In this document: one piece after another, positions 1 to 64,000 of the stretch | Layout: each line of letters starts with the position of its first letter | How positions within the stretch are numbered: the stretch's first letter is position 1 | Origin: Amyelois transitella | Taxonomy: Eukaryota > Arthropoda > Insecta > Lepidoptera > Pyralidae | Length of the DNA stretch: 64,000 nucleotides | Direction of reading: 5' to 3' | NCBI RefSeq assembly: GCF_032362555.1 | Contig: NC_083530.1 | Span: 5,672,001-5,736,000 of the forward strand | Program-made: the position numbers and the translations under genes | The notes under the pieces: model-generated | Told to the model about the DNA's origin: nothing | The model's input: the letters and a program-made list of their open reading frames with translations, nothing else | The model's database searches: none

Positions 1-155
1 GGATTCTTCTTTTAGGCGATAGGCTAGCAACCTGTCAACATTTGAATATCAATTCTATCATTAAGCCAAACAGCTGACCATGAACTATCAGTCTTTTCAT
101 TCTTTTCAAGACTGTCGGCTCTGTTTACCCCGCAAGGGTATGTAGACGTGATTAT
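1..155 (+). repeat. SINE family A, 5'-truncated copy
   Basis: This is the 3' half of the commonest short repeat in the window. A full copy is about 250 bp. It begins with a GTGCCGTGTGGTTCCCGGCACC-like block, runs through TGTCGTAAAAGGCGACTAAG and GCGATGGGCTAGCAACCTGTC, and ends near ACGTGATTATATGTATGTATG. I found about thirty full or partial copies on both strands. The family name is not known to me with confidence. Confidence 0.8.
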
Positions 156-627
156 ATGTATGTATATGTGTATATATACTTTGATGAAATTGTTCACTAG
201 ATAACGCGAGAAGAGACAACAAACAAATAAACTTATATATCCCATTTATAATATTTGTATAGATTAAGTATTGGTTGGCCAAATTCAAACAATAAATTTG
301 TCAATTAAATCTTTTCAAATTATAATTTAACAAATACAATACGTAGCTTATTATATACATATACATTAACATATAATTGTGCATTCAGTAACTGTGTCAT
401 TTCAAATGTTCATCATACTATTTTAGCGCTGGGATATCCTTGTAAATATTTATTAAGTCAATGTTTCCTGTTAAATTAATCTATTGTTTCAATTTCATAC
501 TCTTGGCATTTATCCCAGTTTTTAATTATAATCGGAGCCCTGGGTCCGCTTAATGACCATAATCAAGGTCCTGTAGATATAAATGCCCTAATAGTGTTAT
601 TTATTTCTTTTTTTTGATGACTGAGAC

Positions 628-836
628 TGAGTTAGCCTTGAAGTAAGTTCGAGACTTGTGTTAGGAGATACTAACTCAACAATATATTTTATAATAATAA
701 ATACTTATATAGATAAACATCCAAGACCCAGGCCAATCAGAAAAAGTTCTTTTCTCATCATGCCCTGGCTGGGATTTGAACCCGGAACCCCCAGTGTGAC
801 AGACAAGCACAATACCGCTGCGCCACAGAGGCCGTC
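628..836 (-). repeat. SINE family B, tRNA-headed
   Basis: On the minus strand the copy begins with a tRNA-like head: GCCTCTGTGGCGCAG resembles an A box and a GGTTCGAATCC-like B box follows. It then runs through the shared body (ggcctgggtcttgg) to a tail rich in TTAGTATCTCG. Copies at 11400-11615, 17704-17932 and 59108-59330 share the same order. It is a SINE rather than a working tRNA gene, because the arms after the B box do not close a cloverleaf and the same flanking body follows each head. Confidence 0.75.
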
Positions 837-899
837 AATAGTGTTGATAAGAAGTTGATCGAGAGTCAGTAAAATACCTGATGTTTTGTATCTAATAGT

Positions 900-1440
900 T
901 AGTGCCGTGTGGTTGCTGGCACTTTGGAATAGACCCACTCCGTTGCATTCCCATGGATGTCGTAAAAAACGACTAAGGGATAGTCTTATAAATTTGGGAT
1001 TCTTCTTGTAGGCGACGGGCTAACAGACTGTCACTATTTGAATGTCAATTCATCCCACTTAAAAAAAATCTGGGTAGTGGCTAAACTTTAGATCATATTA
1101 TTGAAGTACAGAACCATGTCCATTTGAATTGAATTTGCACTCAACTGGATTAATTTGGAGTGTCCTGTCTGAACTAAAGATGTAAAGATTTAAAAATTAT
1201 ATGTATTTTCCAACAACATTGCATAATTATTATTATAAAGCAAGTCGTAAAAGGCGACTAAGGGATAGGCTTATTAAATTGCGATCCTTTTTTTAGGCGA
1301 TGGGCTAGCAACCTGTCACTATTTCGATCTCAATACCATCATTAAGCCGAGTAGCTGAACGTGGCCATTCAGTCTTTTCGGGACTATTGGCTCTGTCTAC
1401 CCCGTAAAGGATATAGACGTGACTATATGTATGTTTGTAT
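900..1440 (+). repeat. two SINE family A copies
   Basis: One partial copy lies at about 900-1052 and a second at about 1244-1440. Both are on the plus strand, and the second ends in an ATATGTATGTTTGTATG tail. Between them is unremarkable AT-rich DNA. Confidence 0.7.
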
Positions 1441-1468
1441 GTAAGCAATTATATTATTTTACACTAAC

Positions 1469-1529
1469 CTGGCACATTATTCGTAGGGCCCAAATCCCGG
1501 TCTGGGGACGAGTCCTCGTCGTCCGACAT
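1469..1529 (-). CDS. possible first coding exon of an unidentified gene
   Basis: On the minus strand an ATG at 1529 opens a 20-codon frame reading MSDDEDSSPDRDLGPTNNVP. It ends in phase 1 at a good donor (CCAG|GTTAGT, intron from 1468 downward). The acidic, serine-rich start resembles a nuclear protein N-terminus, but I do not recognise the protein. Any following exons would lie to the left of the window or be hidden among the SINEs. The call rests only on codon content and the donor. Confidence 0.4.
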
Positions 1530-3280
1530 TGTTACCACTGACACTCACACTATAAAAACACACATGTCCAACTACACTTAATGTCCTAGGAGATTCGTAA
1601 AAAATCTACATAAAAAAACGTTTTAAGGCATGCAAATGATTGTTTCGGTCTTCTGATCCATTGTAACCTGAAACAGAATTTTTTTTATTTATGTATTTAA
1701 ACTTTATTTTACAAAAAAGGGACATTTTTGTTATCTACTACAAACTAAATAAATACATTTATACCTGCACAAAATACAAAAAGAAATAATTATAATAAAC
1801 ATACCTACATAAAAAATACAATTACTATTTTCTAAGACCTCTTAAATATTTTTTACCAAATGAAGTTTGAATGGTTTTTGTATTTTTTTTTTAAGATTCC
1901 AGAGCAATATTTTTTTAAGCCCCAAAAACTCAAATAGGTAAGTTTTTCCAAATACATGTTTGTGTTAGTAAATGTAAAAAGTTATATTATTTCAATAAAA
2001 ATAGTCCCAGGAAATTGCACCCAAGCTTCAAAAATGTGAATCATGTTTGTTTAAATTTTATAAACTGAATACAAAAATTGATTGAAAGGTTTCATTGCCA
2101 CAGGATTTGTGTTAAAAAGTTTTCAATGATTTTGCAATTAGTCTGGTAATGTTAATAATTACTCATAGCCAAAATTGGTCTCTTTATAGGCAAGAACCAT
2201 TCTTAAACTTGTTTGTTACCAGGGGGTATTCTCATTGTGTATGTAAGATAATTTACTACTTACAAATCTGGAAATTGCTAGGATTTTTCTAAGGATTAAA
2301 ACCGATTTATTATAAACCGATAAAAAAGGGTATCAACTCCCTATCGGAGCACCCCGACGAAAAGATCGGCGGACGACGGAGTACAATTATCAGGGAAACA
2401 ATTAGCAGGATATTAACCAATTTCACCATTGTCTAACCGTTCTATAGGCGACAAAGGCTTTCTAACTCGATACAAGGTTGCGGGTGTCATTTTCTATACT
2501 GGAAGTCTTTCGCAACCCTCCCAATAGACATAGTACATTTTCAATCCAAAAAAAAACTACGAAGCAATGACATATTGAATCGATGCGTTTCCGTATCGGT
2601 ACTAAAAATAAACAATAACATGTACTTGCGTGGGATGGAAATATAATCCACTGGAGATTTTCTAAATCCAGTTAAATGCTGTATTGTTCCGAATACAATA
2701 TCAGATCTTAACCTAAATTTATTATATCGATTGTTATGCAAAAACACTATAATGAGTCATCATAGGCACTTGTAACACAAAACAAACACGCTATTAAACC
2801 ATAATCACCTGACTCTGTTGTAACAAATTACTGATTACGATTTCTAACACTATTTTAATCTACAAAATTTATTTTTCGAGTCTCTGAAAGCGGACATTTT
2901 TATTCAATCAAGGGGGAGGGTCGAGGGGAGGTTGTAGTGAAGAGTGAACTTGAGTGAAGTGAAGTAAAAAGCAAGTGAGTGGTGAACTGGTAGTGATGTT
3001 CGTATTTACGCAAAAGTACGTACTTGGTATAAAACACCTGGATTTTTTTAGCATAGATTTAAAAAACATTCAGTTTATATGTATGTCGGTTTTAGGCACT
3101 GTAATTTTCTTTATAATGTACCAAGTGTGGTACGCTTTTATACAAGAACGACTCATCCCTTGGCGGTACGAGTATGGCAACTGGCAACATTTAAAACTTT
3201 TGTGTGTTTGTTAGAACATCACTCAAAAAGTACAAAATAATAAACACACAGCTTTAAATTTTTAATCCTTAAGTTTTTTA
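1530..3280. other. no gene seen
   Basis: AT-rich DNA without a supported exon or a recognisable repeat body. The short open frames here (for example at 2541-2747 minus and 2975-3214 plus) have no family resemblance or splice context. The left part may be promoter or 5' flank for the exon at 1469-1529. Confidence 0.5.
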
Positions 3281-3890
3281 ATGCAGAGGACTATATTCCA
3301 CCGAAATCTTATTCCTTATCACAACTTACTGTTAAATGCGAATAAGACCCAATGCATTAAGTGTACACTTTCCAATGTGCGGCAGGCTAATGTAGATATT
3401 AGTATAAGTAGTAAAATATTAGATTTTGTTGATAGTACTACTTTCTTAGGACTAACATTAGATTCAAATTTGAAATGGCATGCTCACATTTTGAAACTTT
3501 CTAAAAGGTTTAGTTCTGCAGCATAGGTACGATATTCGTCGTATTAGGCTTTTGACGGATGTGGCAACTGCTAAGCTAGAATATTTTAGTTATTTTCATA
3601 GTTTAATGTCTTATGATCTGCTGCGTTGGGAAGCAGCAGCAGCCATACACAACATATACAACTATATTCATTCTACAAAAAAGGGCAATTCGAGCTATCT
3701 ACGGTTTAAAATAAAGAGATTTTTTCAAAAACCTTAATATAAATTTTCCCCTTCCAATACATATTCGATAACATTATGCATAATAGGAAAACTTAAGACT
3801 CTTTCAAAAAAGTAGGTGAATTGAATGTACTAGTAGATCACTGGGGATCAATTTTAATCAAACATGTCTAAGAACACTCGCACCTTTAAT
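3281..3890 (+). mobile_element. jockey-like LINE, decayed 3' part of the reverse transcriptase ORF
   Basis: The frame at 3281-3526 contains NANKTQCIKCTLSNV and a TTFLGLTLDSNLKWHAHI block. This is typical of the region after the catalytic core in jockey-clade reverse transcriptases (a FLG-hD-x-L-x-W motif). It continues after frameshifts at 3552-3737 with LLTDVATAKLEYFSYFHSLMSY. A tail near 3790-3840 reads as KNLRLFQKVGE-like, matching the better preserved copy at 19660. Stops and frameshifts make it inactive. Confidence 0.7.
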
Positions 3891-4489
3891 CCAAAAAACT
3901 AAATTGAAATCGCTTCATCCGTTTGTGAGTTAAGATAGACAGATATATCAAACTTATAATACCCCTCTTTTTCCGTCCTGTTTTGTCTAATTACATGTAT
4001 GCTCTAAATAATATGCTAAAATTCCTAAATTTAAAATTAAGCTAAATTTCCTGTACTCTATATTTCCAGTAAGTTTAACGTTCGTATTGGTTACTTTTTT
4101 TTGACGTTTATTAGTTATTTAGTTCTCATAGACTGGCAACTTTCTTCATTTTCAACCGGATATGACGACTTGAATTCTAAAATTTGTGAGTACTTATTTC
4201 TTTTGGCTATTGTTCTTTTATAGTTATTATTTAAATCTGGGATGTCAAGAAATATTTTAAACTTGAATTTTATTTTAGAAATACTCTTTTATTATTGCTT
4301 TTGCCTATTTTTATTTCTTTTCTGAAAATTCCTTTGAAAAAAGTATAACATCTGATATAGCGTCATGTACGTAATGGAGTCGATGTTCTGTGGAACTAGT
4401 GAATTATTTATTAAAAATCTGGGATAAATCACAGAAAAGTAATGATATTTGTGCTTATTTGGACTGCAGTGATTTAATTTAATATATAT

Positions 4490-4540
4490 ATGGATTCAAA
4501 GAAAGAGTTAACCATTTTGGACAACCTCGTTATGTCAATG
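4490..4540 (+). CDS. candidate upstream coding exon for the Lines gene
   Basis: An ATG opens 17 codons (MDSKKELTILDNLVMSM) ending in phase 0 exactly at a strong donor, ATG|GTATGT. Just upstream is a CTGCAG that could be an acceptor. Phase-0 joins into the downstream frame exist at 4843 or 4858, but their acceptors lack a good pyrimidine tract. It may instead belong to a different transcript or be chance. Confidence 0.25.
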
Positions 4541-4845
4541 GTATGTATGCCATCAAAATATTTTGGAAAGTTAGACAAAATCTGTAGATAAATGAAAAAA
4601 TACTTCCAATTTGAATAAAAATCAATCTATAATTAAGTAAGAAAAGGTTTTCGTTCACAATTATTCACAAATGATACCAGTGTGAGTGAAATACTCTCGA
4701 GGCTTTGTCGCGCGCGTAATTGGGTAGCTGAACTGAAAGGTCATGCATTCATATTCGATCTGTTTTTTCCAGGATGAATATTGCTGTGAAATAAAGATTT
4801 CTGGACTTCGTATACAAATACAATAATAGTTTGCAAGAAGAGTTA

Positions 4846-7260
4846 ATGGTTTGGAGGGAGCAGGAACACGGTGAACCATCCGATGAAGATATGGCTTCAG
4901 ATCAACCAGTAAAGAAGAAACAGAGAATCGATGCGCCCGACATAGACGATGTCAGCGACAGATCTGGCGAGGATGTTCTCACTGAAATATTTGAATCTGA
5001 GACTGCGGCTGAAACCACTGAGGAATTCCCAATTAGAAATGGAGAATCTCCTGATAGTGGCACCGTAAGTGAGGATGCCGTTGATTGCACTTCGATTATA
5101 CGAATCCCCAGTAGCAGTAATGTAGCAATAGTCCCGTCATGCTCCAGCGCTACACCAACGTGGAGCTCGGATGATGATAAACTCCTTTCTGAACTACGGC
5201 TGTTGCAGCAGGCCCTTGTTGGGCAGTGTCTGTGCAGGTTTGATGAAAATTTAATGTTACAATTGCTGGACCGTCCTCTACACATTGTTACGTGGCCCCT
5301 CACCTGTTCACTTACGTATCTGTCATCAATGCAGCTACTATTTGACATTTACTTAAAGCAGAACGCTGTAGGCACAATATGTTCAAAGTTGATGCAAGCA
5401 TGTGACATATTTGTTAGGAATAGGCACGATTGGATCACGGAAGTGATTGATTTAGCAGATCATCATAACAAGTTTATCACATTCGTTGCAAGTAGAGTTC
5501 TAGCCAGCTTCTTGATTGTTGCCAAGGATACAGTAAACGAGAACTGGCTACATCAAATAGCTGAAAATATATATTCCTTTGATAAAATAAACAGAATAAC
5601 CGTACAGAAAATTAATTTCACTTTGGATATTATTAAAAGGATAGTGGAATGGAAAGATGTTGAACAGCATCCTTTGGATGACAGTAATTACATAAACTCA
5701 GCGAGTACTCTATGCGTACAGGCGGATAATCCGTTCCGGAGTAGTGTAGGTTACGGCACCAATACCACTAATGGTGACATTCCTTCCAGCTCACAAACCA
5801 ATCTCCATAGTGCCTTCTCAAATTTGCAAACCCACAGTGCCCCCTCTACATCTTTGGAACATACAACAGTAGACAGACCAAATGCCTTTAAATTACACGA
5901 TCCAGTATTAAAGTTAAATGTGTCAGCTGAACGAGTGAGAACTCCTTCCCCTATTCCTACCCATGTAAGAATAGAAAGGGTGAACGAACATGGTTGTGTC
6001 ACAGTTCTACTAAGAGATTCAGAATCTTTCGACACTGCACATATTAAATCCTTAACAATAAAAACTTTGGAACACAACTGGCCAGAATTAGTGAAAAATA
6101 TGAAACTCTTATTACGTACGTACCTGAACCTATCTAATGTTGAAAATTGCATACTGACTTTCTTATCCCTATGGGAGATTATTATAAGTGTAAAGGCTAA
6201 CCTTTCTGTGAGAGATACTAAGCCATTCTATGCAGATCTGCAAAGCTTTGTAGACTTATTGAGAAACATCAACCTTCCACAACTCATATACTCGCATCTT
6301 TTGAGATTATTCAATGAAGTTCTGTGCTACGGTTCTACTTTAGCCTTACAAGATGTCTTGCCAGACGAGATATGCAGTCTCGCCCACTCAATTGTAAGGT
6401 TCGTAAAGGATTATAGATTGCTAAATGACATTAGATTACAGAGCAGTAGGAGTGGTTTCGAATTTTTAGGGCACAATTGTACGGTTATACAGGACTACTC
6501 ATTAGGACCTGATCTGTCCACTTCCGTCCAGTTGGTAGATCAAAGTTACGGGGAGGATCAAGAACGAAGTGAAGTGAATAAGACTATGTTACAAAAAATA
6601 TCACTATTAGTGTTGAAATCTATAGCGGTCACCGTAAAGGAAATGAGGTGCGATTCATCTGACAGCTCTATAGACTCCTCTGACTATAATGCGATTCAGG
6701 ACATGCAAATCGTAGAGAGATCCATAAGGGATGTTCTGAAAAAACTTGATGCATTCATGAGAATGAGTCTGGAATTTCACCCGGAAACGCCTTTTACAAA
6801 AATGCTCATCCATTTGTTTAGCGAACAAGACGACTATTTGATAGAATCTATGGTTTGCACCCTAGACATAACAGTTGGCATTGTGTACAGGAATTCCATG
6901 TACCCCGATCTGGCTCCAATGTTGAATCCGATTACGTCATTCATGGAGTTCCTTAAGGTGGTTTCTCATGACAGCGATGTCCTATTAGATTATCTTGTGA
7001 GCAACGAGACTTGCTTCCTGTTGTATTTACTCAGATTCTTGAAGTATGTACGAAGGAATTGGCCGAAATTCTTAGAGACATGCCAACTAGCTGATTCTAG
7101 TGGAACGCGAGCTCTTGATGACACCATGCGGGTACTTATCAGGCTACGTTTACAAATAAGCAGGTTAGTATCCAAGTCTCTGTTCCCGTACAACATCAGC
7201 CCAGTGCTGAGGCTGTTGGATGTCTGTGAAAGTTTGTATGAGGGCAACGAGTTTAGTTGA
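4846..7260 (+). CDS. lin: Lines homolog (LINS1/WINS family)
   Basis: A single open frame of 804 codons from the ATG at 4846. In Drosophila, Lines is a nuclear regulator of Wingless and Hedgehog target genes and of epidermal and hindgut patterning. What shows it: an acidic, Ser-rich N-terminus with a basic stretch (PVKKKQR) that may be a nuclear signal; a helical repeat-like body with SRVLASFLIVAKDTVNENWL and DIIKRIVEWKD, blocks of the LINES N-terminal domain; and a C-terminus with LLRFLKYVRRNWPKF and RLVSKSLFPYNISPVLRLLD, the LINES C-terminal domain. The start is uncertain. The frame is open from 4795 but has no ATG before 4846. The ATG at 4891 (MASDQPVKKK) has the better context (G at -3 and +4), and an upstream exon at 4490-4540 is possible. 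A possible 5' UTR donor is at about 4184. No neighbour shares its strand closely, so it is probably an independent gene. Confidence 0.85.
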   Translation: MVWREQEHGEPSDEDMASDQPVKKKQRIDAPDIDDVSDRSGEDVLTEIFESETAAETTEEFPIRNGESPDSGTVSEDAVDCTSIIRIPSSSNVAIVPSCSSATPTWSSDDDKLLSELRLLQQALVGQCLCRFDENLMLQLLDRPLHIVTWPLTCSLTYLSSMQLLFDIYLKQNAVGTICSKLMQACDIFVRNRHDWITEVIDLADHHNKFITFVASRVLASFLIVAKDTVNENWLHQIAENIYSFDKINRITVQKINFTLDIIKRIVEWKDVEQHPLDDSNYINSASTLCVQADNPFRSSVGYGTNTTNGDIPSSSQTNLHSAFSNLQTHSAPSTSLEHTTVDRPNAFKLHDPVLKLNVSAERVRTPSPIPTHVRIERVNEHGCVTVLLRDSESFDTAHIKSLTIKTLEHNWPELVKNMKLLLRTYLNLSNVENCILTFLSLWEIIISVKANLSVRDTKPFYADLQSFVDLLRNINLPQLIYSHLLRLFNEVLCYGSTLALQDVLPDEICSLAHSIVRFVKDYRLLNDIRLQSSRSGFEFLGHNCTVIQDYSLGPDLSTSVQLVDQSYGEDQERSEVNKTMLQKISLLVLKSIAVTVKEMRCDSSDSSIDSSDYNAIQDMQIVERSIRDVLKKLDAFMRMSLEFHPETPFTKMLIHLFSEQDDYLIESMVCTLDITVGIVYRNSMYPDLAPMLNPITSFMEFLKVVSHDSDVLLDYLVSNETCFLLYLLRFLKYVRRNWPKFLETCQLADSSGTRALDDTMRVLIRLRLQISRLVSKSLFPYNISPVLRLLDVCESLYEGNEFS

Positions 7261-7699
7261 GCAACAAAATTGATTTGTATCATTTGAGGGCGTTTTGTAA
7301 ATAAGTTTCATACATGAGTTTACAATCAGTATAGATTTTATATTAAGGTTAAACAAGGGTTATAAAAATGTGTGACTCACAAGTTTTTAGTTGAAAAATA
7401 TCCCCAAAAAATTTAAATTGAACTGTAAAGCTAAGTTCTTGTAAAAAAAGTTTTACCATAAAGACTGGGACCCCTTCATTTTACATTCCAAATTATATAA
7501 TTTTTTTAGGCTAATTAGTATTTATCGGTATATTTACTTATAATTAACTGAGGCGTTGCTTTGCGCACGTCTAAAGTTACAAGCACTTTAACAACTCGTG
7601 CACTCTCATAAATCGTGGAATCCAGCTTACATTAACTTCTGTTGGTTTTTTCTCAACATTATTGTCTGATCCCTGTAGTTCCCAAGGGATGTATGTTAT

Positions 7700-7705
7700 A
7701 ATAAA
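7700..7705 (+). promoter_or_regulatory. possible poly(A) signal of the Lines gene
   Basis: AATAAA about 440 bases after the Lines stop, in AT-rich DNA that looks like a 3' UTR. Other less ideal signals occur further on, so the true end is not fixed. Confidence 0.35.
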
Positions 7706-10573
7706 GAGCAGAAGAGAGTTCTTGTAACTTAACAAACCCTTAGCATGATAATACCTATTAATGTATTTAGTTTTAAATACAATTTTTATATAAAAGTCTT
7801 CCCTAGAATGTCATACTTAGTGGTGTATTTAATGTTCGAAAATTATATAAATGTAATTATTTTTGTACAATTTGATGAAGTGTTATATATATGAATGAGG
7901 CTGATTATGGATAATACTGGAGTTTTCAAGTTGTTTGTATCGTAATTAGATTATGCAAATTGTCGTAAAAAACAAAAATAGATTCTACAAAAATGGATGT
8001 AGTACCACTTAGCTGCCCAAGTGCCTTGTCCTAACAAAAGGTGCTCCTATTAAATGTTATTAAATCATAAGAACATATACTTAGTGGCCATTTGCATATT
8101 TTCATTATTAAGTTTACATTTGTAATGGTTAATTATTAAGTTTACATAATAATTTTCGAATTATTTATTTCATGTAATAATTGTATTATAGTTAGTATAT
8201 TATTGGCACAGTATTGGGCATAAAAAAAATTAATTTTTCTTTTTTTTTTTATTTAACAAATTTCTTTTTTTCGCTAATCTTTGGTTATTATAATAATATT
8301 TTTCGGTCAAAAACATTTTTTTTTCATAAGTCGATGTCCAATACAAAGTCGCCATTGCATAAATGCGGGTTTAACATTCTTAACTAAATTATATTCAACT
8401 CGATATGACGTGTAAATACAGCCATCAATTACCATACTACATGTAAGTAATGTAATCAGTATTAATACAATATTTATAAATGAAATTTTATTTATTGTTT
8501 TTTGATAAACTTATTGAGCTATGTCTTTGCGTATACGTTGGTCAAATGACCCTCTATTTATTGCGTTGTTCTTATTTATGAAGAGTGAGTCAATTTTCAT
8601 TTTAAATCAAGCAGCTATATTTTTGTCAAAGCATGTTTGAATGTGGGTGGGTACCTTCATACTTCAAATTAAACGTTTTCTGCCAGTGATAATTAATTAA
8701 TTTTTTTTTATAATTTTAACAGACATCAATATTTATTTCGCCCGATAAAAAGTAATCAATCTTTTAGACATGACTAAAATTATAATATAAGTAATACCTT
8801 TGCGCCGAAGTGCATACAATTTCGCAAATAAAATGGGTGCTTTGACCCTTACTATAAATCTTTATTTATATATAATTATCAAGCAGTGTCAGGCTGTTCC
8901 TAACAGGGTCAAGGAGGTCAGCAGTCGCTTCACTGGCCTGACTTTGCCTGGATCCTGATCATAGTTATCCCATGTTCTCCCTAAGGAGGAGGTTAGGTTC
9001 TTCGTAGTTTTATCAAAATCCAATGTCCAGTAGGCCATATAGAAAGAAAGATAACATTCGGTAAGTCTACAAATTGGGATATACTCGTAATAAAGCGAAA
9101 TTTTTTACTTTTGAATATTCTTAGACTTTGTTAAATATCTACTTATTTTTATTCAGGCTGTACTTTAAAAAGGTCACTCTTACATACATTTTGATCGTTA
9201 CTGTGTATAACAAACTTTCGGTGACCACCTCTGTTGTCTTAGTATGTTTGTAGAACGTTCAAATAAATCAATTATCTATCGATCTAACATTTGTTTGTTT
9301 TGCATCTCTTGCATCATGTCACATAGGGCGAAGGAGTGCTGGGATTAAAATAAATCACTAATATATCTAAAAAATAATTCAGTTCATTGTTTCATTGTAG
9401 TTTTTTTTTATCTACATGCTTTTTCATGAATTTGGCATTTACAAGATTTCACGCTCATTTTTTTTTGCAACACATCTAACGATTCGTAAATAACAAATTT
9501 ACTTTATAAAAATTCAAATTTTTACATATTAATTTTTTATTAAACTAATCTATAATTTTAATAACTTTTATAGCGTTTAATGGCAATGTCTCCCGCGAAA
9601 GCCGTCGCACCACCTTCGATATAAAGATATGAAATTTTCATAAATGTAAAAGTTCAATGAGTTTATCAAATAATGTCATCGTTTCAACTACATACGGGAT
9701 CTTAATTTAAGGTAATTTAAGTTAGGGAACACGATAGACTGTTTTATAGTTATTCTGTAAATGTTTTACCGGCTTATTTGTAAGCCGTTTGTGTATTTTG
9801 AATCTCAAAATTGGAAAATTGTGTTTAATCTCTCGTTTTAGTACTCTTATTTCATTTAGGGTACAACCGTGCCCTCAGTTTCAATTTTCAACTGCAACAA
9901 AATGATCTAGAAATCAACTTATTGGTTAGATTTGGAGGAAAATATATATTTTATCTTCTTTTATTACAAAACAGTAACTTAACAGTAAGTTCTTTTGAAC
10001 TAAAATTTCTATTATTTTTGACTAAACAACTTTTGATTCAAATATCATTGTATCTTGCCAATGGAATATCTATTTATTCTACTTCTAACCATTGAAAAAC
10101 CTTAATTTTAAAATTTAACGTACTGTTGCAGTTTATTATCGACTTTGCCCGAGAAAAACTGGAAAATAAATAAAAAGATACTATTTTGGCTACTTCGCTT
10201 TTGAAATAAGCGGAAAAATATCACGTACAAAGTCGATAATAAAGTGTGGTTTAGTAATCATAAGCACTTGTTATTGGTAAATAATAATAAGTAATTTAAC
10301 AAACAATAAATGAAATATTTTTGTACATGACCATTTCAATTTTGTTTTATTTGATGAAATAGTTAATCACGAAAGTAACTCTGACCGAACCGATTTTGAT
10401 GAAATTTGGTACAGATTTGTGTGGCGTTTGCATAAAACGTCGCAGGTAAGAGAAATGAGAGATGAAATTATAGAATAAAGACAATCTTTGATTGGACTAG
10501 TTTTACAAGTTAGAGGTTGTGGGTTTAGCTATAGACATGAGATCTAGCAAGTAGCCGCTAGAGGATAGCGAGC
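7706..10573. other. no gene seen; AT-rich intergenic DNA
   Basis: Nearly 2.9 kb without a supported exon. A stretch at about 8870-9010 (GGTCAAGGAGGTCAGCAGTC and flanks) is more GC-rich than its surroundings and looks like an old repeat, but I cannot name it. At 10375-10450 there is a CCGATTTTGATGAAATTTGG motif, typical of the inner part of the Helitron-like repeats. Confidence 0.5.
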
Positions 10574-10575
10574 TA

Positions 10576-11241
10576 TAGGTCGCGCGGTGGTTTAAGAACG
10601 CTCGGCAAAAGTAGAAGGGGCATGCGCAGTGATCAATTTTTAGGTCTATTAGGTGGGACGAGGAGAGAGGGGGGGCGGGTGTGCGCCGACGGCGACACGT
10701 ATTGGTGGATTAGTCACTCTTTACTTCCCGCGTTGAGTTCGCGCGTCCCGTGTCTCTTGGGTACTGTTGCGCACAAATTGTTTTATCGTATTTGTACGCG
10801 ACAACTTAAAATAATATATTAATTCTCAAACAGTACAAGTCGCCCCTACCCTATGTCCGTCCACGGTTGAATATAACTATGTCAAATTTCATCAAAATTG
10901 GTTCAGCCAGGTCAGGTTAAGTGTGAAAACTGAACATACATACACACATACACATTTTCGCATTTATAATATAAGTAGGGATTATAAGTATTTATAAGGC
11001 ACAAAATCCATACTAACATTATAAGTATATTATAAGATATGGATATACATAGTTAAATAACCGAGTTAAAACATAGGCTACTTTTTTTTGGAAAATCACG
11101 CGGGCGAAGTTGCGGGACAACAGCTAGTATTAAATAAATAAAAAAAAAACATTTCCCTTAGCATTTTTGAGCGCGAATGTACACATGCGCCGTTTGCCCC
11201 CACTATTTTTTCCGAGCGTTCTTTAACCACCGCGCGACCTA
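10576..11241 (+). mobile_element. non-autonomous DNA transposon with about 30-bp terminal inverted repeats, copy 1
   Basis: The ends are TAGGTCGCGCGGTGGTTTAA... and its near-perfect reverse complement ...TTTAACCACCGCGCGACCTA, each flanked by TA. The pattern fits a TA target duplication (Tc1/mariner-like or similar). The interior has no transposase. It encloses a Helitron-like segment ending GACAACAGCTAG at about 11125-11130. A second copy in opposite orientation lies at 23011-23677 and shares the same nested segment, so nesting came before amplification. The short frame inside (10622-10822) is repeated in copy 2 and is not a gene. Confidence 0.8.
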
Positions 11242-11399
11242 TACTTAATTTGGTGAATGCTGATAGTCTAAAGGTGAAGACCAGGGGCGCGCACGCGCGC
11301 TTTTATAGGCCTCCCGGGCTGTGAAGAGGGGCGCCTGGGAGACCGGGGCAGCACCGTGGAATAATATAATAATAACATAATATATATGGGACAAATTAC

Positions 11400-11615
11400 A
11401 CAAAATGAGTTAGCCTCGAAGTAAGTTGGAAACTTGTGTTACGAGATACTAACTCAACGGTAGGTACTATATTTTATAATAAATACTTATATAGATAAAC
11501 GTCCAAGACCCAGGCCAATCAGAAAAAGTTCTTTTCTCATCATGTCCTGGCCGGGATTCGAACCCGGGACCTCCGGTGTCACAGACAAGCGCACTACTGC
11601 TGCGCCACAGAGGCC
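11400..11615 (-). repeat. SINE family B, near-complete copy
   Basis: tRNA-like head at the right end (minus strand GCCTCTGTGGCGCAGCAG and a clear GGTTCGAATCCCGG B box), then the body with GGCCTGGGTCTTGG and the tail TTACTTCGAGGCTAACTC. It is the cleanest minus-strand copy in the window. Confidence 0.8.
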
Positions 11616-11721
11616 GTCGAATAACAGGCGGAACATAACTTGTTATCGCGGAGAAAAAGGGTTTGTAGCCATCTATGGGTTACATCGAAATTAGACGCGG
11701 ACATGTTGCATTCATATATAA

Positions 11722-11922
11722 CTAGAGGCCGCCCGCGACTTCGTCCGCATGGAAACCCTATCAATCCCGCGGGAACTCTGGGATAAAAAGTAGCCTATGT
11801 GTTATTCTGGGTCTTCAGCTACCTACATACCTACCAAATTTCATGGTAATCGGTTCAGTAGTTTTTGCGTGAAAGAGTAACAAACATCCATACAAACTTT
11901 CGCCTTTATAATAGTAGTAGGA
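11722..11922 (-). mobile_element. Helitron-like non-autonomous element
   Basis: On the minus strand it starts TCCTACTACTATTATAAAGG and ends GGCCTCTAG after a GC-rich segment (GCGGACGAAGTCGCGGGC). A 5' TC, a 3' CTAG and no terminal inverted repeats fit Helitron-type ends (TC...CTRR). The interior matches the element at 18219-18429. Confidence 0.6.
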
Positions 11923-12039
11923 TGTGGAGTACGAAGGTACCTTTCATCCCGGTAATAACTTGTTCCAGCGAGATAGTGAAAAACTTGTATTCTTTTGTTG
12001 GTGGCGCTAAATTCGCGCGAGCGAAACTGCGCGCAAAAG

Positions 12040-12325
12040 TTTGTTTATAATATAAATGCGAAAGTGAGTTTGTTTGTTACTTCTTAACAGTTGAACTACT
12101 TATCCGAAATGCATGAAGTTTTGTACACATATATAATGTGGAGTACAATGAACGATATCGGGTACATTTCATCCCGGTAAAAACTGAAGTTTCAGTGGGA
12201 TTTGCCGAAATCCTGGAGTCATTTGCACTACATTAGCGCGAGCGAAGCTGCGGATAGGAGGAAGTAACATAAATTACTTTTTATCCCGAAAATCCCATAG
12301 AAGCGAAGGCCTGGGGCGCAGCTAG
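12040..12325 (+). mobile_element. degenerate Helitron-like element
   Basis: Begins near TATAATATAAATGCGAAAGT and ends GGCGCAGCTAG. It contains the recurring TTTCATCCCGGTAAAAACT block and a GCGCGAGCGAAGCTGCGG near the end. It is more diverged than the copies elsewhere. Confidence 0.5.
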
Positions 12326-12400
12326 TAATAATTGATACCTGTCAATTAAGAACTAATTAAACAAACATTAAAAATGCTTTTATAAAAAATATTCTTAACC

Positions 12401-12535
12401 AGTGTTACTGATCGGGAATAAAAGTGTCATTGTGTAACAGTATTACTCATTGGGAAAACGATAGTTGCAATGTGTAACACAGCTACACAACGGGAATTTT
12501 TTTCCCTTTGAGTAACAGTGTTACAGATCTGGGTG
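12401..12535 (+). repeat. imperfect tandem repeat of about 38 bp
   Basis: Four diverged units, each with a GTGTTAC- or TATTAC-like start followed about 10 bases later by GGGAA: AGTGTTACTGATCGGGAA, AGTATTACTCATTGGGAA, ACAGCTACACAACGGGAA and AGTGTTACAGATCTGGG. The spacers vary in length. Confidence 0.5.
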
Positions 12536-12539
12536 TGGC

Positions 12540-14904
12540 TGAATGGGAACAAACCTCCCCAACATAACTCTGCACTGACGAACTAATACTCGTATAAAAA
12601 GATTGATGAATGTGGTTGAACCAAACACTATGTAGGGATTGTGGCAAGTGTAAAGACTTCTCTGCCTATAAATATAATAATGATTAAAGGCTTGTTGGTT
12701 CTTCGTTTTCTGACAAGCGAGGAAGCACACAATATTCTTACATAGCTTTACTTTTTTACTGAATTTCTTAGAGCAATTGAAAAAAAAAAACAAAATAAAA
12801 TTGTATGTCATTTATTCCTGCTGATCACATCAATACAAGAAACATTCTCGCTTTTGTACCATTACATTCAATATGTACAGGGGTACACAAGATTTTATGT
12901 ACCTACAAACTACATTTCAAAGGAATCATAAGATTATTTGGACCTCACACTTACGGTAGGAAGAATGAAATATTGTAGTAAAATTAACAGGCCTGACAGA
13001 AAACTTTTTACAGCCCAAGTCTCATTCGGGCAGTCCATTCATGAACATGTCTCTATTTTTTTAATTAGTATAAAGGCAGGTCAGTTTTAAAGCGATCCCG
13101 CACAAAGATGTTCCACAAGAAACTCTTAAGTCTTCAATCTGTACATCTTACACATGTACATAAACTATTAAAAGGTTTATGTCCTAATTCACATTGTCTA
13201 AGGTCTAAGACTACACTCACGCAACAAACGAAACAAAACACTTAATTCTATTATTGTGTAGGTAAACACTATTCTCCAAACAAAATGAGACTTTCTTTGT
13301 GAAAAAAAAAATATATTTGACATTTCAATGACAAATTTGAATTTACCGCATTTTTGTTCGGAACGGAAACCAGCAGCATTCTTCGCCCATTTACATTATA
13401 GATATAAATTGCGTATCTATATTATATTAAATACATCATCATTTACGGGTGAGACATATCACCCACACACTTTTTCACGAACATTAACAAAGCTCACATG
13501 TCTTAACTTCATTTATTTATTTCGTCGCTAACAACTCTCTCGATCTCCTGGGCTGTAATGCGTCTACGTGTGACATGATTTTGTAATGATTGAATTTGTA
13601 TGAGAGGATTCAGATTGACGGTGACGCAGACGCGTCGCAGTGCGTTTCATCGCGTGTTTCATCTCGACACGAAAATGACGAGATGTAATTCTCGTCATTT
13701 CCAATAAAGATCTAAGTATAAACTTACATATGGAAAACAAAAACAAACTACACTGCGACCCTGTGTTGCAAGTGTTCTAAATTATTGCTTAACTTCGCGG
13801 GGTCCTCAAATACAAAGCATCTTACTATAACAATTTCGATAAAAAAAACTAATTTAAGATAGCGTAACAAGTACCTACTTGCAGTGACAAATGACCGTAC
13901 TAGCGTTAGAAAAAAAATTGTTTCTTTAGTTAATATATTTTTTATCAACACATATTTCAAATCAGTAAAAAAGAAATTTCTGTATATTGACTTTAAAAAA
14001 AACTATTGTCAGGACATAATCACCACGAGAAACGAAAAATTTTACAAAACAAACATCTATTTTGCATACAGTACCGCCGTGTGTGAGTCAATACGGCAAT
14101 AATGTGCAAGTGAGAGGTCATATTTATTTTAGAATCGTTTGATACATCTGGTCTGTGGCATGCTGTATTAGTTTTTATCACTGACCTCCACTTATTTACA
14201 CATTGGACTGGCTGCTATCATTATAAATATTGTGCTGATTTTTTGGCGCTGAAGGCAGCTATGATTGTCCATGGAACTAAAATGAGTGGTGTGTGTAGAG
14301 TTTTACAAAACACACATTCTGTCGTATTTATTTGGCAATTTTTACAAATAAATTAAACAAAAAAAAAACAAAGTTTTAAAAAATTTAATCGATACCACAA
14401 TCTGTCATGGTAGATTTGACATTTGCAATGAACATGAAAATTAGTTCTCGGGACAACCGCAGTGGCGCTTCAACTTGCCACATAAAATTAGTTGTCATTT
14501 GTACGTGTTCCGTACATATGTAGAGGTCAGTGGTTTTTATCCTAAATTTCGATTCACCCGCTACAATGACGCGCATTATACATACACAATTCAACAACTT
14601 ATTCAGAGGTAAGGCTAGTCTATTTAAATAAAAATGTGACTACGGATATTTCAGCGTATTAGAAATTATGATATTTAACCTAATTGGTAAACAATAGCGC
14701 GGCAGACGTCATCCAAATTGCAATTTTTTCATAATAGAACAACATAAGGAATGATTCTCATTAGACCAAGATAGGCCCAATAATTCGTCAAATAACTATA
14801 GATACATTTCAGATTGTAAACAATTTTAAATATTTTTTTTTTTTCAGTAGCATCGAATGCAATTTGGATAAAGCCTTCCGCACAAAAACAAAACTTATAC
14901 ACAT
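12540..14904. other. no coding exon seen; possible 3' UTR and downstream flank of NC2-alpha
   Basis: AT-rich DNA lying after the stop of the minus-strand NC2-alpha gene. Minus-strand AATAAA signals occur at about 14337-14342 and 12809-12814, so a long 3' UTR is possible. None of the short open frames resembles a known protein. Confidence 0.4.
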
Positions 14905-17900
14905 TCAGGTATCATAGTCTTCGTCGATCTGCAAATCGCCAGAATTTAAATAATCTATGCTCATAGTTGGAGCTTGTAACGGTTTAATTTCCTTTTTTAC
15001 GTCTTTCCCCTTAGAATTTTGCCTACTCAGATGCGTTAGTAACTTCTTTTGTGTGTCCGGTTTGACACCTACAATGCTAGCGACAGATGTGTCTAAAACC
15101 TTAATTTCTGGCTTAGCGAAGTCTTTAGTGAAATCTATGTTGAGTATAGGAGCAACGGACGCTGTTGGCGTGACAGGAGTTAACGGAACGTTATTATATT
15201 GTTCTACGTAAAACGTATCTTTTGGCTCGAGTTTTGGTTCAACTAGAGTTAAACTAGTGTAGCTGGTCGAAGGTTGCGGGCTGTAAGTGGGGTTGACAGT
15301 TATAACGCTTTTGTGTTGTAAGTCGTCCGTTAATGTTTCTTGGTAGAAGTTGGGTCTGGGTATTTGGTCAGTTTTTTTAGATAAGTCTATCGCTAGGTCT
15401 GTGGAGACGAGCGTGGAAGTGGCAGTTCTGAGGGGGTCCGTGTCGGAGGGGGGTAAGCGGGTGTCGGGGAGGAGGGGTATTATTTTGACGTCACAACTGC
15501 TGGAGCTGTTCGAGTCTTCCCTGGCTATCCTGCGGGGCGCTGATGTGTCTGAAAACCTGAAAAAAATTGTAGGTTACGTGGTATAAATATCGAAAAAAAC
15601 TAAACAGTTTTTTACTAGTCAGAAATACTGTTCCCTAGTGAAGTTATAAAAAACTAATATACAGGGTTATTTTTTATTTGTTAGAATCTTTTTCGCAGGT
15701 GAATCAGTACCCCAAACTGAACAACTTTTACTATGAGACCAAATCTATACTAATATTATAAAACTGAAGAGTTTGTTAGTTTGTTTGAACGCGCTAATCT
15801 CAGGAACAAATGGTTTGTGTTGAATAGACCATTTATCAAGGAAGGCTTTAGGCTATTTATTATCACACTGCAACTATTAGGAACGAAGAAATAATGGAAA
15901 ATGCGAAAAAAACGGGGAATAACTATTCCAAGCGGACGAAGTCGCGGGCACTGCTAGTTATTTACATGGCAAAACAACGTTTCCCGGGACAGCTAGTACA
16001 ATATATGAAACAGTTGATTTTATTTTTACAAGGTTGTTCCCATAGTAAAATTTGTTCTATCATGTGTACTGATTCACCCGTTAAAATGATTCTAATAAAT
16101 TAAATATAACCCTGTATATTGGTTATACTAAGACGACAAATTATATTGCAGTCTGTATAGGACGCAGTTCTTCAATTTCACTTTAGTTCATACATTTTTC
16201 AAAATTTAATTAACATACCTGGAGGAATTTGGTGAACTTTCTGCGCTTATCTGTTCCTTCTCCTCTGCCGCTGAGACATCGGGAATATTCTTGACCTAAA
16301 ATTAAAACCAAATGAATATTTTAATATTGATTTTCAATCACTGAATGTCATTATGTCAAAATGGCACCTCAGGCTCATCACATGAGAGGTGAAGCTGAGG
16401 ATGTAACCTGGATTCCTCCTTGGTTCCTCCAGCCTCTAGTTTTCTATGAGCGAAAAACTATCGCTGTTTCGCTTTTTATTATGTCGTGAAACGGGACAGC
16501 TAAAGTTTTTCGCGCGATAAAATGGCGTCGCGCGTGCTATGCTACGGAGGCTGGAGGAACAAATGATTATGCCAGTAAACCTTATAGGAAACTTAGAGAA
16601 AGAGTTAACTACACTATGTATATATGAACATCTCTTCTCTCCAAAGCAAAGAAAAAAATCTGAAATAACGGTTTCGCTAAATAAATTCTTAAACCCCTCT
16701 GCTGAGAAGTTTGTTTCGAAGCACGCTATTAGCTCGCGCACGCGTCTCTGCCCGCGTAAAAATTACTCTGTTCTTCTCCGTACTTCATCCACCATAAGTA
16801 TCTATGTGAAATTTCATGTGGATCAGTTCAATGGTTTTGATGTGAAATACGGACAAACAAAGACTTCCACATTTATTAAATGTAATTTTAACGTTTTCAA
16901 CAAATAAATCTGAAAACTAAAGCTCACTTCTAATCCCAGACCAAGAAAGACATTGAGCCTGCGCTCAGTGCACTGAGTTCAATGGATACCTGAGCCAGGA
17001 GTCATTCATAATTATTAAGTATTTAGTAAGCATTAGCACTTAATCTGCTATTGTTCATTACTAGGCCATGAATAAAACTCAATATAAGTAAGACGTGCCG
17101 TGTGGTTCCCGGCATCACTAGAAAAAAGAATATGACCACTCCATCTCTCTCCCATGCATGTCGTAAAAGGCGACTAAGGGGTAGGCTAATAAACTTGGGA
17201 TTCTTCTTTAAGGCGATGGGCTAGCAATGTGTCACTATTTGAATCTCAATTCTATCTTAACGCCAAATAGCTGAACGTGGCCTGTCAGTCTTTACAAGAC
17301 TGTTCTGTCTACCCTTCAAGGGATATAGACGTGATTATATAAGTAAGACAACTTACCAGATCTTTAAGGAAGTCGAACCTGGACTCGGCCAGTATACACT
17401 GCTTGACGTGTGACGGGCTGAGAGTCTTCGCGTTCCTCGCCACGGTCACCTGCTTCGCTTTAGTCAGGAGGGACTCAACGAACAACTCCAGAGTTCGAGG
17501 TGTTCACATCAATATGGGTCGGTTAAGGATGTATTTGACTCAAACATACCTACATACATAAAATCACGCCTCTTTCCCGGAGGGGTAGGCAGAGACTACC
17601 TCTTTCCACTTGCCACGATCCCTGCATACTTCCTTTGCTTCATCCACATTCATAACTCACTCATTTTGACTCAAAATGTGAAAAAAATTAAATAATTTTT
17701 TTTTTGGACAAATTACACAGATTGAGTTAGCCTCGAAGTAAGTTCGAGACTTGTGTTACGAGATACTAACTCAACGATACTATATTTTATGATAAATACT
17801 TATTTTGATAAACATCCAAGACCCAGGCCAATCAGAAAAAGTTCTTTTCTCATCACGCCCTGGCCAGTATTAGAAACCCGGGACCTCCGGTGTCACGGAC

Positions 17901-19213
17901 AAGCGTAATACCGCTGCGCCACAGAGGCCGTCAAAGAAGAAGCACTTATTTTAAAATCTATAAACAGGACAAGTCAAGTGTGGACAAGTTGTTATTAGGC
18001 AAAGTGACTCCCTCCTAACCTGCTTATTGCCAAAACTTAATCTACCTAGTGCTTTTGTAAATAAGCGAAATATTAGTTTGCGTCATCCACTGGAATCACA
18101 TCCTATTTATGTATGTATTTACAACTTTATTGCACTAAAAAAAATTTACAAAACGTGGACTTAATGACGTTTGGCATTCTATTCCAATCTACCCGCTGAT
18201 CAAACAGAAAAAGTATTATCCTACTAATATTATAAATGCGAAAGTTCGTTAGTATGTCAGGGTGTCAGTATGGATGTTTGTTACTCTTTCAGGCAAAAAC
18301 TACTGAACCGATTACAATGAAATTTGGTATGTGGGTAGCTGAAGACCGAGAATAACATATAGGCTACTTTTTATCCCGAAGACCCTGCGGGAACGATTCC
18401 ACGCGGACGAAGTCGCGGGCGTCCTCTAGTTATTCCTATTCTTAAGTACAAGACTCTTCATCCATCAGATGCCATGTGGTTCCTGGCACTTAAGAATGGG
18501 ACCACTCCATATTTGTTTTCCATGTTTGTTGTTAAAGACGACTTTGAGAAAGAAATAAAACTGGATTATTTTTGTAGGTGATGGGCTAGCAACCTTTTAA
18601 TATTTGAATCTCAATTCCAACATTGAGCCATACACACAGCTCAAAATGGCCTTTCAGTCTTTCCAAAACTGTTGGTTCTGTCTACCCCTAACAGATGATT
18701 ACATGTATGTATGCTATAAATTAAATGTAATCAGTGACAGGGATATATGACAGTCATATGTTCATGTTATTTAAAACAAATCATATATTTAGTTAGTTCT
18801 ATCAATAATCCCAACATGGTACCTAAGTATTGATTGATTTTAGACTATAAATTAAAGTTTAAGCAGCTCAACTTGTTTTAAATGTAGATTTCATGAAATT
18901 TTGGGTAATTTTTTAACCCAAATTGTGTAAACATACCATAATTTTTGGTGATATAAAATATCATACATAGTGTTTATAATTGAAAAAGGATATAGATTAT
19001 GATTGGCACAGCCTGTGCAACTTTCCCCACTTCCTCATCGGTCTGCATAATCTTCTTGATCCTCCCCTACAAACAAACAATGGCATTTCTATCGTCATCT
19101 GATGAATTTTTGATGAAAACAATGATCTGTTTTTAATTGTACACAACAGTATAGGTCCACTTTTTACTCACGGCTGGAAACCTGGCGTTGTATTTCCTCT
19201 TTTTTGATGGCAT
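14905..19213 (-). CDS. NC2alpha: NC2-alpha / DR1-associated corepressor DRAP1
   Basis: Five exons read right to left: 19172-19213, 18994-19066, 17357-17499, 16219-16295 and 14905-15556. They join in frame to 328 aa starting [22 protein letters not shown]2-alpha pairs through its histone fold with NC2-beta (Dr1) and binds TBP on promoters, blocking TFIIA and TFIIB. The histone fold spans about residues 10-86, with [31 protein letters not shown] and [14 protein letters not shown], ending FDFLKDL. This is close to human DRAP1. The tail (residues about 87-328) is Ser/Pro/Thr-rich and ends in acidic DEDYDT, as in the family, and is longer than the human tail. Donors and acceptors are GT-AG (GTGAGT, GTAAGT, GTATGT) except intron 2, which is AT-AC. 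Introns carry SINEs, Helitron-like elements and an RTE fragment. The exon 5 tail is the least conserved, but its frame is open throughout. Confidence 0.9.
15744..15957 (+). mobile_element. Helitron-like element in NC2-alpha intron 4
   Basis: Starts TCTATACTAATATTATAAAA and ends CGGGCACTGCTAG, with the inner block TTGAACGCGCTAATCTCAGG. It matches the copy at 48616-48873. It lies between exons 4 and 5 of the gene on the other strand. Confidence 0.65.
16440..16560. repeat. short unnamed repeat with CGCGCGATAAAA motif
   Basis: Contains AACTATCGCTGTTTCG and TTTTTCGCGCGATAAAATGG followed by GCGCGTGC. Related strings occur at 38415-38500 and 58310-58400. The boundaries and class are unknown to me. 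Confidence 0.35.
17095..17345 (+). repeat. SINE family A, near full length
   Basis: Starts TGCCGTGTGGTTCCCGGCA and ends ATATAGACGTGATTATATAA. It sits in NC2-alpha intron 3, ending about 12 bases from exon 3, so its insertion comes close to the donor site. Confidence 0.8.
17548..17668 (-). mobile_element. 5'-truncated RTE-like LINE tail
   Basis: On the minus strand it encodes the end of an RTE-like reverse transcriptase ORF (a [11 protein letters not shown]...[16 protein letters not shown]-like frame), then runs into a (TATG)n tail. The same tail recurs about ten times in the window. Confidence 0.65.
17704..17932 (-). repeat. SINE family B
   Basis: Same layout as the copy at 11400-11615, with the tRNA-like head at the right end and the tail at the left. 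The B box is slightly damaged (GGTTTCTAATACTGG). Confidence 0.75.
18219..18429 (+). mobile_element. Helitron-like element, well preserved
   Basis: Starts TCCTACTAATATTATAAATG and ends GGGCGTCCTCTAG. The inner blocks are ACTGAACCGATTACAATGAA and AGGCTACTTTTTATCCCG. It is the same subfamily as 11722-11922 and about 54745-55110. Confidence 0.65.
18468..18715 (+). repeat. SINE family A, diverged copy
   Basis: Begins TGCCATGTGGTTCCTGGCAC and ends GATTACATGTATGTATG. Several internal mismatches to the younger copies suggest an older insertion. Confidence 0.7.
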
Positions 19214-19659
19214 GGTAAATATCCGTTCACTTCAACGCCAATTAAATAATAAAATAAGATTACTTTACCCTCAGACCAATATACTTCTCGCGCATTTTTG
19301 AGGTTAGAAAAGAGAGACGTTCACAGCCTACTTCATTTATATACGAAAATCTGACAGTTTCTCTTCTTCCCATTTTTTATTTCTATCTCGTTTATATGCC
19401 CAAACGCCACTTTTAATTACCTACTTGTTTATATTTACACAAAGAAAATATTCAAAACCTAAATAAAATGTACCATATAGATTAAAGAATCACCGTTCGT
19501 AAAAAATAAAATACAATAAATGTTTTTGTTGTCGCAAAAATTAGGTCTAGTTTTACTTTTCATGCCTGCCGCAAATAAAAAAATTTTTCGTTTAAAAATG
19601 CAATTGCCAAAATGATCACTTGTTGACAGATGACACACGTGTCATTCATCCGTCATAAT

Positions 19660-20345
19660 AAAGTGTGAATCTGGAGAAATTTCTGGTAGTTCCGTATACA
19701 TATAATGTACATCAACACAATGTTAGGAAAAACTTAGACTCTTTCAAAAAAGTAGGTGAATGTACTAGTAGATCACTGCGGAACAATTACAAGTTGTCGA
19801 TCCCAGCACATCGGCTGGCTAAGGTAGGGAAATCATTTCTGATTAATTGTATAAGATTTTATAATAAATTACCAAAAAGTGTTCTTGAAATGAATGATAG
19901 AATATTCAAACAGTATATTAAAGTTGAGCTTTGTAGGAAAGCCTATTACAGCACGGAAGATTATATTAATGATAAACATGTGTGGCCCGAGCTGGACATA
20001 ATGGCCTCTTAAATGCTTGTGTATTTTTGACATGATCTTGACATAATTTGTACAGTATGTACATATTTTATTTTATATTTATTTTATTTGACGAAATATT
20101 CGTATTGACATAATCAGTTCTACATTCATACATGTTTTTTAATGTAGACAATGTGCATTCGTCCACGATTTAGATTTAAGAGATCTATATTTGTAAATTG
20201 ACGTCCTATGAAAATGCTGCAGTGTAGTTTGTTCCGCCGCTTCTTCTACACATGCGGTAGTAGTTATAATTAGATTTAAGTTATGTGACGTCAATAAGTG
20301 ATACCTTGTATCCAATTTTGAAAATAAATCTATTCTATTCTATTC
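19660..20345 (+). mobile_element. jockey-like LINE, 3' end with (TATTC)n tail
   Basis: An open frame at 19665-20012 encodes the C-terminus of a jockey-type ORF2: FLINCIRFYNKLPKSVLEMN, then LCRKAYYSTEDYINDKHVWP and a stop. A roughly 300-bp 3' UTR follows, ending AAATAAATCTATTCTATTC. UTR fragments of the same family lie at 25675-25830, 40318-40480, 46340-46485 and 54087-54170. The element is truncated at its 5' side, as is common for LINEs. Confidence 0.75.
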
Positions 20346-20488
20346 TATTCATCTTTTTCTTCAGTTTACTTCGCATACATTTAATAAAATATAAAATTCT
20401 ATCAGTAACTGTGTTACGTAAGAAGGGAAAACATATCACTGTCCCTTACAGATATTATCTGGTGATCAGCTGGATAGCTAATAACATA

Positions 20489-20945
20489 CATACATACATA
20501 AAATCACGCCTTTTTCCCGGAGTGGTAGACAGAGACTATATCTTTCCACTTGCCACGATATCTGCATACTTCCTTCGCTTCATCCACATTCATAACTCTC
20601 TTCATGCACGCTCGGTGGTTTCGAATACTCTTGACGTGACACTTTGCCAGGACGTCCTTAATTTGATCAAGATACGTTCGTCTAGGCCTTCCCACTCTGA
20701 TCTTTCCCTCCACACTCTCCATATATATCTGCTTGGTCAACCTGCTTTTATTCATCCTCTCCACATGACCAAACCATCTCAACATACCCTTTTCTATTCC
20801 TGTAACTACATTTTCTTTCACATCACAACATTCCCTTATCACGCTGTTTTTTATCCGGTCACTCAGTTTCACACCGATGATACTTTGTAATTGCCTTATT
20901 TCCAGTGCATTTATTCTGCTTTCGTGCTTCTTTTGCCAAAACCAA
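20489..20945 (-). mobile_element. RTE-like LINE, 3' end of ORF2
   Basis: A minus-strand frame (20504-20872) encodes the ORF2 C-terminus of an RTE-like element. It has VTGIEKGMLRWFGHVERMNK, then a GRPRRTYLDQI block, [18 protein letters not shown] and GKWKDIVSVYHSGKKA. It ends in a (TATG)n repeat at 20489. This is the longest 3' fragment of the family here and links the short tails elsewhere to the long copy at 26738-29060. Confidence 0.75.
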
Positions 20946-21083
20946 CTTACATTAATGTCGGGACCAACACGCCCTATGCTATAATAATATAGCTAAATCT
21001 GACTTAAATTGTGGCGGGAGCGATGCTTTGAGAAAATAATTTTCCTTATATTTTGTTTATATCTTTTCGGGTACATAGGTACA

Positions 21084-21460
21084 TCACGAGGTAAACATAA
21101 AATCATTGCTTTTTCTCGGAGGGGTAGGCAGAGATTACGTCTGTGGCGACATCTCTACGCCACATTATCAAATCACACAACGACTGTCAATCATCGCGAA
21201 GAAATTGACGCGCTCAACCAATAGCAGCGAAGAATCTAAGACGCGATTTCAAAGATTTCACGGATTGGAGCCATATATACAACCTCCGACACAACATCGT
21301 TGGAGCCGCGGTTCCCCAGGCATAACACCTAGCCTGGCGGATGATCTTCCCTTTGGTGGCGGTCGAGCCGACTCATCGCTCCCGCTACACGTCTTTCCAC
21401 TTGTCACGATCATATCCTTATTCCTTCTTTTTATCCATGTTCATAACTCTCTTTATACAA
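21084..21460 (-). mobile_element. RTE-like LINE tail split by an LTR insertion
   Basis: The flanks 21084-21141 and 21390-21460 together make one tail of the RTE-like family on the minus strand. The 248-bp piece between them is foreign and is described separately. Confidence 0.6.
21142..21389. mobile_element. solo LTR
   Basis: The 248-bp insert begins TGTGGCGACAT and ends CCCGCTACA (TG...CA ends). It is flanked on both sides by CGTC (21138-21141 and 21390-21393), a 4-bp target duplication. It contains a TATATA stretch. These are the marks of a lone LTR left by recombination of an LTR retrotransposon; no internal retroelement genes remain. Its transcriptional orientation is not clear. The superfamily is not determined. 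Confidence 0.6.
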
Positions 21461-21717
21461 GTTTTTTGGTAAATAAATAATTGTTAACCAAAAAGAATCT
21501 AGGGGTCTTGTATAGTCAGACTACGATTGAAATGAGACAACGACCATTTGATATCGAAACCATTTATTCAAAAAATTAAAATAATAAAGGAATCCTAATT
21601 GAACCAGCGACAACAGAAGAACTGTCATGTGTTTTGACAGTTTAGATTTGACTGCTCTGCTCTATGTACAATTTTTGTCTATGTTGTATGTGTAATTTAA
21701 AGTATTTTAAAGCCAAA

Positions 21718-24700
21718 ATGTCGTCTCTGACGAGGTGAGTTTATTTATTTTGTAATTATTTTAATATAAATATAATGATTATTTTGAAGTCATGTTCTTT
21801 ACAACGTTAAGTATTACAACAACAATTTATATTTAAGCTAGTATCGACTCAAAACAAAGTGTGATTTCTGACCAACCACTGACAACGCACCTTGGTAGCC
21901 CGTGTTTGATGATTTTGTTTTGCTATTTTCCAGCCTTTTACCGGCTCCAACACAGCAAGTGTGGGACCGTGATGACGAGTTCAAGGCGAAACGTGTCGGT
22001 AGTGCCTTAGTGGTGTCCCAGAGTAGCGTACCGCCATACGGGCAAAGGAAAGGTTGGGTGCCCCGCAATGAAGAAGATTTTGGAGGTAAATGCGCCGTGT
22101 TGTATATGACTTATAGGCAGTCAAGTTCTACTGCACCCGTTTAAATGTATGTAGCTTGTAATTTTGACACAAACTAAAAAAAACCTTGTTGAATAGAATG
22201 TTTACTTATTTAACTGGGCTTAACTCTTAAAACGGGCCACCGCCAGAGAGGTTGGGGAGGGTGGGGGAGGGTTTGTACGACCCCCCCAAGTATTTTTTTT
22301 TGCCGGAAGCCCCCCTTTTTTATATGAATTTTTGAAAATCTTAAAAATTGCACTAAACAACGCAATATTTTCGGTTTGTCATTGTAAACTGTGTTAATTT
22401 AGTATTACATAATTAGTTTGTCCATTAAACATGTACAATACATTAATTAATATATTTTAGCACAAAAAATAAAGTCAAAACTTTGCTTAAAAGTAAAAAC
22501 AAAAAAGACACTAACTATGAACAGAACGCAATCCACCGTTTCGGTTATGTGCTACTGTCATCTTATCTACTGAAAGTAACTGTCAGTAAATGGACAGCAG
22601 GGGGGCGCAGCCCCCCGGCACGGGGGGGTCGGGGGGTGGTAGCCCCCCGCAATGAAAAAAACAAATAGGTCACAAACCAAACTTGGTTCGGTTAGGTTAG
22701 GTTGGTGTAAACCACCAAAGCGGAGCGAGCGGAGCGTTCAAACTGAGTAAAAAAGTCTAGTATAGGTTAGGTTAGGTTTAACTCACCTTCATCCCTTTCA
22801 TCCCTTCTTACTTTCCCCCCCCTTGCCCATCTGGCGGTTAATGACCTTGAGCACACTTTTTATATGAAAACTTTAAAAATTCGTAAAAAAAATACTATAG
22901 GCTTACGGCAAGGGGGGGTCACGGGAGGGGTGGTGTTACACCCTCCCCCATCCCCCTCCCCCCTCCCCACCCCTCTCCGGCGGTGGCCCGTTTCAAGAGT
23001 TTTACCTTTATAGGTCGCGCGGTGGTTAAAGAACGCTCGGAAAAAATAGTGGGGGCAAACGGCGCATGTGTATATTCGCGCTCAAAAATGCTAAGGGAAA
23101 TGTTTTTTTTTTAATTTATTTAATACTAGCTGTTGTCCCGCAACTTCGCCCGCGTGATTTTCCAAAAAAAAGTAGCCTATGTTTTAACTCGGTTATTTAA
23201 CTATGTATATCCATATCTTATAATATACTTATAATGTTAGTATGGATTTTGTGCCTTATAAATACTTATAATCCCTACTTATATTATAAATGCGAAAATG
23301 TGTATGTGTGTATGTATGTTCAGTTTTCACACTTAACCTGACCTGGCTGAACCAATTTTGATGAAATTTGACATAGTTATATTCAACCGTGGACGGACAT
23401 AGGGTAGGGGCGACTTGTACTGTTTGAGAATTGATATATTATTTTAAGTTGTCGCGTACAAATACGATAAAACAATTTGTGCGCAACAGTACCCAAGAGA
23501 CACGGGACGCGCGAACTCAACGCGGGAAGTAAAGAGTGACTAATCCACCAATACGTGTCGCCGTCGGCGCACACCCGCCCCCCCTCTCTCCTCGTCCCAC
23601 CTAATAGACCTAAAAATTGATCACTGCGCATGCCCCTTCTACTTTTGCCGAGCGTTCTTAAACCACCGCGCGACCTATAACTGTCTATGTGCACAGCAGC
23701 TATCCAAGATGTTTGTATGCTCAGTGTAATCTTTAGTCACAGCTATGCGAGTGAGGCACTGATATTCTGCTCTTTATTATGTTGAATGAATACAGCTTAC
23801 AATTACGGTGATGGAAAACCTGCACATTCAGGCAACTGTATAACCATGATCATAAAAGGTTTCAGTTCCCCTGCAAAAGCTGTCAGATGGAAGTCACTTT
23901 ATATACAAACTTGACTTATCCATTGTGCGCCTTCGGCTCCCCACCAGAGTGGTGACGATATAACCAGGACTATAGCCAGGAGGAAGATGATAAAGTTAAG
24001 AAAAAAAATTGTTATATCCACATGTTAACTGAAACATGTTGTGCTTACTGAAACTTCGTTTGCAGATGGAGGGGCGTTCCCCGAGATTCACGTGGCACAA
24101 TACCCGCTGGGTATGGGAGCGCGGGGCAAGGAGAGCACATCCAACGCTCTAGCGGTGCAACTGGACGAGTCTGGACATGTGAAATACTCGGCTATAGCTC
24201 GACAAGGACATAGTGCTGATAAGGTATGTTAACATCAATTTTTTAATGATCATCATGAGATTATTAAGGTCAGGACATCCCTGATTTGAAAAATATATCC
24301 TGAGAAACAGATTTAGTCATGTGTATATCCATTGAGGTAGACAGAGCCAGGAGTCCCAGATTGCTAGCCCATCACCTATAAGAAAAATCCTTAGTTTATT
24401 AGTCTTTCCCTTAGTCGTCTTTTACAACATCCATGAAAAGGTTATGGAGTGGTCCTATTTTTGAGTGCCGGTAACTACATGTCACTGTTGAGAAATAAAT
24501 TTTTTGAAAAGGCTTACTTTGTGTAATGTGTAGCTAACATCCTTCTCCCTTATAAAGAAAGAAAGAAAGAAAAATCGTTTATTTGGTACATTAACAAAAT
24601 ATAAATTGGAATTAGTGAATTATCACACCTCTAATTAAAGAAATCTTTATTTTCAGATTATCTACTCCAAACTGACAGACCTCCTGCCTTCGGAGGTGTT

Positions 24701-27700
24701 GGCCGAAGACAACCCGACTCTCCAAAAGCCGGACGATGAGGACATCCAAGAAATTACAGAGAAGACGAAGCTGGCACTGGAGAAACTGACTAACGCTAAG
24801 ATTTCTGCTGCGATGCCTGTTAAAGCTGCTCCCAAAGCTGTGAGTTGATATTCCTTTTTGTTAGGGGTGTAATGCCGAAGGACTCCGAATTCCTTGCGGG
24901 GTAAACAGTAAAGAACCTTAAAAAACTAAAAGGTTACGTCCAGCTGTTTTGCTTCAAATGGAACTGAGATTCAAATAGTGACAGGTGCAAGCCCATCGCC
25001 TAAAAGAAGAATTCCAAGTTTATAAGCCTACCCCTTAGTCACCTTTGCGACATCCATGGCAGAGAGATGGAGTGGTCCTAACCTTTTTTCTATTGGTGCC
25101 GAGAACGACACGGTGTGTTATGTATCGTGTTAAATGATGCTGCTCTAAATTCAAATTCGTGTTTTCGAGCAGCGATAGAACCAATCATTAAGTAGCACTG
25201 ATAGTGGTTCATGTTTTCAGGCGCCCGCGCAGTACATCCGCTACACTCCGGCGCAACAAGGGGGCGCGTTCAATTCCGGAGCTAAGCAGCGGGTTATCAG
25301 GTTAGTTTGTTTGTTTCTTAAAAATAATTATTGTAAATTTTATTCTGTGTCCTGGCTTTAGTTCCGGTTGCATCCTCACCACTCTGGAGAGAAGCCTGGG
25401 GTATTCCTTTGACCATGGATCCTAGATTGTGCGAGTCAGCAGTTTTACACGAAGCGACTCCCGTCTGACCTCCACAACCTTTGCAGGGGAACCTAACTCG
25501 TATTGGATTGATCATGGTTACACATCCAGTAGCCTGAATGTGCAGGTTTCCTCACGATGTTTTACCTCAACGTAAGAGCATTGGTTAGTTTTAAAGTAAG
25601 CGTAAATGTAAAAACGTAAATTTATTCCATTCGGATCCAGGGGATCAGAATACACAATTCCAATTCAAAAGTTTTATTCATTATTGTTATAGAACACTTA
25701 ATAATTGTCATATCTTTTGGTTACACAACATTGGTTGACGTCAAATAAATTACTTAAGATAAGCTTACCGCAGTGCAGAAGAAGCGGTAACAAACTGCAC
25801 TGCAACATTTTCTTCAACAACGTCAACTTTACAAACATAGAATAGAAATAGAGGATGTGAACAGATCTTTCAATTCCCCCACAGGATGGTAGAAGCCCAA
25901 GTGGACCCCATGGAGCCCCCCCGCTTCCAGATAAACAAGAAGATCCCGCGGGCGGCGCCTTCCCCTCCAGCGCCGGTGTTGCACTCGCCCCCCAGGCGGG
26001 TCTCCGTCAAACAGCAGAGAGACTGGAAAGTGCCGCCGTGTGTGTCGCACTGGAAGAACGCTAAAGGTGAGTGAGCTCTGATGCTGCTGAATGTGGATGA
26101 TGATGGGGTCTTAGAATTAATTAATTCATATGAATTAGTTAATAACGCGTAGCTAATTAATGTCATTGTAATTAAGAAAATTTTGCCTTAAATGTTTTAC
26201 ATTATTATAGGATACTTCATATGCTTAAAAATTGTCGAATCTTTTGATTTCACATGATAGGGATGTGGACTGTACTCAAATAAGTATAAAATTTTACCAC
26301 AAAAAGGTAGTTTCTATAGTAAAAATAATAAAAAAACACAATATTTTCCTCAATAAACAAGGGATCATTTTTTTATTTAATAAAATGTAATTAAATATTT
26401 CACCCTCAAGTCACGTGACAATGAACACCAATCAAAATTCGTGACGTCACGCGTTGCAATACTTACAAGAATTTTCGCTGTCAAGTATTATGGTGATTTG
26501 CGTCCGATTTTCTTTTTGAATAAATTTTTAAAGGTTTTCCCATAATAAAAAGTGGATATATTGAGGCAGATAGTTCAAATTTGCCGTGTGGTTTCCGGCA
26601 CTAATATAAAAGGATAGGACCACTCCATCTTTCTCCCGTGGATGTCGACTAAGGGATATGCTTATAAACTTGGGATTCTTATAGATGATGGGCTAGCAAC
26701 CTGTCTCTGTTTGAATCTCAATTCCAACATTAAGTCTTGCGCCAATCTACGAGCCTAGTCTCGAGCGTGCCACCTCCGCCATGGGGTTGGGCGACCACCA
26801 GGTAATGGCTAGCCTTACCCTGGCATGCGGGGCTCAGCTGGGGCGGACATTATTTTTCCCTTGCGCCTCGTGGGGATCGCATGGCTGCAAATTTTAAAAA
26901 GCACCTAAGTGGTGGCGATGGTGCCCTCACCCCATCACGTTCCTGGCGGGAGCGGTATGCGGTCTGCTGAAAGCCGCTTTGCGACGATGAATGTAAGAGG
27001 AGGAATGAAGGATAAGATTGAGGAAGTATGCCAGATGATGGATGGAAGACGTTTGGATGTGTTGTGCGTGAATGAAACGAAGCGGAAAGGATGCGACGCG
27101 ACGCAGCACGGCCCTTACACGGCGTATTGGTCTGGAATTTCCAGTACCAGCCGAGGCTGTCAAGGGGTCGGTCTAATTCTTTCTGCACGAATGGCTGAGT
27201 GTGTGAATGAGTAAGAGTGTGTCAGCCCTCGCTTTCTTTGGATTAGGCTGAAAGTTGGAATCACTCGGATCTTCGTTCTAGGTGTTTATGCACCGTGGGA
27301 TGTGGGTTCGAGGGGTACAACAACAGCAAAAAGAGAAGACGAGGAGTTCTGGAATAGTGTAAGAGAAGTATTGAAAGTTACCAAGCCAAATGAGAAGATT
27401 ATTATGCTAGGTGATTTTAATGGATGGGTGGGTGTAAAGCGTGATGGATATGAAAAGGTGCTTGGTGCGTGTGGTGACGAAAAGGTGAATGATAATGGAA
27501 GAAGTGTATTAGAAATTTGTCTAGAGTGGGATCTTTTTGTGTCGAACTCAATGTTTCGACATAAAAAGATCCACACCTACACAAGAGTGGAAGGTATTTT
27601 AAAAAGTATGATAGACTTTGTGATTGTAGATGAAAGATTGAAGAACAAAGTGCTGGATACCCGTGCATATGGCGGTGCTGGCATTGACTCGGACCATTTA

Positions 27701-30700
27701 CTGGTGATATCCCGGATAAGGGGTATCTTCAATCGCTGGCGGCAAAGGGTTAGGGAGCAAACTAGCGCTTTAGAAAGAGTGAAAGTAGAAAATTTGCAAG
27801 ATATGGATGTAGGCAAGAAGCATATTAATAGACTGAAGGATGAATTTGAAGATTTAGATGAGATGAGCGATATTTAAGATGGATGGAAGGAATTTAAAGA
27901 AAGAATTGTGAAAGTAGCTGTTGAAGTGTGTGGTGTAAGTAGAAGAAGAAAAGGAAAAAATCACAAAAGTGCGTGGATGAGTCAAGATGTGCAAGAACTT
28001 GTGCGAGAAAAGAAGAAAGCATGGCTGGATTTGTTAGCAGCAAAAGCTAACTTGAGAATGCAAAAGGTTATGGATGAAGATGTGAATGAAGCACGTAAGG
28101 AATATAAAAAAATGAAAGATTTGGTTAAGAAAGTTGTTAATAGAAAGAAAGAAGAGTATAAAGAGGAATTTGATAAAAGGCTTTCAGAAGACTTTCAGTC
28201 AAATCTGAAAGTAATCTGGCAATCCGTAAGATCAGCCCGAGGAAAAACTATAACCAGAGAGCTGACCAGTATCAGAAGCCAGGATGGAAGCGTTGTGAAA
28301 GGAGAAGAATGTGCGCTAAAGATATGGAAGGACCATTTTGAAAGTTTATTTGAAAAAAAAGGAAGGAAACAATAAAGATTTCTGCTATAAAAATGAAAAG
28401 AGAATGCCATGGAAGGCGAAATTGAAATGTTCGAAATTAAGCATTTAAGAGTATGAAAGCGTGGAAGGCTGCTGGGTATGATAGAGTGTCGGTCGAGATG
28501 CTAAAAGCAGGAAAAGGCGTAGAAGTTAGTCAGTTGTACTGCCTTTTCTATTTGTGTTGGATCTTTTGGTACTCGGCCGAAGCGGCCGAGTACCAAAAGA
28601 TCCAACATCCAAATCCAAAAGATTGGTGTATGACTGTTATCGTGCCACTTTACAAAGGAAAAGGGTCACAGCTGGACTGCAAAAATTATCGTGGTATAAG
28701 CCTGCTTAGCGTCGTCGGCAAATTTAAAAGGAAATGGTGTACTGATCAGGTCTTTTCATTGCGATGCATAGCCGAAAAGTTTTTGGCCAAGAGTCAAAAA
28801 GTCTATTGCTCATTCGTAGATCTGGAAAAGGTCTATGACAGAGTTGAGAGGAATGAATTGTGGTCAGGATTTCTGTCTCTTAATACGAGCACTGAAATCC
28901 TTATATGAGGATTCGAGTGCTTGTGTCAGGATAAACGGAGCGCACGCTGAGTGGTTTAAGATTGAGAAAGGCGTTAGGCAAGGATATGTGGCGTCACCGT
29001 GGCTGTTCAACCTATTTATGGATAGCTGTTTGACAGATTTATGTATGTATGTACATATCTACCATTACAGACTTAATGTAATGCGATAGTGTATAATCAA
29101 GCTGCCCTTGTTGATTGAGCAATGCGTTCCCTCGGGCAGGCTACACGATCCCGCTGGACAAGCGGCTGGCGGCGGACGGGCGCGGGCTGCAGCAGACGCA
29201 CATCAACGAGAACTTCTCGAAGCTGGCGGAGGCGCTGTACATCGCGGACCGCAAGGCGCGCGAGGCGGTGGAGGCGCGCGCGCAGCTGGAGCGGCGCCTG
29301 GCGCAGCGCGAGCGCGAGCGCAAGGAGGACCACCTGCGGGCGCTGGCGCAGCGCGCGCGCGACCACCGCGCGGGTACTGGCACACTGACACACTGACACA
29401 CTCACACACTGACACACAGCTGGAGCGGCGCCTGGCGCAGCGCGAGCGCGAGCGCAAGGAGGACCACCTGCGGGCGCTGGCGCAGCGCGCGCGCGACCAC
29501 CGCGCGGGTACTGGCACACTGACACACTGACACACTCACACACTGACACACAGCTGGAGCGGCGCCTGGCGCAGCGCGAGCGCGAGCGCAAGGAGGACCA
29601 CCTGCGGGCGCTGGCGCAGCGCGCGCGCGACCACCGCGCGGGTACTGGCACACTGACACACTGACACACTCACACACTGACACACAGCTGGAGCGGCGCC
29701 TGGCGCAGCGCGAGCGCGAGCGCAAGGAGGACCACCTGCGGGCGCTGGCGCAGCGCGCGCGCGACCACCGCGCGGGTACTGGCACACTGACACACTGACA
29801 CACTCACACACTGACACACAGCTGGAGCGGCGCCTGGCGCAGCGCGAGCGCGAGCGCAAGGAGGACCACCTGCGGGCGCTGGCGCAGCGCGCGCGCGACC
29901 ACCGCGCGGGTACTGGCACACTGACACACTGACACACTCACACACTGACACACAGCTGGAGCGGCGCCTGGCGCAGCGCGAGCGCGAGCGCAAGGAGGAC
30001 CACCTGCGGGCGCTGGCGCAGCGCGCGCGCGACCACCGCGCGGGTACTGGCACACTGACACACTGACACACTCACACACTGACACACAGCTGGAGCGGCG
30101 CCTGGCGCAGCGCGAGCGCGAGCGCAAGGAGGACCACCTGCGGGCGCTGGCGCAGCGCGCGCGCGACCACCGCGCGGGTACTGGCACACTGACACACTGA
30201 CACACTCACACACTGACACACAGCTGGAGCGGCGCCTGGCGCAGCGCGAGCGCGAGCGCAAGGAGGACCACCTGCGGGCGCTGGCGCAGCGCGCGCGCGA
30301 CCACCGCGCGGGTACTGGCACACTGACACACTGACACACTCACACACTGACACACAGCTGGAGCGGCGCCTGGCGCAGCGCGAGCGCGAGCGCAAGGAGG
30401 ACCACCTGCGGGCGCTGGCGCAGCGCGCGCGCGACCACCGCGCGGGTACTGGCACACTGACACACTGACACACTCACACACTGACACACAGCTGGAGCGG
30501 CGCCTGGCGCAGCGCAGTGTACTGGCACACTGACACACTGCCATACTGACACACTCACAAACCTTCGCATTTATAATATTAGTACAATCTGATCTGATCG
30601 ACTGACGTCCATCGAACACCGCTCGGTCCCCAGGTACTATTAGTGTTATCCTTCGATTCGGATAGCGCATTCAAGAAGATGAGAAAAACAATCATATTAT

Positions 30701-33700
30701 CTATCTCTACTAATGATAAAGCTAATGATAAGATTAGTAGCTTTCTATGTTTGTAACGAATAAACTCAAAAACTAACTGAACCAATTTTGATGAAATGAC
30801 GTACACAGTTGGAATAAACCGGGTGAAGCCACGGCCGGCCGCTAGTGTTTACATAAAATTTACCTCTCGGCAATATCGATAAATTATTTTTTTTTAACCT
30901 CCTTCAAAAACACAGGAATTCTCAATTCAACCGTATTTTAATAATTTATTTTCCACTTTACAAAGGTGAACCTTTACATTATTTTATAACTAGATTGTAT
31001 ACATTTAATCGAGTAACTATTCTCCCTTCAACCAGGCATTCGCGGCCCGGAGGACGAAGAACAAGAGGAGGCGGACGAGAGCGGACTCACAGCGGCCGAG
31101 AGGGACAAGCTGAGGGCGGAGAGGCACAAGGATAGGCAGAGGGAGAGGAACATAGCAAGAGCGGCGCCGGACAAGAGGTACACACATACATGTGTTCATG
31201 TATTTATCCCTTACAGGACAGACAGAGTTGACAGTATCGAAAAGATTAAAAGGCCACTTTCAGCTGTTTGGCTTAATGATAGAATCGAGATTTGAGGGCG
31301 GAGACACAAGGATAGGCAGAGGGAGAGGAACATAGCAAGAGCGGCGCCGGACAAGAGGTACACACACGTGTGATAACGTATTTATCCCTTACAGGGCAGA
31401 CAGAGGCGACAGTCTCGAAAATACTAAAAGGTCACGTTCAGCTGTTTGGCTTAATGATAGAATTGAGATTCATATAGTGACAGGTTGCTGGCCCCGTCGC
31501 CTACAAGAAAAATACCAAGTTTATTTGCATATCCCTTAGTCGCCTTTTACGACATTTATAGGAAAGAGATGATTGGTAATATTGTAGTGCCGCAATTCTG
31601 AAATTATAAGAAGACAAAAGTCATGATTCTATTTTTGTTCTATTCTCATATTTTTTTTTTTATTATAAATATGCTTTTGTGTTCAAACTTAAAAATTGAC
31701 ATCAAAATTAAAAATGTAACGTGATGGTGTACGATCTTAACAAATTTAATTGTAAACAGGTTTAATTTTGCATGTACTTAAAGTACTTTTAGTTTGTTTG
31801 AACGCGCTAATCTCAGGAACTCGAAAAATTCCTTTTGTGTTGAATATAGACCATTTATCGAGGAAGGCTTAAGGCTATATAACATCACGCTGCAACTATT
31901 ACGAGCGAAGAAATAATGGAAAATGTGAAAAAAAACGGGGAAAATTATTCATCCTTGAGGGCTTCAATGATGCCCAAAATAACTATTCCACGCGGACGAA
32001 GTCGCGGGCACAGTTAGTATTTTATATACTTTACAGCATAATATACTGCAAAATTGTTAGTTCACTAAATTGAATTAGAAAAAAATGTATACATATATCG
32101 ATAATCTGCCTGTCCTGGTGAAGGGTCAGGTCAAAAGTGCCCGAAACCGCCGAGCTTGCATGAAGAGAGTTATGAATGTGGATGAAGCAAAGGAAGTATG
32201 CAGGGATCGTGGCAAGTGGAAAGAGGTAGTCTCTGCCTACCCCTCCGGGAAAGAGGCGTGAGTTTATGTATGTATGTATATATCGATTGTTAATTTGTAT
32301 GTTTGTCCGCAGATCTAAACTAGTGAAAGACCGTGAACGCGACATCTCAGAACAGATAGCTCTAGGGCTCCCGGCGAAGACGAACCAGGGCGGGGAAGGC
32401 ATGTTCGACCAGAGACTGTTCAACAACAGCAAGGGAATGGACAGCGGTGAGCGTTGTATATCTACACTAATATTATAAAGAGGGAAACTTTGTTTGTTTG
32501 TTTGTTTGGTTGTAATGAATAGGCTGAAAAACTACTGGACCGATTTTAAAAATTCTTTCACCATTCGAAAGCTACATTATCCACGAGTAACATAGACTAT
32601 ATTTTATTTTGGAAAAAAATAGGGTTCCGTAATATATTTGGATTTTTCGGACACAAACTGAAAAAAATCAACCAAAAAGTTACTTATTTTGCGTACGCTG
32701 CCTAAACTACGAAAGATAGAACCATAAAATGTTTTAATTAATTGTAGATCTTAAAAATATCTACAAAAAAGTCCGCGACACACTACACCTATCTATGTCG
32801 AGTGAGGCACAACAACCACATTTTTATTTAAAAATCTTTAATTTTGTTTGGTCTACATTTAAACGCGTTTTCTTTACTCATGCTATTAATCCTTATCAAA
32901 ATAAATAATTTCATCAATAAGTACAGTTTATGTTGATAATATTTGGTCTTCGAATGATTAAAATTGGACGATTGGTTTTGAAGTTGTGGTGAAATTAAAA
33001 TATTACGATTTCTGCTGCACGGCCCGTTGCGAAGTGAACAAGACTTAGTTAGCCGCTTTGCGGGCGGTCCTTTAGTTAGTTCTAATAGAGATATATTTAG
33101 TATCGGCTGTGCATCCGTGCGAAGCCGGGGCGGGTCGCTAGTATATATATATACTAGCTTTTGCCCGCGACTTCGCCCGCGCAAATGTATTTTACATTAT
33201 AAGGATACGCCATAAAATTTCATGTACTTACAATTGTTCGACGTTCAAGTGATAACGTATTTTCTTACATCATTGTTATACATACATACATACATACATA
33301 CATAAAATCACGCCTCTTTCCCGGAGGGGTAGGCAGAGACTACCTCTTTCCACTTGCCACGATCTCTGCATACTTCTTTCGCTTCGTCCACATTCATAAC
33401 TCTCTTCATACAAGCTCGGCGGTTTCGGGTACTTTTGACCTGACCCTTTATCATTGTTATAACAAAAAAAAATTCACGTTTTCCCCAGGTTACGGCGACG
33501 ACGAAGCCTACAACGTGTACGACAAGCCGTGGCGTAACCAGGACTCGGTCGGCGCCCACATCTACCGGCCGAGCAGGAACGCCGACAAAGACAATTACGG
33601 CGGAGACATGGACCAGTTGGCTAATACCCGCAGGTATAGTATACCACGTCTATGACCCGTGCGGGGTGGGCGGAGACAATTGATGATTTAGATAGATAGA

Positions 33701-35499
33701 TAAACTTACTACTACTGCTTATTGCACCATAAGAAAAAGTGAAACAGAAAACATTATTTACTTTGGGATAGGTATAAAATATACTATGAAATTTTCGATT
33801 TTAATTTTTTCGCATAGTTCCATCCATACTAATATAAATGATACAAGATTTGTACGATAATCTTGACTGCCCTTATAATTTGCATACATATAATCAGGTC
33901 TCTATCCCTTGCGGGGTAGACGGAGCTAACAGTCTCAAAAAGACTGGAAGGCCACGCTCAGCTGTATGGCTTCATGATGGAATTGAGATTCAAATAGTGA
34001 CAGGTTGCTAGCCCGTCACCTTAAAGAAGAATCCCAAGTTTACAAGCCTATCCCTTAATTGCTTTTTACCAGATCCATGGGAAAGATTTGGGAATGATTC
34101 TAAAGGTTTCTAAAGTGCCGAAAACTACACGATTCCATTTATATTTTTACAGGACAAATTACACAGATTGACTTATCCTCGAAATAAGTTCGTTACTTGC
34201 GTTACGAGGCACTAACCTCGACTATACTTCATTTTACTATATACTTATAACTTGACGGATAAAATATTTTTTTTTCTCAGATTCGTAGCCGACAAAGAAT
34301 TCGCGGGCACCAGCAGTAACAACACTCGAGCCGGGCCTGTGCAGTTTGAGAGAGACAACCCTAACGCTAGAGACGAACCGGTGACATATTTTATTACTAT
34401 ATATTTTTATACTATCTTCTTATATACAGGGTGACTTTTAATTCAACTGCATAAATTTAAACTGTTAAGTGTACTTATCTAAAGGATATTTAAAAACGTT
34501 AAAAGAAAAATATCGGTTCATATTTCAGAAAGTACGAAAAAAAAAAATTTCTATCATGCAATTTGATAGAATTTTAATCTCAGTGTTATGAAATTTAGGT
34601 TGAATGTCGCAATGCGCTATGGCCATGCGGAGTTCAGTAGATAGCGTAAACGGTTAGTAACCATTTCGCACTGTGAATCTTGACACTAGAAAAATAATTA
34701 ATTTTTAAGACATTTATTTACATGTTTAGTTTTAATTTCTTTTTTGAGGGTTCTTTAAATGTGAAAATGATGACGTTTAATTTAAATAAAAATAGGCTCA
34801 AACTGCTCAGAAGCATGGGTTTAGTCTATGTTTAAAAGGATGCAGTTGTTTTAAATGTCACCCCGTATAAAATTCTCGTGTCACAATGTTCGTTCCCGTT
34901 CTCCTCCGAAATGGCTTGACCGATTCTCACGAAATTTTGTCAGCATATTGAGTAGGTCTGAGAATCAGCCAACATCTTTTTTTCATACCCCTTAGTGATG
35001 AGGGATGTGCACCTTTAACATTTTTTTTTACTAGAAATTACTTTTAAAATATATTTATATGGCAAAACAACGTTCGCCGGGACCGCTAGTACATACATAC
35101 ATAACATACATACATAAAAATCACGCCTCTTTCCCGGAGGTGTAGGCAGAGACTACCTCTTACCACTTGCCACGATCTCTGCACACTTCCTTCGCTTCAT
35201 CTACATTCATAAGCTTCATGCAACTTCATTTTTGACATATTACACAGATCGATTTAGAATCCTCGAAGTAAAACAATCGCCGTTAAAGCTAGTGTTTTAT
35301 AGTATTCCTTTTTGACAAATTACACAAGTAAAACAAATAAACAAACAAACAATTTCCCCAGCCCCGACAACAAACGGAGGCGGACTTCGACCCGTTCGGC
35401 CTGGACCGGTTCCTGAGCGAGGCCAAGCGCGCCGACAAGCCGGGCCGCAAGCGGGAGCACGAGCGGCCGCACGCGCTCGGGAAGAAGCGGAGGGAGTAG
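21718..35499 (+). CDS. Bx42: SNW1/SKIP homolog (Drosophila Bx42), spliceosome and transcription coregulator
   Basis: Twelve exons join in frame to 554 aa: 21718-21734, 21934-22085, 24066-24223, 24657-24839, 25221-25300, 25885-26066, 29140-29373, 31036-31177, 32313-32446, 33489-33633, 34281-34380 and 35362-35499. SNW1 is a spliceosome component that also acts as a coregulator of Notch/CSL and nuclear-receptor transcription. Visible family blocks are SLLPAPTQQVWDRDDE at the start, PPYGQRKGWVPR, IIYSKLTDLLP, the SNW core PPRFQINKKIPR...GYTIPLDKRLAADGRG, HINENFSKLAEALYIADRKA, a charged coiled region, RAAPDKRSKL, RDISEQIALGLP, DQRLFNNSKGMDSG, DPFGLDRFL and a basic end KKRRE. Length fits human (536 aa). 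All introns are GT-AG. The signature tripeptide reads S-H-W, not S-N-W. Exons 7, 8 and 12 each have partial tandem copies beside them. Confidence 0.93.
22220..23005. mobile_element. G/C-biased TIR element in SNW1 intron 2
   Basis: Inverted ends: ACTCTTAAAACGGGCCACCGCC at about 22226, and its partner GGCGGTGGCCCGTTTCAAGAGT ending at about 23000. They are followed inward by G-runs on the left and C-runs on the right. The interior has further inverted runs around GGGGGGCGCAGCCCCCC (about 22603-22619) and AT-rich filler. No transposase frame is present. The right end lies about 10 bases from the next transposon (23011), so two elements sit side by side. The class is unknown. Confidence 0.55.
23011..23677 (-). 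mobile_element. TIR transposon, copy 2 (inverted relative to 10576-11241)
   Basis: Same roughly 30-bp TIRs and same interior as copy 1, in opposite orientation, 667 bp against 666, with TA on both sides. By eye the copies are nearly identical, so both moved or were duplicated recently. The minus-strand frame at 23383-23694 is the counterpart of that in copy 1 and is not a gene. Confidence 0.8.
23808..23985 (-). repeat. SINE family C
   Basis: On the minus strand it reads CCTGGCTATAGTCCTGG, then ATCGTCACCACTCTGGTGGG and an AACCTTTTATGATC-like block to CTGAATGTGCAGGTTTTCC. Other copies are at 25350-25590, 37155-37510, 56435-56575, 57240-57350, 62240-62540 and 63148-63235. The longer copies end in a tRNA-like GGTGGGATTxGAACC segment, so this is probably a second tRNA-related SINE. 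Confidence 0.6.
24335..25125 (-). repeat. SINE family A copies flanking SNW1 exon 4
   Basis: Two minus-strand copies, at about 24335-24480 and 24890-25125, lie on either side of exon 4 (24657-24839). A short (GAAA)n run is at 24556-24572. Confidence 0.65.
25350..25830. repeat. SINE family C and a jockey LINE 3' fragment in SNW1 intron 5
   Basis: Family C runs on the plus strand at about 25350-25590 (TCACCACTCTGGAGAGAAGC to ACGATGTTTTACCTCA). A minus-strand piece of the jockey 3' UTR follows at about 25675-25830; its reverse complement contains CTGCAGTGCAGTTTGTTACC. Confidence 0.6.
26583..26735 (+). repeat. SINE family A fragment
   Basis: Starts GCCGTGTGGTTTCCGGCAC and breaks off after CAATTCCAACATTAAG, where the RTE-like element begins. 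The abrupt join suggests that the element inserted into this SINE or that the two recombined. Confidence 0.65.
26738..29060 (+). mobile_element. RTE-like non-LTR retrotransposon, disabled, in SNW1 intron 6
   Basis: This is the longest copy of the family. From about 26984 it encodes an AP-type endonuclease: ATMNVRGGMKDK, LDVLCVNETKRKG with the catalytic-type Glu, then across a stop GVYAPWD, IIMLGDFNGWVG, and DSDHLLV with the His of the active site. From about 28453 it encodes a reverse transcriptase: VIVPLYKGKGSQLDCKNYRG and ISLLSVVGK, then after an internal deletion CTDQVFSLRCIAEKFLAKSQ, FVDLEKVYDRVE (Asp of motif A) and KGVRQGYVASPWLFNLFMD. It breaks before the Y-x-D-D motif at an ATGTATGTATGT run. 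Proteins of this type are often mis-annotated in insects as craniofacial development protein 2. Stops, frameshifts and an inserted hairpin make it inactive. Confidence 0.8.
28555..28607. repeat. perfect 25-bp palindrome with a 3-base loop
   Basis: TGTTGGATCTTTTGGTACTC... pairs exactly with its reverse complement across a loop of AAG at 28580-28582. It sits in the reverse-transcriptase frame, where relatives go directly from a CW motif to PKDW, so it is an addition to the element. Confidence 0.85.
29286..30559 (+). repeat. 134-bp tandem array made of an exon 7 fragment plus a 46-bp mini-intron
   Basis: Nine complete 134-bp units (starts 29286, 29420, 29554, 29688, 29822, 29956, 30090, 30224, 30358) and a broken tenth at 30492. 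Each has 88 bases identical to the 3' part of SNW1 exon 7 (codons for LERRLAQRERERKEDHLRAL and on) and 46 bases of GT...CACACAG. The first unit is the real exon end; the other eight sit in intron 7. By eye the units are identical. Minus-strand frames of 133 aa across the array are artefacts of the repeat, since three 134-bp units are a multiple of 3. Confidence 0.95.
31111..31480 (+). repeat. tandem duplication of the SNW1 exon 8 end with adjacent intron
   Basis: The last roughly 65 bases of exon 8, its donor (AAGAG|GTACAC) and part of a minus-strand SINE A recur at about 31294-31480. The second exon copy starts directly after the SINE sequence GATAGAATCGAGATT, with no acceptor. The copies differ at several bases and by a 2-base gap, so it is older than the exon 7 array. 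Confidence 0.8.
31385..31600 (-). repeat. SINE family A in SNW1 intron 8
   Basis: Minus-strand copy from the ATCCCTTACAGGGCAGACAG end to CTTTTACGACATTTATAGG. A partial duplicate of its 3' end lies at 31200-31275, produced by the local tandem duplication. Confidence 0.65.
31785..32017 (+). mobile_element. Helitron-like element, 5'-truncated
   Basis: Contains TTGAACGCGCTAATCTCAGG, ACATCACGCTGCAACTATTA and ends CGCGGGCACAGTTAG, where the expected CTAG has become TTAG. Confidence 0.6.
32107..32280 (+). mobile_element. RTE-like LINE tail just upstream of SNW1 exon 9
   Basis: Plus-strand tail with GAGTTATGAATGTGGATGAA and CCGGGAAAGAGGCGTGA, then (TATG)n. It ends about 33 bases before exon 9, so its tail forms part of the acceptor region. 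Confidence 0.65.
32461..33141 (+). mobile_element. long Helitron-like element in SNW1 intron 9
   Basis: Starts TCTACACTAATATTATAAAG only 14 bases after exon 9 and ends GGCGGGTCGCTAG. The interior includes AACTACTGGACCGATTTTAA and GAAGCCGGGGCGGG near the 3' end. A relative is at 36519-36934. No Rep/helicase coding is present. Confidence 0.55.
33282..33452 (-). mobile_element. RTE-like LINE tail with (CATA)n
   Basis: Five CATA units at 33282-33302, then the minus-strand ORF2 tail, ending about 36 bases before SNW1 exon 10. It is one of several copies near exon boundaries in this gene. Confidence 0.65.
33885..34260 (-). repeat. SINE family A and a fragment of SINE family B
   Basis: SINE A on the minus strand at about 33885-34130. 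It is followed by a piece of the SINE B tail (ACAAATTACACAGATTGACT) at about 34152-34235, running up to SNW1 exon 11. Confidence 0.6.
34864..35225. mobile_element. Helitron-like element followed by an RTE-like tail
   Basis: Plus-strand Helitron-like copy at about 34864-35089, ending GCCGGGACCGCTAG. A minus-strand RTE tail (TCACGCCTCTTTCCCGGAGG) follows at about 35091-35225. Both lie in SNW1 intron 11. Confidence 0.55.
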
Positions 35500-36150
35500 G
35501 GGGGGGGGGGTGAGTTTCTCTATTTTATTTTATTTTTTTTGTCAAAATACACAGATTAACGAGTTACGTAGTAACCCAACTATGGTATATTTAATACGAG
35601 TAATAAATGACCGCACGCCCTCGGGAAGAAGAGGAGGGAGTAGGGGGGGGGGGGTCTCTATTTTTATTATTTTTTTGTCAAAATACACAGATTAACGAGT
35701 TATGTACTAATCCAACTATGGTATATTTAATAATAAATGACCGAACGTTGTTGGGAAGAAGAGGAGGGAGTAGGGGGGGGAGGAAGTGAGTGTCTCTATT
35801 ATCATTTTTTTGTCAAAGATTGAGTTAGCCTCGAAGTGAGTTAGTATAGTATATTTAATACGAGTAATAAATGACCGCACGTTGTTGGGAAGAAGAGGAG
35901 GGAGTAGGGGGGGGGGGGGGGGAATGTGAGTGTCTCTATTATAATTTTTTTTGTCAAAGATTGAGTTAGCCTCGAAGTGAGTTAGTATAGTACCTATATT
36001 TAACACGAGTCATAAATGACCGCACGTTGTTGGGAAGAGGAGGAGGGAGTAGGGGGGGGGGGGGGTGTCTCTATTTTTATTATTTTTTTTGTCAAAATAC
36101 ACAGATTAACGAGTTATGTACTAATCCAACTATGGTATATTTAATAATAG
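35468..36150 (+). repeat. tandem array of SNW1 3'-end cassettes
   Basis: Five units of 130-145 bp starting at 35468, 35612, 35742, 35876 and 36021. Each begins with a copy of the last codons of SNW1 (CGCACG...GGGAAGAAG...GGGAGTAG), then a long G-run, a fragment resembling the SINE B tail and, in units 1-3, AATAAATGAC. Unit 1 is the real end of the gene. Units differ at many bases, unlike the exon 7 array. Confidence 0.85.
35602..35607 (+). promoter_or_regulatory. likely poly(A) signal of SNW1
   Basis: AATAAA 103 bases after the SNW1 stop, at the end of unit 1 of the 3' array. The same signal recurs in units 2 and 3, so alternative ends are possible. Confidence 0.5.
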
Positions 36151-36235
36151 TGAGTGAGTTTGAGACTTGTGTTACGAGTAACGAGATTCTAAGACTAAGT
36201 TACTACTAGATTAGACCCAACGATGGTATATTTAT

Positions 36236-36445
36236 GTGGTTCCCGGTACCAATAAAAAATTAAATAGGACCACTCCATCTTTTCATCTCCAGGGTGATCT
36301 AAGAGATAGGCGATCTTTTAGACGGTGTGCTAGCAACCTGTCGCTATTTGAATCTCAATTCTATCATTAAGCCAAATAGCTGAACGTGGCCTTTTAGTGT
36401 TGCCTCTGTCTACCCCGCAAGGGATATAGACTTGTTTATATGTTA
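36236..36445 (+). repeat. SINE family A
   Basis: Starts GTGGTTCCCGGTACCAATA and ends GGGATATAGACTTGTTTATATG. It lies just after the SNW1 3' array. Confidence 0.7.
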
Positions 36446-36518
36446 AGTTATTCTAAGTGTAACAAAGACTTTCCTGAAAAACCGTTCAACGAAACGCGAA
36501 ATAATCACATAATCTACA

Positions 36519-36934
36519 TCTACACTAATAATAAAGAGGAAAGATTTGTATTTTTGTATGTTTGTGTGGAATAAACTCAATACTGGTCCGATTTTAATAA
36601 AATTTGGCACAGATATAGAATAGACCTTCAAAAGTGACATAGGCATAAATTTGTTTTGAAATAAATTAGTTTTCAGGTAGATTATTCAACATTCATAAAG
36701 TAATCCGGGAAAAAAGCGCTACCGAAAATCTTTCCGTGCGTGCGTTTTACGGAGATAAACTTTGTCCTTTACAGCTCAGTGATTGGATAAATAGATTCTG
36801 AAATATCGTGAAATTAAAAACACGCACTCCAAAAAATATTATCGCCTGAGAGAAATGTTTATTACTCTTTGTTTATTTCAAAATATAAAACACAAAAAAA
36901 AGTCCACCCGGGCGAAGCCGGGGCGGGCCGCTAG
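36519..36934 (+). mobile_element. Helitron-like element
   Basis: Starts TCTACACTAATAATAAAGAG and ends GGGGCGGGCCGCTAG. It belongs to the same subfamily as 32461-33141 but is shorter inside. Confidence 0.55.
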
Positions 36935-37154
36935 TACATACATACAAACATAGATAAAGTGAGAACCACCTTTTTTTAAAGGCGGTTAAAAAGAAATCAG
37001 AATACAATAATCATTCTACCAACAATACTCTAAACTTTTACAAACTTCCTACGCATATAAACTTCTATAACGTATACTATCTTCTTTTGCAGATTTGGAC
37101 ATTCATAGTGCGTTGGGTGATATTGCAAAGACAATTGTTTCAAGAATTTTCTTC

Positions 37155-37630
37155 CTCCTGGCTATAGTCCCGGTTGCATCCTCACCACTCTGGAGAGGAG
37201 CCCGGGGTGTGCCTTTGACCATGGACCCTGGATTGGGTGAGTCAGGGTTTTACACGAAGCGACTGCCGTCTGACCTCCGCAACCTTTGCAGGGGAACCTA
37301 ACCCGTATTGGATTGATCATGGTTACACATCCAGTTGCCTGAATGTGCAGGATTCCTCACGATGTTTTCCCTCACCGTAAGAGCTTTGGTTAGTATTTAA
37401 ACTAATGTACATAACCTCGAAAATAGTAATTGGCCGAGGTGGGATTAGACCCTGTGCCTTTTTGCGCATCGTGCGTTTTAACCGACTTATTTCGACCACC
37501 GACGCCCTTGACAAGTGTTTCAAGCATCTCTATAATACATACATATAGTCACGTCTATATCCCTTGCGGGGTATATAGAGCCAACAGTCAAGAAAATACG
37601 GAAAGGCCACATTCAGCTGTATGATGAAAT
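37155..37630. repeat. SINE family C, longest copy, and a SINE A fragment
   Basis: Family C runs from CTGGCTATAGTCCCGGTTGC at about 37155 through TTTTACACGAAGCGACTG and TTGCCTGAATGTGCAGG to the tRNA-like end GGTGGGATTAGACCC...GCGTTTTAACCGAC at about 37500. A minus-strand SINE A fragment lies at 37545-37630. Confidence 0.65.
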
Positions 37631-37639
37631 TGAATGTAT

Positions 37640-39960
37640 ATGCCTATGGGTAAAAAGATGGACCTTTTATACCATGGTGTGCTGGATCGAGTGATCTTGA
37701 GCAATTTAATATTTTTTGTATTTATATGGTTGACGCTTCTGATCTAATAAATAGTTTAGCTTTTTGTAATTATAATAAATAACAATAAATAAAGAAGAAC
37801 CGCTGTATTTTTTTCGCACCATAGACACATTTTTTGTTCATATTTTATGGTTTCATAGACAAAGTTAATGTATGGATACAAAGTTTTTATACAAACGTAC
37901 TTTAGTTGTAATTTCCAAATGAAACATTGGAATTTGATGGAATTTCGTCAAAGTTGATCTTAGGGAAGAAAAAGTAAGTTGGTGAAAACTTGGCAGACTT
38001 AACCTTCATAAATATAATAAGAAGATTCATCACTTGTTCAGTCTAGTCCCATAATAAATTTTTTCTGTTCTTAAATCTGTGGTCGATGCCAGAATATTTG
38101 TAAATCAACTCTATTACACTACATTAAGGTCATATTTCCAACGCATTATGTGAGTCAGTGTATAATAACTTTATTTTTAAGTAGATGAAAGTCATTTGTT
38201 CAGTTAGATAAATGATTTTAAGTTTGTAAGTTAGTTGTTTAGATATGATTTCGATTTTAGACATTACGATATGAAGTGTACAGATAAAAAAATAATTCAA
38301 TAAATAAGTTAAATAAGTTGCATTTTGAGTTTTTTTTTCAGACATGTTATTCCTACTCACCTGATTGTCATTAATATATAGATTTGTTGTCTATTAAATG
38401 CAAGCTGACCTCTGTAACGGGGCACGCGCGATTAACTATAGCCGTTTCAATTTTTTTTATGACGTAAAACGGGACAGCGATAGAATTTCACAGCTTTTTT
38501 AGTATAATACCGTCACTTATGTACCAGTATTAAATAAAAGTAAGTATTTTTGGTTCATTTCGTATGTAAAATCGTGATGTCATAATGTTATCAAGTTGTT
38601 TTATTGTGGACCTATATTAATATTTATAAGAAAAAATTTTGTGCGTTCGCCGGAAATTGTACCGACCTGACAAATACACGTAAGTAAGCTTCAGAAGCGA
38701 AAATGATTTTGGAACCAAATACATACAAAAAAATCACGCACTTTTCTCGGGGGTGTAGGCAGAGACTACATCTTCCAAGAGCCCTGCATAGTTCTATCTC
38801 TTCATGCAAGCTCTTCGGTTTCGGGCAATTTGATCTATGTACGATCATCTAGGCTCTATAACTGGCTTAATGTGAAAAAAGGTTGTTTTCTTTGTTTTCC
38901 ACATTGGTTTCATTTTCATAATGTTTTCATACCGTGTGGTTTCCGGCACTATAGGACATCTCTTTCCCGTGGATGTCGTAATAAGCGACTAAGGTATAAT
39001 TGGCTGATAAACTTTGGATTCTTTCTTATAGGTGATGGGCGAGCGACCTGTCACTATTTGAATGACAATTCCATCTTTAAGCCTTGGTTGGCTCTGTCTA
39101 CCCCTGTAAGGGATAAATACTTGATTATATGGATGGATGTTTTCATACAAACCATGTTTAACGCCGGTGTAAAAGAGGAAATAATAGTCCGAAATATTTT
39201 CACAATATTTACTGAATTAACAATACTTTTAACATATAATAATACGCAGAAATAAAACACGACTTGTGTGTATTCTGTTAAAAACGTGCTTGTGACACTT
39301 ACATCGAAAAACATCACACTGGCTATCTTTATATTTGTATCGACCAATACTAGGCATAACCCACCTGACCAATCAGAATGCGTTCTTCAACATACCGACC
39401 AATCAGAAAATCTTCTTGAAAAATGTGTAGTGCTGTAATTAGTTGAAATAACACAGCTTTGTTTTTGTGAACGCTTTCATCGAGACATTTTACACGTCAT
39501 TCAAATTAAGTTTTTGGGGCAATTGGCAGCCTTTTGTATTCCCATCAAGGTTCTTTTCATAGTGATGTGATGTATATACATCGAAATCCGATTTCTTAAA
39601 GCTATTTCTACAAACTGTATCTAATTAAGGCCACCATTATGTATTAAATTTGAAATCGAATGTTGGAAATCGCCAACGAATCGGATAAATGCAATAGCTA
39701 TGCGTATGGAACTCAAAATGGCGGACGCTGTGTTGCCAACGTTAAAATTAAAATCTTGCTTCTTTCCTCTTACATTGGGCAACTATTTGCGATAAGGTCT
39801 AACTATTTGTGTTTTATATACATCTTGAGACAAAATTAAAACTATTTCGAGACGAAGAACAGAATATAAAAAAAAATTTGCCCTGCAAAAAGTTACAGCC
39901 TAATTAGCTAAAAATCTGAACCAAACAACAAAACACAAGATTTTTCAAACAAATCATTGA
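37640..39960. other. no gene seen; scattered repeat fragments
   Basis: AT-rich DNA with an RTE tail on the minus strand at about 38719-38855 and a SINE A on the plus strand at about 38930-39130. At 39360-39412 the motif GACCAATCAGAA occurs twice, 44 bases apart. No supported exon is present. Confidence 0.5.
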
Positions 39961-39980
39961 TCGTAGGTATATTTAATTAC

Positions 39981-39986
39981 TTTATT
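39981..39986 (-). promoter_or_regulatory. poly(A) signal of thioredoxin
   Basis: Minus-strand AATAAA about 130 bases after the thioredoxin stop codon, the nearest good signal downstream. Confidence 0.55.
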
Positions 39987-40113
39987 TTTTATCTGGAACA
40001 AATAAGACATTTTCAAAGACCCCAAACCAATTTCTATCACCAAAGTAACCATTGAAATAAGTTGCCCAACGCGAAGAGTCGACAAAAGCCGTATTTCTGC
40101 GCACGCCCGGTGT

Positions 40114-43100
40114 CTACTTGTGTTTCAGGATCGTGGTCCTCAGTTTCTCCACGTTAGCGCCGGAGAACTGCTCCACTGGCTTTCCGTTCTTCACGAACAC
40201 GAATGTCGGCATCGTGTTGATGCTGTACTCTGTGGCGATGTCCTCGCACTCGTCAACGTCCACCTGGAATCGAGAAAAAATCCACATTATTTGATCTGAC
40301 CAAATATTCGTATTGAAATCATTAGCTTTTAATTTCATTCATATTTTTCTAGTGTAAACAATGTGCATTCGTCCACTATTTAGATTTAAAGAGTACTACT
40401 TTTTTCTATATTTGTAAATTGACGTCCGGTGAAAATGCTGCAGTGTAGTTTGTTCCGTCGCTTCTTTTAGACATGCGCTTTGGAACTTGTCACTATTTGA
40501 ATCTCAATTCTATCATTAAGCCAAACAACAGCTTAACGTGGCCTATCAGTCTTTTCAAGACTGTTGGCTCTCTCTACCCGCAAGGTATACCACCGTGATT
40601 AAATGTATATACTAAAAAAAATATGTATGAACTGGTAAAGAAACATTCTGATGCAAGAAAAATAACCATTCAACACACTTATGAATGGAATGACAACATA
40701 CATTTCAAATTAATAAAAGTACGTTCATACGATGTCACTGAATGTCACGCTCTTTAAATAATAATATGAATGTTTAACTATTCATATCAGAACGTGAGAT
40801 AAATAAAGATAAAAAATTATTAACATAAAACCGTAGTCTTAGTTAAGACGAGTCGAGTTTACAAATACTTTTTCCTTGTAAGCCTCATCGTAAATTCTTC
40901 ATATTACGTACTAATTAATCACGTCTAAATCCCGGGCGGGGTAGACAGAGCCAATAGTTTTGAAAAGACTGCTAGGCCACGTTCAGCTGTTTAGCTAAAT
41001 AATAGAATAGAGATTAAAATAGTGACAGGTTTCTAGCTCATCGCCTAAAAGAATTTTATATGCTTATCCCTTAGTCGTATTTTACGACATCCATAGAAAC
41101 GAGATGGAGTTATCCTATACTTTTTTCATACTAAGTCTTCATACTTATTTTGTAAATGCGAAATTTATGTAATTTCACGCTAAATATAACTAAACCGATT
41201 TTGATGACATCTAACAGTAATTCAGCTTATGCATAAAAATAACAATGAAGCTACAATGAAAACCGAGTAAAACCGCGAGCGGACACCAATAAAGCGTTTT
41301 ATTTCTTGTGTACTCAAACGAAGATAATGTAAGTATTATGTGGGAATTAGGATTCAATTTAAACAATGTTAAATGTTTGTCTTTTTGTGTGAATACAGAG
41401 TAGTTAACGGGTATTTGTCATAATTTATATTAAACTAGCTGTGCCCGCGACTTCGTCCGCGTGGAATAGTTATTTTAGGCATCATTGAAGGCCTCAAAGA
41501 TGAATAATTTCCCCGTTTTTTTCACATTTTCCATTGCATATTTCTTTGCTCCTTAAAGTTGCAGCGTGATGTTATATAGTCTAAATCCTTCCTCGATAAA
41601 TGTCTATTCAACATAATAGTTTAAAAAAAACTAAAAAACTACGCTTTATTGCTAATCAAACTAAAAAATAGAAAATAAAAATTAATGACAAAGGAATTAT
41701 AAAACAGTAGTAGCAAGTCGAACAATCAGTTATAGTCAATTACCTCCGATTAAAATTATAAAAAAATTAAATTTATAAACAAAACAATTTAAATCTGAGT
41801 AAAAAGCGTGGGGTGCCTGATGTAGTAAATATTAAAATCATTCTATTAGCATATATTTATGACAAGAGAGTTATGAAAATGAAGTAAAATGCACCCCACG
41901 CTTTTTACTCTGATTTAAATTGTTTTGTTTATAAATTTAATTTTGTTATAATTTTAATCAGAGGTAATTGACTATAACTGATTGTTCGACTTGCTACTAC
42001 TGTTTTATAATTCCTTTGTCATTAATTTTTATTTTCTATTTTTTAGTTTGATTAGCAATAAAGCGTAGTTTTTTAGTTTTTTTTAAACTATTATTTATTT
42101 TCTATTTTTTAGTTTGATTAGCAATAAAACGCGTAGTTGTTTAGTTTTTTTATACAATTATTTTTTGGAAGTTAACACTTCTAGTATAACTATCTTACTA
42201 GAAAAGACTTTCGCAACCATGCGCCCATCGTCGGAGGTTTTCACATCTAACTTTCTTAAAATTATATGTGGCCTGATTGGATTAAATCTCATAATATTCT
42301 CATCATCATGATTCTTTTTTAGGCGATGGGCTAGCAACCTGTCACTATTTGAATCTCAATTCTATCTTAAAGCCCAATAGCTGAAGGTGGCATATCAGTC
42401 TTTACAAGACTGTTGGCTCTGTCTACCCCGCAAGGGATATAGACGTGATTATATGTATGCATGTATGTATGATGATTGTTAAACCCAGTTGAAAAGAATT
42501 TTATAGTGATAAATCACTGTTAATAATATTTTTGACTATCCAGCAAACATAACAATTTTCGATTGTGGCCTTGCCAGGAATCAAACCACAAGATTAAGAG
42601 GCAGATTGATACAGGAACAAAAATATTTCAAACATACCTCCACTGCCTTTATAACCAGGAACGCAACAATGTTTATCGGAAGACATCGTGGCACTTTCGT
42701 TGTAAAACTGTCTTTCACAAAAACAAACACAAACTTGGGACTCCTATCTCAAATAATCAGGTACTTTTTACAGGAGTCCTATCTGCACAACACAGTGAAC
42801 ACAGTCAGAGTCCAATCTCAGATGATAAAATCACACGAATATTCGGAAGAACAAAGCTCGACTCAACGGAAGATTCCAAACTACAAATAACGACAAGTTA
42901 TCAGCACAAAACAAAGTGCAAATAGGTAAATACACAAGCACCGGTATAAAAAAACAGAAAGAAAGTTTACAGGTTTTCTAATCGAATTCGAAACTTACTG
43001 CAAAACTTATTTGACATAAATAAATGTCACTCATTTCTTAAACGAGTATTACAGTGTTGCTATTATAAATAGGCAAAAGATACCTAATGTTAATTCAAGA

Positions 43101-46100
43101 ATTGCATTAATATGTTAAATACGTATTAAATATCACAAAGTTCTGTAGGTAGTAACTTTATTCTTGTATTGTTGTAAATTTAGTTGTTCAATTTTCATTT
43201 ATTACTTTTGTTTTATTACTTATATATTTTTTATTGTTTTAAAATATTCTACTAATTCTACTATTGTTTCTAATGGTAATTCTAAATGGAGCGATGCGAT
43301 GTAATAAAAAAGCCTCAGCTTAATAGTAACATTATATGGAAATATATTACATCTCTTTTTGGACTCCTTATACGTCAGAACTTCTTGGTTTCTTGTATGG
43401 AGGTTACTGGCAATGGTGCTATCTCTGTCTCTCTTACTCTCATACGAAGGATCTAAAAATGAATTTATTAATCCTGGCAGTTTTAATAAGGATAATGAGA
43501 AACTCTTATCAAAATATTGCATTGTCATCGGTCCTTGATAAGTGTGCAAAGTTTCAAGTTGATCAGACGTTTAGAAATCAGTGAAAATTAAGCTCAAAGA
43601 TTCCGTTACATTCATACATACATACATACAACCCAAGCTAATAAAAGCGTAGTAAAAAGAATTTATCTATTCAAACCAGTAGTTCTTGAGATTAGCGCGT
43701 TCAAACAAACAAACAAACTCTTCAGTTTTATAATATTAGTATAGAAAGAGTACTTAACGGGTATTTGTTATAATTTAAATTAAATTAATGGATGGCATTG
43801 TTTTAATTTACTTCCCAAGCTGGGTTGAGGTCGGGTAGGCAAAAATTTACTGTTTTTTTCCCAAAGCATATCATTGTTTCAGCCTTTTGAAGAAGACAGC
43901 ATTGTTTTTTAAATACTGAGTGACAATTTAGAAAAAAATATAAAAAATATATAAAACTGGTTTATAACACGCGCTTATAATGCGCAAATTACACCTACAT
44001 ATAAGGTTTGTATTTTTCGTTTGTAACGAATTTATAATAAGAATATTCCATATCTTGTATGTCGTAAAAGGCGACTAAGGGATAGGCTAACAAACTTGGG
44101 ATTCTTCTAGTAGGTGATGCGCTAGCAACCTGTCAGTCGTTTCAAAAACAGATAGACGATACTATACGTAAGTATGTATCGAATAAACTCAAAAGTACTG
44201 AAACGATTTTATTTAAATTTAATATTCAGTTATAAAAAATTAATTCATGATACATTTAACAAATCTATGTTCTCACCAAATTCCAATCTAGACATCATAA
44301 ATAACATTCTTTCGAAATTTATAAATCTATAAATGTAATCAATATTAATTAAATTTGTCAAACAGAAACAAAAAAGTCAATATATAATTTTTCTTGACTT
44401 GTTCTTATCTGAAATTCTCATGACGAGAGGCGAAGTTTCGAACAAAATGTTTAGTAAATAATGTCAGTATGTATGTGTATGTAAAAATCGATACATTTCC
44501 TTATCTCAATGACCAATGCGTGGTCAAAAAACGAGTGGGCGTACATCATTGCATCATTCTTAAATTCGTGCCGCAGCCGCCGCTGTAAGTCAAATGTGTT
44601 GTGTCATAAGCGGTATAGTCGAGTTCAAAACGCAATAAGTAATTTTAGGAAAATTGTTTTTTCTTTTTTTTTTCCGAATTCAACCTTTTGTGTATTATAT
44701 CAACCGTTTGAGATTCAAACTTTTTGAAAATTCGTTCCTAAATGGTTGAAAAAGCCATGGTATGTACATAATTTTAGGGAAATTGTTATATTTTTAAGCC
44801 CCGACGGAAAAAGAGGGTTGTTTTACTATCTGTCCGTGGCATACAAATCGATGAAATGAGTTCAGCTTAGTTTTTTAATTAAAGGTGATTTAAATGCGAG
44901 TGTTCTTAGACATGTTTGATCACAATCGGTTAAGGCGTTTAAAAATGTGTGGTAGTTAAAATTGGTGAAGGAAGACCGAATGTCGGCGAATATACTCGAG
45001 TGAAAGCGCACTGATCTATACTAATATTATAAAGCTGAAGAGTTTGTTTGTTTGAACGCGCTAATCTCAGGAACTACGGGTTCGAATTGAAAAAATATTT
45101 TTGCGTTGAATAGACCCATTTACCGAGGAAGGTTTTAGGCTATATAAATCACGCTGCAACTATAAGGAGCAAAGAATGAACGACAATGAAATCAAATAAC
45201 ATTCACATGACGCCACTCACCGCAATCAGAATAAGGACGGAGTGATAACGCTATCTATAATACCTGCAAATCATTATCGGTGCGTCTGATAAGAGCGTCT
45301 GTTACGTTATCATTCGTAATGGTAGTTGATGTTTAAGGTATTAAAGTTCACTTGATTTTACCTGCAAATTCAACTGTGCTATTTCTAGACATCTTTTCTG
45401 CCCTTTGTTAAGGATTACTTTAAATTTTGCGCAAAAATTACTCTATATTTTATTGGTGCCGTGTGGTTCCCGGCACCAATAGAAAAAGGAATAGGACCAC
45501 TCCATTTCTCACCCATGGATATCGTAAAAGGCGACTAAGGGGTAGGCTTATAAACTTTGGATTCTTTTTTTAGGCGATGGGCTAACAACCTGTCACTATT
45601 TGAATCTCAATTCTATCATTAAGCCAAATAGCTGAACGTGGCCATTCAGTCTTTTCAAGACTGTTGGCTCTGTCTACCCCGCAAGGGATATAGACGTGAT
45701 CATATGAATGTATGTTAAGGATAACTTTAAATTTTGCGCCAAAATTACTCCTTTTGGGCATCATTGAAGCCCTCAAGGGTGAATAATTTTCCCCGTTTTT
45801 TTTCACATTTTCCATTATTTCTTCGCTCCTTATAATTGCAGCGTGATATTATACAGCCTAAATCCTTCCTCGATAAATGGTCTATTGAATACAAAAAGAA
45901 TTTTCCAATTCGAACCACTAGTTCCCGATATAAGCGCATTCAAACAAACAAACAAACACTTCAGCTTTACTAATATTAAGTATAGATTTGTTGACTTACT
46001 AAAGTCCTTATCCTCACCTTCACAACGACGATAGAGTCCGCCATTTCCGCAGCGATCTCGTCCAATTTGGGCCCGATGATTTTGCACGGACCGCACCACG

Positions 46101-46188
46101 TCGCCATGAAGTCGATCACCACCAGCTTGTCGCCAGCCTCCGACAGCCTGGTGGCCAAGTCTTCCGAGTCCTTGATGTGGATCGACAT
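40114..46188 (-). CDS. Trx2: cytosolic thioredoxin (Trx2-like)
   Basis: Two exons, 46018-46188 (57 aa) and 40114-40263 (49 aa), join in phase 0 to 106 aa. Thioredoxin reduces protein disulfides in the cytosol and is recharged by thioredoxin reductase. The active site W31-C-G-P-C35 lies in [20 protein letters not shown], the buried Asp is D26, and the cis-Pro is P76 in [20 protein letters not shown]. The length is standard for insect Trx-2, and there is no signal peptide. The donor is AAG|GTGAGG and the acceptor TTCCAG|GTG. The ATG at 46188 follows a TTTTGCAG acceptor, so a non-coding first exon exists upstream. Candidate donors are at about 49883 and 52320. The 5.75-kb intron is full of repeats, including a 474-bp foldback element. 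Confidence 0.95.
40318..41130. repeat. jockey 3' UTR fragment and two SINE family A copies
   Basis: Plus-strand jockey UTR piece at about 40318-40480 (GTGCATTCGTCCACTATTTA, then CTGCAGTGTAGTTTGTTCCG), plus-strand SINE A at about 40490-40605, and minus-strand SINE A at about 40915-41130. All lie in the thioredoxin intron. Confidence 0.6.
41434..41616 (-). mobile_element. Helitron-like element interrupted by a foldback element
   Basis: On the plus strand it begins CTAGCTGTGCCCGCGACTTC, the reverse of the usual 3' end. It runs to TGTCTATTCAACATAA, where the 5' half should follow but the foldback element at 41617 begins instead. Confidence 0.65.
41617..42090. mobile_element. foldback element with 200-bp inverted arms
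   Basis: The left arm 41617-41816 is nearly the exact reverse complement of the right arm 41891-42090, across a 74-bp spacer. The arms are AT-rich and meet at AAAAAGCGTGGGGTGC and GCACCCCACGCTTTTT. The outer about 70 bp of the right end (TTTTCTATTTTTTAGTTTGA) is repeated at 42095-42157. There is no coding. It is a MITE-like or foldback insertion. Confidence 0.8.
42305..42460 (+). repeat. SINE family A, 5'-truncated
   Basis: Starts GATTCTTTTTTAGGCGATGG and ends TATATGTATGCATGTATGTATG. Confidence 0.7.
42480..45000. other. no gene seen inside the thioredoxin intron
   Basis: Contains two overlapping open frames at 42563-42925 without family resemblance, a Helitron-like 5' fragment on the minus strand (about 43650-43745) and a SINE A piece (about 44050-44180). 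The rest is AT-rich and featureless. Confidence 0.5.
45010..45985. repeat. Helitron-like fragments flanking a full SINE family A
   Basis: A plus-strand Helitron-like 5' part at about 45016-45180 (TCTATACTAATATTATAAAG), a near full SINE A on the plus strand at about 45455-45710 (TGCCGTGTGGTTCCCGGCAC to CGTGATCATATGAATG), and a minus-strand Helitron-like copy without its CTAG end at about 45750-45985. The last ends about 30 bases from thioredoxin exon 1. Confidence 0.65.
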
Positions 46189-46339
46189 TTTTCACTGCAA
46201 AAGTCAAAGTCAAACGTTTATTTGCAAATATGAGTCATAAATATAATACAGGTGGTATGTATAATTTTGCTCGTATCATAGCAACTCGGTGAGTATTGCA
46301 AATGTAGTCAATTACAATTATAAAAGAATATTAAGTTGA

Positions 46340-46745
46340 TTAATAGAATAGATTTATATTCAAAATTGGATACAAGGTATCACTTATTGACGTCACATCA
46401 CTTAAATCTAACTATACCGCTTCCAAAGCGCACGTGTAGATTAAGCGGCGGAACAAACTACACTGCAGCAGTTGTCTAAGCAAATATATACTATATACAT
46501 ATATAGAAGAGTATTAATATGCCGCGTGGGACTACTAAATCTCTTTTTCATGGATGTAGTAAAATGTAACTAAGGGATAGGTTAATAAACTTGGTATTCG
46601 TCTTTTGGGCGATGAACTAGCAACCTGTCATTATTTGAATCTCAATTCCATCATATAGGCATACAGCTGAACGAGACCTTTCAGTCTTTTTAAGATTGTT
46701 GGTCTCTGTCTACACGTAAGGGATAAAGACGTGATTATATGTATG
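46340..46745. repeat. jockey 3' UTR fragment and SINE family A upstream of thioredoxin exon 1
   Basis: A minus-strand jockey tail at about 46340-46485, with AGAATAGATTTATATTCAAA matching the (TATTC)n-end region, followed by a plus-strand SINE A at about 46520-46745. Confidence 0.6.
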
Positions 46746-47448
46746 TCTACTATTTCTATCTGCTAACTACATATATTTACTAACTTAATCGTAAAGTATG
46801 TTTAATAAGTCGCACCGTCGCACTAATCGATTATCGATTGTTTTATTTATCGAATACAATGCATATTAAAGTTGTGTTCTAGTTATCTTTATACTAAGGC
46901 CGAACAAACAATAGATTATTTTTTTACTTGTCATTTCAAGGCTGTGGTTCAAGGCAATAATACTTATTCAGTTTCTAATTTTTAACTAAACCTTCCATCT
47001 ATGGGAAACATTTATTTCCTTTGCTTTTATTGACTGACACCTAGCTGTCAAAACTGACAACTGATTTGACATCGATCTACAGTTGAAACTTAAGAGTGGG
47101 TTACACTGTTCGCCGCAAAATAACTGCAGTTAATTGATACGGCAAAGTATTGAACGTCGCATTCATAGAAACCACAAACTATGAATGTTATAGACACGAC
47201 AACGACAAGGCCGTGTTTGAGTTGTGGTACAGTCAACAGCACACCAACCTACCCAAATTCACGTCTATTACCGCGTTATAAAGTTTCATGTAGGATAACT
47301 TGATATGCGGTTGACTGTATAGTTAAACAAGGTTTAAATTATACTAAGTCTTTCAGCCTTCTCAAATTATTTCAAAGGTTACATTGTACTTTATATATAA
47401 AAAAGGTAGGGTTGCCTAAATTTTAATGATATAATGTGAAACTGCATA

Positions 47449-47775
47449 TATCATACATAAAATCACGCCTCTTTCCTGGAGGGTAGGCAGAGAATAAATC
47501 TTTCCACTTGCCACGATCTCTGCATACTTCCTTCGCTTCATTCACACACTGTCTCTTCATGCAAGTTAGTCGTCATAATTTTAACATAACAAAAAAAAAT
47601 GATTTTATTTCATGTAATATTTTTACAGATTGCTTTTAGTGATAAGGTCACCTTTTGATGCTATGTTTTTAATATATATAATTTTTGTGAATTTGCTGTA
47701 ATTTATTGTATAGTTTATTTTCATTCCGAAGTTCCCACCGGAACGAAGCCGGGGGGTATAGCTAGTAACAATTAA
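47449..47775. mobile_element. RTE-like tail and a Helitron-like fragment
   Basis: A minus-strand RTE tail at about 47449-47570 and a plus-strand Helitron-like 3' end at about 47700-47768, ending GAAGCCGGGGGGTATAGCTAG. Confidence 0.5.
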
Positions 47776-48615
47776 ATTACAACGCGAGAAGCCAGTTAAA
47801 GACCAATCAACACCAACATACAAGTTGAATTGGTTTTTTTGTCCGTCCGTACTCCGCATAACCTTGGCTATAGAAATGGTGACTAAGTTTTGCGCACAAA
47901 TTTTTGCTAATAATCTCGTTAAATCCTGTTCCCGTGGGAATTTTTGAAAATCCATTATTAATGATCCGCTTTATTCCATACAGTATTTACATGCCAAATT
48001 GCAGTTTTCTGGCACGTAGATAATTATGAGATGTACAATTCTAAAAAGAAAATAAGGTGCCCTTTGTTTAAAGTATTCGGACAGGTACTACTTAATACTT
48101 TTTACGTGGGGGTATTTTAGATTTTTTGTTAGGTTATATCACTGGCCATCTTCCTAGTCACTCCTTTTCAATCTATACTAATATTATAAAGCTGAAGAGT
48201 TGGTTTGTTTGAACGCGCTAAACTCAGGAACTAATGGTTCGAATTGAAAAATCCCAATTTTGTAAGCATATCCCTTTGTCGCCTTTTGCGACATCCATGG
48301 GAAATGAGATGGATTGGTCCTATTCTTTTTTAAATTGGTGCTGAGAACCACATGCATACACACATACTTATGTATAATTAACTAAATGACCTTTCCGAGT
48401 TAAGTTTTAAAAAACATTTTATTAAGTATAAAAACAATTCACCATCTATTATATTGCGCAACCATTGTAATACGTACACATACATCAAGTAATTGTTGTT
48501 TGTTTGTACGTCCGTTTGAACTCCACAATGTGTCACACTTACGCGACAACTTCTACATTATCGGTGATGTTAGAATTTATAAATAGCGAATGGTGAATTG
48601 TTTTGGTCGATACTA

Positions 48616-48873
48616 TCTATACTAATATTTTAAAGCTGAAGAGTTTGTTTGTTTGAACGCGCTAATCTCAGGCACTACTGGTTCGAATTGAGAAATTATT
48701 TTTGCGTTGAATAGACTATTTATCGAGGAAAGCTTTAGGCTATGTAACATCACGCTGCAACTACAAGGAGCAAAGAAATAATGGAAAATGTGGAAAAAAA
48801 AACTGGGAAAATTAGGGCTTCAATGATGCCGAAAAAAGCTATTCCACGCGGACGACGTTGCGGGCACAGCTAG
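48616..48873 (+). mobile_element. Helitron-like element, complete
   Basis: Starts TCTATACTAATATTTTAAAG and ends GCGGGCACAGCTAG. The inner blocks are GAACGCGCTAATCTCAGGCA and ACATCACGCTGCAACTACAA. It is the best reference copy of this subfamily in the window. A 5' fragment of a second copy is at 48173-48250, next to a SINE A fragment. Confidence 0.65.
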
Positions 48874-49464
48874 TAGGTAATATATTATTACTGAACGTTT
48901 TCTTGTATAAGAACCGTCAACAGCATATCATTCTACCAAAATTCTCCGCAAATTCGCCGTTATTGCCGTGTCATAGAATTCTATGTGCTTGATACATATG
49001 TCGTTGACTGTACAAACATAACATTTATATTCCCTGATAATAACTTAAGAATATTCAAGGCTATAGGCATTATTTGAATTGCGTGCACCACCTTAAGACC
49101 CCATCTTGCTTACCATCAGACCGATTGAGGTCAAACGCACTCAACTTCCTAATATACAGCGTGTTGTTTTTTGATAGCAGATATGTCATGTCTGTTGAGA
49201 TGGTGCAAAGTTATTTGTGCTAACCAATCAGTGAAAGATAAAATCACGTTTATGATAAACATGCATTGTCATCGGTTCTGCACCAGCATGCAAAATTTCA
49301 GCTCAATCGGATACCGGGAAGTGGGTCAAATTAAACTTGAAAGATTTGTTAACATATAAGTCAAACTAAATAAAAGTTTTTAATAAAAAAAGGGAGAGAA
49401 TGACTAAAACTGAAATAATAAGATAAAAATTATATAAACCAATAATGGGTTGATTAACATACAC

Positions 49465-49695
49465 ACATATTATCACGTCTTTATCCCATGCGGGGTAGAC
49501 AGAGCCGACAGTCTCGCAAGGACTGAAAGGCCACGTTCAGCTTAACGATGGAATTGAGATTCAATCAGTGACAGGTTGCTAGCATATCGCCTAAAAGACG
49601 AATCTCAAGTTTATTAACCTATCCCTTAGTCGCCTTTTACGACAACTATGCGAAAGAGACGGGTTTGGTCCTACTCTAAAGTGCTGGGAACTACA
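49465..49695 (-). repeat. SINE family A
   Basis: Minus-strand copy from ATCACGTCTTTATCCCATGC to CTACTCTAAAGTGCTGGGAA. Confidence 0.7.
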
Positions 49696-50399
49696 CTGCT
49701 TAATTTGAAGGTAGAAAATCACCACTTCTTTAAGCAGATCAACTTTAAAGGCATTGAAACACTACGAAATTAAAATGTCGGATTTTTTAATTGACCCTGG
49801 TGGCCAGGCTTAACATTACTACATTTAGTTACATTCAGGCTTGCTTAAAACCGGTATAAGTCAGCTTATTATAATAAATAACTCACCGTTAAAACAAACT
49901 TAAATTAATATCACAGAGATACAAAACTAGGCACTATTTTAATTAATTAATGATTCACGTCCTACCAGCAACCCGGCCATTCAACGACTGACACTGCTAA
50001 TATAAAACACGGCTTTCAAATTATATGATGACGACAGTTGTGAGTCACAGTGTTGAGAGTATTGAAACGCGTGGAGTGGTCGTTAATTTTTTTTCAAACT
50101 TAGCGAGGTAGAACACTTCAAGTCAAGGCACAGTCATACAAGACACCAGTCTCTCACATAGTACATTATTTTGTAACTGCATGGTTCACCTTATTTTTTA
50201 ACTGTTTAATTCTATGTGAGAGAAGAAAAATAAAAAATTAAGATTATTACAGTCGGGGCGCGGCGCGGTACATTCGTAGGTAAGAGCTAGCGTTGCCGAG
50301 CTATCGATGGTAAAAAAATCGATAAGGATGGCGGGGAAGAAAGTGAAGAACCCGGTTCACTATCGATAGGCAAGAACAATAGACAATACTATTGATACT

Positions 50400-52200
50400 T
50401 GAGATAATGCTTTTGATATTGAGCTTCAGAATTTGTGAGGTGATGGACTAGTACCTTGTCACTATATGAATCTCAATTTTTTAATTTAGCCATTCAGTTG
50501 AACATATGTACATATGGTCACGTCTATATCCCTTGCAGGGTAGACAGAGCCAACAGTCAGAAAAGACTGAATGGCCACGTTCAGCTATTTGGCTATACAG
50601 TTGAATATGGGCAATAAAGCAGTTTTTGACTCTATTTAAAAAAATCATGACGATAAAAAATACTTTTCATTTCTCTTAATCATATCATCTTGTCTTAGTA
50701 TGTAACCTAATATATTTTTTATCAGTATTTTAACTCATTGCCTACTCCATATCATTCTATACTCTGCACTCTATAGTTACGATTGCGCGATGCGGCGTCA
50801 TCGTGGCGAATTAACGAGGCACATTCCAGCAAGGGGAAATACTATTAGTAATGGCCTATGTTATTTGGTAGCATTTGCAACCTGTCATGCATGCTTAAGA
50901 AAACAAGTACCGTTTTTTTAGCCCCTATAAAAAAGCAGAGTGTTATAAGTAAGAACTGTTTAAAAATTTTGGAAGTGTTTGTGGTGACATCCTAGCCAAT
51001 GTTGTTCAATGAAAAAATTTAAAAAACCCCATGACCCAATTTTAATTTCCCTTTAAAAAGTGAGAAATAATAAAAGAAACTCCATCTTATTGTACATTAG
51101 TTTGTAGTTAGCAGATTATATTTTTTTTAAAATATGTCTCCAATTTTTTTTTACCTATGTTTTTGATATATTGATTGTATTTGATAAATATCACATGCCT
51201 ATTATGTTTTTGACCCAAGACTTATTTTTTGTCAAGTTTTTAAGTTAGGTAAGGTTATACAAATTGTAATTTATTTTTATGTTTTGTGCGGCCACCCTAT
51301 GCCATCACTTATTGAGTACCTATATTAGCAGACTCTCAGTCTTCCTTCAACAATATGAAAAAAAAAATTGAAATTGCTTCATCTGTTTGTAAGATGCCAC
51401 AGACAGCCACATCAAACTTATAACACCTCTCTTTTTGCATCGGGGCGTTAAAATTAGTAATCATGGCTATTACACTATCATCCACTTATTATGTTATCCA
51501 TATCCGCTACATCAGCTTAACTCTGTTTATCAGCTTTCTCATGATTAATGGACCTACATACAGTACCATTTAATGTAGTGGTAACCTTCAATCAATGCGG
51601 AAAAAATATATTTACAAATGTCACAGAAAAAAATTGGTGTCCATGATTTATCTTTACTGGGTGGCTGAGTACTTATTAAGTTTTTACACAGAATGAGTTA
51701 CATTTGACCTCCACAATCTTTGCAGGGAAACCTTATCCATAGGCAATCATAGTTTGGATGTGGAAATATCCTCATTACATTATCCATTAATGTAAAGCTT
51801 ATAAGTAAAATTGGTTAGCAATTAAACTATTGTATGCAATTTAGAAAAGGGCAGCAGTTACGATTTGAACCTGTGTCACATTGTGCGTTGCTAATTTATC
51901 CTTAAAACCATTCAACCAGTAACGCTCTTAATTTATTTTGAATTTGTTTACACTTGGCTATATAATTTTTTTAAGTCGTATAGCGCAATCGGCGATAATT
52001 ACCAGGCACCTACAATCTGGGTAATTGTTAGCGTAGCGTCAAAACATTTCAGTGACGTTTTGTTAGGTTAGTGCGATAAATATTATAACATATAGATTGT
52101 AAGAAGTTGGTATAGGAATATTTAAAGCGTGTTTGCAATGTTAATCACTGGAAAAACTAACAAAATAATTTGTAAGGAAAGGAAAATACGAAGTCATAAT
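50400..52200. other. no gene seen; repeat remnants
   Basis: Two opposed SINE A fragments at about 50435-50600 and a worn SINE C at about 51680-51900. The rest is AT-rich. It lies upstream of thioredoxin and PRXL2. Confidence 0.5.
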
Positions 52201-52319
52201 TAGTAAACGCTGTCACAAGGTCATCAAAAGTTAACATCATTATATGTAGCGAATATCACAGTTTAGAACAAAATGTGCACTAAATAATATGAGAAAATTG
52301 TTAAAAAGGTAGGTACTTA

Positions 52320-52704
52320 CGTTAAAACACTTGGTATTTTCTGATAAAGTCGAGATAGGGCGATAAATTAAATGCGGTGACGACGTCAACGACACACACA
52401 CACAAATCACACAACACAACCACCGGGCAGGCAAAGACGAAGGAAATGCACAGAAAGTTCTAGTTCTGTCATTGTCAGTGTCACGACAGCGTATTACGCA
52501 GCTGTCGAAATCAGGAGAAAAATTTATATGTCACTATTGTCACTGCCAAAGAAAGTTTAAATGCTGTCAATAGTGTCAATGTCTTTTACAAAATAATTTT
52601 ATTTTTATTCGCATTTGCGAAAGGAAACGGTTGCGTCTTTCACTCGATAAGAAAATTAATTAAAAAGCATTTTGTTTCCTAAATATAATTTTGGATTTTC
52701 AAAA
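52320..52704. promoter_or_regulatory. probable shared promoter region of thioredoxin (minus) and PRXL2 (plus)
   Basis: A minus-strand donor, TTTTAAC|GTAAGT at about 52320, could end a non-coding first exon of thioredoxin, while PRXL2 begins at 52705 on the other strand. Between them lies a less AT-rich block at 52370-52500. A second candidate donor for thioredoxin, TTTTAACG|GTGAGT, is at about 49883. No TATA box stands out. The assignment is inferred from splice signals and position only. Confidence 0.35.
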
Positions 52705-55700
52705 ATGACTACCGACATCAATGAGATTGGATCACAGAAGATCAAAAGTGTAACAACTGGTGAGGTAAGGGAACACTAACTTTTTTGAAGAAGTTTCCAT
52801 GGAAAGTTTGAGTCGACAGCCGACTACTTTTTTATTTAAGTAATATTTCCTGATGAAAGAATTGTTCCCTGTTCTAGTCTGAACAATTTATTGGTAAATG
52901 TTTTTAACTGCGTAGTTCGCTTCACACCTATTACCTACAAGAATAATAATTAGTTGCTTCAATTACATGAATCACTCAAGCGATGAACTTTTGCACAAAC
53001 ATGATGCTGCATCCCTGTCAATTGCATGCTTTTAGATAAGGATGCATGCATCTACCTATCAATTTTCCGATTACTTTTAGACCAGTTTTTCTGTTATTTG
53101 CAATAGTATACTTTTCGTGTCAGAAATATGACAAATGATTACAATTCAAATGTTGAGTTACTATAGTCAATTACTTACGGGGTCGACAGAGCCAAAATAT
53201 ATGAGCAATAGTTATTGCAAATTCAAAAATATATTTTCATATTTCTTGACTTATTTTTATATTACTATATTCAATTTTATGAAATTTGTTTTCATATAAT
53301 TTTTATATTTATATCACATATTTTTTCATAATATTGTTCTGAAAATTTTATATCACAATTGTAAGTCCTCCTATACTCATAGTGTATTAACAATTTTTTT
53401 CAGCTATAAAATTTGATGTATTATTTTTCTAGAGTTTGGAGCTCCGAAACTTCTGGCAGGACCAGAACGTGGCCATCATCTTCTTCCGGCGCTGGGGCTG
53501 TATGCTGTGCAGACTGTGGGCTAAGGAGGTCTTATTCTTTTAAATTTACAATAATAATAAGAAAAAACACATCTTTTTCCTTGTATGTATTCTGTTTCAT
53601 AATAATTTGTGGTTCCCGGCACCAATAATAAAAGAATAGGACCACTCCATCTCGTTCCCATGGATGTCGTAAAAGGCGACTAAGGGATAGGCTTATAAAC
53701 TTGGGATTCTTCTTTTAGGCGATGGGCTAGCAACCTGTCACTATTTGAATCTCAATTCCATCATAAAGCCAAACAGCTGAATGTGGCCTATCAGTCTTTT
53801 CAAGACTATTGGCTCTATGTACGTATGTAGGGATGTTGACGTGATTATATGTATATGTATAATGTATAATTACAATAATAATAAGAAAAATCACATCTTT
53901 TTCTAACAGCAATTAATAAAATAAAGTAATTTATTATTTATTAACTTTGGATTCTTCTTGTAATCTATGGGGTAGCAACATGTGACTATTAAAATCTCAA
54001 TTCCATCATGAAGCCAGAGAGCTGAACATGATGAAGGCCCTCTGTCTACCCCACAATGCATATAGGTTTCATTATGTGTATGTATGCTGCAGTGTAGTTT
54101 GTTCCGCCGCTTCTTCTACACATGACTTTGGAAGCGGTTAGTAGTTATAATTAGATTTAAGTGATGTCCTTAGTGATCGCCTAAAAAAAGAATCCCAAGT
54201 TATTAAGCCCATCCTTTAGTCGCCTTAAACGACATCCATGGGAACAAGATGAAGAGGTCCTATTCTTTATGTTATTGGTGCCGGGAACCACACGGCACTA
54301 CTACTGATGTAAAATAAAATGATGTATATTTCCAGCTTGGTGAGATCGCTCCAGTGCTGAAGAAGAACAATATAAAGCTGGTGGGTGTGGGCGTAGAAGA
54401 GCTTGGTTCTAAGGAGTTCGTCGAGGGGAAATTCTTTGATGGAGGTTAATATTTTTTTTTATCTATACTAATATTATAAAGTTTGTTTGTTTGAAGCGAT
54501 AATCTCAGGAACTACTGGTTAGAATTTAAAAATTCTTTTTGTGTTGAATAGACCGTTTATCGAGGAAGGCTTTGGGCGTTATAACATCACGCTGCAACTA
54601 TTTGTAGCGAAGAAATAATGGAGAATGTGAAAAAAACGGGGTAAATTATTCATCCGTGAGGGCTTTAATGATGAATCCGTCGCTTTTTGTAGATGGCGCT
54701 AAATTCACGTGGGCGAAGCTGCGGGTTAAAGCTAATCCTACTAATAATATAAATGCGAAAAGTTTGTGAGTAAATCAAGATGTCAGTTGTTGGATGTTTG
54801 TTACTCTTTCACGCAAAAACTACTGAACCGATTACGATGAAATTCGGTATGTACTTCAAGCTTGTAGGTAGGTCGCCGAGCTTGCATAAAGAGAGTTATG
54901 AATGTGGATGAAGTGAAGGAAGCATGCAGAGATCGTGGCAAGTGGAAAGATGTAGTCTCTGACTACCTTTCCGGGAAAGAGGCGTGATTTTATGTTTTGG
55001 TATGTAGGTAGCTGAAGACACAGAATGACATATAGGTTACTTTTTATCCCGGATTTCCCGCGGGATTGATAGGGTTTCCATGCGGACGAAGTCGCGAGCG
55101 ACCTCTTATATATCCGAAGTTAAACCTAACTATTCCACACGGCAGAAGGCTCGGACAAAAGCTAGTTAAAATATTTAGTTATGGATCGGAGATAACACAA
55201 GAGATTACTATATCTTAACTAATATGATATTGTAACAGATTTATGAACTTTGGACTTCCTTAAATTAATTCTACATTAATACCTACTTTTCTTTTATCAT
55301 TATCAATTATCATAGAATGTATCTATATGTGTGTTTTTAATATTTGCAAATAAAAACAACCGGTTATTATATAAATTATGCTACCCGATGTAATTAACAT
55401 GAGGTTCATAAGATGTTCTTATGTAAAAATAAAATTAATAAATTCCATGATCTCGCTTTTTCTGACCTAGAGGAACGTGTCTTGATCACATTAAGGACGT
55501 TCTGGTAAAGGGTCAGGTCAAGAGTACCTGAAACCGCCGAGCTTGCATGAAGAGAGTTATGAATGTGGATGAAGCGAAGGAAGTGTGCAGAGGTCGCGGC
55601 AAGTGGAAAGAGGTAGTCTGCCTATCCCTCCGGGAAAGAGGCGTGATTTTATGTATGTATGTATCTCTCATTTTCTCCAGATATAGATATTTGTTTGATG

Positions 55701-58700
55701 TATGACGTCCTAATGTGGGTTTGTACGTCAAAAGGGAGTGGATTCTTGTAAAAATCATACCCTATGTGGACAGAGCTAGGGGCTCCTCTTTGACTACAAT
55801 CCTGGTTTGGGTACGCGAGGCACCATAAGCGTTCGACCACAGACCTCCTTGACTTAAACTCAAAGCTTACACTCATTCTACTGTGGTAGAGTAGCGCAGC
55901 TCAATTGTAGAAAAGTAAGTTTGTAATTACGTATTTATATTGCTAATAAAACCGTTATACATAGAAAAACAAATTACTAGTAACTTTAACATATCTACCC
56001 ACTTTCGTACTCTTTTGAATCTGTCAAATTATCCATGAATTGATTGAACAGCCAAGGTGACGCAACGTGAAGTATTTTATGTGTAGTAACTATATTGTGT
56101 GTATGTTTTCAGACCTTTATTACGTGGAGAACCAGTCAACTTACCAGACGCTAGGGTTCAAGCGTTTCAACGTTGTGACAATCATCACGTCTTTATTCTG
56201 GAAACAGTCAAGAGATGCCATCTTCAAGGGGAGAGGAATGGGTGAGTCGAATGGTTGTTCGCCGCGAACTTGATCTCGCGAACCCTTTTTTTTAATAAAT
56301 TTGTGATTATCTCAAAATTTACTCAATTGATCATTAAGCCAAGTAGCTGAACGTGGCCATTCAGTCTTTTCAAGACTGTTGGCTCTGTCTACCCCGCAAG
56401 GGATATAGACGTGAACATATGTATGTATGTATGTTGACTCAATCGATTCCCCTGCAAAGGTTGCGGAAGACAGACGGGAGTCGCTTCGTGTAAAAACCTG
56501 ACTCACTCAATTCAGGAGCTATGGTCAAAGGCATAACCCGGGCTCCTCTTCAGAGTGATGAGGGAGAAGACTGTAGTAGGTACAAAGTAAGCATAAAACA
56601 GAAAGACGTGGGAGCGTCAACCCTATAATTCAGGAACAGACAGCAGCCATAGACAATTTATGAAATAGTACATAGCAATGTTGCCACTATAATGTTAGAA
56701 AACATTTTTTTCACTACCCTACAAGCTTGATCAATAAGAACTCCTCTCTTTGAACGGGGTTAAAACATAGGTTACTTTTAAAATTGAAATAAACTGTGCT
56801 CCTTTAAAAAAACATATGTTCAAGGTTTCTCAAGGCTTCTTTAAAACTAGATATTTCTTCAAATTGCCCAATTTGAAAGTAATTAAAAATAATATTGTTT
56901 TATGCCTGGTACCAATGGCAACCATTTTCATATACTCGTATATTATTGATGTGATACTTCTCATAGGCGATGGGCTAGCAACCTGTCACTATTTGAATCT
57001 CAATTCTATCATAAGCCAAACAGCTGAACGTGGTCTTTCAGTCTTTTCAAGACTACCGGCTCTGTCTACCCCGCAAGGGATATAGACCTGATTATATGTA
57101 TGCATGTAACATGTAGTTACCGGCAATTAAGAATTGGACCGCTCCATCTCATGCTCATGGGCGTAGTAAAAGGCGACTGAGGGAATAAGCGCATTAGTTT
57201 AGTGAAGTTTTTACCATGATCTTATTATCTTATTATGGCTCAGATACCCGTGCAAAGGTTGTGGAGGTTAGATGGAAGTTGCTTCGTGTTAAAACCCGAC
57301 TAATTCAATTATATAACGCACCCCGGGTTCCTCTTTAAAGAGGTGGGGATGTAGGTAACCGGGATAAATAAAAATACAATAAAATTCACAGAATTTAGTC
57401 CATATATTTGTTAGTAAATAATATAAAGCTTATTAATCTTATGTTAGTAAAAATATTGTGACAAAAACGACATTCCGTTTTCGTAACTGGTTATCAATGA
57501 AGAAAAAAATCCATGTATCTGGTTTATCAAAGATCATCTACGTTTGTTTGTTGTCTCTTAATGCGTTATCTATTGAACCAATGTTCTTGAAATTTTGAAT
57601 ATTCCAGAACATTGGTTCATTAGAATAAAAAATATAATTAAGCGTATGAAGAAGGACATAGGGTACTTTTCATCCCGGTAAAAACTATATTTCCCACGGG
57701 ATTTGCGAAAAACCTGTGTTCTTTTGTAGGTGGCGCTAAATTCGCTCGAGCGAAGCTTCGTGTAAAAGCTAGTTAAATAATAATGCAACGACGTTGAAAA
57801 AAAAAATACTACTCTCATTGCATTCATTTAAACTTTCATAAAATTAAATGACAGGTCTAGAGAGCGACCTAATCGGCGACGGTTTACAAAATGGCGGCGT
57901 TGTGATCGTTAAAAATGGCGGCAAAGTGGCAACCGTGTTCGTTCAAGCCGGGCCGGCGGATCACATGCCTAATACGGATATACTTGAGGTTTCAAACGAT
58001 TAATTTTTTCTTTTTTTTTTTTTTGCAAACACGTAGGTATGCATAGTCACATTATTTTATTTGATCGTAAATTTGGTTTTATACATTTTTTTTTAAATTT
58101 GTTTTGAGTAATTTGTATTTTAATGTAGGTAGGTAGTGCTCGTATTTTGGACCTTTCAACCGCTGGTTGAGTGGAGTTTTTTGGGCTCGCTTTCGAATAT
58201 TCTTTTTGCTGTATTGTTAAATTCGTAATGCTAAATAATACAATATTGTAATATATTTTAAAACGTTTATAAGTAGTTTTAAAAAAAAAATTTAGCCAGC
58301 CCCTGCAGAAAGACACGTGCGTCGCCGTTATTATCGCGTGAAAATCAGCGATAGTTTTTCGCGCGATAAAAACTGCGCGTGCCGTTTAGCTGGGGTTCCC
58401 TTTGATATACATCTTATTGATGTTCCGAGACATCGTCTATTCTCTAGACGGGAGCCCGGGGTGCGAATACGATAATGATTTTGTTTTGGGTCAGGTTTGC
58501 ATAGCAATAGCTGAACTAGATGCGTTAGTGCCTATTCTCTTAGTCGCCTTTTACGACGACGGTGAACCCTAAACCGCACGGCTCCTTATTTATAAGCGCT
58601 CAAAGACTCGACAGAAGACCGTAGCGGTTCAAAGGTTATTTTGTACTTAGGACTCGGTGGGGATCTAAAGGGGGACTGGGTTCAAACCGGCGGCGCTCTG

Positions 58701-61027
58701 TTGGTGCAAAAAGGCGGGAATCTGTTACGCCATTTTGTACAAACTGGACCTGGGGATCATCTCTCCAATTTGGACATTCTGAAGGTAATGTGCGCAGGCC
58801 CATTTGGCACTGGTTCAAATCCTATACCTTGGCCATCTCCCAATGACACTTTTCTTAGTTATGTACATTAGTTTGAGTGCTAACCGATGCTCTTGCGGTG
58901 AGGGAAAACATTGTGATGAGATCTGCACGTTTAGGTAAATTAATTTGTTATATTTATTCAATAAGAGTTAGGTATATATATACAAGGAGAGTGTGGAGGG
59001 AAAGGTCGGAGTGAGAAGACCAAGACGAACGTATCTTGATCAAATTAAATGATCTGAAAAATAAAAAAAAATACCTATAATTAAAGAAAGACCTTTTATA
59101 AAACTTTGACTGCCTCTGTGGCGCAGCGGTAGTACGCTTGTCTGTGTCACCGGAGGTCCCGGGTTCGAATCCCGGCCAAGGCAAGATGAGAAACGAACTT
59201 TCTCTGATTGGCCTGGGTCTTGGATGTTTATCTATATAAGTATCATATTAGTAGTGAGTTAGTATCTCGTAACACAAGTCTCGATCTTACTTCGAGGCTT
59301 ACTCAATCTGTGTAATTTGTCCCGTTTAAATTTATTTATTTACCTTGTATAAAAATCAAATTACTAACGTTCTTATTGGCTTTCCAATATAATGTTATTT
59401 TCAATTAATTTATTAATTGTATTTTTTTTTCGTGACATTTCAGCACTTCGGACTTGAAAACGAGTATAAACCAGAGACAATGGCCAATAAGAAGCAAGAG
59501 GAATGCACTGTATGTATACTATCATTTTATATCTTACTCACCTCAGCGGTGTAGTGGTTAGTAGGTCACAGAGAGGGATTTTGGGTTCCGATTCCCGGAG
59601 CGGACACAAATTAAATCTGCGGTTGTTCGTCTTGTAAGCGATAGCCCATCTAATTAGGTTGCTAGCCCATCGCCTAAAAGAAGAATCCCAAGTTTATAAG
59701 TCTATCCCTTAGTGGCCAGTTATGTCATACATGGGAAAGAGATGGTGCGGTCCTATTCTTTTTTTTATTGGTGCCGGGAACCACGCGGCACAGAACAGTA
59801 AGGATAATGTTTTTGACAATTATATTTTGACAGTTTTACTCCATATTTCGTACTAGCTGTGCCCGCGACTTTGTCCGCGTGGAATAGTTATTTTGGGCAT
59901 CATTGAAGTTCTCAAGGATGAATAATTTTCCACGATTTTTTTTAACCCTTTTTCCATTATTTTTTCGCTCCTCATAGTTGCAACGTGATGTAATATATCC
60001 TTAAGCCTTCCTCGATAAATGGTCTCAACACAAAAAGAATTTTCCGATTCGAACCAGTAGTTCCTGAGATTAGCGCGTTCAAACAAACAAACAAACTAAC
60101 TCTTCAGCTTTATAATATTAGTATAGATTCAACACAAAAATAATTTTTCAATTCGAACTAGTAGTTCCTGAGATTAGCGCGTTCAAACAAACAAACTAAC
60201 TCTTCAGCTTTATAATATTAGTATAGATTCAACACAAAAAGAATTTTTCAATTCGAACTAGTAGTTCCTGAGATTAGCGCGTTCAAACAAACAAACTAAC
60301 TCTTCAGCTTTATAATATTAGTATAGATTCAACACAAAAAGAATTTTTCAATTCGAACTAGCAGTTCCCGAGATGAGCGCGTTGAAACAAACAAACAAAC
60401 AAACAAACTGATGTAGTTAGCGTCATCAACTAACAGTCACCACACTTCCCTGTTCCCAGACAGAAAACAAGGCTTAAATCCTGGATGGACTCGCTCAAAA
60501 CCAGCGCCCTGGGTCCCATTCACACTATATGGACGGAGAGGAGGTGTAAGTGTACTTGGGTGTAGTGTGATTGTGCATGCTTTTATTTTAGAGTTACACT
60601 ATGTATGAATAGGGGTTTCTGTGGCCCGATTTGGAAGGAACTTTTTTTTTAATTTTTTTTTGTCGTATTTTTTTTTTCAGTTTTTTTTTTCAAGTTGGTG
60701 TTATGAATACCTTTGATTAGTGCCTTGTATCCTTGATTAGATATGGATGAATGTATAATTTGTAATAAATAAAGGTTTATAATTCACCAAAAAAAAAAAA
60801 ATCGTCTACTTGCTACGATTGCTTTTGATTATCAGCTGTCAAGATTTTATAATTGAATCGCCTTTTACGATACCCAGATCTAATAAAGAGTGTCCCTTAT
60901 TCTAGTTGTGAACATATGTATATATATATATACACATATATATTTACGAAAATAAAAATAAATTACATTGCCGTTTCAGGTCTCGCGCGCAAACTCGGTC
61001 ATAGAGATTGAGCCGGCAATGTATTGA
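52705..61027 (+). CDS. peroxiredoxin-like 2 / prostamide F synthase-like protein
   Basis: Exons 52705-52764, 53433-53528, 54336-54444, 56113-56241, then either 57855-57988 or 58651-58784, then 59444-59509 and a last exon at 60980-61027, give 213 aa. A shorter end uses 60460-60477. In mammals PRXL2B reduces prostaglandin H2 and prostamide H2 to the F-alpha products; the insect substrate is unknown. Family marks are VELR-like SLELRNFW, the redox pair C43-M-L-C46 in FFRRWGCMLCRLWAKE, LVGVGVEELGSKEFVEGKFF, LYYVENQSTYQTLGFKRFN, and the GDL..GG..LV..GG...HFVQ..PGD block that is duplicated. The thioredoxin-like fold is intact; there is no signal peptide. Splice sites are GT-AG, but the donors of exon 2 (GTCTTA) and exon 5a (GTTTCA) are weak. 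Introns hold many SINEs and Helitron-like elements. Confidence 0.88.
53600..54300. repeat. cluster of three SINE family A copies and a jockey fragment
   Basis: Plus-strand copies at about 53608-53860 and 53930-54085, a jockey 3' UTR piece at 54087-54170 (CTGCAGTGTAGTTTGTTCCG), and a minus-strand copy at about 54180-54300. They fill PRXL2 intron 2. Confidence 0.7.
54463..55165 (+). mobile_element. Helitron-like elements, one split by an RTE-like tail
   Basis: One copy at about 54463-54735 (TCTATACTAATATTATAAAG to GGGCGAAGCTGCGGG). A second runs from TCCTACTAATAATATAAATG at about 54735 to 55110. It is interrupted at about 54872-54995 by an RTE tail that reads GAGTTATGAATGTGGATGAA and ends GGCGTGATTTTATG, after which the host sequence resumes with GTATGTAGGTAGCTGAAGAC. 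Confidence 0.6.
55470..55666 (+). mobile_element. RTE-like LINE tail
   Basis: Plus-strand copy from GAGGAACGTGTCTTGATCAC through GAGTTATGAATGTGGATGAA to GGCGTGATTTTATGTATG. Some ORF2 codons are still readable. Confidence 0.65.
56325..57350. repeat. SINE family A and C copies in PRXL2 intron 4
   Basis: SINE A on the plus strand at about 56325-56435 and 56960-57105, with a fragment at 57110-57200. SINE C on the minus strand at about 56435-56575 and 57240-57350. Confidence 0.65.
57600..57772 (+). mobile_element. Helitron-like 3' fragment
   Basis: Contains TACTTTTCATCCCGGTAAAA and GTAGGTGGCGCTAAATTCGC, ending GTGTAAAAGCTAG about 80 bases before PRXL2 exon 5a. Confidence 0.55.
57855..57988 (+). 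CDS. PRXL2 alternative exon 5a
   Basis: 134 bases, entered in phase 1 (acceptor ACAG|GT) and left in phase 0. It encodes LIGDGLQNGGVVIVKNGGKV and FVQAGPADHMPNTDILE. The donor GAG|GTTTCA is weaker than that of exon 5b. It aligns without gaps to exon 5b. Confidence 0.75.
58651..58784 (+). CDS. PRXL2 alternative exon 5b
   Basis: 134 bases with the same phases as exon 5a, acceptor TTAG|GA and donor AAG|GTAATG. It encodes DLKGDWVQTGGALLVQKGGN and HFVQTGPGDHLSNLDILK, closer to the mammalian GGLLVVSKGG...HFVQKSPGD pattern than exon 5a. Confidence 0.82.
59108..59330 (+). repeat. SINE family B, plus-strand copy with clear tRNA-like head
   Basis: Starts TGCCTCTGTGGCGCAGCGGT with GGTTCGAATCCCGGCC as B box, then GGCCTGGGTCTTGG and the tail TACTTCGAGGCTTACTCAAT. 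The head resembles a tRNA, but the anticodon arm is not intact, so I call it a SINE. It lies in the last large intron of PRXL2. Confidence 0.78.
59650..59795 (-). repeat. SINE family A
   Basis: Minus-strand copy from GGTTGCTAGCCCATCGCC to GGTGCCGGGAACCACGCGGC. Confidence 0.7.
59854..60420 (-). mobile_element. Helitron-like element with tandemly repeated 5' end
   Basis: On the plus strand it starts CTAGCTGTGCCCGCGACTTT and reaches the usual TAATATTAGTATAGA at about 60127. The 5' part is then repeated with an exact 100-bp period (60121, 60221, 60321). Each unit has TTCAACACAAAAA, TGAGATTAGCGCGTTC and CTCTTCAGCTTTATAATATT. Confidence 0.75.
60460..60477 (+). CDS. alternative last exon of PRXL2 (short form)
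   Basis: After a TTCCCAG acceptor, six codons (TENKA, stop) join in phase 0 to exon 6 (ending EECT). AATAAA follows at about 60770 and an A-run at 60789. This would give a 203-aa protein. The competing last exon at 60980 looks more like conserved coding. Confidence 0.4.
   Translation, partial: TENKA
60980..61027 (+). CDS. preferred last exon of PRXL2
   Basis: After TTTCAG, 15 codons (VSRANSVIEIEPAMY) and TGA, phase 0. AATAAA signals follow at about 61158 and 61179. Confidence 0.55.
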   Translation, partial: VSRANSVIEIEPAMY

Positions 61028-62135
61028 AAATATCACGACCCAGGTATTATTAAACCAGTTGTTTTTGTTTGTTTGTACGCATAAATCTGTGGTATTACAT
61101 AAAATTAACATTTGAATCACACAAAAAAAACATTTAATTACATAAAATATGTGATATAATAAATTAAATTATATTCTCAATAAAATTTATAATAAATGAT
61201 ATACTAGTATAAAATTGTCTTAAATCAAACAATTATGTCAGAAACAAAATAATTATTTCCTGGGTCGAGTGCGCATGCGCGTCAACTATACAAAAACCTA
61301 GTATCTTTTCTTCCCAATATCTATAGTTACTGTCTTCGAACCATTTCTTATTCAATAATTGAAATCAAAATTATTGTGTAAAATATTAATGTTACAGTTA
61401 TATTGTTGTAAACTCTATTATTAAAACTTGTGTTATTTACATTTTAACACAAGTTATTAACGCGATAATAAGCAGTTATTCTCACTAAAATTAAATAATA
61501 GATATATTTAACAAAATATGCATATCTGCTGCATTAAAGTGCTTATTATTTTAGTCGAATAAAAGTTATTATGACATTCCATAGTTTTTTAAACAAAACA
61601 TATTTAAAAAAGAATGTATCGAAACGTTTTTATATAAGGAATATATATTTAATTAAATTTTGAAATTAAAAGACTGTTGATGGCATAAAAAATATGTCGA
61701 TATTGTACCTACACTAAATTCTATAAAGAGTGTTGAGAATACCTAACTTATTCTTTGAAATTGTCCAAAATCTATTAATATTTTTATATTTATCGTTGAC
61801 ATTATAACGATACATTTTTAAAAAAATGTAAAAAACTTAAATTTATTAATCAAAACTTAAAAATCAAAACAAAAAAAAATTAGTTTCTTTTACGAAAAAA
61901 TTGAGCCTAGAAACTTGTTTAGATTTTTTTTTGTGTTTTGTAAAAAATATTGAAATTTGTAGTTTTATTTGTTGTTAAAACAAATCTGCATTTATTGTAA
62001 TCTTTGTTTTGTGTGGGATGTCTCTCTATATGATTGTAACCATATCATTCTAGTTTTAATGTTTTGTTTTGTCGCACAATTGTTTCTATGTGAGAATTTT
62101 TTAAAATAAATTTTATAATACTATGTTTTGTTTTA
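61028..62135 (+). other. 3' UTR and flank of PRXL2
   Basis: About 1.1 kb of very AT-rich DNA with several AATAAA signals and no open frame of note. Confidence 0.5.
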
Positions 62136-62239
62136 TTTTGTCAACAAAATCTATGCAAAGACTTTTAGTACGAGTATAATAGCTTTCACGGATTTTTCTT
62201 GTAGTTTTATGTGTGTGAGAGCTATTTGCTGTGAAGTTT

Positions 62240-63735
62240 CATCCTCACCTCTTTGGAGAAGAGCCCGGGGTATGCCTTTGACCATGGATCTTAGATTGGG
62301 TGAGTCAGGTTTTTACACGAAGCGACTCTCATCTGACCTCCACAACCTTTGCAGGTAAAACTAACCCGTATAGGATCTATGGTTACACATTCAGTCGCCT
62401 GAATGTGCAGGTTTCCTCATTATGTTTTCCCTCACCGTAAGAAGAGGTCTTTGGTACATGGCCGAAGTGGGATTTGAACCTGGGCCTTTCTGCGCATCAC
62501 GCATTTTAACCAGGCACCTTACCGATTCGATGCTCTTGAAAAAGGCGTGTTCATATGTATGTAATTAATAGAAAGGCCATCTCTAAAATGTCTAGGCTGT
62601 TCCTAAGGTCATTCTTTTTTAGTATGCAAATCAGGGTGTCTTAAAAAATCGGGCATTCCTTGCAAGTTTGGGGCATCCTCTAACGTTAAGGAGGTAACAA
62701 AGCGAACACAACGTGTGGTCAAATATAGTGCAAGGAAGAAGCGACAGCGGGTCTCTACGTATACATACATACCTTTAGTCAGCTGGTAGACTGGTAGGGA
62801 TTGCAAAACAGCATTAAATCCGCGCTTTGTTTATTTTTTTTGTGCAATAAAGTTTTGCCGTGCCTTGTGGTTCCAGGCACCATTACAAAAAGAATAGGAC
62901 CACTCCATCTCTTTCCCATGGATGTCGTAAAAGGCAACTAAGGGATAGGCTTATAAACTTGAGATTCCTCTTTTAGGCGATGGGCTAGCAACCTGTCACT
63001 ATTTGAATCTCAATTCTATCATCAAGCCAAATAGCTGAACGTGGCCATTCAGTCTTTTCAAGACTGTTGGCTCTGTCTACCCCGCAAGGGATATATACGT
63101 GACCATATATATGTATGTAAAGTTTTGAGTAAGTAAATAAATACCATCACGACTCACCTAATCCAGGATCTATGGCCAAGAGCTTGCTCCGGGCTCCTCT
63201 CCAGAGTGGTGAGGATGCAATCGGGACTTTTGCCTTGAAGAAGAAGACATACCATCACGCCTGTCTCCCATTGGGACAGGCAGAGAATATGGATTGTACT
63301 AGACTTTTTGTATAGTAGGTAACTATTTATTTCAGTAAGTTAAAGGTAACAATCGCCGTGACCAAAACGCGATTGTCATATTTATAATCCACCTGTCATC
63401 CATCTCAATTCCATCATAAAGCCATACAGCTGAACGTAGCCTTTCAGTTTTTTCAAGACTGCTGGCTCTGCCTACCCCGGAAGGGATATAGACATGTAAC
63501 ACTTTCCTTCATATCTCTATATACCACTCCATATCTTTCCAATGGATGTCGTAACAGGTGACTCAGAGAAAGGCTAATAAACTTAGGATTCTTCTAGTAG
63601 GCGACGGGCTAACAAACCTGTCACTAGTTAAATCTCAATTCTATCATTTGGCGATACAGCTGAACGTGGCCTTTCAGTCTTTTCAACTGTGGGTTCTGTC
63701 CACGCCGCAAGGGATAGAGACGTATGTATGTATGT
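62240..63735. repeat. SINE family C and A copies at the right edge
   Basis: SINE C on the plus strand at about 62240-62540 with its tRNA-like end (GGGATTTGAACCTGGGCC). Near full SINE A on the plus strand at about 62860-63115. SINE C on the minus strand at about 63148-63235. SINE A fragments on the plus strand at about 63400-63500 and 63520-63735. No gene is seen up to 64000. Confidence 0.65.
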
Positions 63736-64000
63736 AGATAAACATTTTAATAATTGTCCAACGCTCATGACTTGCGCCAAGCAAGTGGGGGTCAAGTTAT
63801 TTTCACTTAAGATTCGATTCCCGTCGAGGTCGACACCGGCGCGTGCGCAGACTTCTCTCCAGGACTTTGTAAACAAGTGACTAACTCTTTTAGATCTATA
63901 TCGGTTTAATTATGACTATTGGTGAATTTGAAATTAACACTAAAGATATGCGGATCATAGTATGGTCCCGAATCATAGTAATGGGGGGTGTAACTTGTAA

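Follow-up and report, generated by a model that had tools for sequence, protein, structure and literature searches.

Genes and features of the locus

The window is the whole stretch of 64,000 nucleotides of Amyelois transitella DNA that was analyzed (C26:5672001-5736000), and the genome searched comprises 327,366,114 bases in 33 contigs. The central gene of the window is SNW1/SKIP, whose 12 exons join into one open frame of 554 codons plus a stop codon. The 554-residue product matches the human SNW1 chain with an E value of 4.5e-202 and the Pfam family SKIP_SNW with 8.7e-68. All 20 genomic matches to the SNW1 protein lie inside this gene, which is a single locus, and they include eight copies of the exon 7 end and one copy from exon 8. 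The features are listed below by window position.

21718-35499, plus strand: SNW1/SKIP coding region, 12 exons
29140-29373, plus strand: exon 7, 234 bp, the last 91 bp of which form the first copy of array A
29283-30515, plus strand: array A, nine identical units with a period of 134 bp, each with the exon 7 end, the donor and the intron start
29374-31035, plus strand: intron 7, 1,662 nt, containing the extra copies of array A
30492-30562, plus strand: damaged tenth unit of array A, most of the exon part missing and the spacer diverged
31036-31177, plus strand: exon 8 of the gene model
31111-31470, plus strand: duplication B (the final 67 bp of exon 8 with its donor and the beginning of intron 8), copies at 31111-31292 and 31293-31470
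35362-35499, plus strand: exon 12, the last coding exon, with the stop codon at its end
35479-36150, plus strand: array C, coding end with stop codon and 3' flank, about 4.8 copies
42003-42163: AT-rich tandem array found by TRF, 66 bp x 2.1
60025-60400: AT-rich tandem array found by TRF, 100 bp x 3.7

The window also contains a homologue of Lines in one long open frame at 4795-7257 (Pfam LINES_N, 4e-87; LINES_C, 1.1e-17). A tRNA-His is predicted by ARAGORN at 59111-59184, and Rfam gives two more tRNA-like matches on the minus strand, at 761-832 and 11543-11614. Broken LINE-like open frames occupy intron 6 near exon 7 (27215-28908), the first of which matches Pfam Exo_endo_phos_2 with an E value of 2.5e-6.

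Anatomy of the repeated exon ends

The units of array A start at positions 29286, 29420, 29554, 29688, 29822, 29956, 30090, 30224 and 30358. There are no mismatches across the nine units (9/9), TRF describes the array as 134 bp x 9.2 with 100% matches, and exact period-134 identity covers 29283-30515. Each unit consists of 88 bp of exon 7 with the GCGG/GTACTG donor and a 46-bp spacer ending in CACACAG; counted with the shared CAG, it has 91 bp of exon 7 and 43 bp of intron. The exon part is 82% GC. The damaged tenth unit retains 24 bp of exon, followed by AGT and a spacer that is 88.6% identical over 44 bp. An earlier note on this DNA had named SNW1, its exon 7 and the GCGG/GTACTG donor, counted nine identical 134-bp units and placed eight extra copies inside intron 7. 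The intact 12-exon model and the alignment of the units bear out each of these statements, and the array end that it gave, 30559, is about right, as the damaged unit reaches about 30562.

The left edge of array A has a 3-bp CAG in common with the intronic joint, which is compatible with a tandem duplication joined by microhomology. The perfect identity of the nine units suggests a recent expansion or conversion, as the earlier note had read it. This process would have acted from the exon side, because the damaged unit is distal and the identical units lie next to the exon. The best candidates of a genome search with the array A unit were 17 matches, made up of the nine units, the tenth spacer and seven spacer pieces. 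The seven spacer-like pieces lie on contig C27 (35-38 bp, 89-92% identity), and among these best candidates all nine full units are at SNW1. No viral contig matched a 29-base pattern taken from the unit.

Two other exon ends of SNW1 are repeated. When each of the 12 exons was scanned, downstream repeats emerged for the 3' ends of exons 7, 8 and 12 (z 43, 52 and 21), and no 5' end among the 12 had a clear repeat upstream (highest z 2.2). A look for older copies at the remaining exon ends gave no clear case; the 3' end of exon 2 reached a z of 3.2 with a score of 25, and one of 60 shuffles scored 26. With TRF set to a period of 40 or more and a score of 80 or more, the window contains five arrays, which are A, B, C and the two AT-rich arrays outside the SNW1 exons.

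The two copies of duplication B differ at 0/65 exonic aligned sites (plus one 2-bp gap) vs 13/113 intronic sites. The difference has a Fisher p of 0.0024, or p 0.02 if one exon copy is free to change. Conversion or constraint on the copy would give the exonic identity, which covers 31293-31357. The intronic part contains the head of a dispersed repeat found many times in the window. In array C, an AATAAA occurs in the first three of the five copies, and these may be possible alternative polyadenylation sites.

Similar arrays in helicase-family genes

A search of the genome for Helicase_C gave 90 matches, eight of which are spaced near 195 bp inside one gene. We examined 59 loci, which account for 78/90 matches and 256,566 bases; they came as 30 from the first Helicase_C search, L041, then 20 and then 8. 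Under the same TRF setting, with two rows of array D1 joined and a 70-bp duplication that had been merged with D1 separated, these loci contain 12 tandem arrays. The arrays were classed by reading the sequence, and from sequence alone 8 span an exon 3' end and its donor, 2 span an acceptor and 2 span neither:

D1, DEAD-box helicase: 195 bp, 9 donors, one unit damaged; donor-spanning
D2, DEAD-box helicase: about 177 bp, 6 donors; donor-spanning
E1, gene closest to DDX42: 156 bp, 9 donors, some units damaged or inverted at the edge; donor-spanning
E2, gene closest to DDX42: 162 bp, 6 donors; donor-spanning
L067, closest to Bloom helicase: 95 bp, at least 10.6 copies; donor-spanning
L068, SNF2 family: 296 bp x 2.8; donor-spanning
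L069: 113 bp, at least 3.3 copies; donor-spanning
L062: 80 bp x 2, about 8 bp of exon; donor-spanning, the least certain
L041: 70 bp x 2; acceptor-spanning
L044: 114 bp x 1.9; acceptor-spanning
L030: intron-only, flush against an acceptor
L033: intron-only

The gene with E1 and E2 is closest to DDX42 among solved chains, with an E value of 8.4e-26. A short inverted copy of the E1 unit forms a palindrome in L060 (gene-sense about 1800-1870) and suggests template switching. In L041, the helicase exon with a nine-donor array also has the 70-bp acceptor-end duplication in two copies (gene-sense about 2970-3112). The L030 array, at 1735-2671, is an AT-rich 52-bp minisatellite of 18 copies that stops a few bases before a helicase acceptor. 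A possible exon-end relic in L028, 76% identical, was left out of the count.

These arrays bear on the quality of the assembly. The earlier note had allowed that the identical units could be an assembly effect, and an artefact in the copy number or in array A itself would account for nine perfectly identical units with an exon part of 82% GC. However, a damaged unit is present at the distal end, duplications B and C within SNW1 have diverged, arrays at other loci are variable and the assembly is contiguous, with 33 contigs for 327 Mb. Comparable arrays at other exons, with graded divergence, make a pure assembly effect unlikely, and we regard the artefact, in either form, as quite improbable.

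Pooled over B, D1, D2, E1 and E2, 18/443 exonic vs 34/371 intronic columns vary (p 0.004), although singly only B is significant; damaged or edge copies were excluded (two of D1, one of D2, three of E1 and one of E2). The lower exonic variation is what conversion combined with constraint on the true exon would produce, and use of the copies would produce it too.

Preference for donor ends

About 12% of 150-bp units would be expected to fall on a donor at random, a figure derived from the donor density of SNW1 and not that of the helicase loci. The probability of 8/12 donor-spanning arrays is 1e-5 at an expectation of 11.5% and 6e-4 at 20%. Without L041, which was first fetched for its array, 6/9 gives 1.4e-4 and 3e-3, and when L062 in addition is not counted as donor-spanning, 5/9 gives 0.0017 and 0.02. 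The counting was planned only after the first cases had been seen. Donor-spanning and acceptor-spanning arrays stand at 8:2 (p 0.11), or at 10:2 with A and B of SNW1 (p 0.04), and these counts alone are not decisive. A purely donor-side rule was rejected in view of the acceptor-side duplications in L041 (70 bp x 2) and L044 (114 bp x 1.9).

Exons 7 and 8 both have GTAC donors, from which came the idea that amplification compensates for weak donors. The idea was rejected, as 10 amplified donors and the 9 other SNW1 donors pair with U1 at similar energies (p 0.77), the amplified ones being no weaker. A broader proposal is that, in this lineage, donors act as hot spots where a process tied to transcription or splicing repeatedly generates tandem arrays in conserved genes, that exon definition hides the arrays and that some of them act as copy-number dials. 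RNA-DNA hybrids at exon ends, or conflict there between replication and transcription, would be candidate processes. We consider this proposal doubtful.

The chaperonin family served as a comparison, in which match lists and not DNA were read, and it showed no repeated exon match among 57 matches on 11 contigs. Three pairs of matches with 20-28 query positions in common look like neighbouring exons. L070, a locus chosen for its long open frame in the chaperonin list, has no tandem repeat in its DNA. Match lists are insensitive, since only 1/8 helicase donor arrays (D1) is visible as repeated matches. Because such lists miss most arrays, the chaperonin control neither confirms nor excludes a genome-wide pattern, and as the chaperonin family gave no repeated exon match, a claim for the whole genome is based on one gene family and SNW1.

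Splice signals and reading frame of the extra copies

Acceptors were scored with a weight matrix built from SNW1's own 11 acceptors, a small training set from which each real site was left out in turn. The CACACAG of array A scores -5.93 vs 0.02 to 13.63 for the real SNW1 acceptors. By the same small matrix, which is not an absolute scale, 53% of the 3,443 AGs in the window score as high as the array A AG or higher, and the tract region before CACACAG is 12% T. The description of the copies as splice-ready in the earlier note is thus not supported, as CACACAG does not outscore an ordinary AG of the window. Judged by their sequence, the extra copies appear to be donors without a credible acceptor. 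The nine donors are identical, with a U1 pairing energy of -6.6 kcal/mol, among the strongest GTs of intron 7. On the small matrices, no acceptor or donor of SNW1 scores lower than those of exon 7 (0.02 and 0.08). A role for RNA structure was rejected, since the 134-nt unit folds much like its shuffles (z -0.90); the donor stretch has a z of 0.74 and the spacer is unstructured.

The arithmetic of the reading frame proposed earlier holds, in that among 1-8 extra copies only 3 and 6 preserve the downstream frame. Inclusion of 1, 2, 4, 5, 7 or 8 copies truncates the SNW1 frame. The early stop predicted for a retained spacer is also present: with any of donors 2-9 used and the spacers kept, the protein ends at residue 342 with RAGTGTLTH and a stop codon, which in the true frame begins 20 nt past the first donor. 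Across A, B, D1, D2, E2, L067, L068 and L069, the lengths of the exon parts modulo 3 are 1, 1, 0, 2, 1, 2, 2 and 1; since these values are mixed across the eight arrays, nothing points to selection on frame.

These properties allow two ways in which the copies could enter the mRNA. One, proposed in the earlier note, is that the 88-nt copies are spliced in as mini-exons through 46-nt introns and are productive when 3 or 6 are included, so that the frame is preserved. The spacer has GT...AG ends and four yUnAy motifs, with the branch A 7-31 nt from its end, and splicing of 43-, 49- and 56-nt human introns is reported (PMC4463651). Because of these motifs and these human introns, splicing of a 46-nt intron is not impossible, only unlikely. 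Sequencing reads would then join GCGG to CTGGAGCGG across the spacer. However, the acceptor score of -5.93 and the 12% T tract are poor, and the shifted copies would insert residues rich in Gly/Ala/Pro or Arg/Ser/Trp. The sister arrays show no preference for frame and the exon copies of L067 are only 12 bp apart, which argues against designed mini-exons. Mini-exon splicing is therefore the least probable reading, and we give it very little credence.

The other is a copy-number rheostat, in which some transcripts use later donors and decay because of the spacer stop. Array length would then tune SNW1 output, perhaps with feedback from the splicing machinery. Autoregulation by unproductive splicing, as the earlier note proposed, may be possible for this gene. 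Identical donors among the strongest GTs of intron 7, the weak splice signals of exon 7 and the stop that follows every later donor favour the rheostat. A rule of cross-exon proximity (PMC9225289) predicts use of the upstream donor instead, and the amplified donors of other genes are unremarkable. We judge the rheostat unlikely.

A probable origin and fate of array A

We consider it probable that array A, a minisatellite lying across the donor at an exon end, was expanded or homogenised recently, that it belongs to a class recurring in this genome, and that its extra units are ignored in splicing. An initial tandem duplication may have linked a site in intron 7 with one in exon 7 at the CAG match. 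Unequal exchange, slippage or conversion would then have multiplied the exon-proximal units. Since the introns on either side of exon 7 are long (3,073 nt upstream and 1,662 nt downstream), the exon is presumably recognised as a unit by exon definition. The first donor defines the smallest exon and would be the one used, so that the array would be removed with intron 7 at nearly neutral cost. Recurrent exon-end minisatellites would be tolerated in the same way, as the intact exon is the smallest definable one.

Several observations agree with this silent reading. Canonical joining must work because the 12-exon frame is open and SNW1 has a single locus, and the intactness of that locus suggests predominant use of donor 1. 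When a minigene exon flanked by 365-nt introns was given two identical 5' splice sites, each of the five constructs spliced only at the upstream one (PMC9225289). The long flanking introns of exon 7 and the minigene preference for the upstream of two identical donors make the silent reading likelier, within this analogy.

Other observations count against the silent reading. By the small matrices, the signals of exon 7 are the weakest of the gene, and when both sites were weakened in the minigenes, the two smaller kinds kept the upstream preference, whereas the two larger mainly skipped the exon (PMC9225289). Under intron definition, as the same study notes, a donor lying downstream would be the favoured one. 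By this comparison, skipping and donor competition are the likely risks for exon 7. In duplication B, the 0/65 exonic vs 13/113 intronic differences would also fit constraint on the copy.

Relation to known systems

The units of the 31-bp VNTR of human CBS reportedly carry donors that are used alternatively. This VNTR sits at the boundary of exon 13 and intron 13 (PMC1395315). Array A is likewise a tandem repeat at an exon-intron boundary, and its unit includes the exon 7 end, the donor and the intron start. Unlike the CBS VNTR, array A has a unit of 134 bp, nine identical units and similar arrays at several genes, and it is known here from one assembly. CBS 844ins68 duplicates 68 bp across an intron/exon junction; splicing strongly favours one of the splice-site copies, and the mRNA is normal (PMC2630376). 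This is one extra copy at the intron 7/exon 8 junction and not a long exon-end array.

Intron gain by tandem genomic duplication creates new combinations of splice sites (PMC3443670, PMC2891723), and array A is likewise a tandem duplication that would offer such combinations. In intron gain, a purely exonic segment with an AGGT proto-splice site is duplicated and a new intron is spliced, whereas the segment in array A spans the existing boundary GCGG/GTAC. The CeRep25B intronic minisatellites of C. elegans, which have been linked to alternative splicing, are tandem repeats near alternative exons (PMC4039745). CeRep25B is a dispersed family, in contrast to array A, whose units are copied from the adjoining exon. 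A tandemly duplicated alternative exon does not describe array A, in which only the last 88-91 of 234 bp are copied and no credible acceptor is present. A poison exon is a cassette with a usable acceptor and donor, and by the small matrix array A falls short of this with its acceptor score of -5.93. A premature stop, as in poison exons, would follow in 6/8 inclusion cases and in 8/8 later-donor cases.

Significance

A search of the open literature, mostly without subscription papers, yielded among the papers listed no description of donor-spanning exon-end arrays that recur within an insect genome. Boundary repeats are already known, and their recurrence in SNW1 and several helicase genes merits a genome-wide look. 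The competition of identical 5' splice sites has so far been tested in constructed minigenes. The conserved genes described here provide a natural series in which identical donors number from two to at least ten, and from the RNA of this series the rule that the smallest definable exon wins becomes testable. Should the pattern hold across the genome, it would be one route by which coding sequence accumulates in introns, and annotation would be complicated by false exons and false frameshifts. One would then also ask why amplification seems to favour donor ends over other sites.
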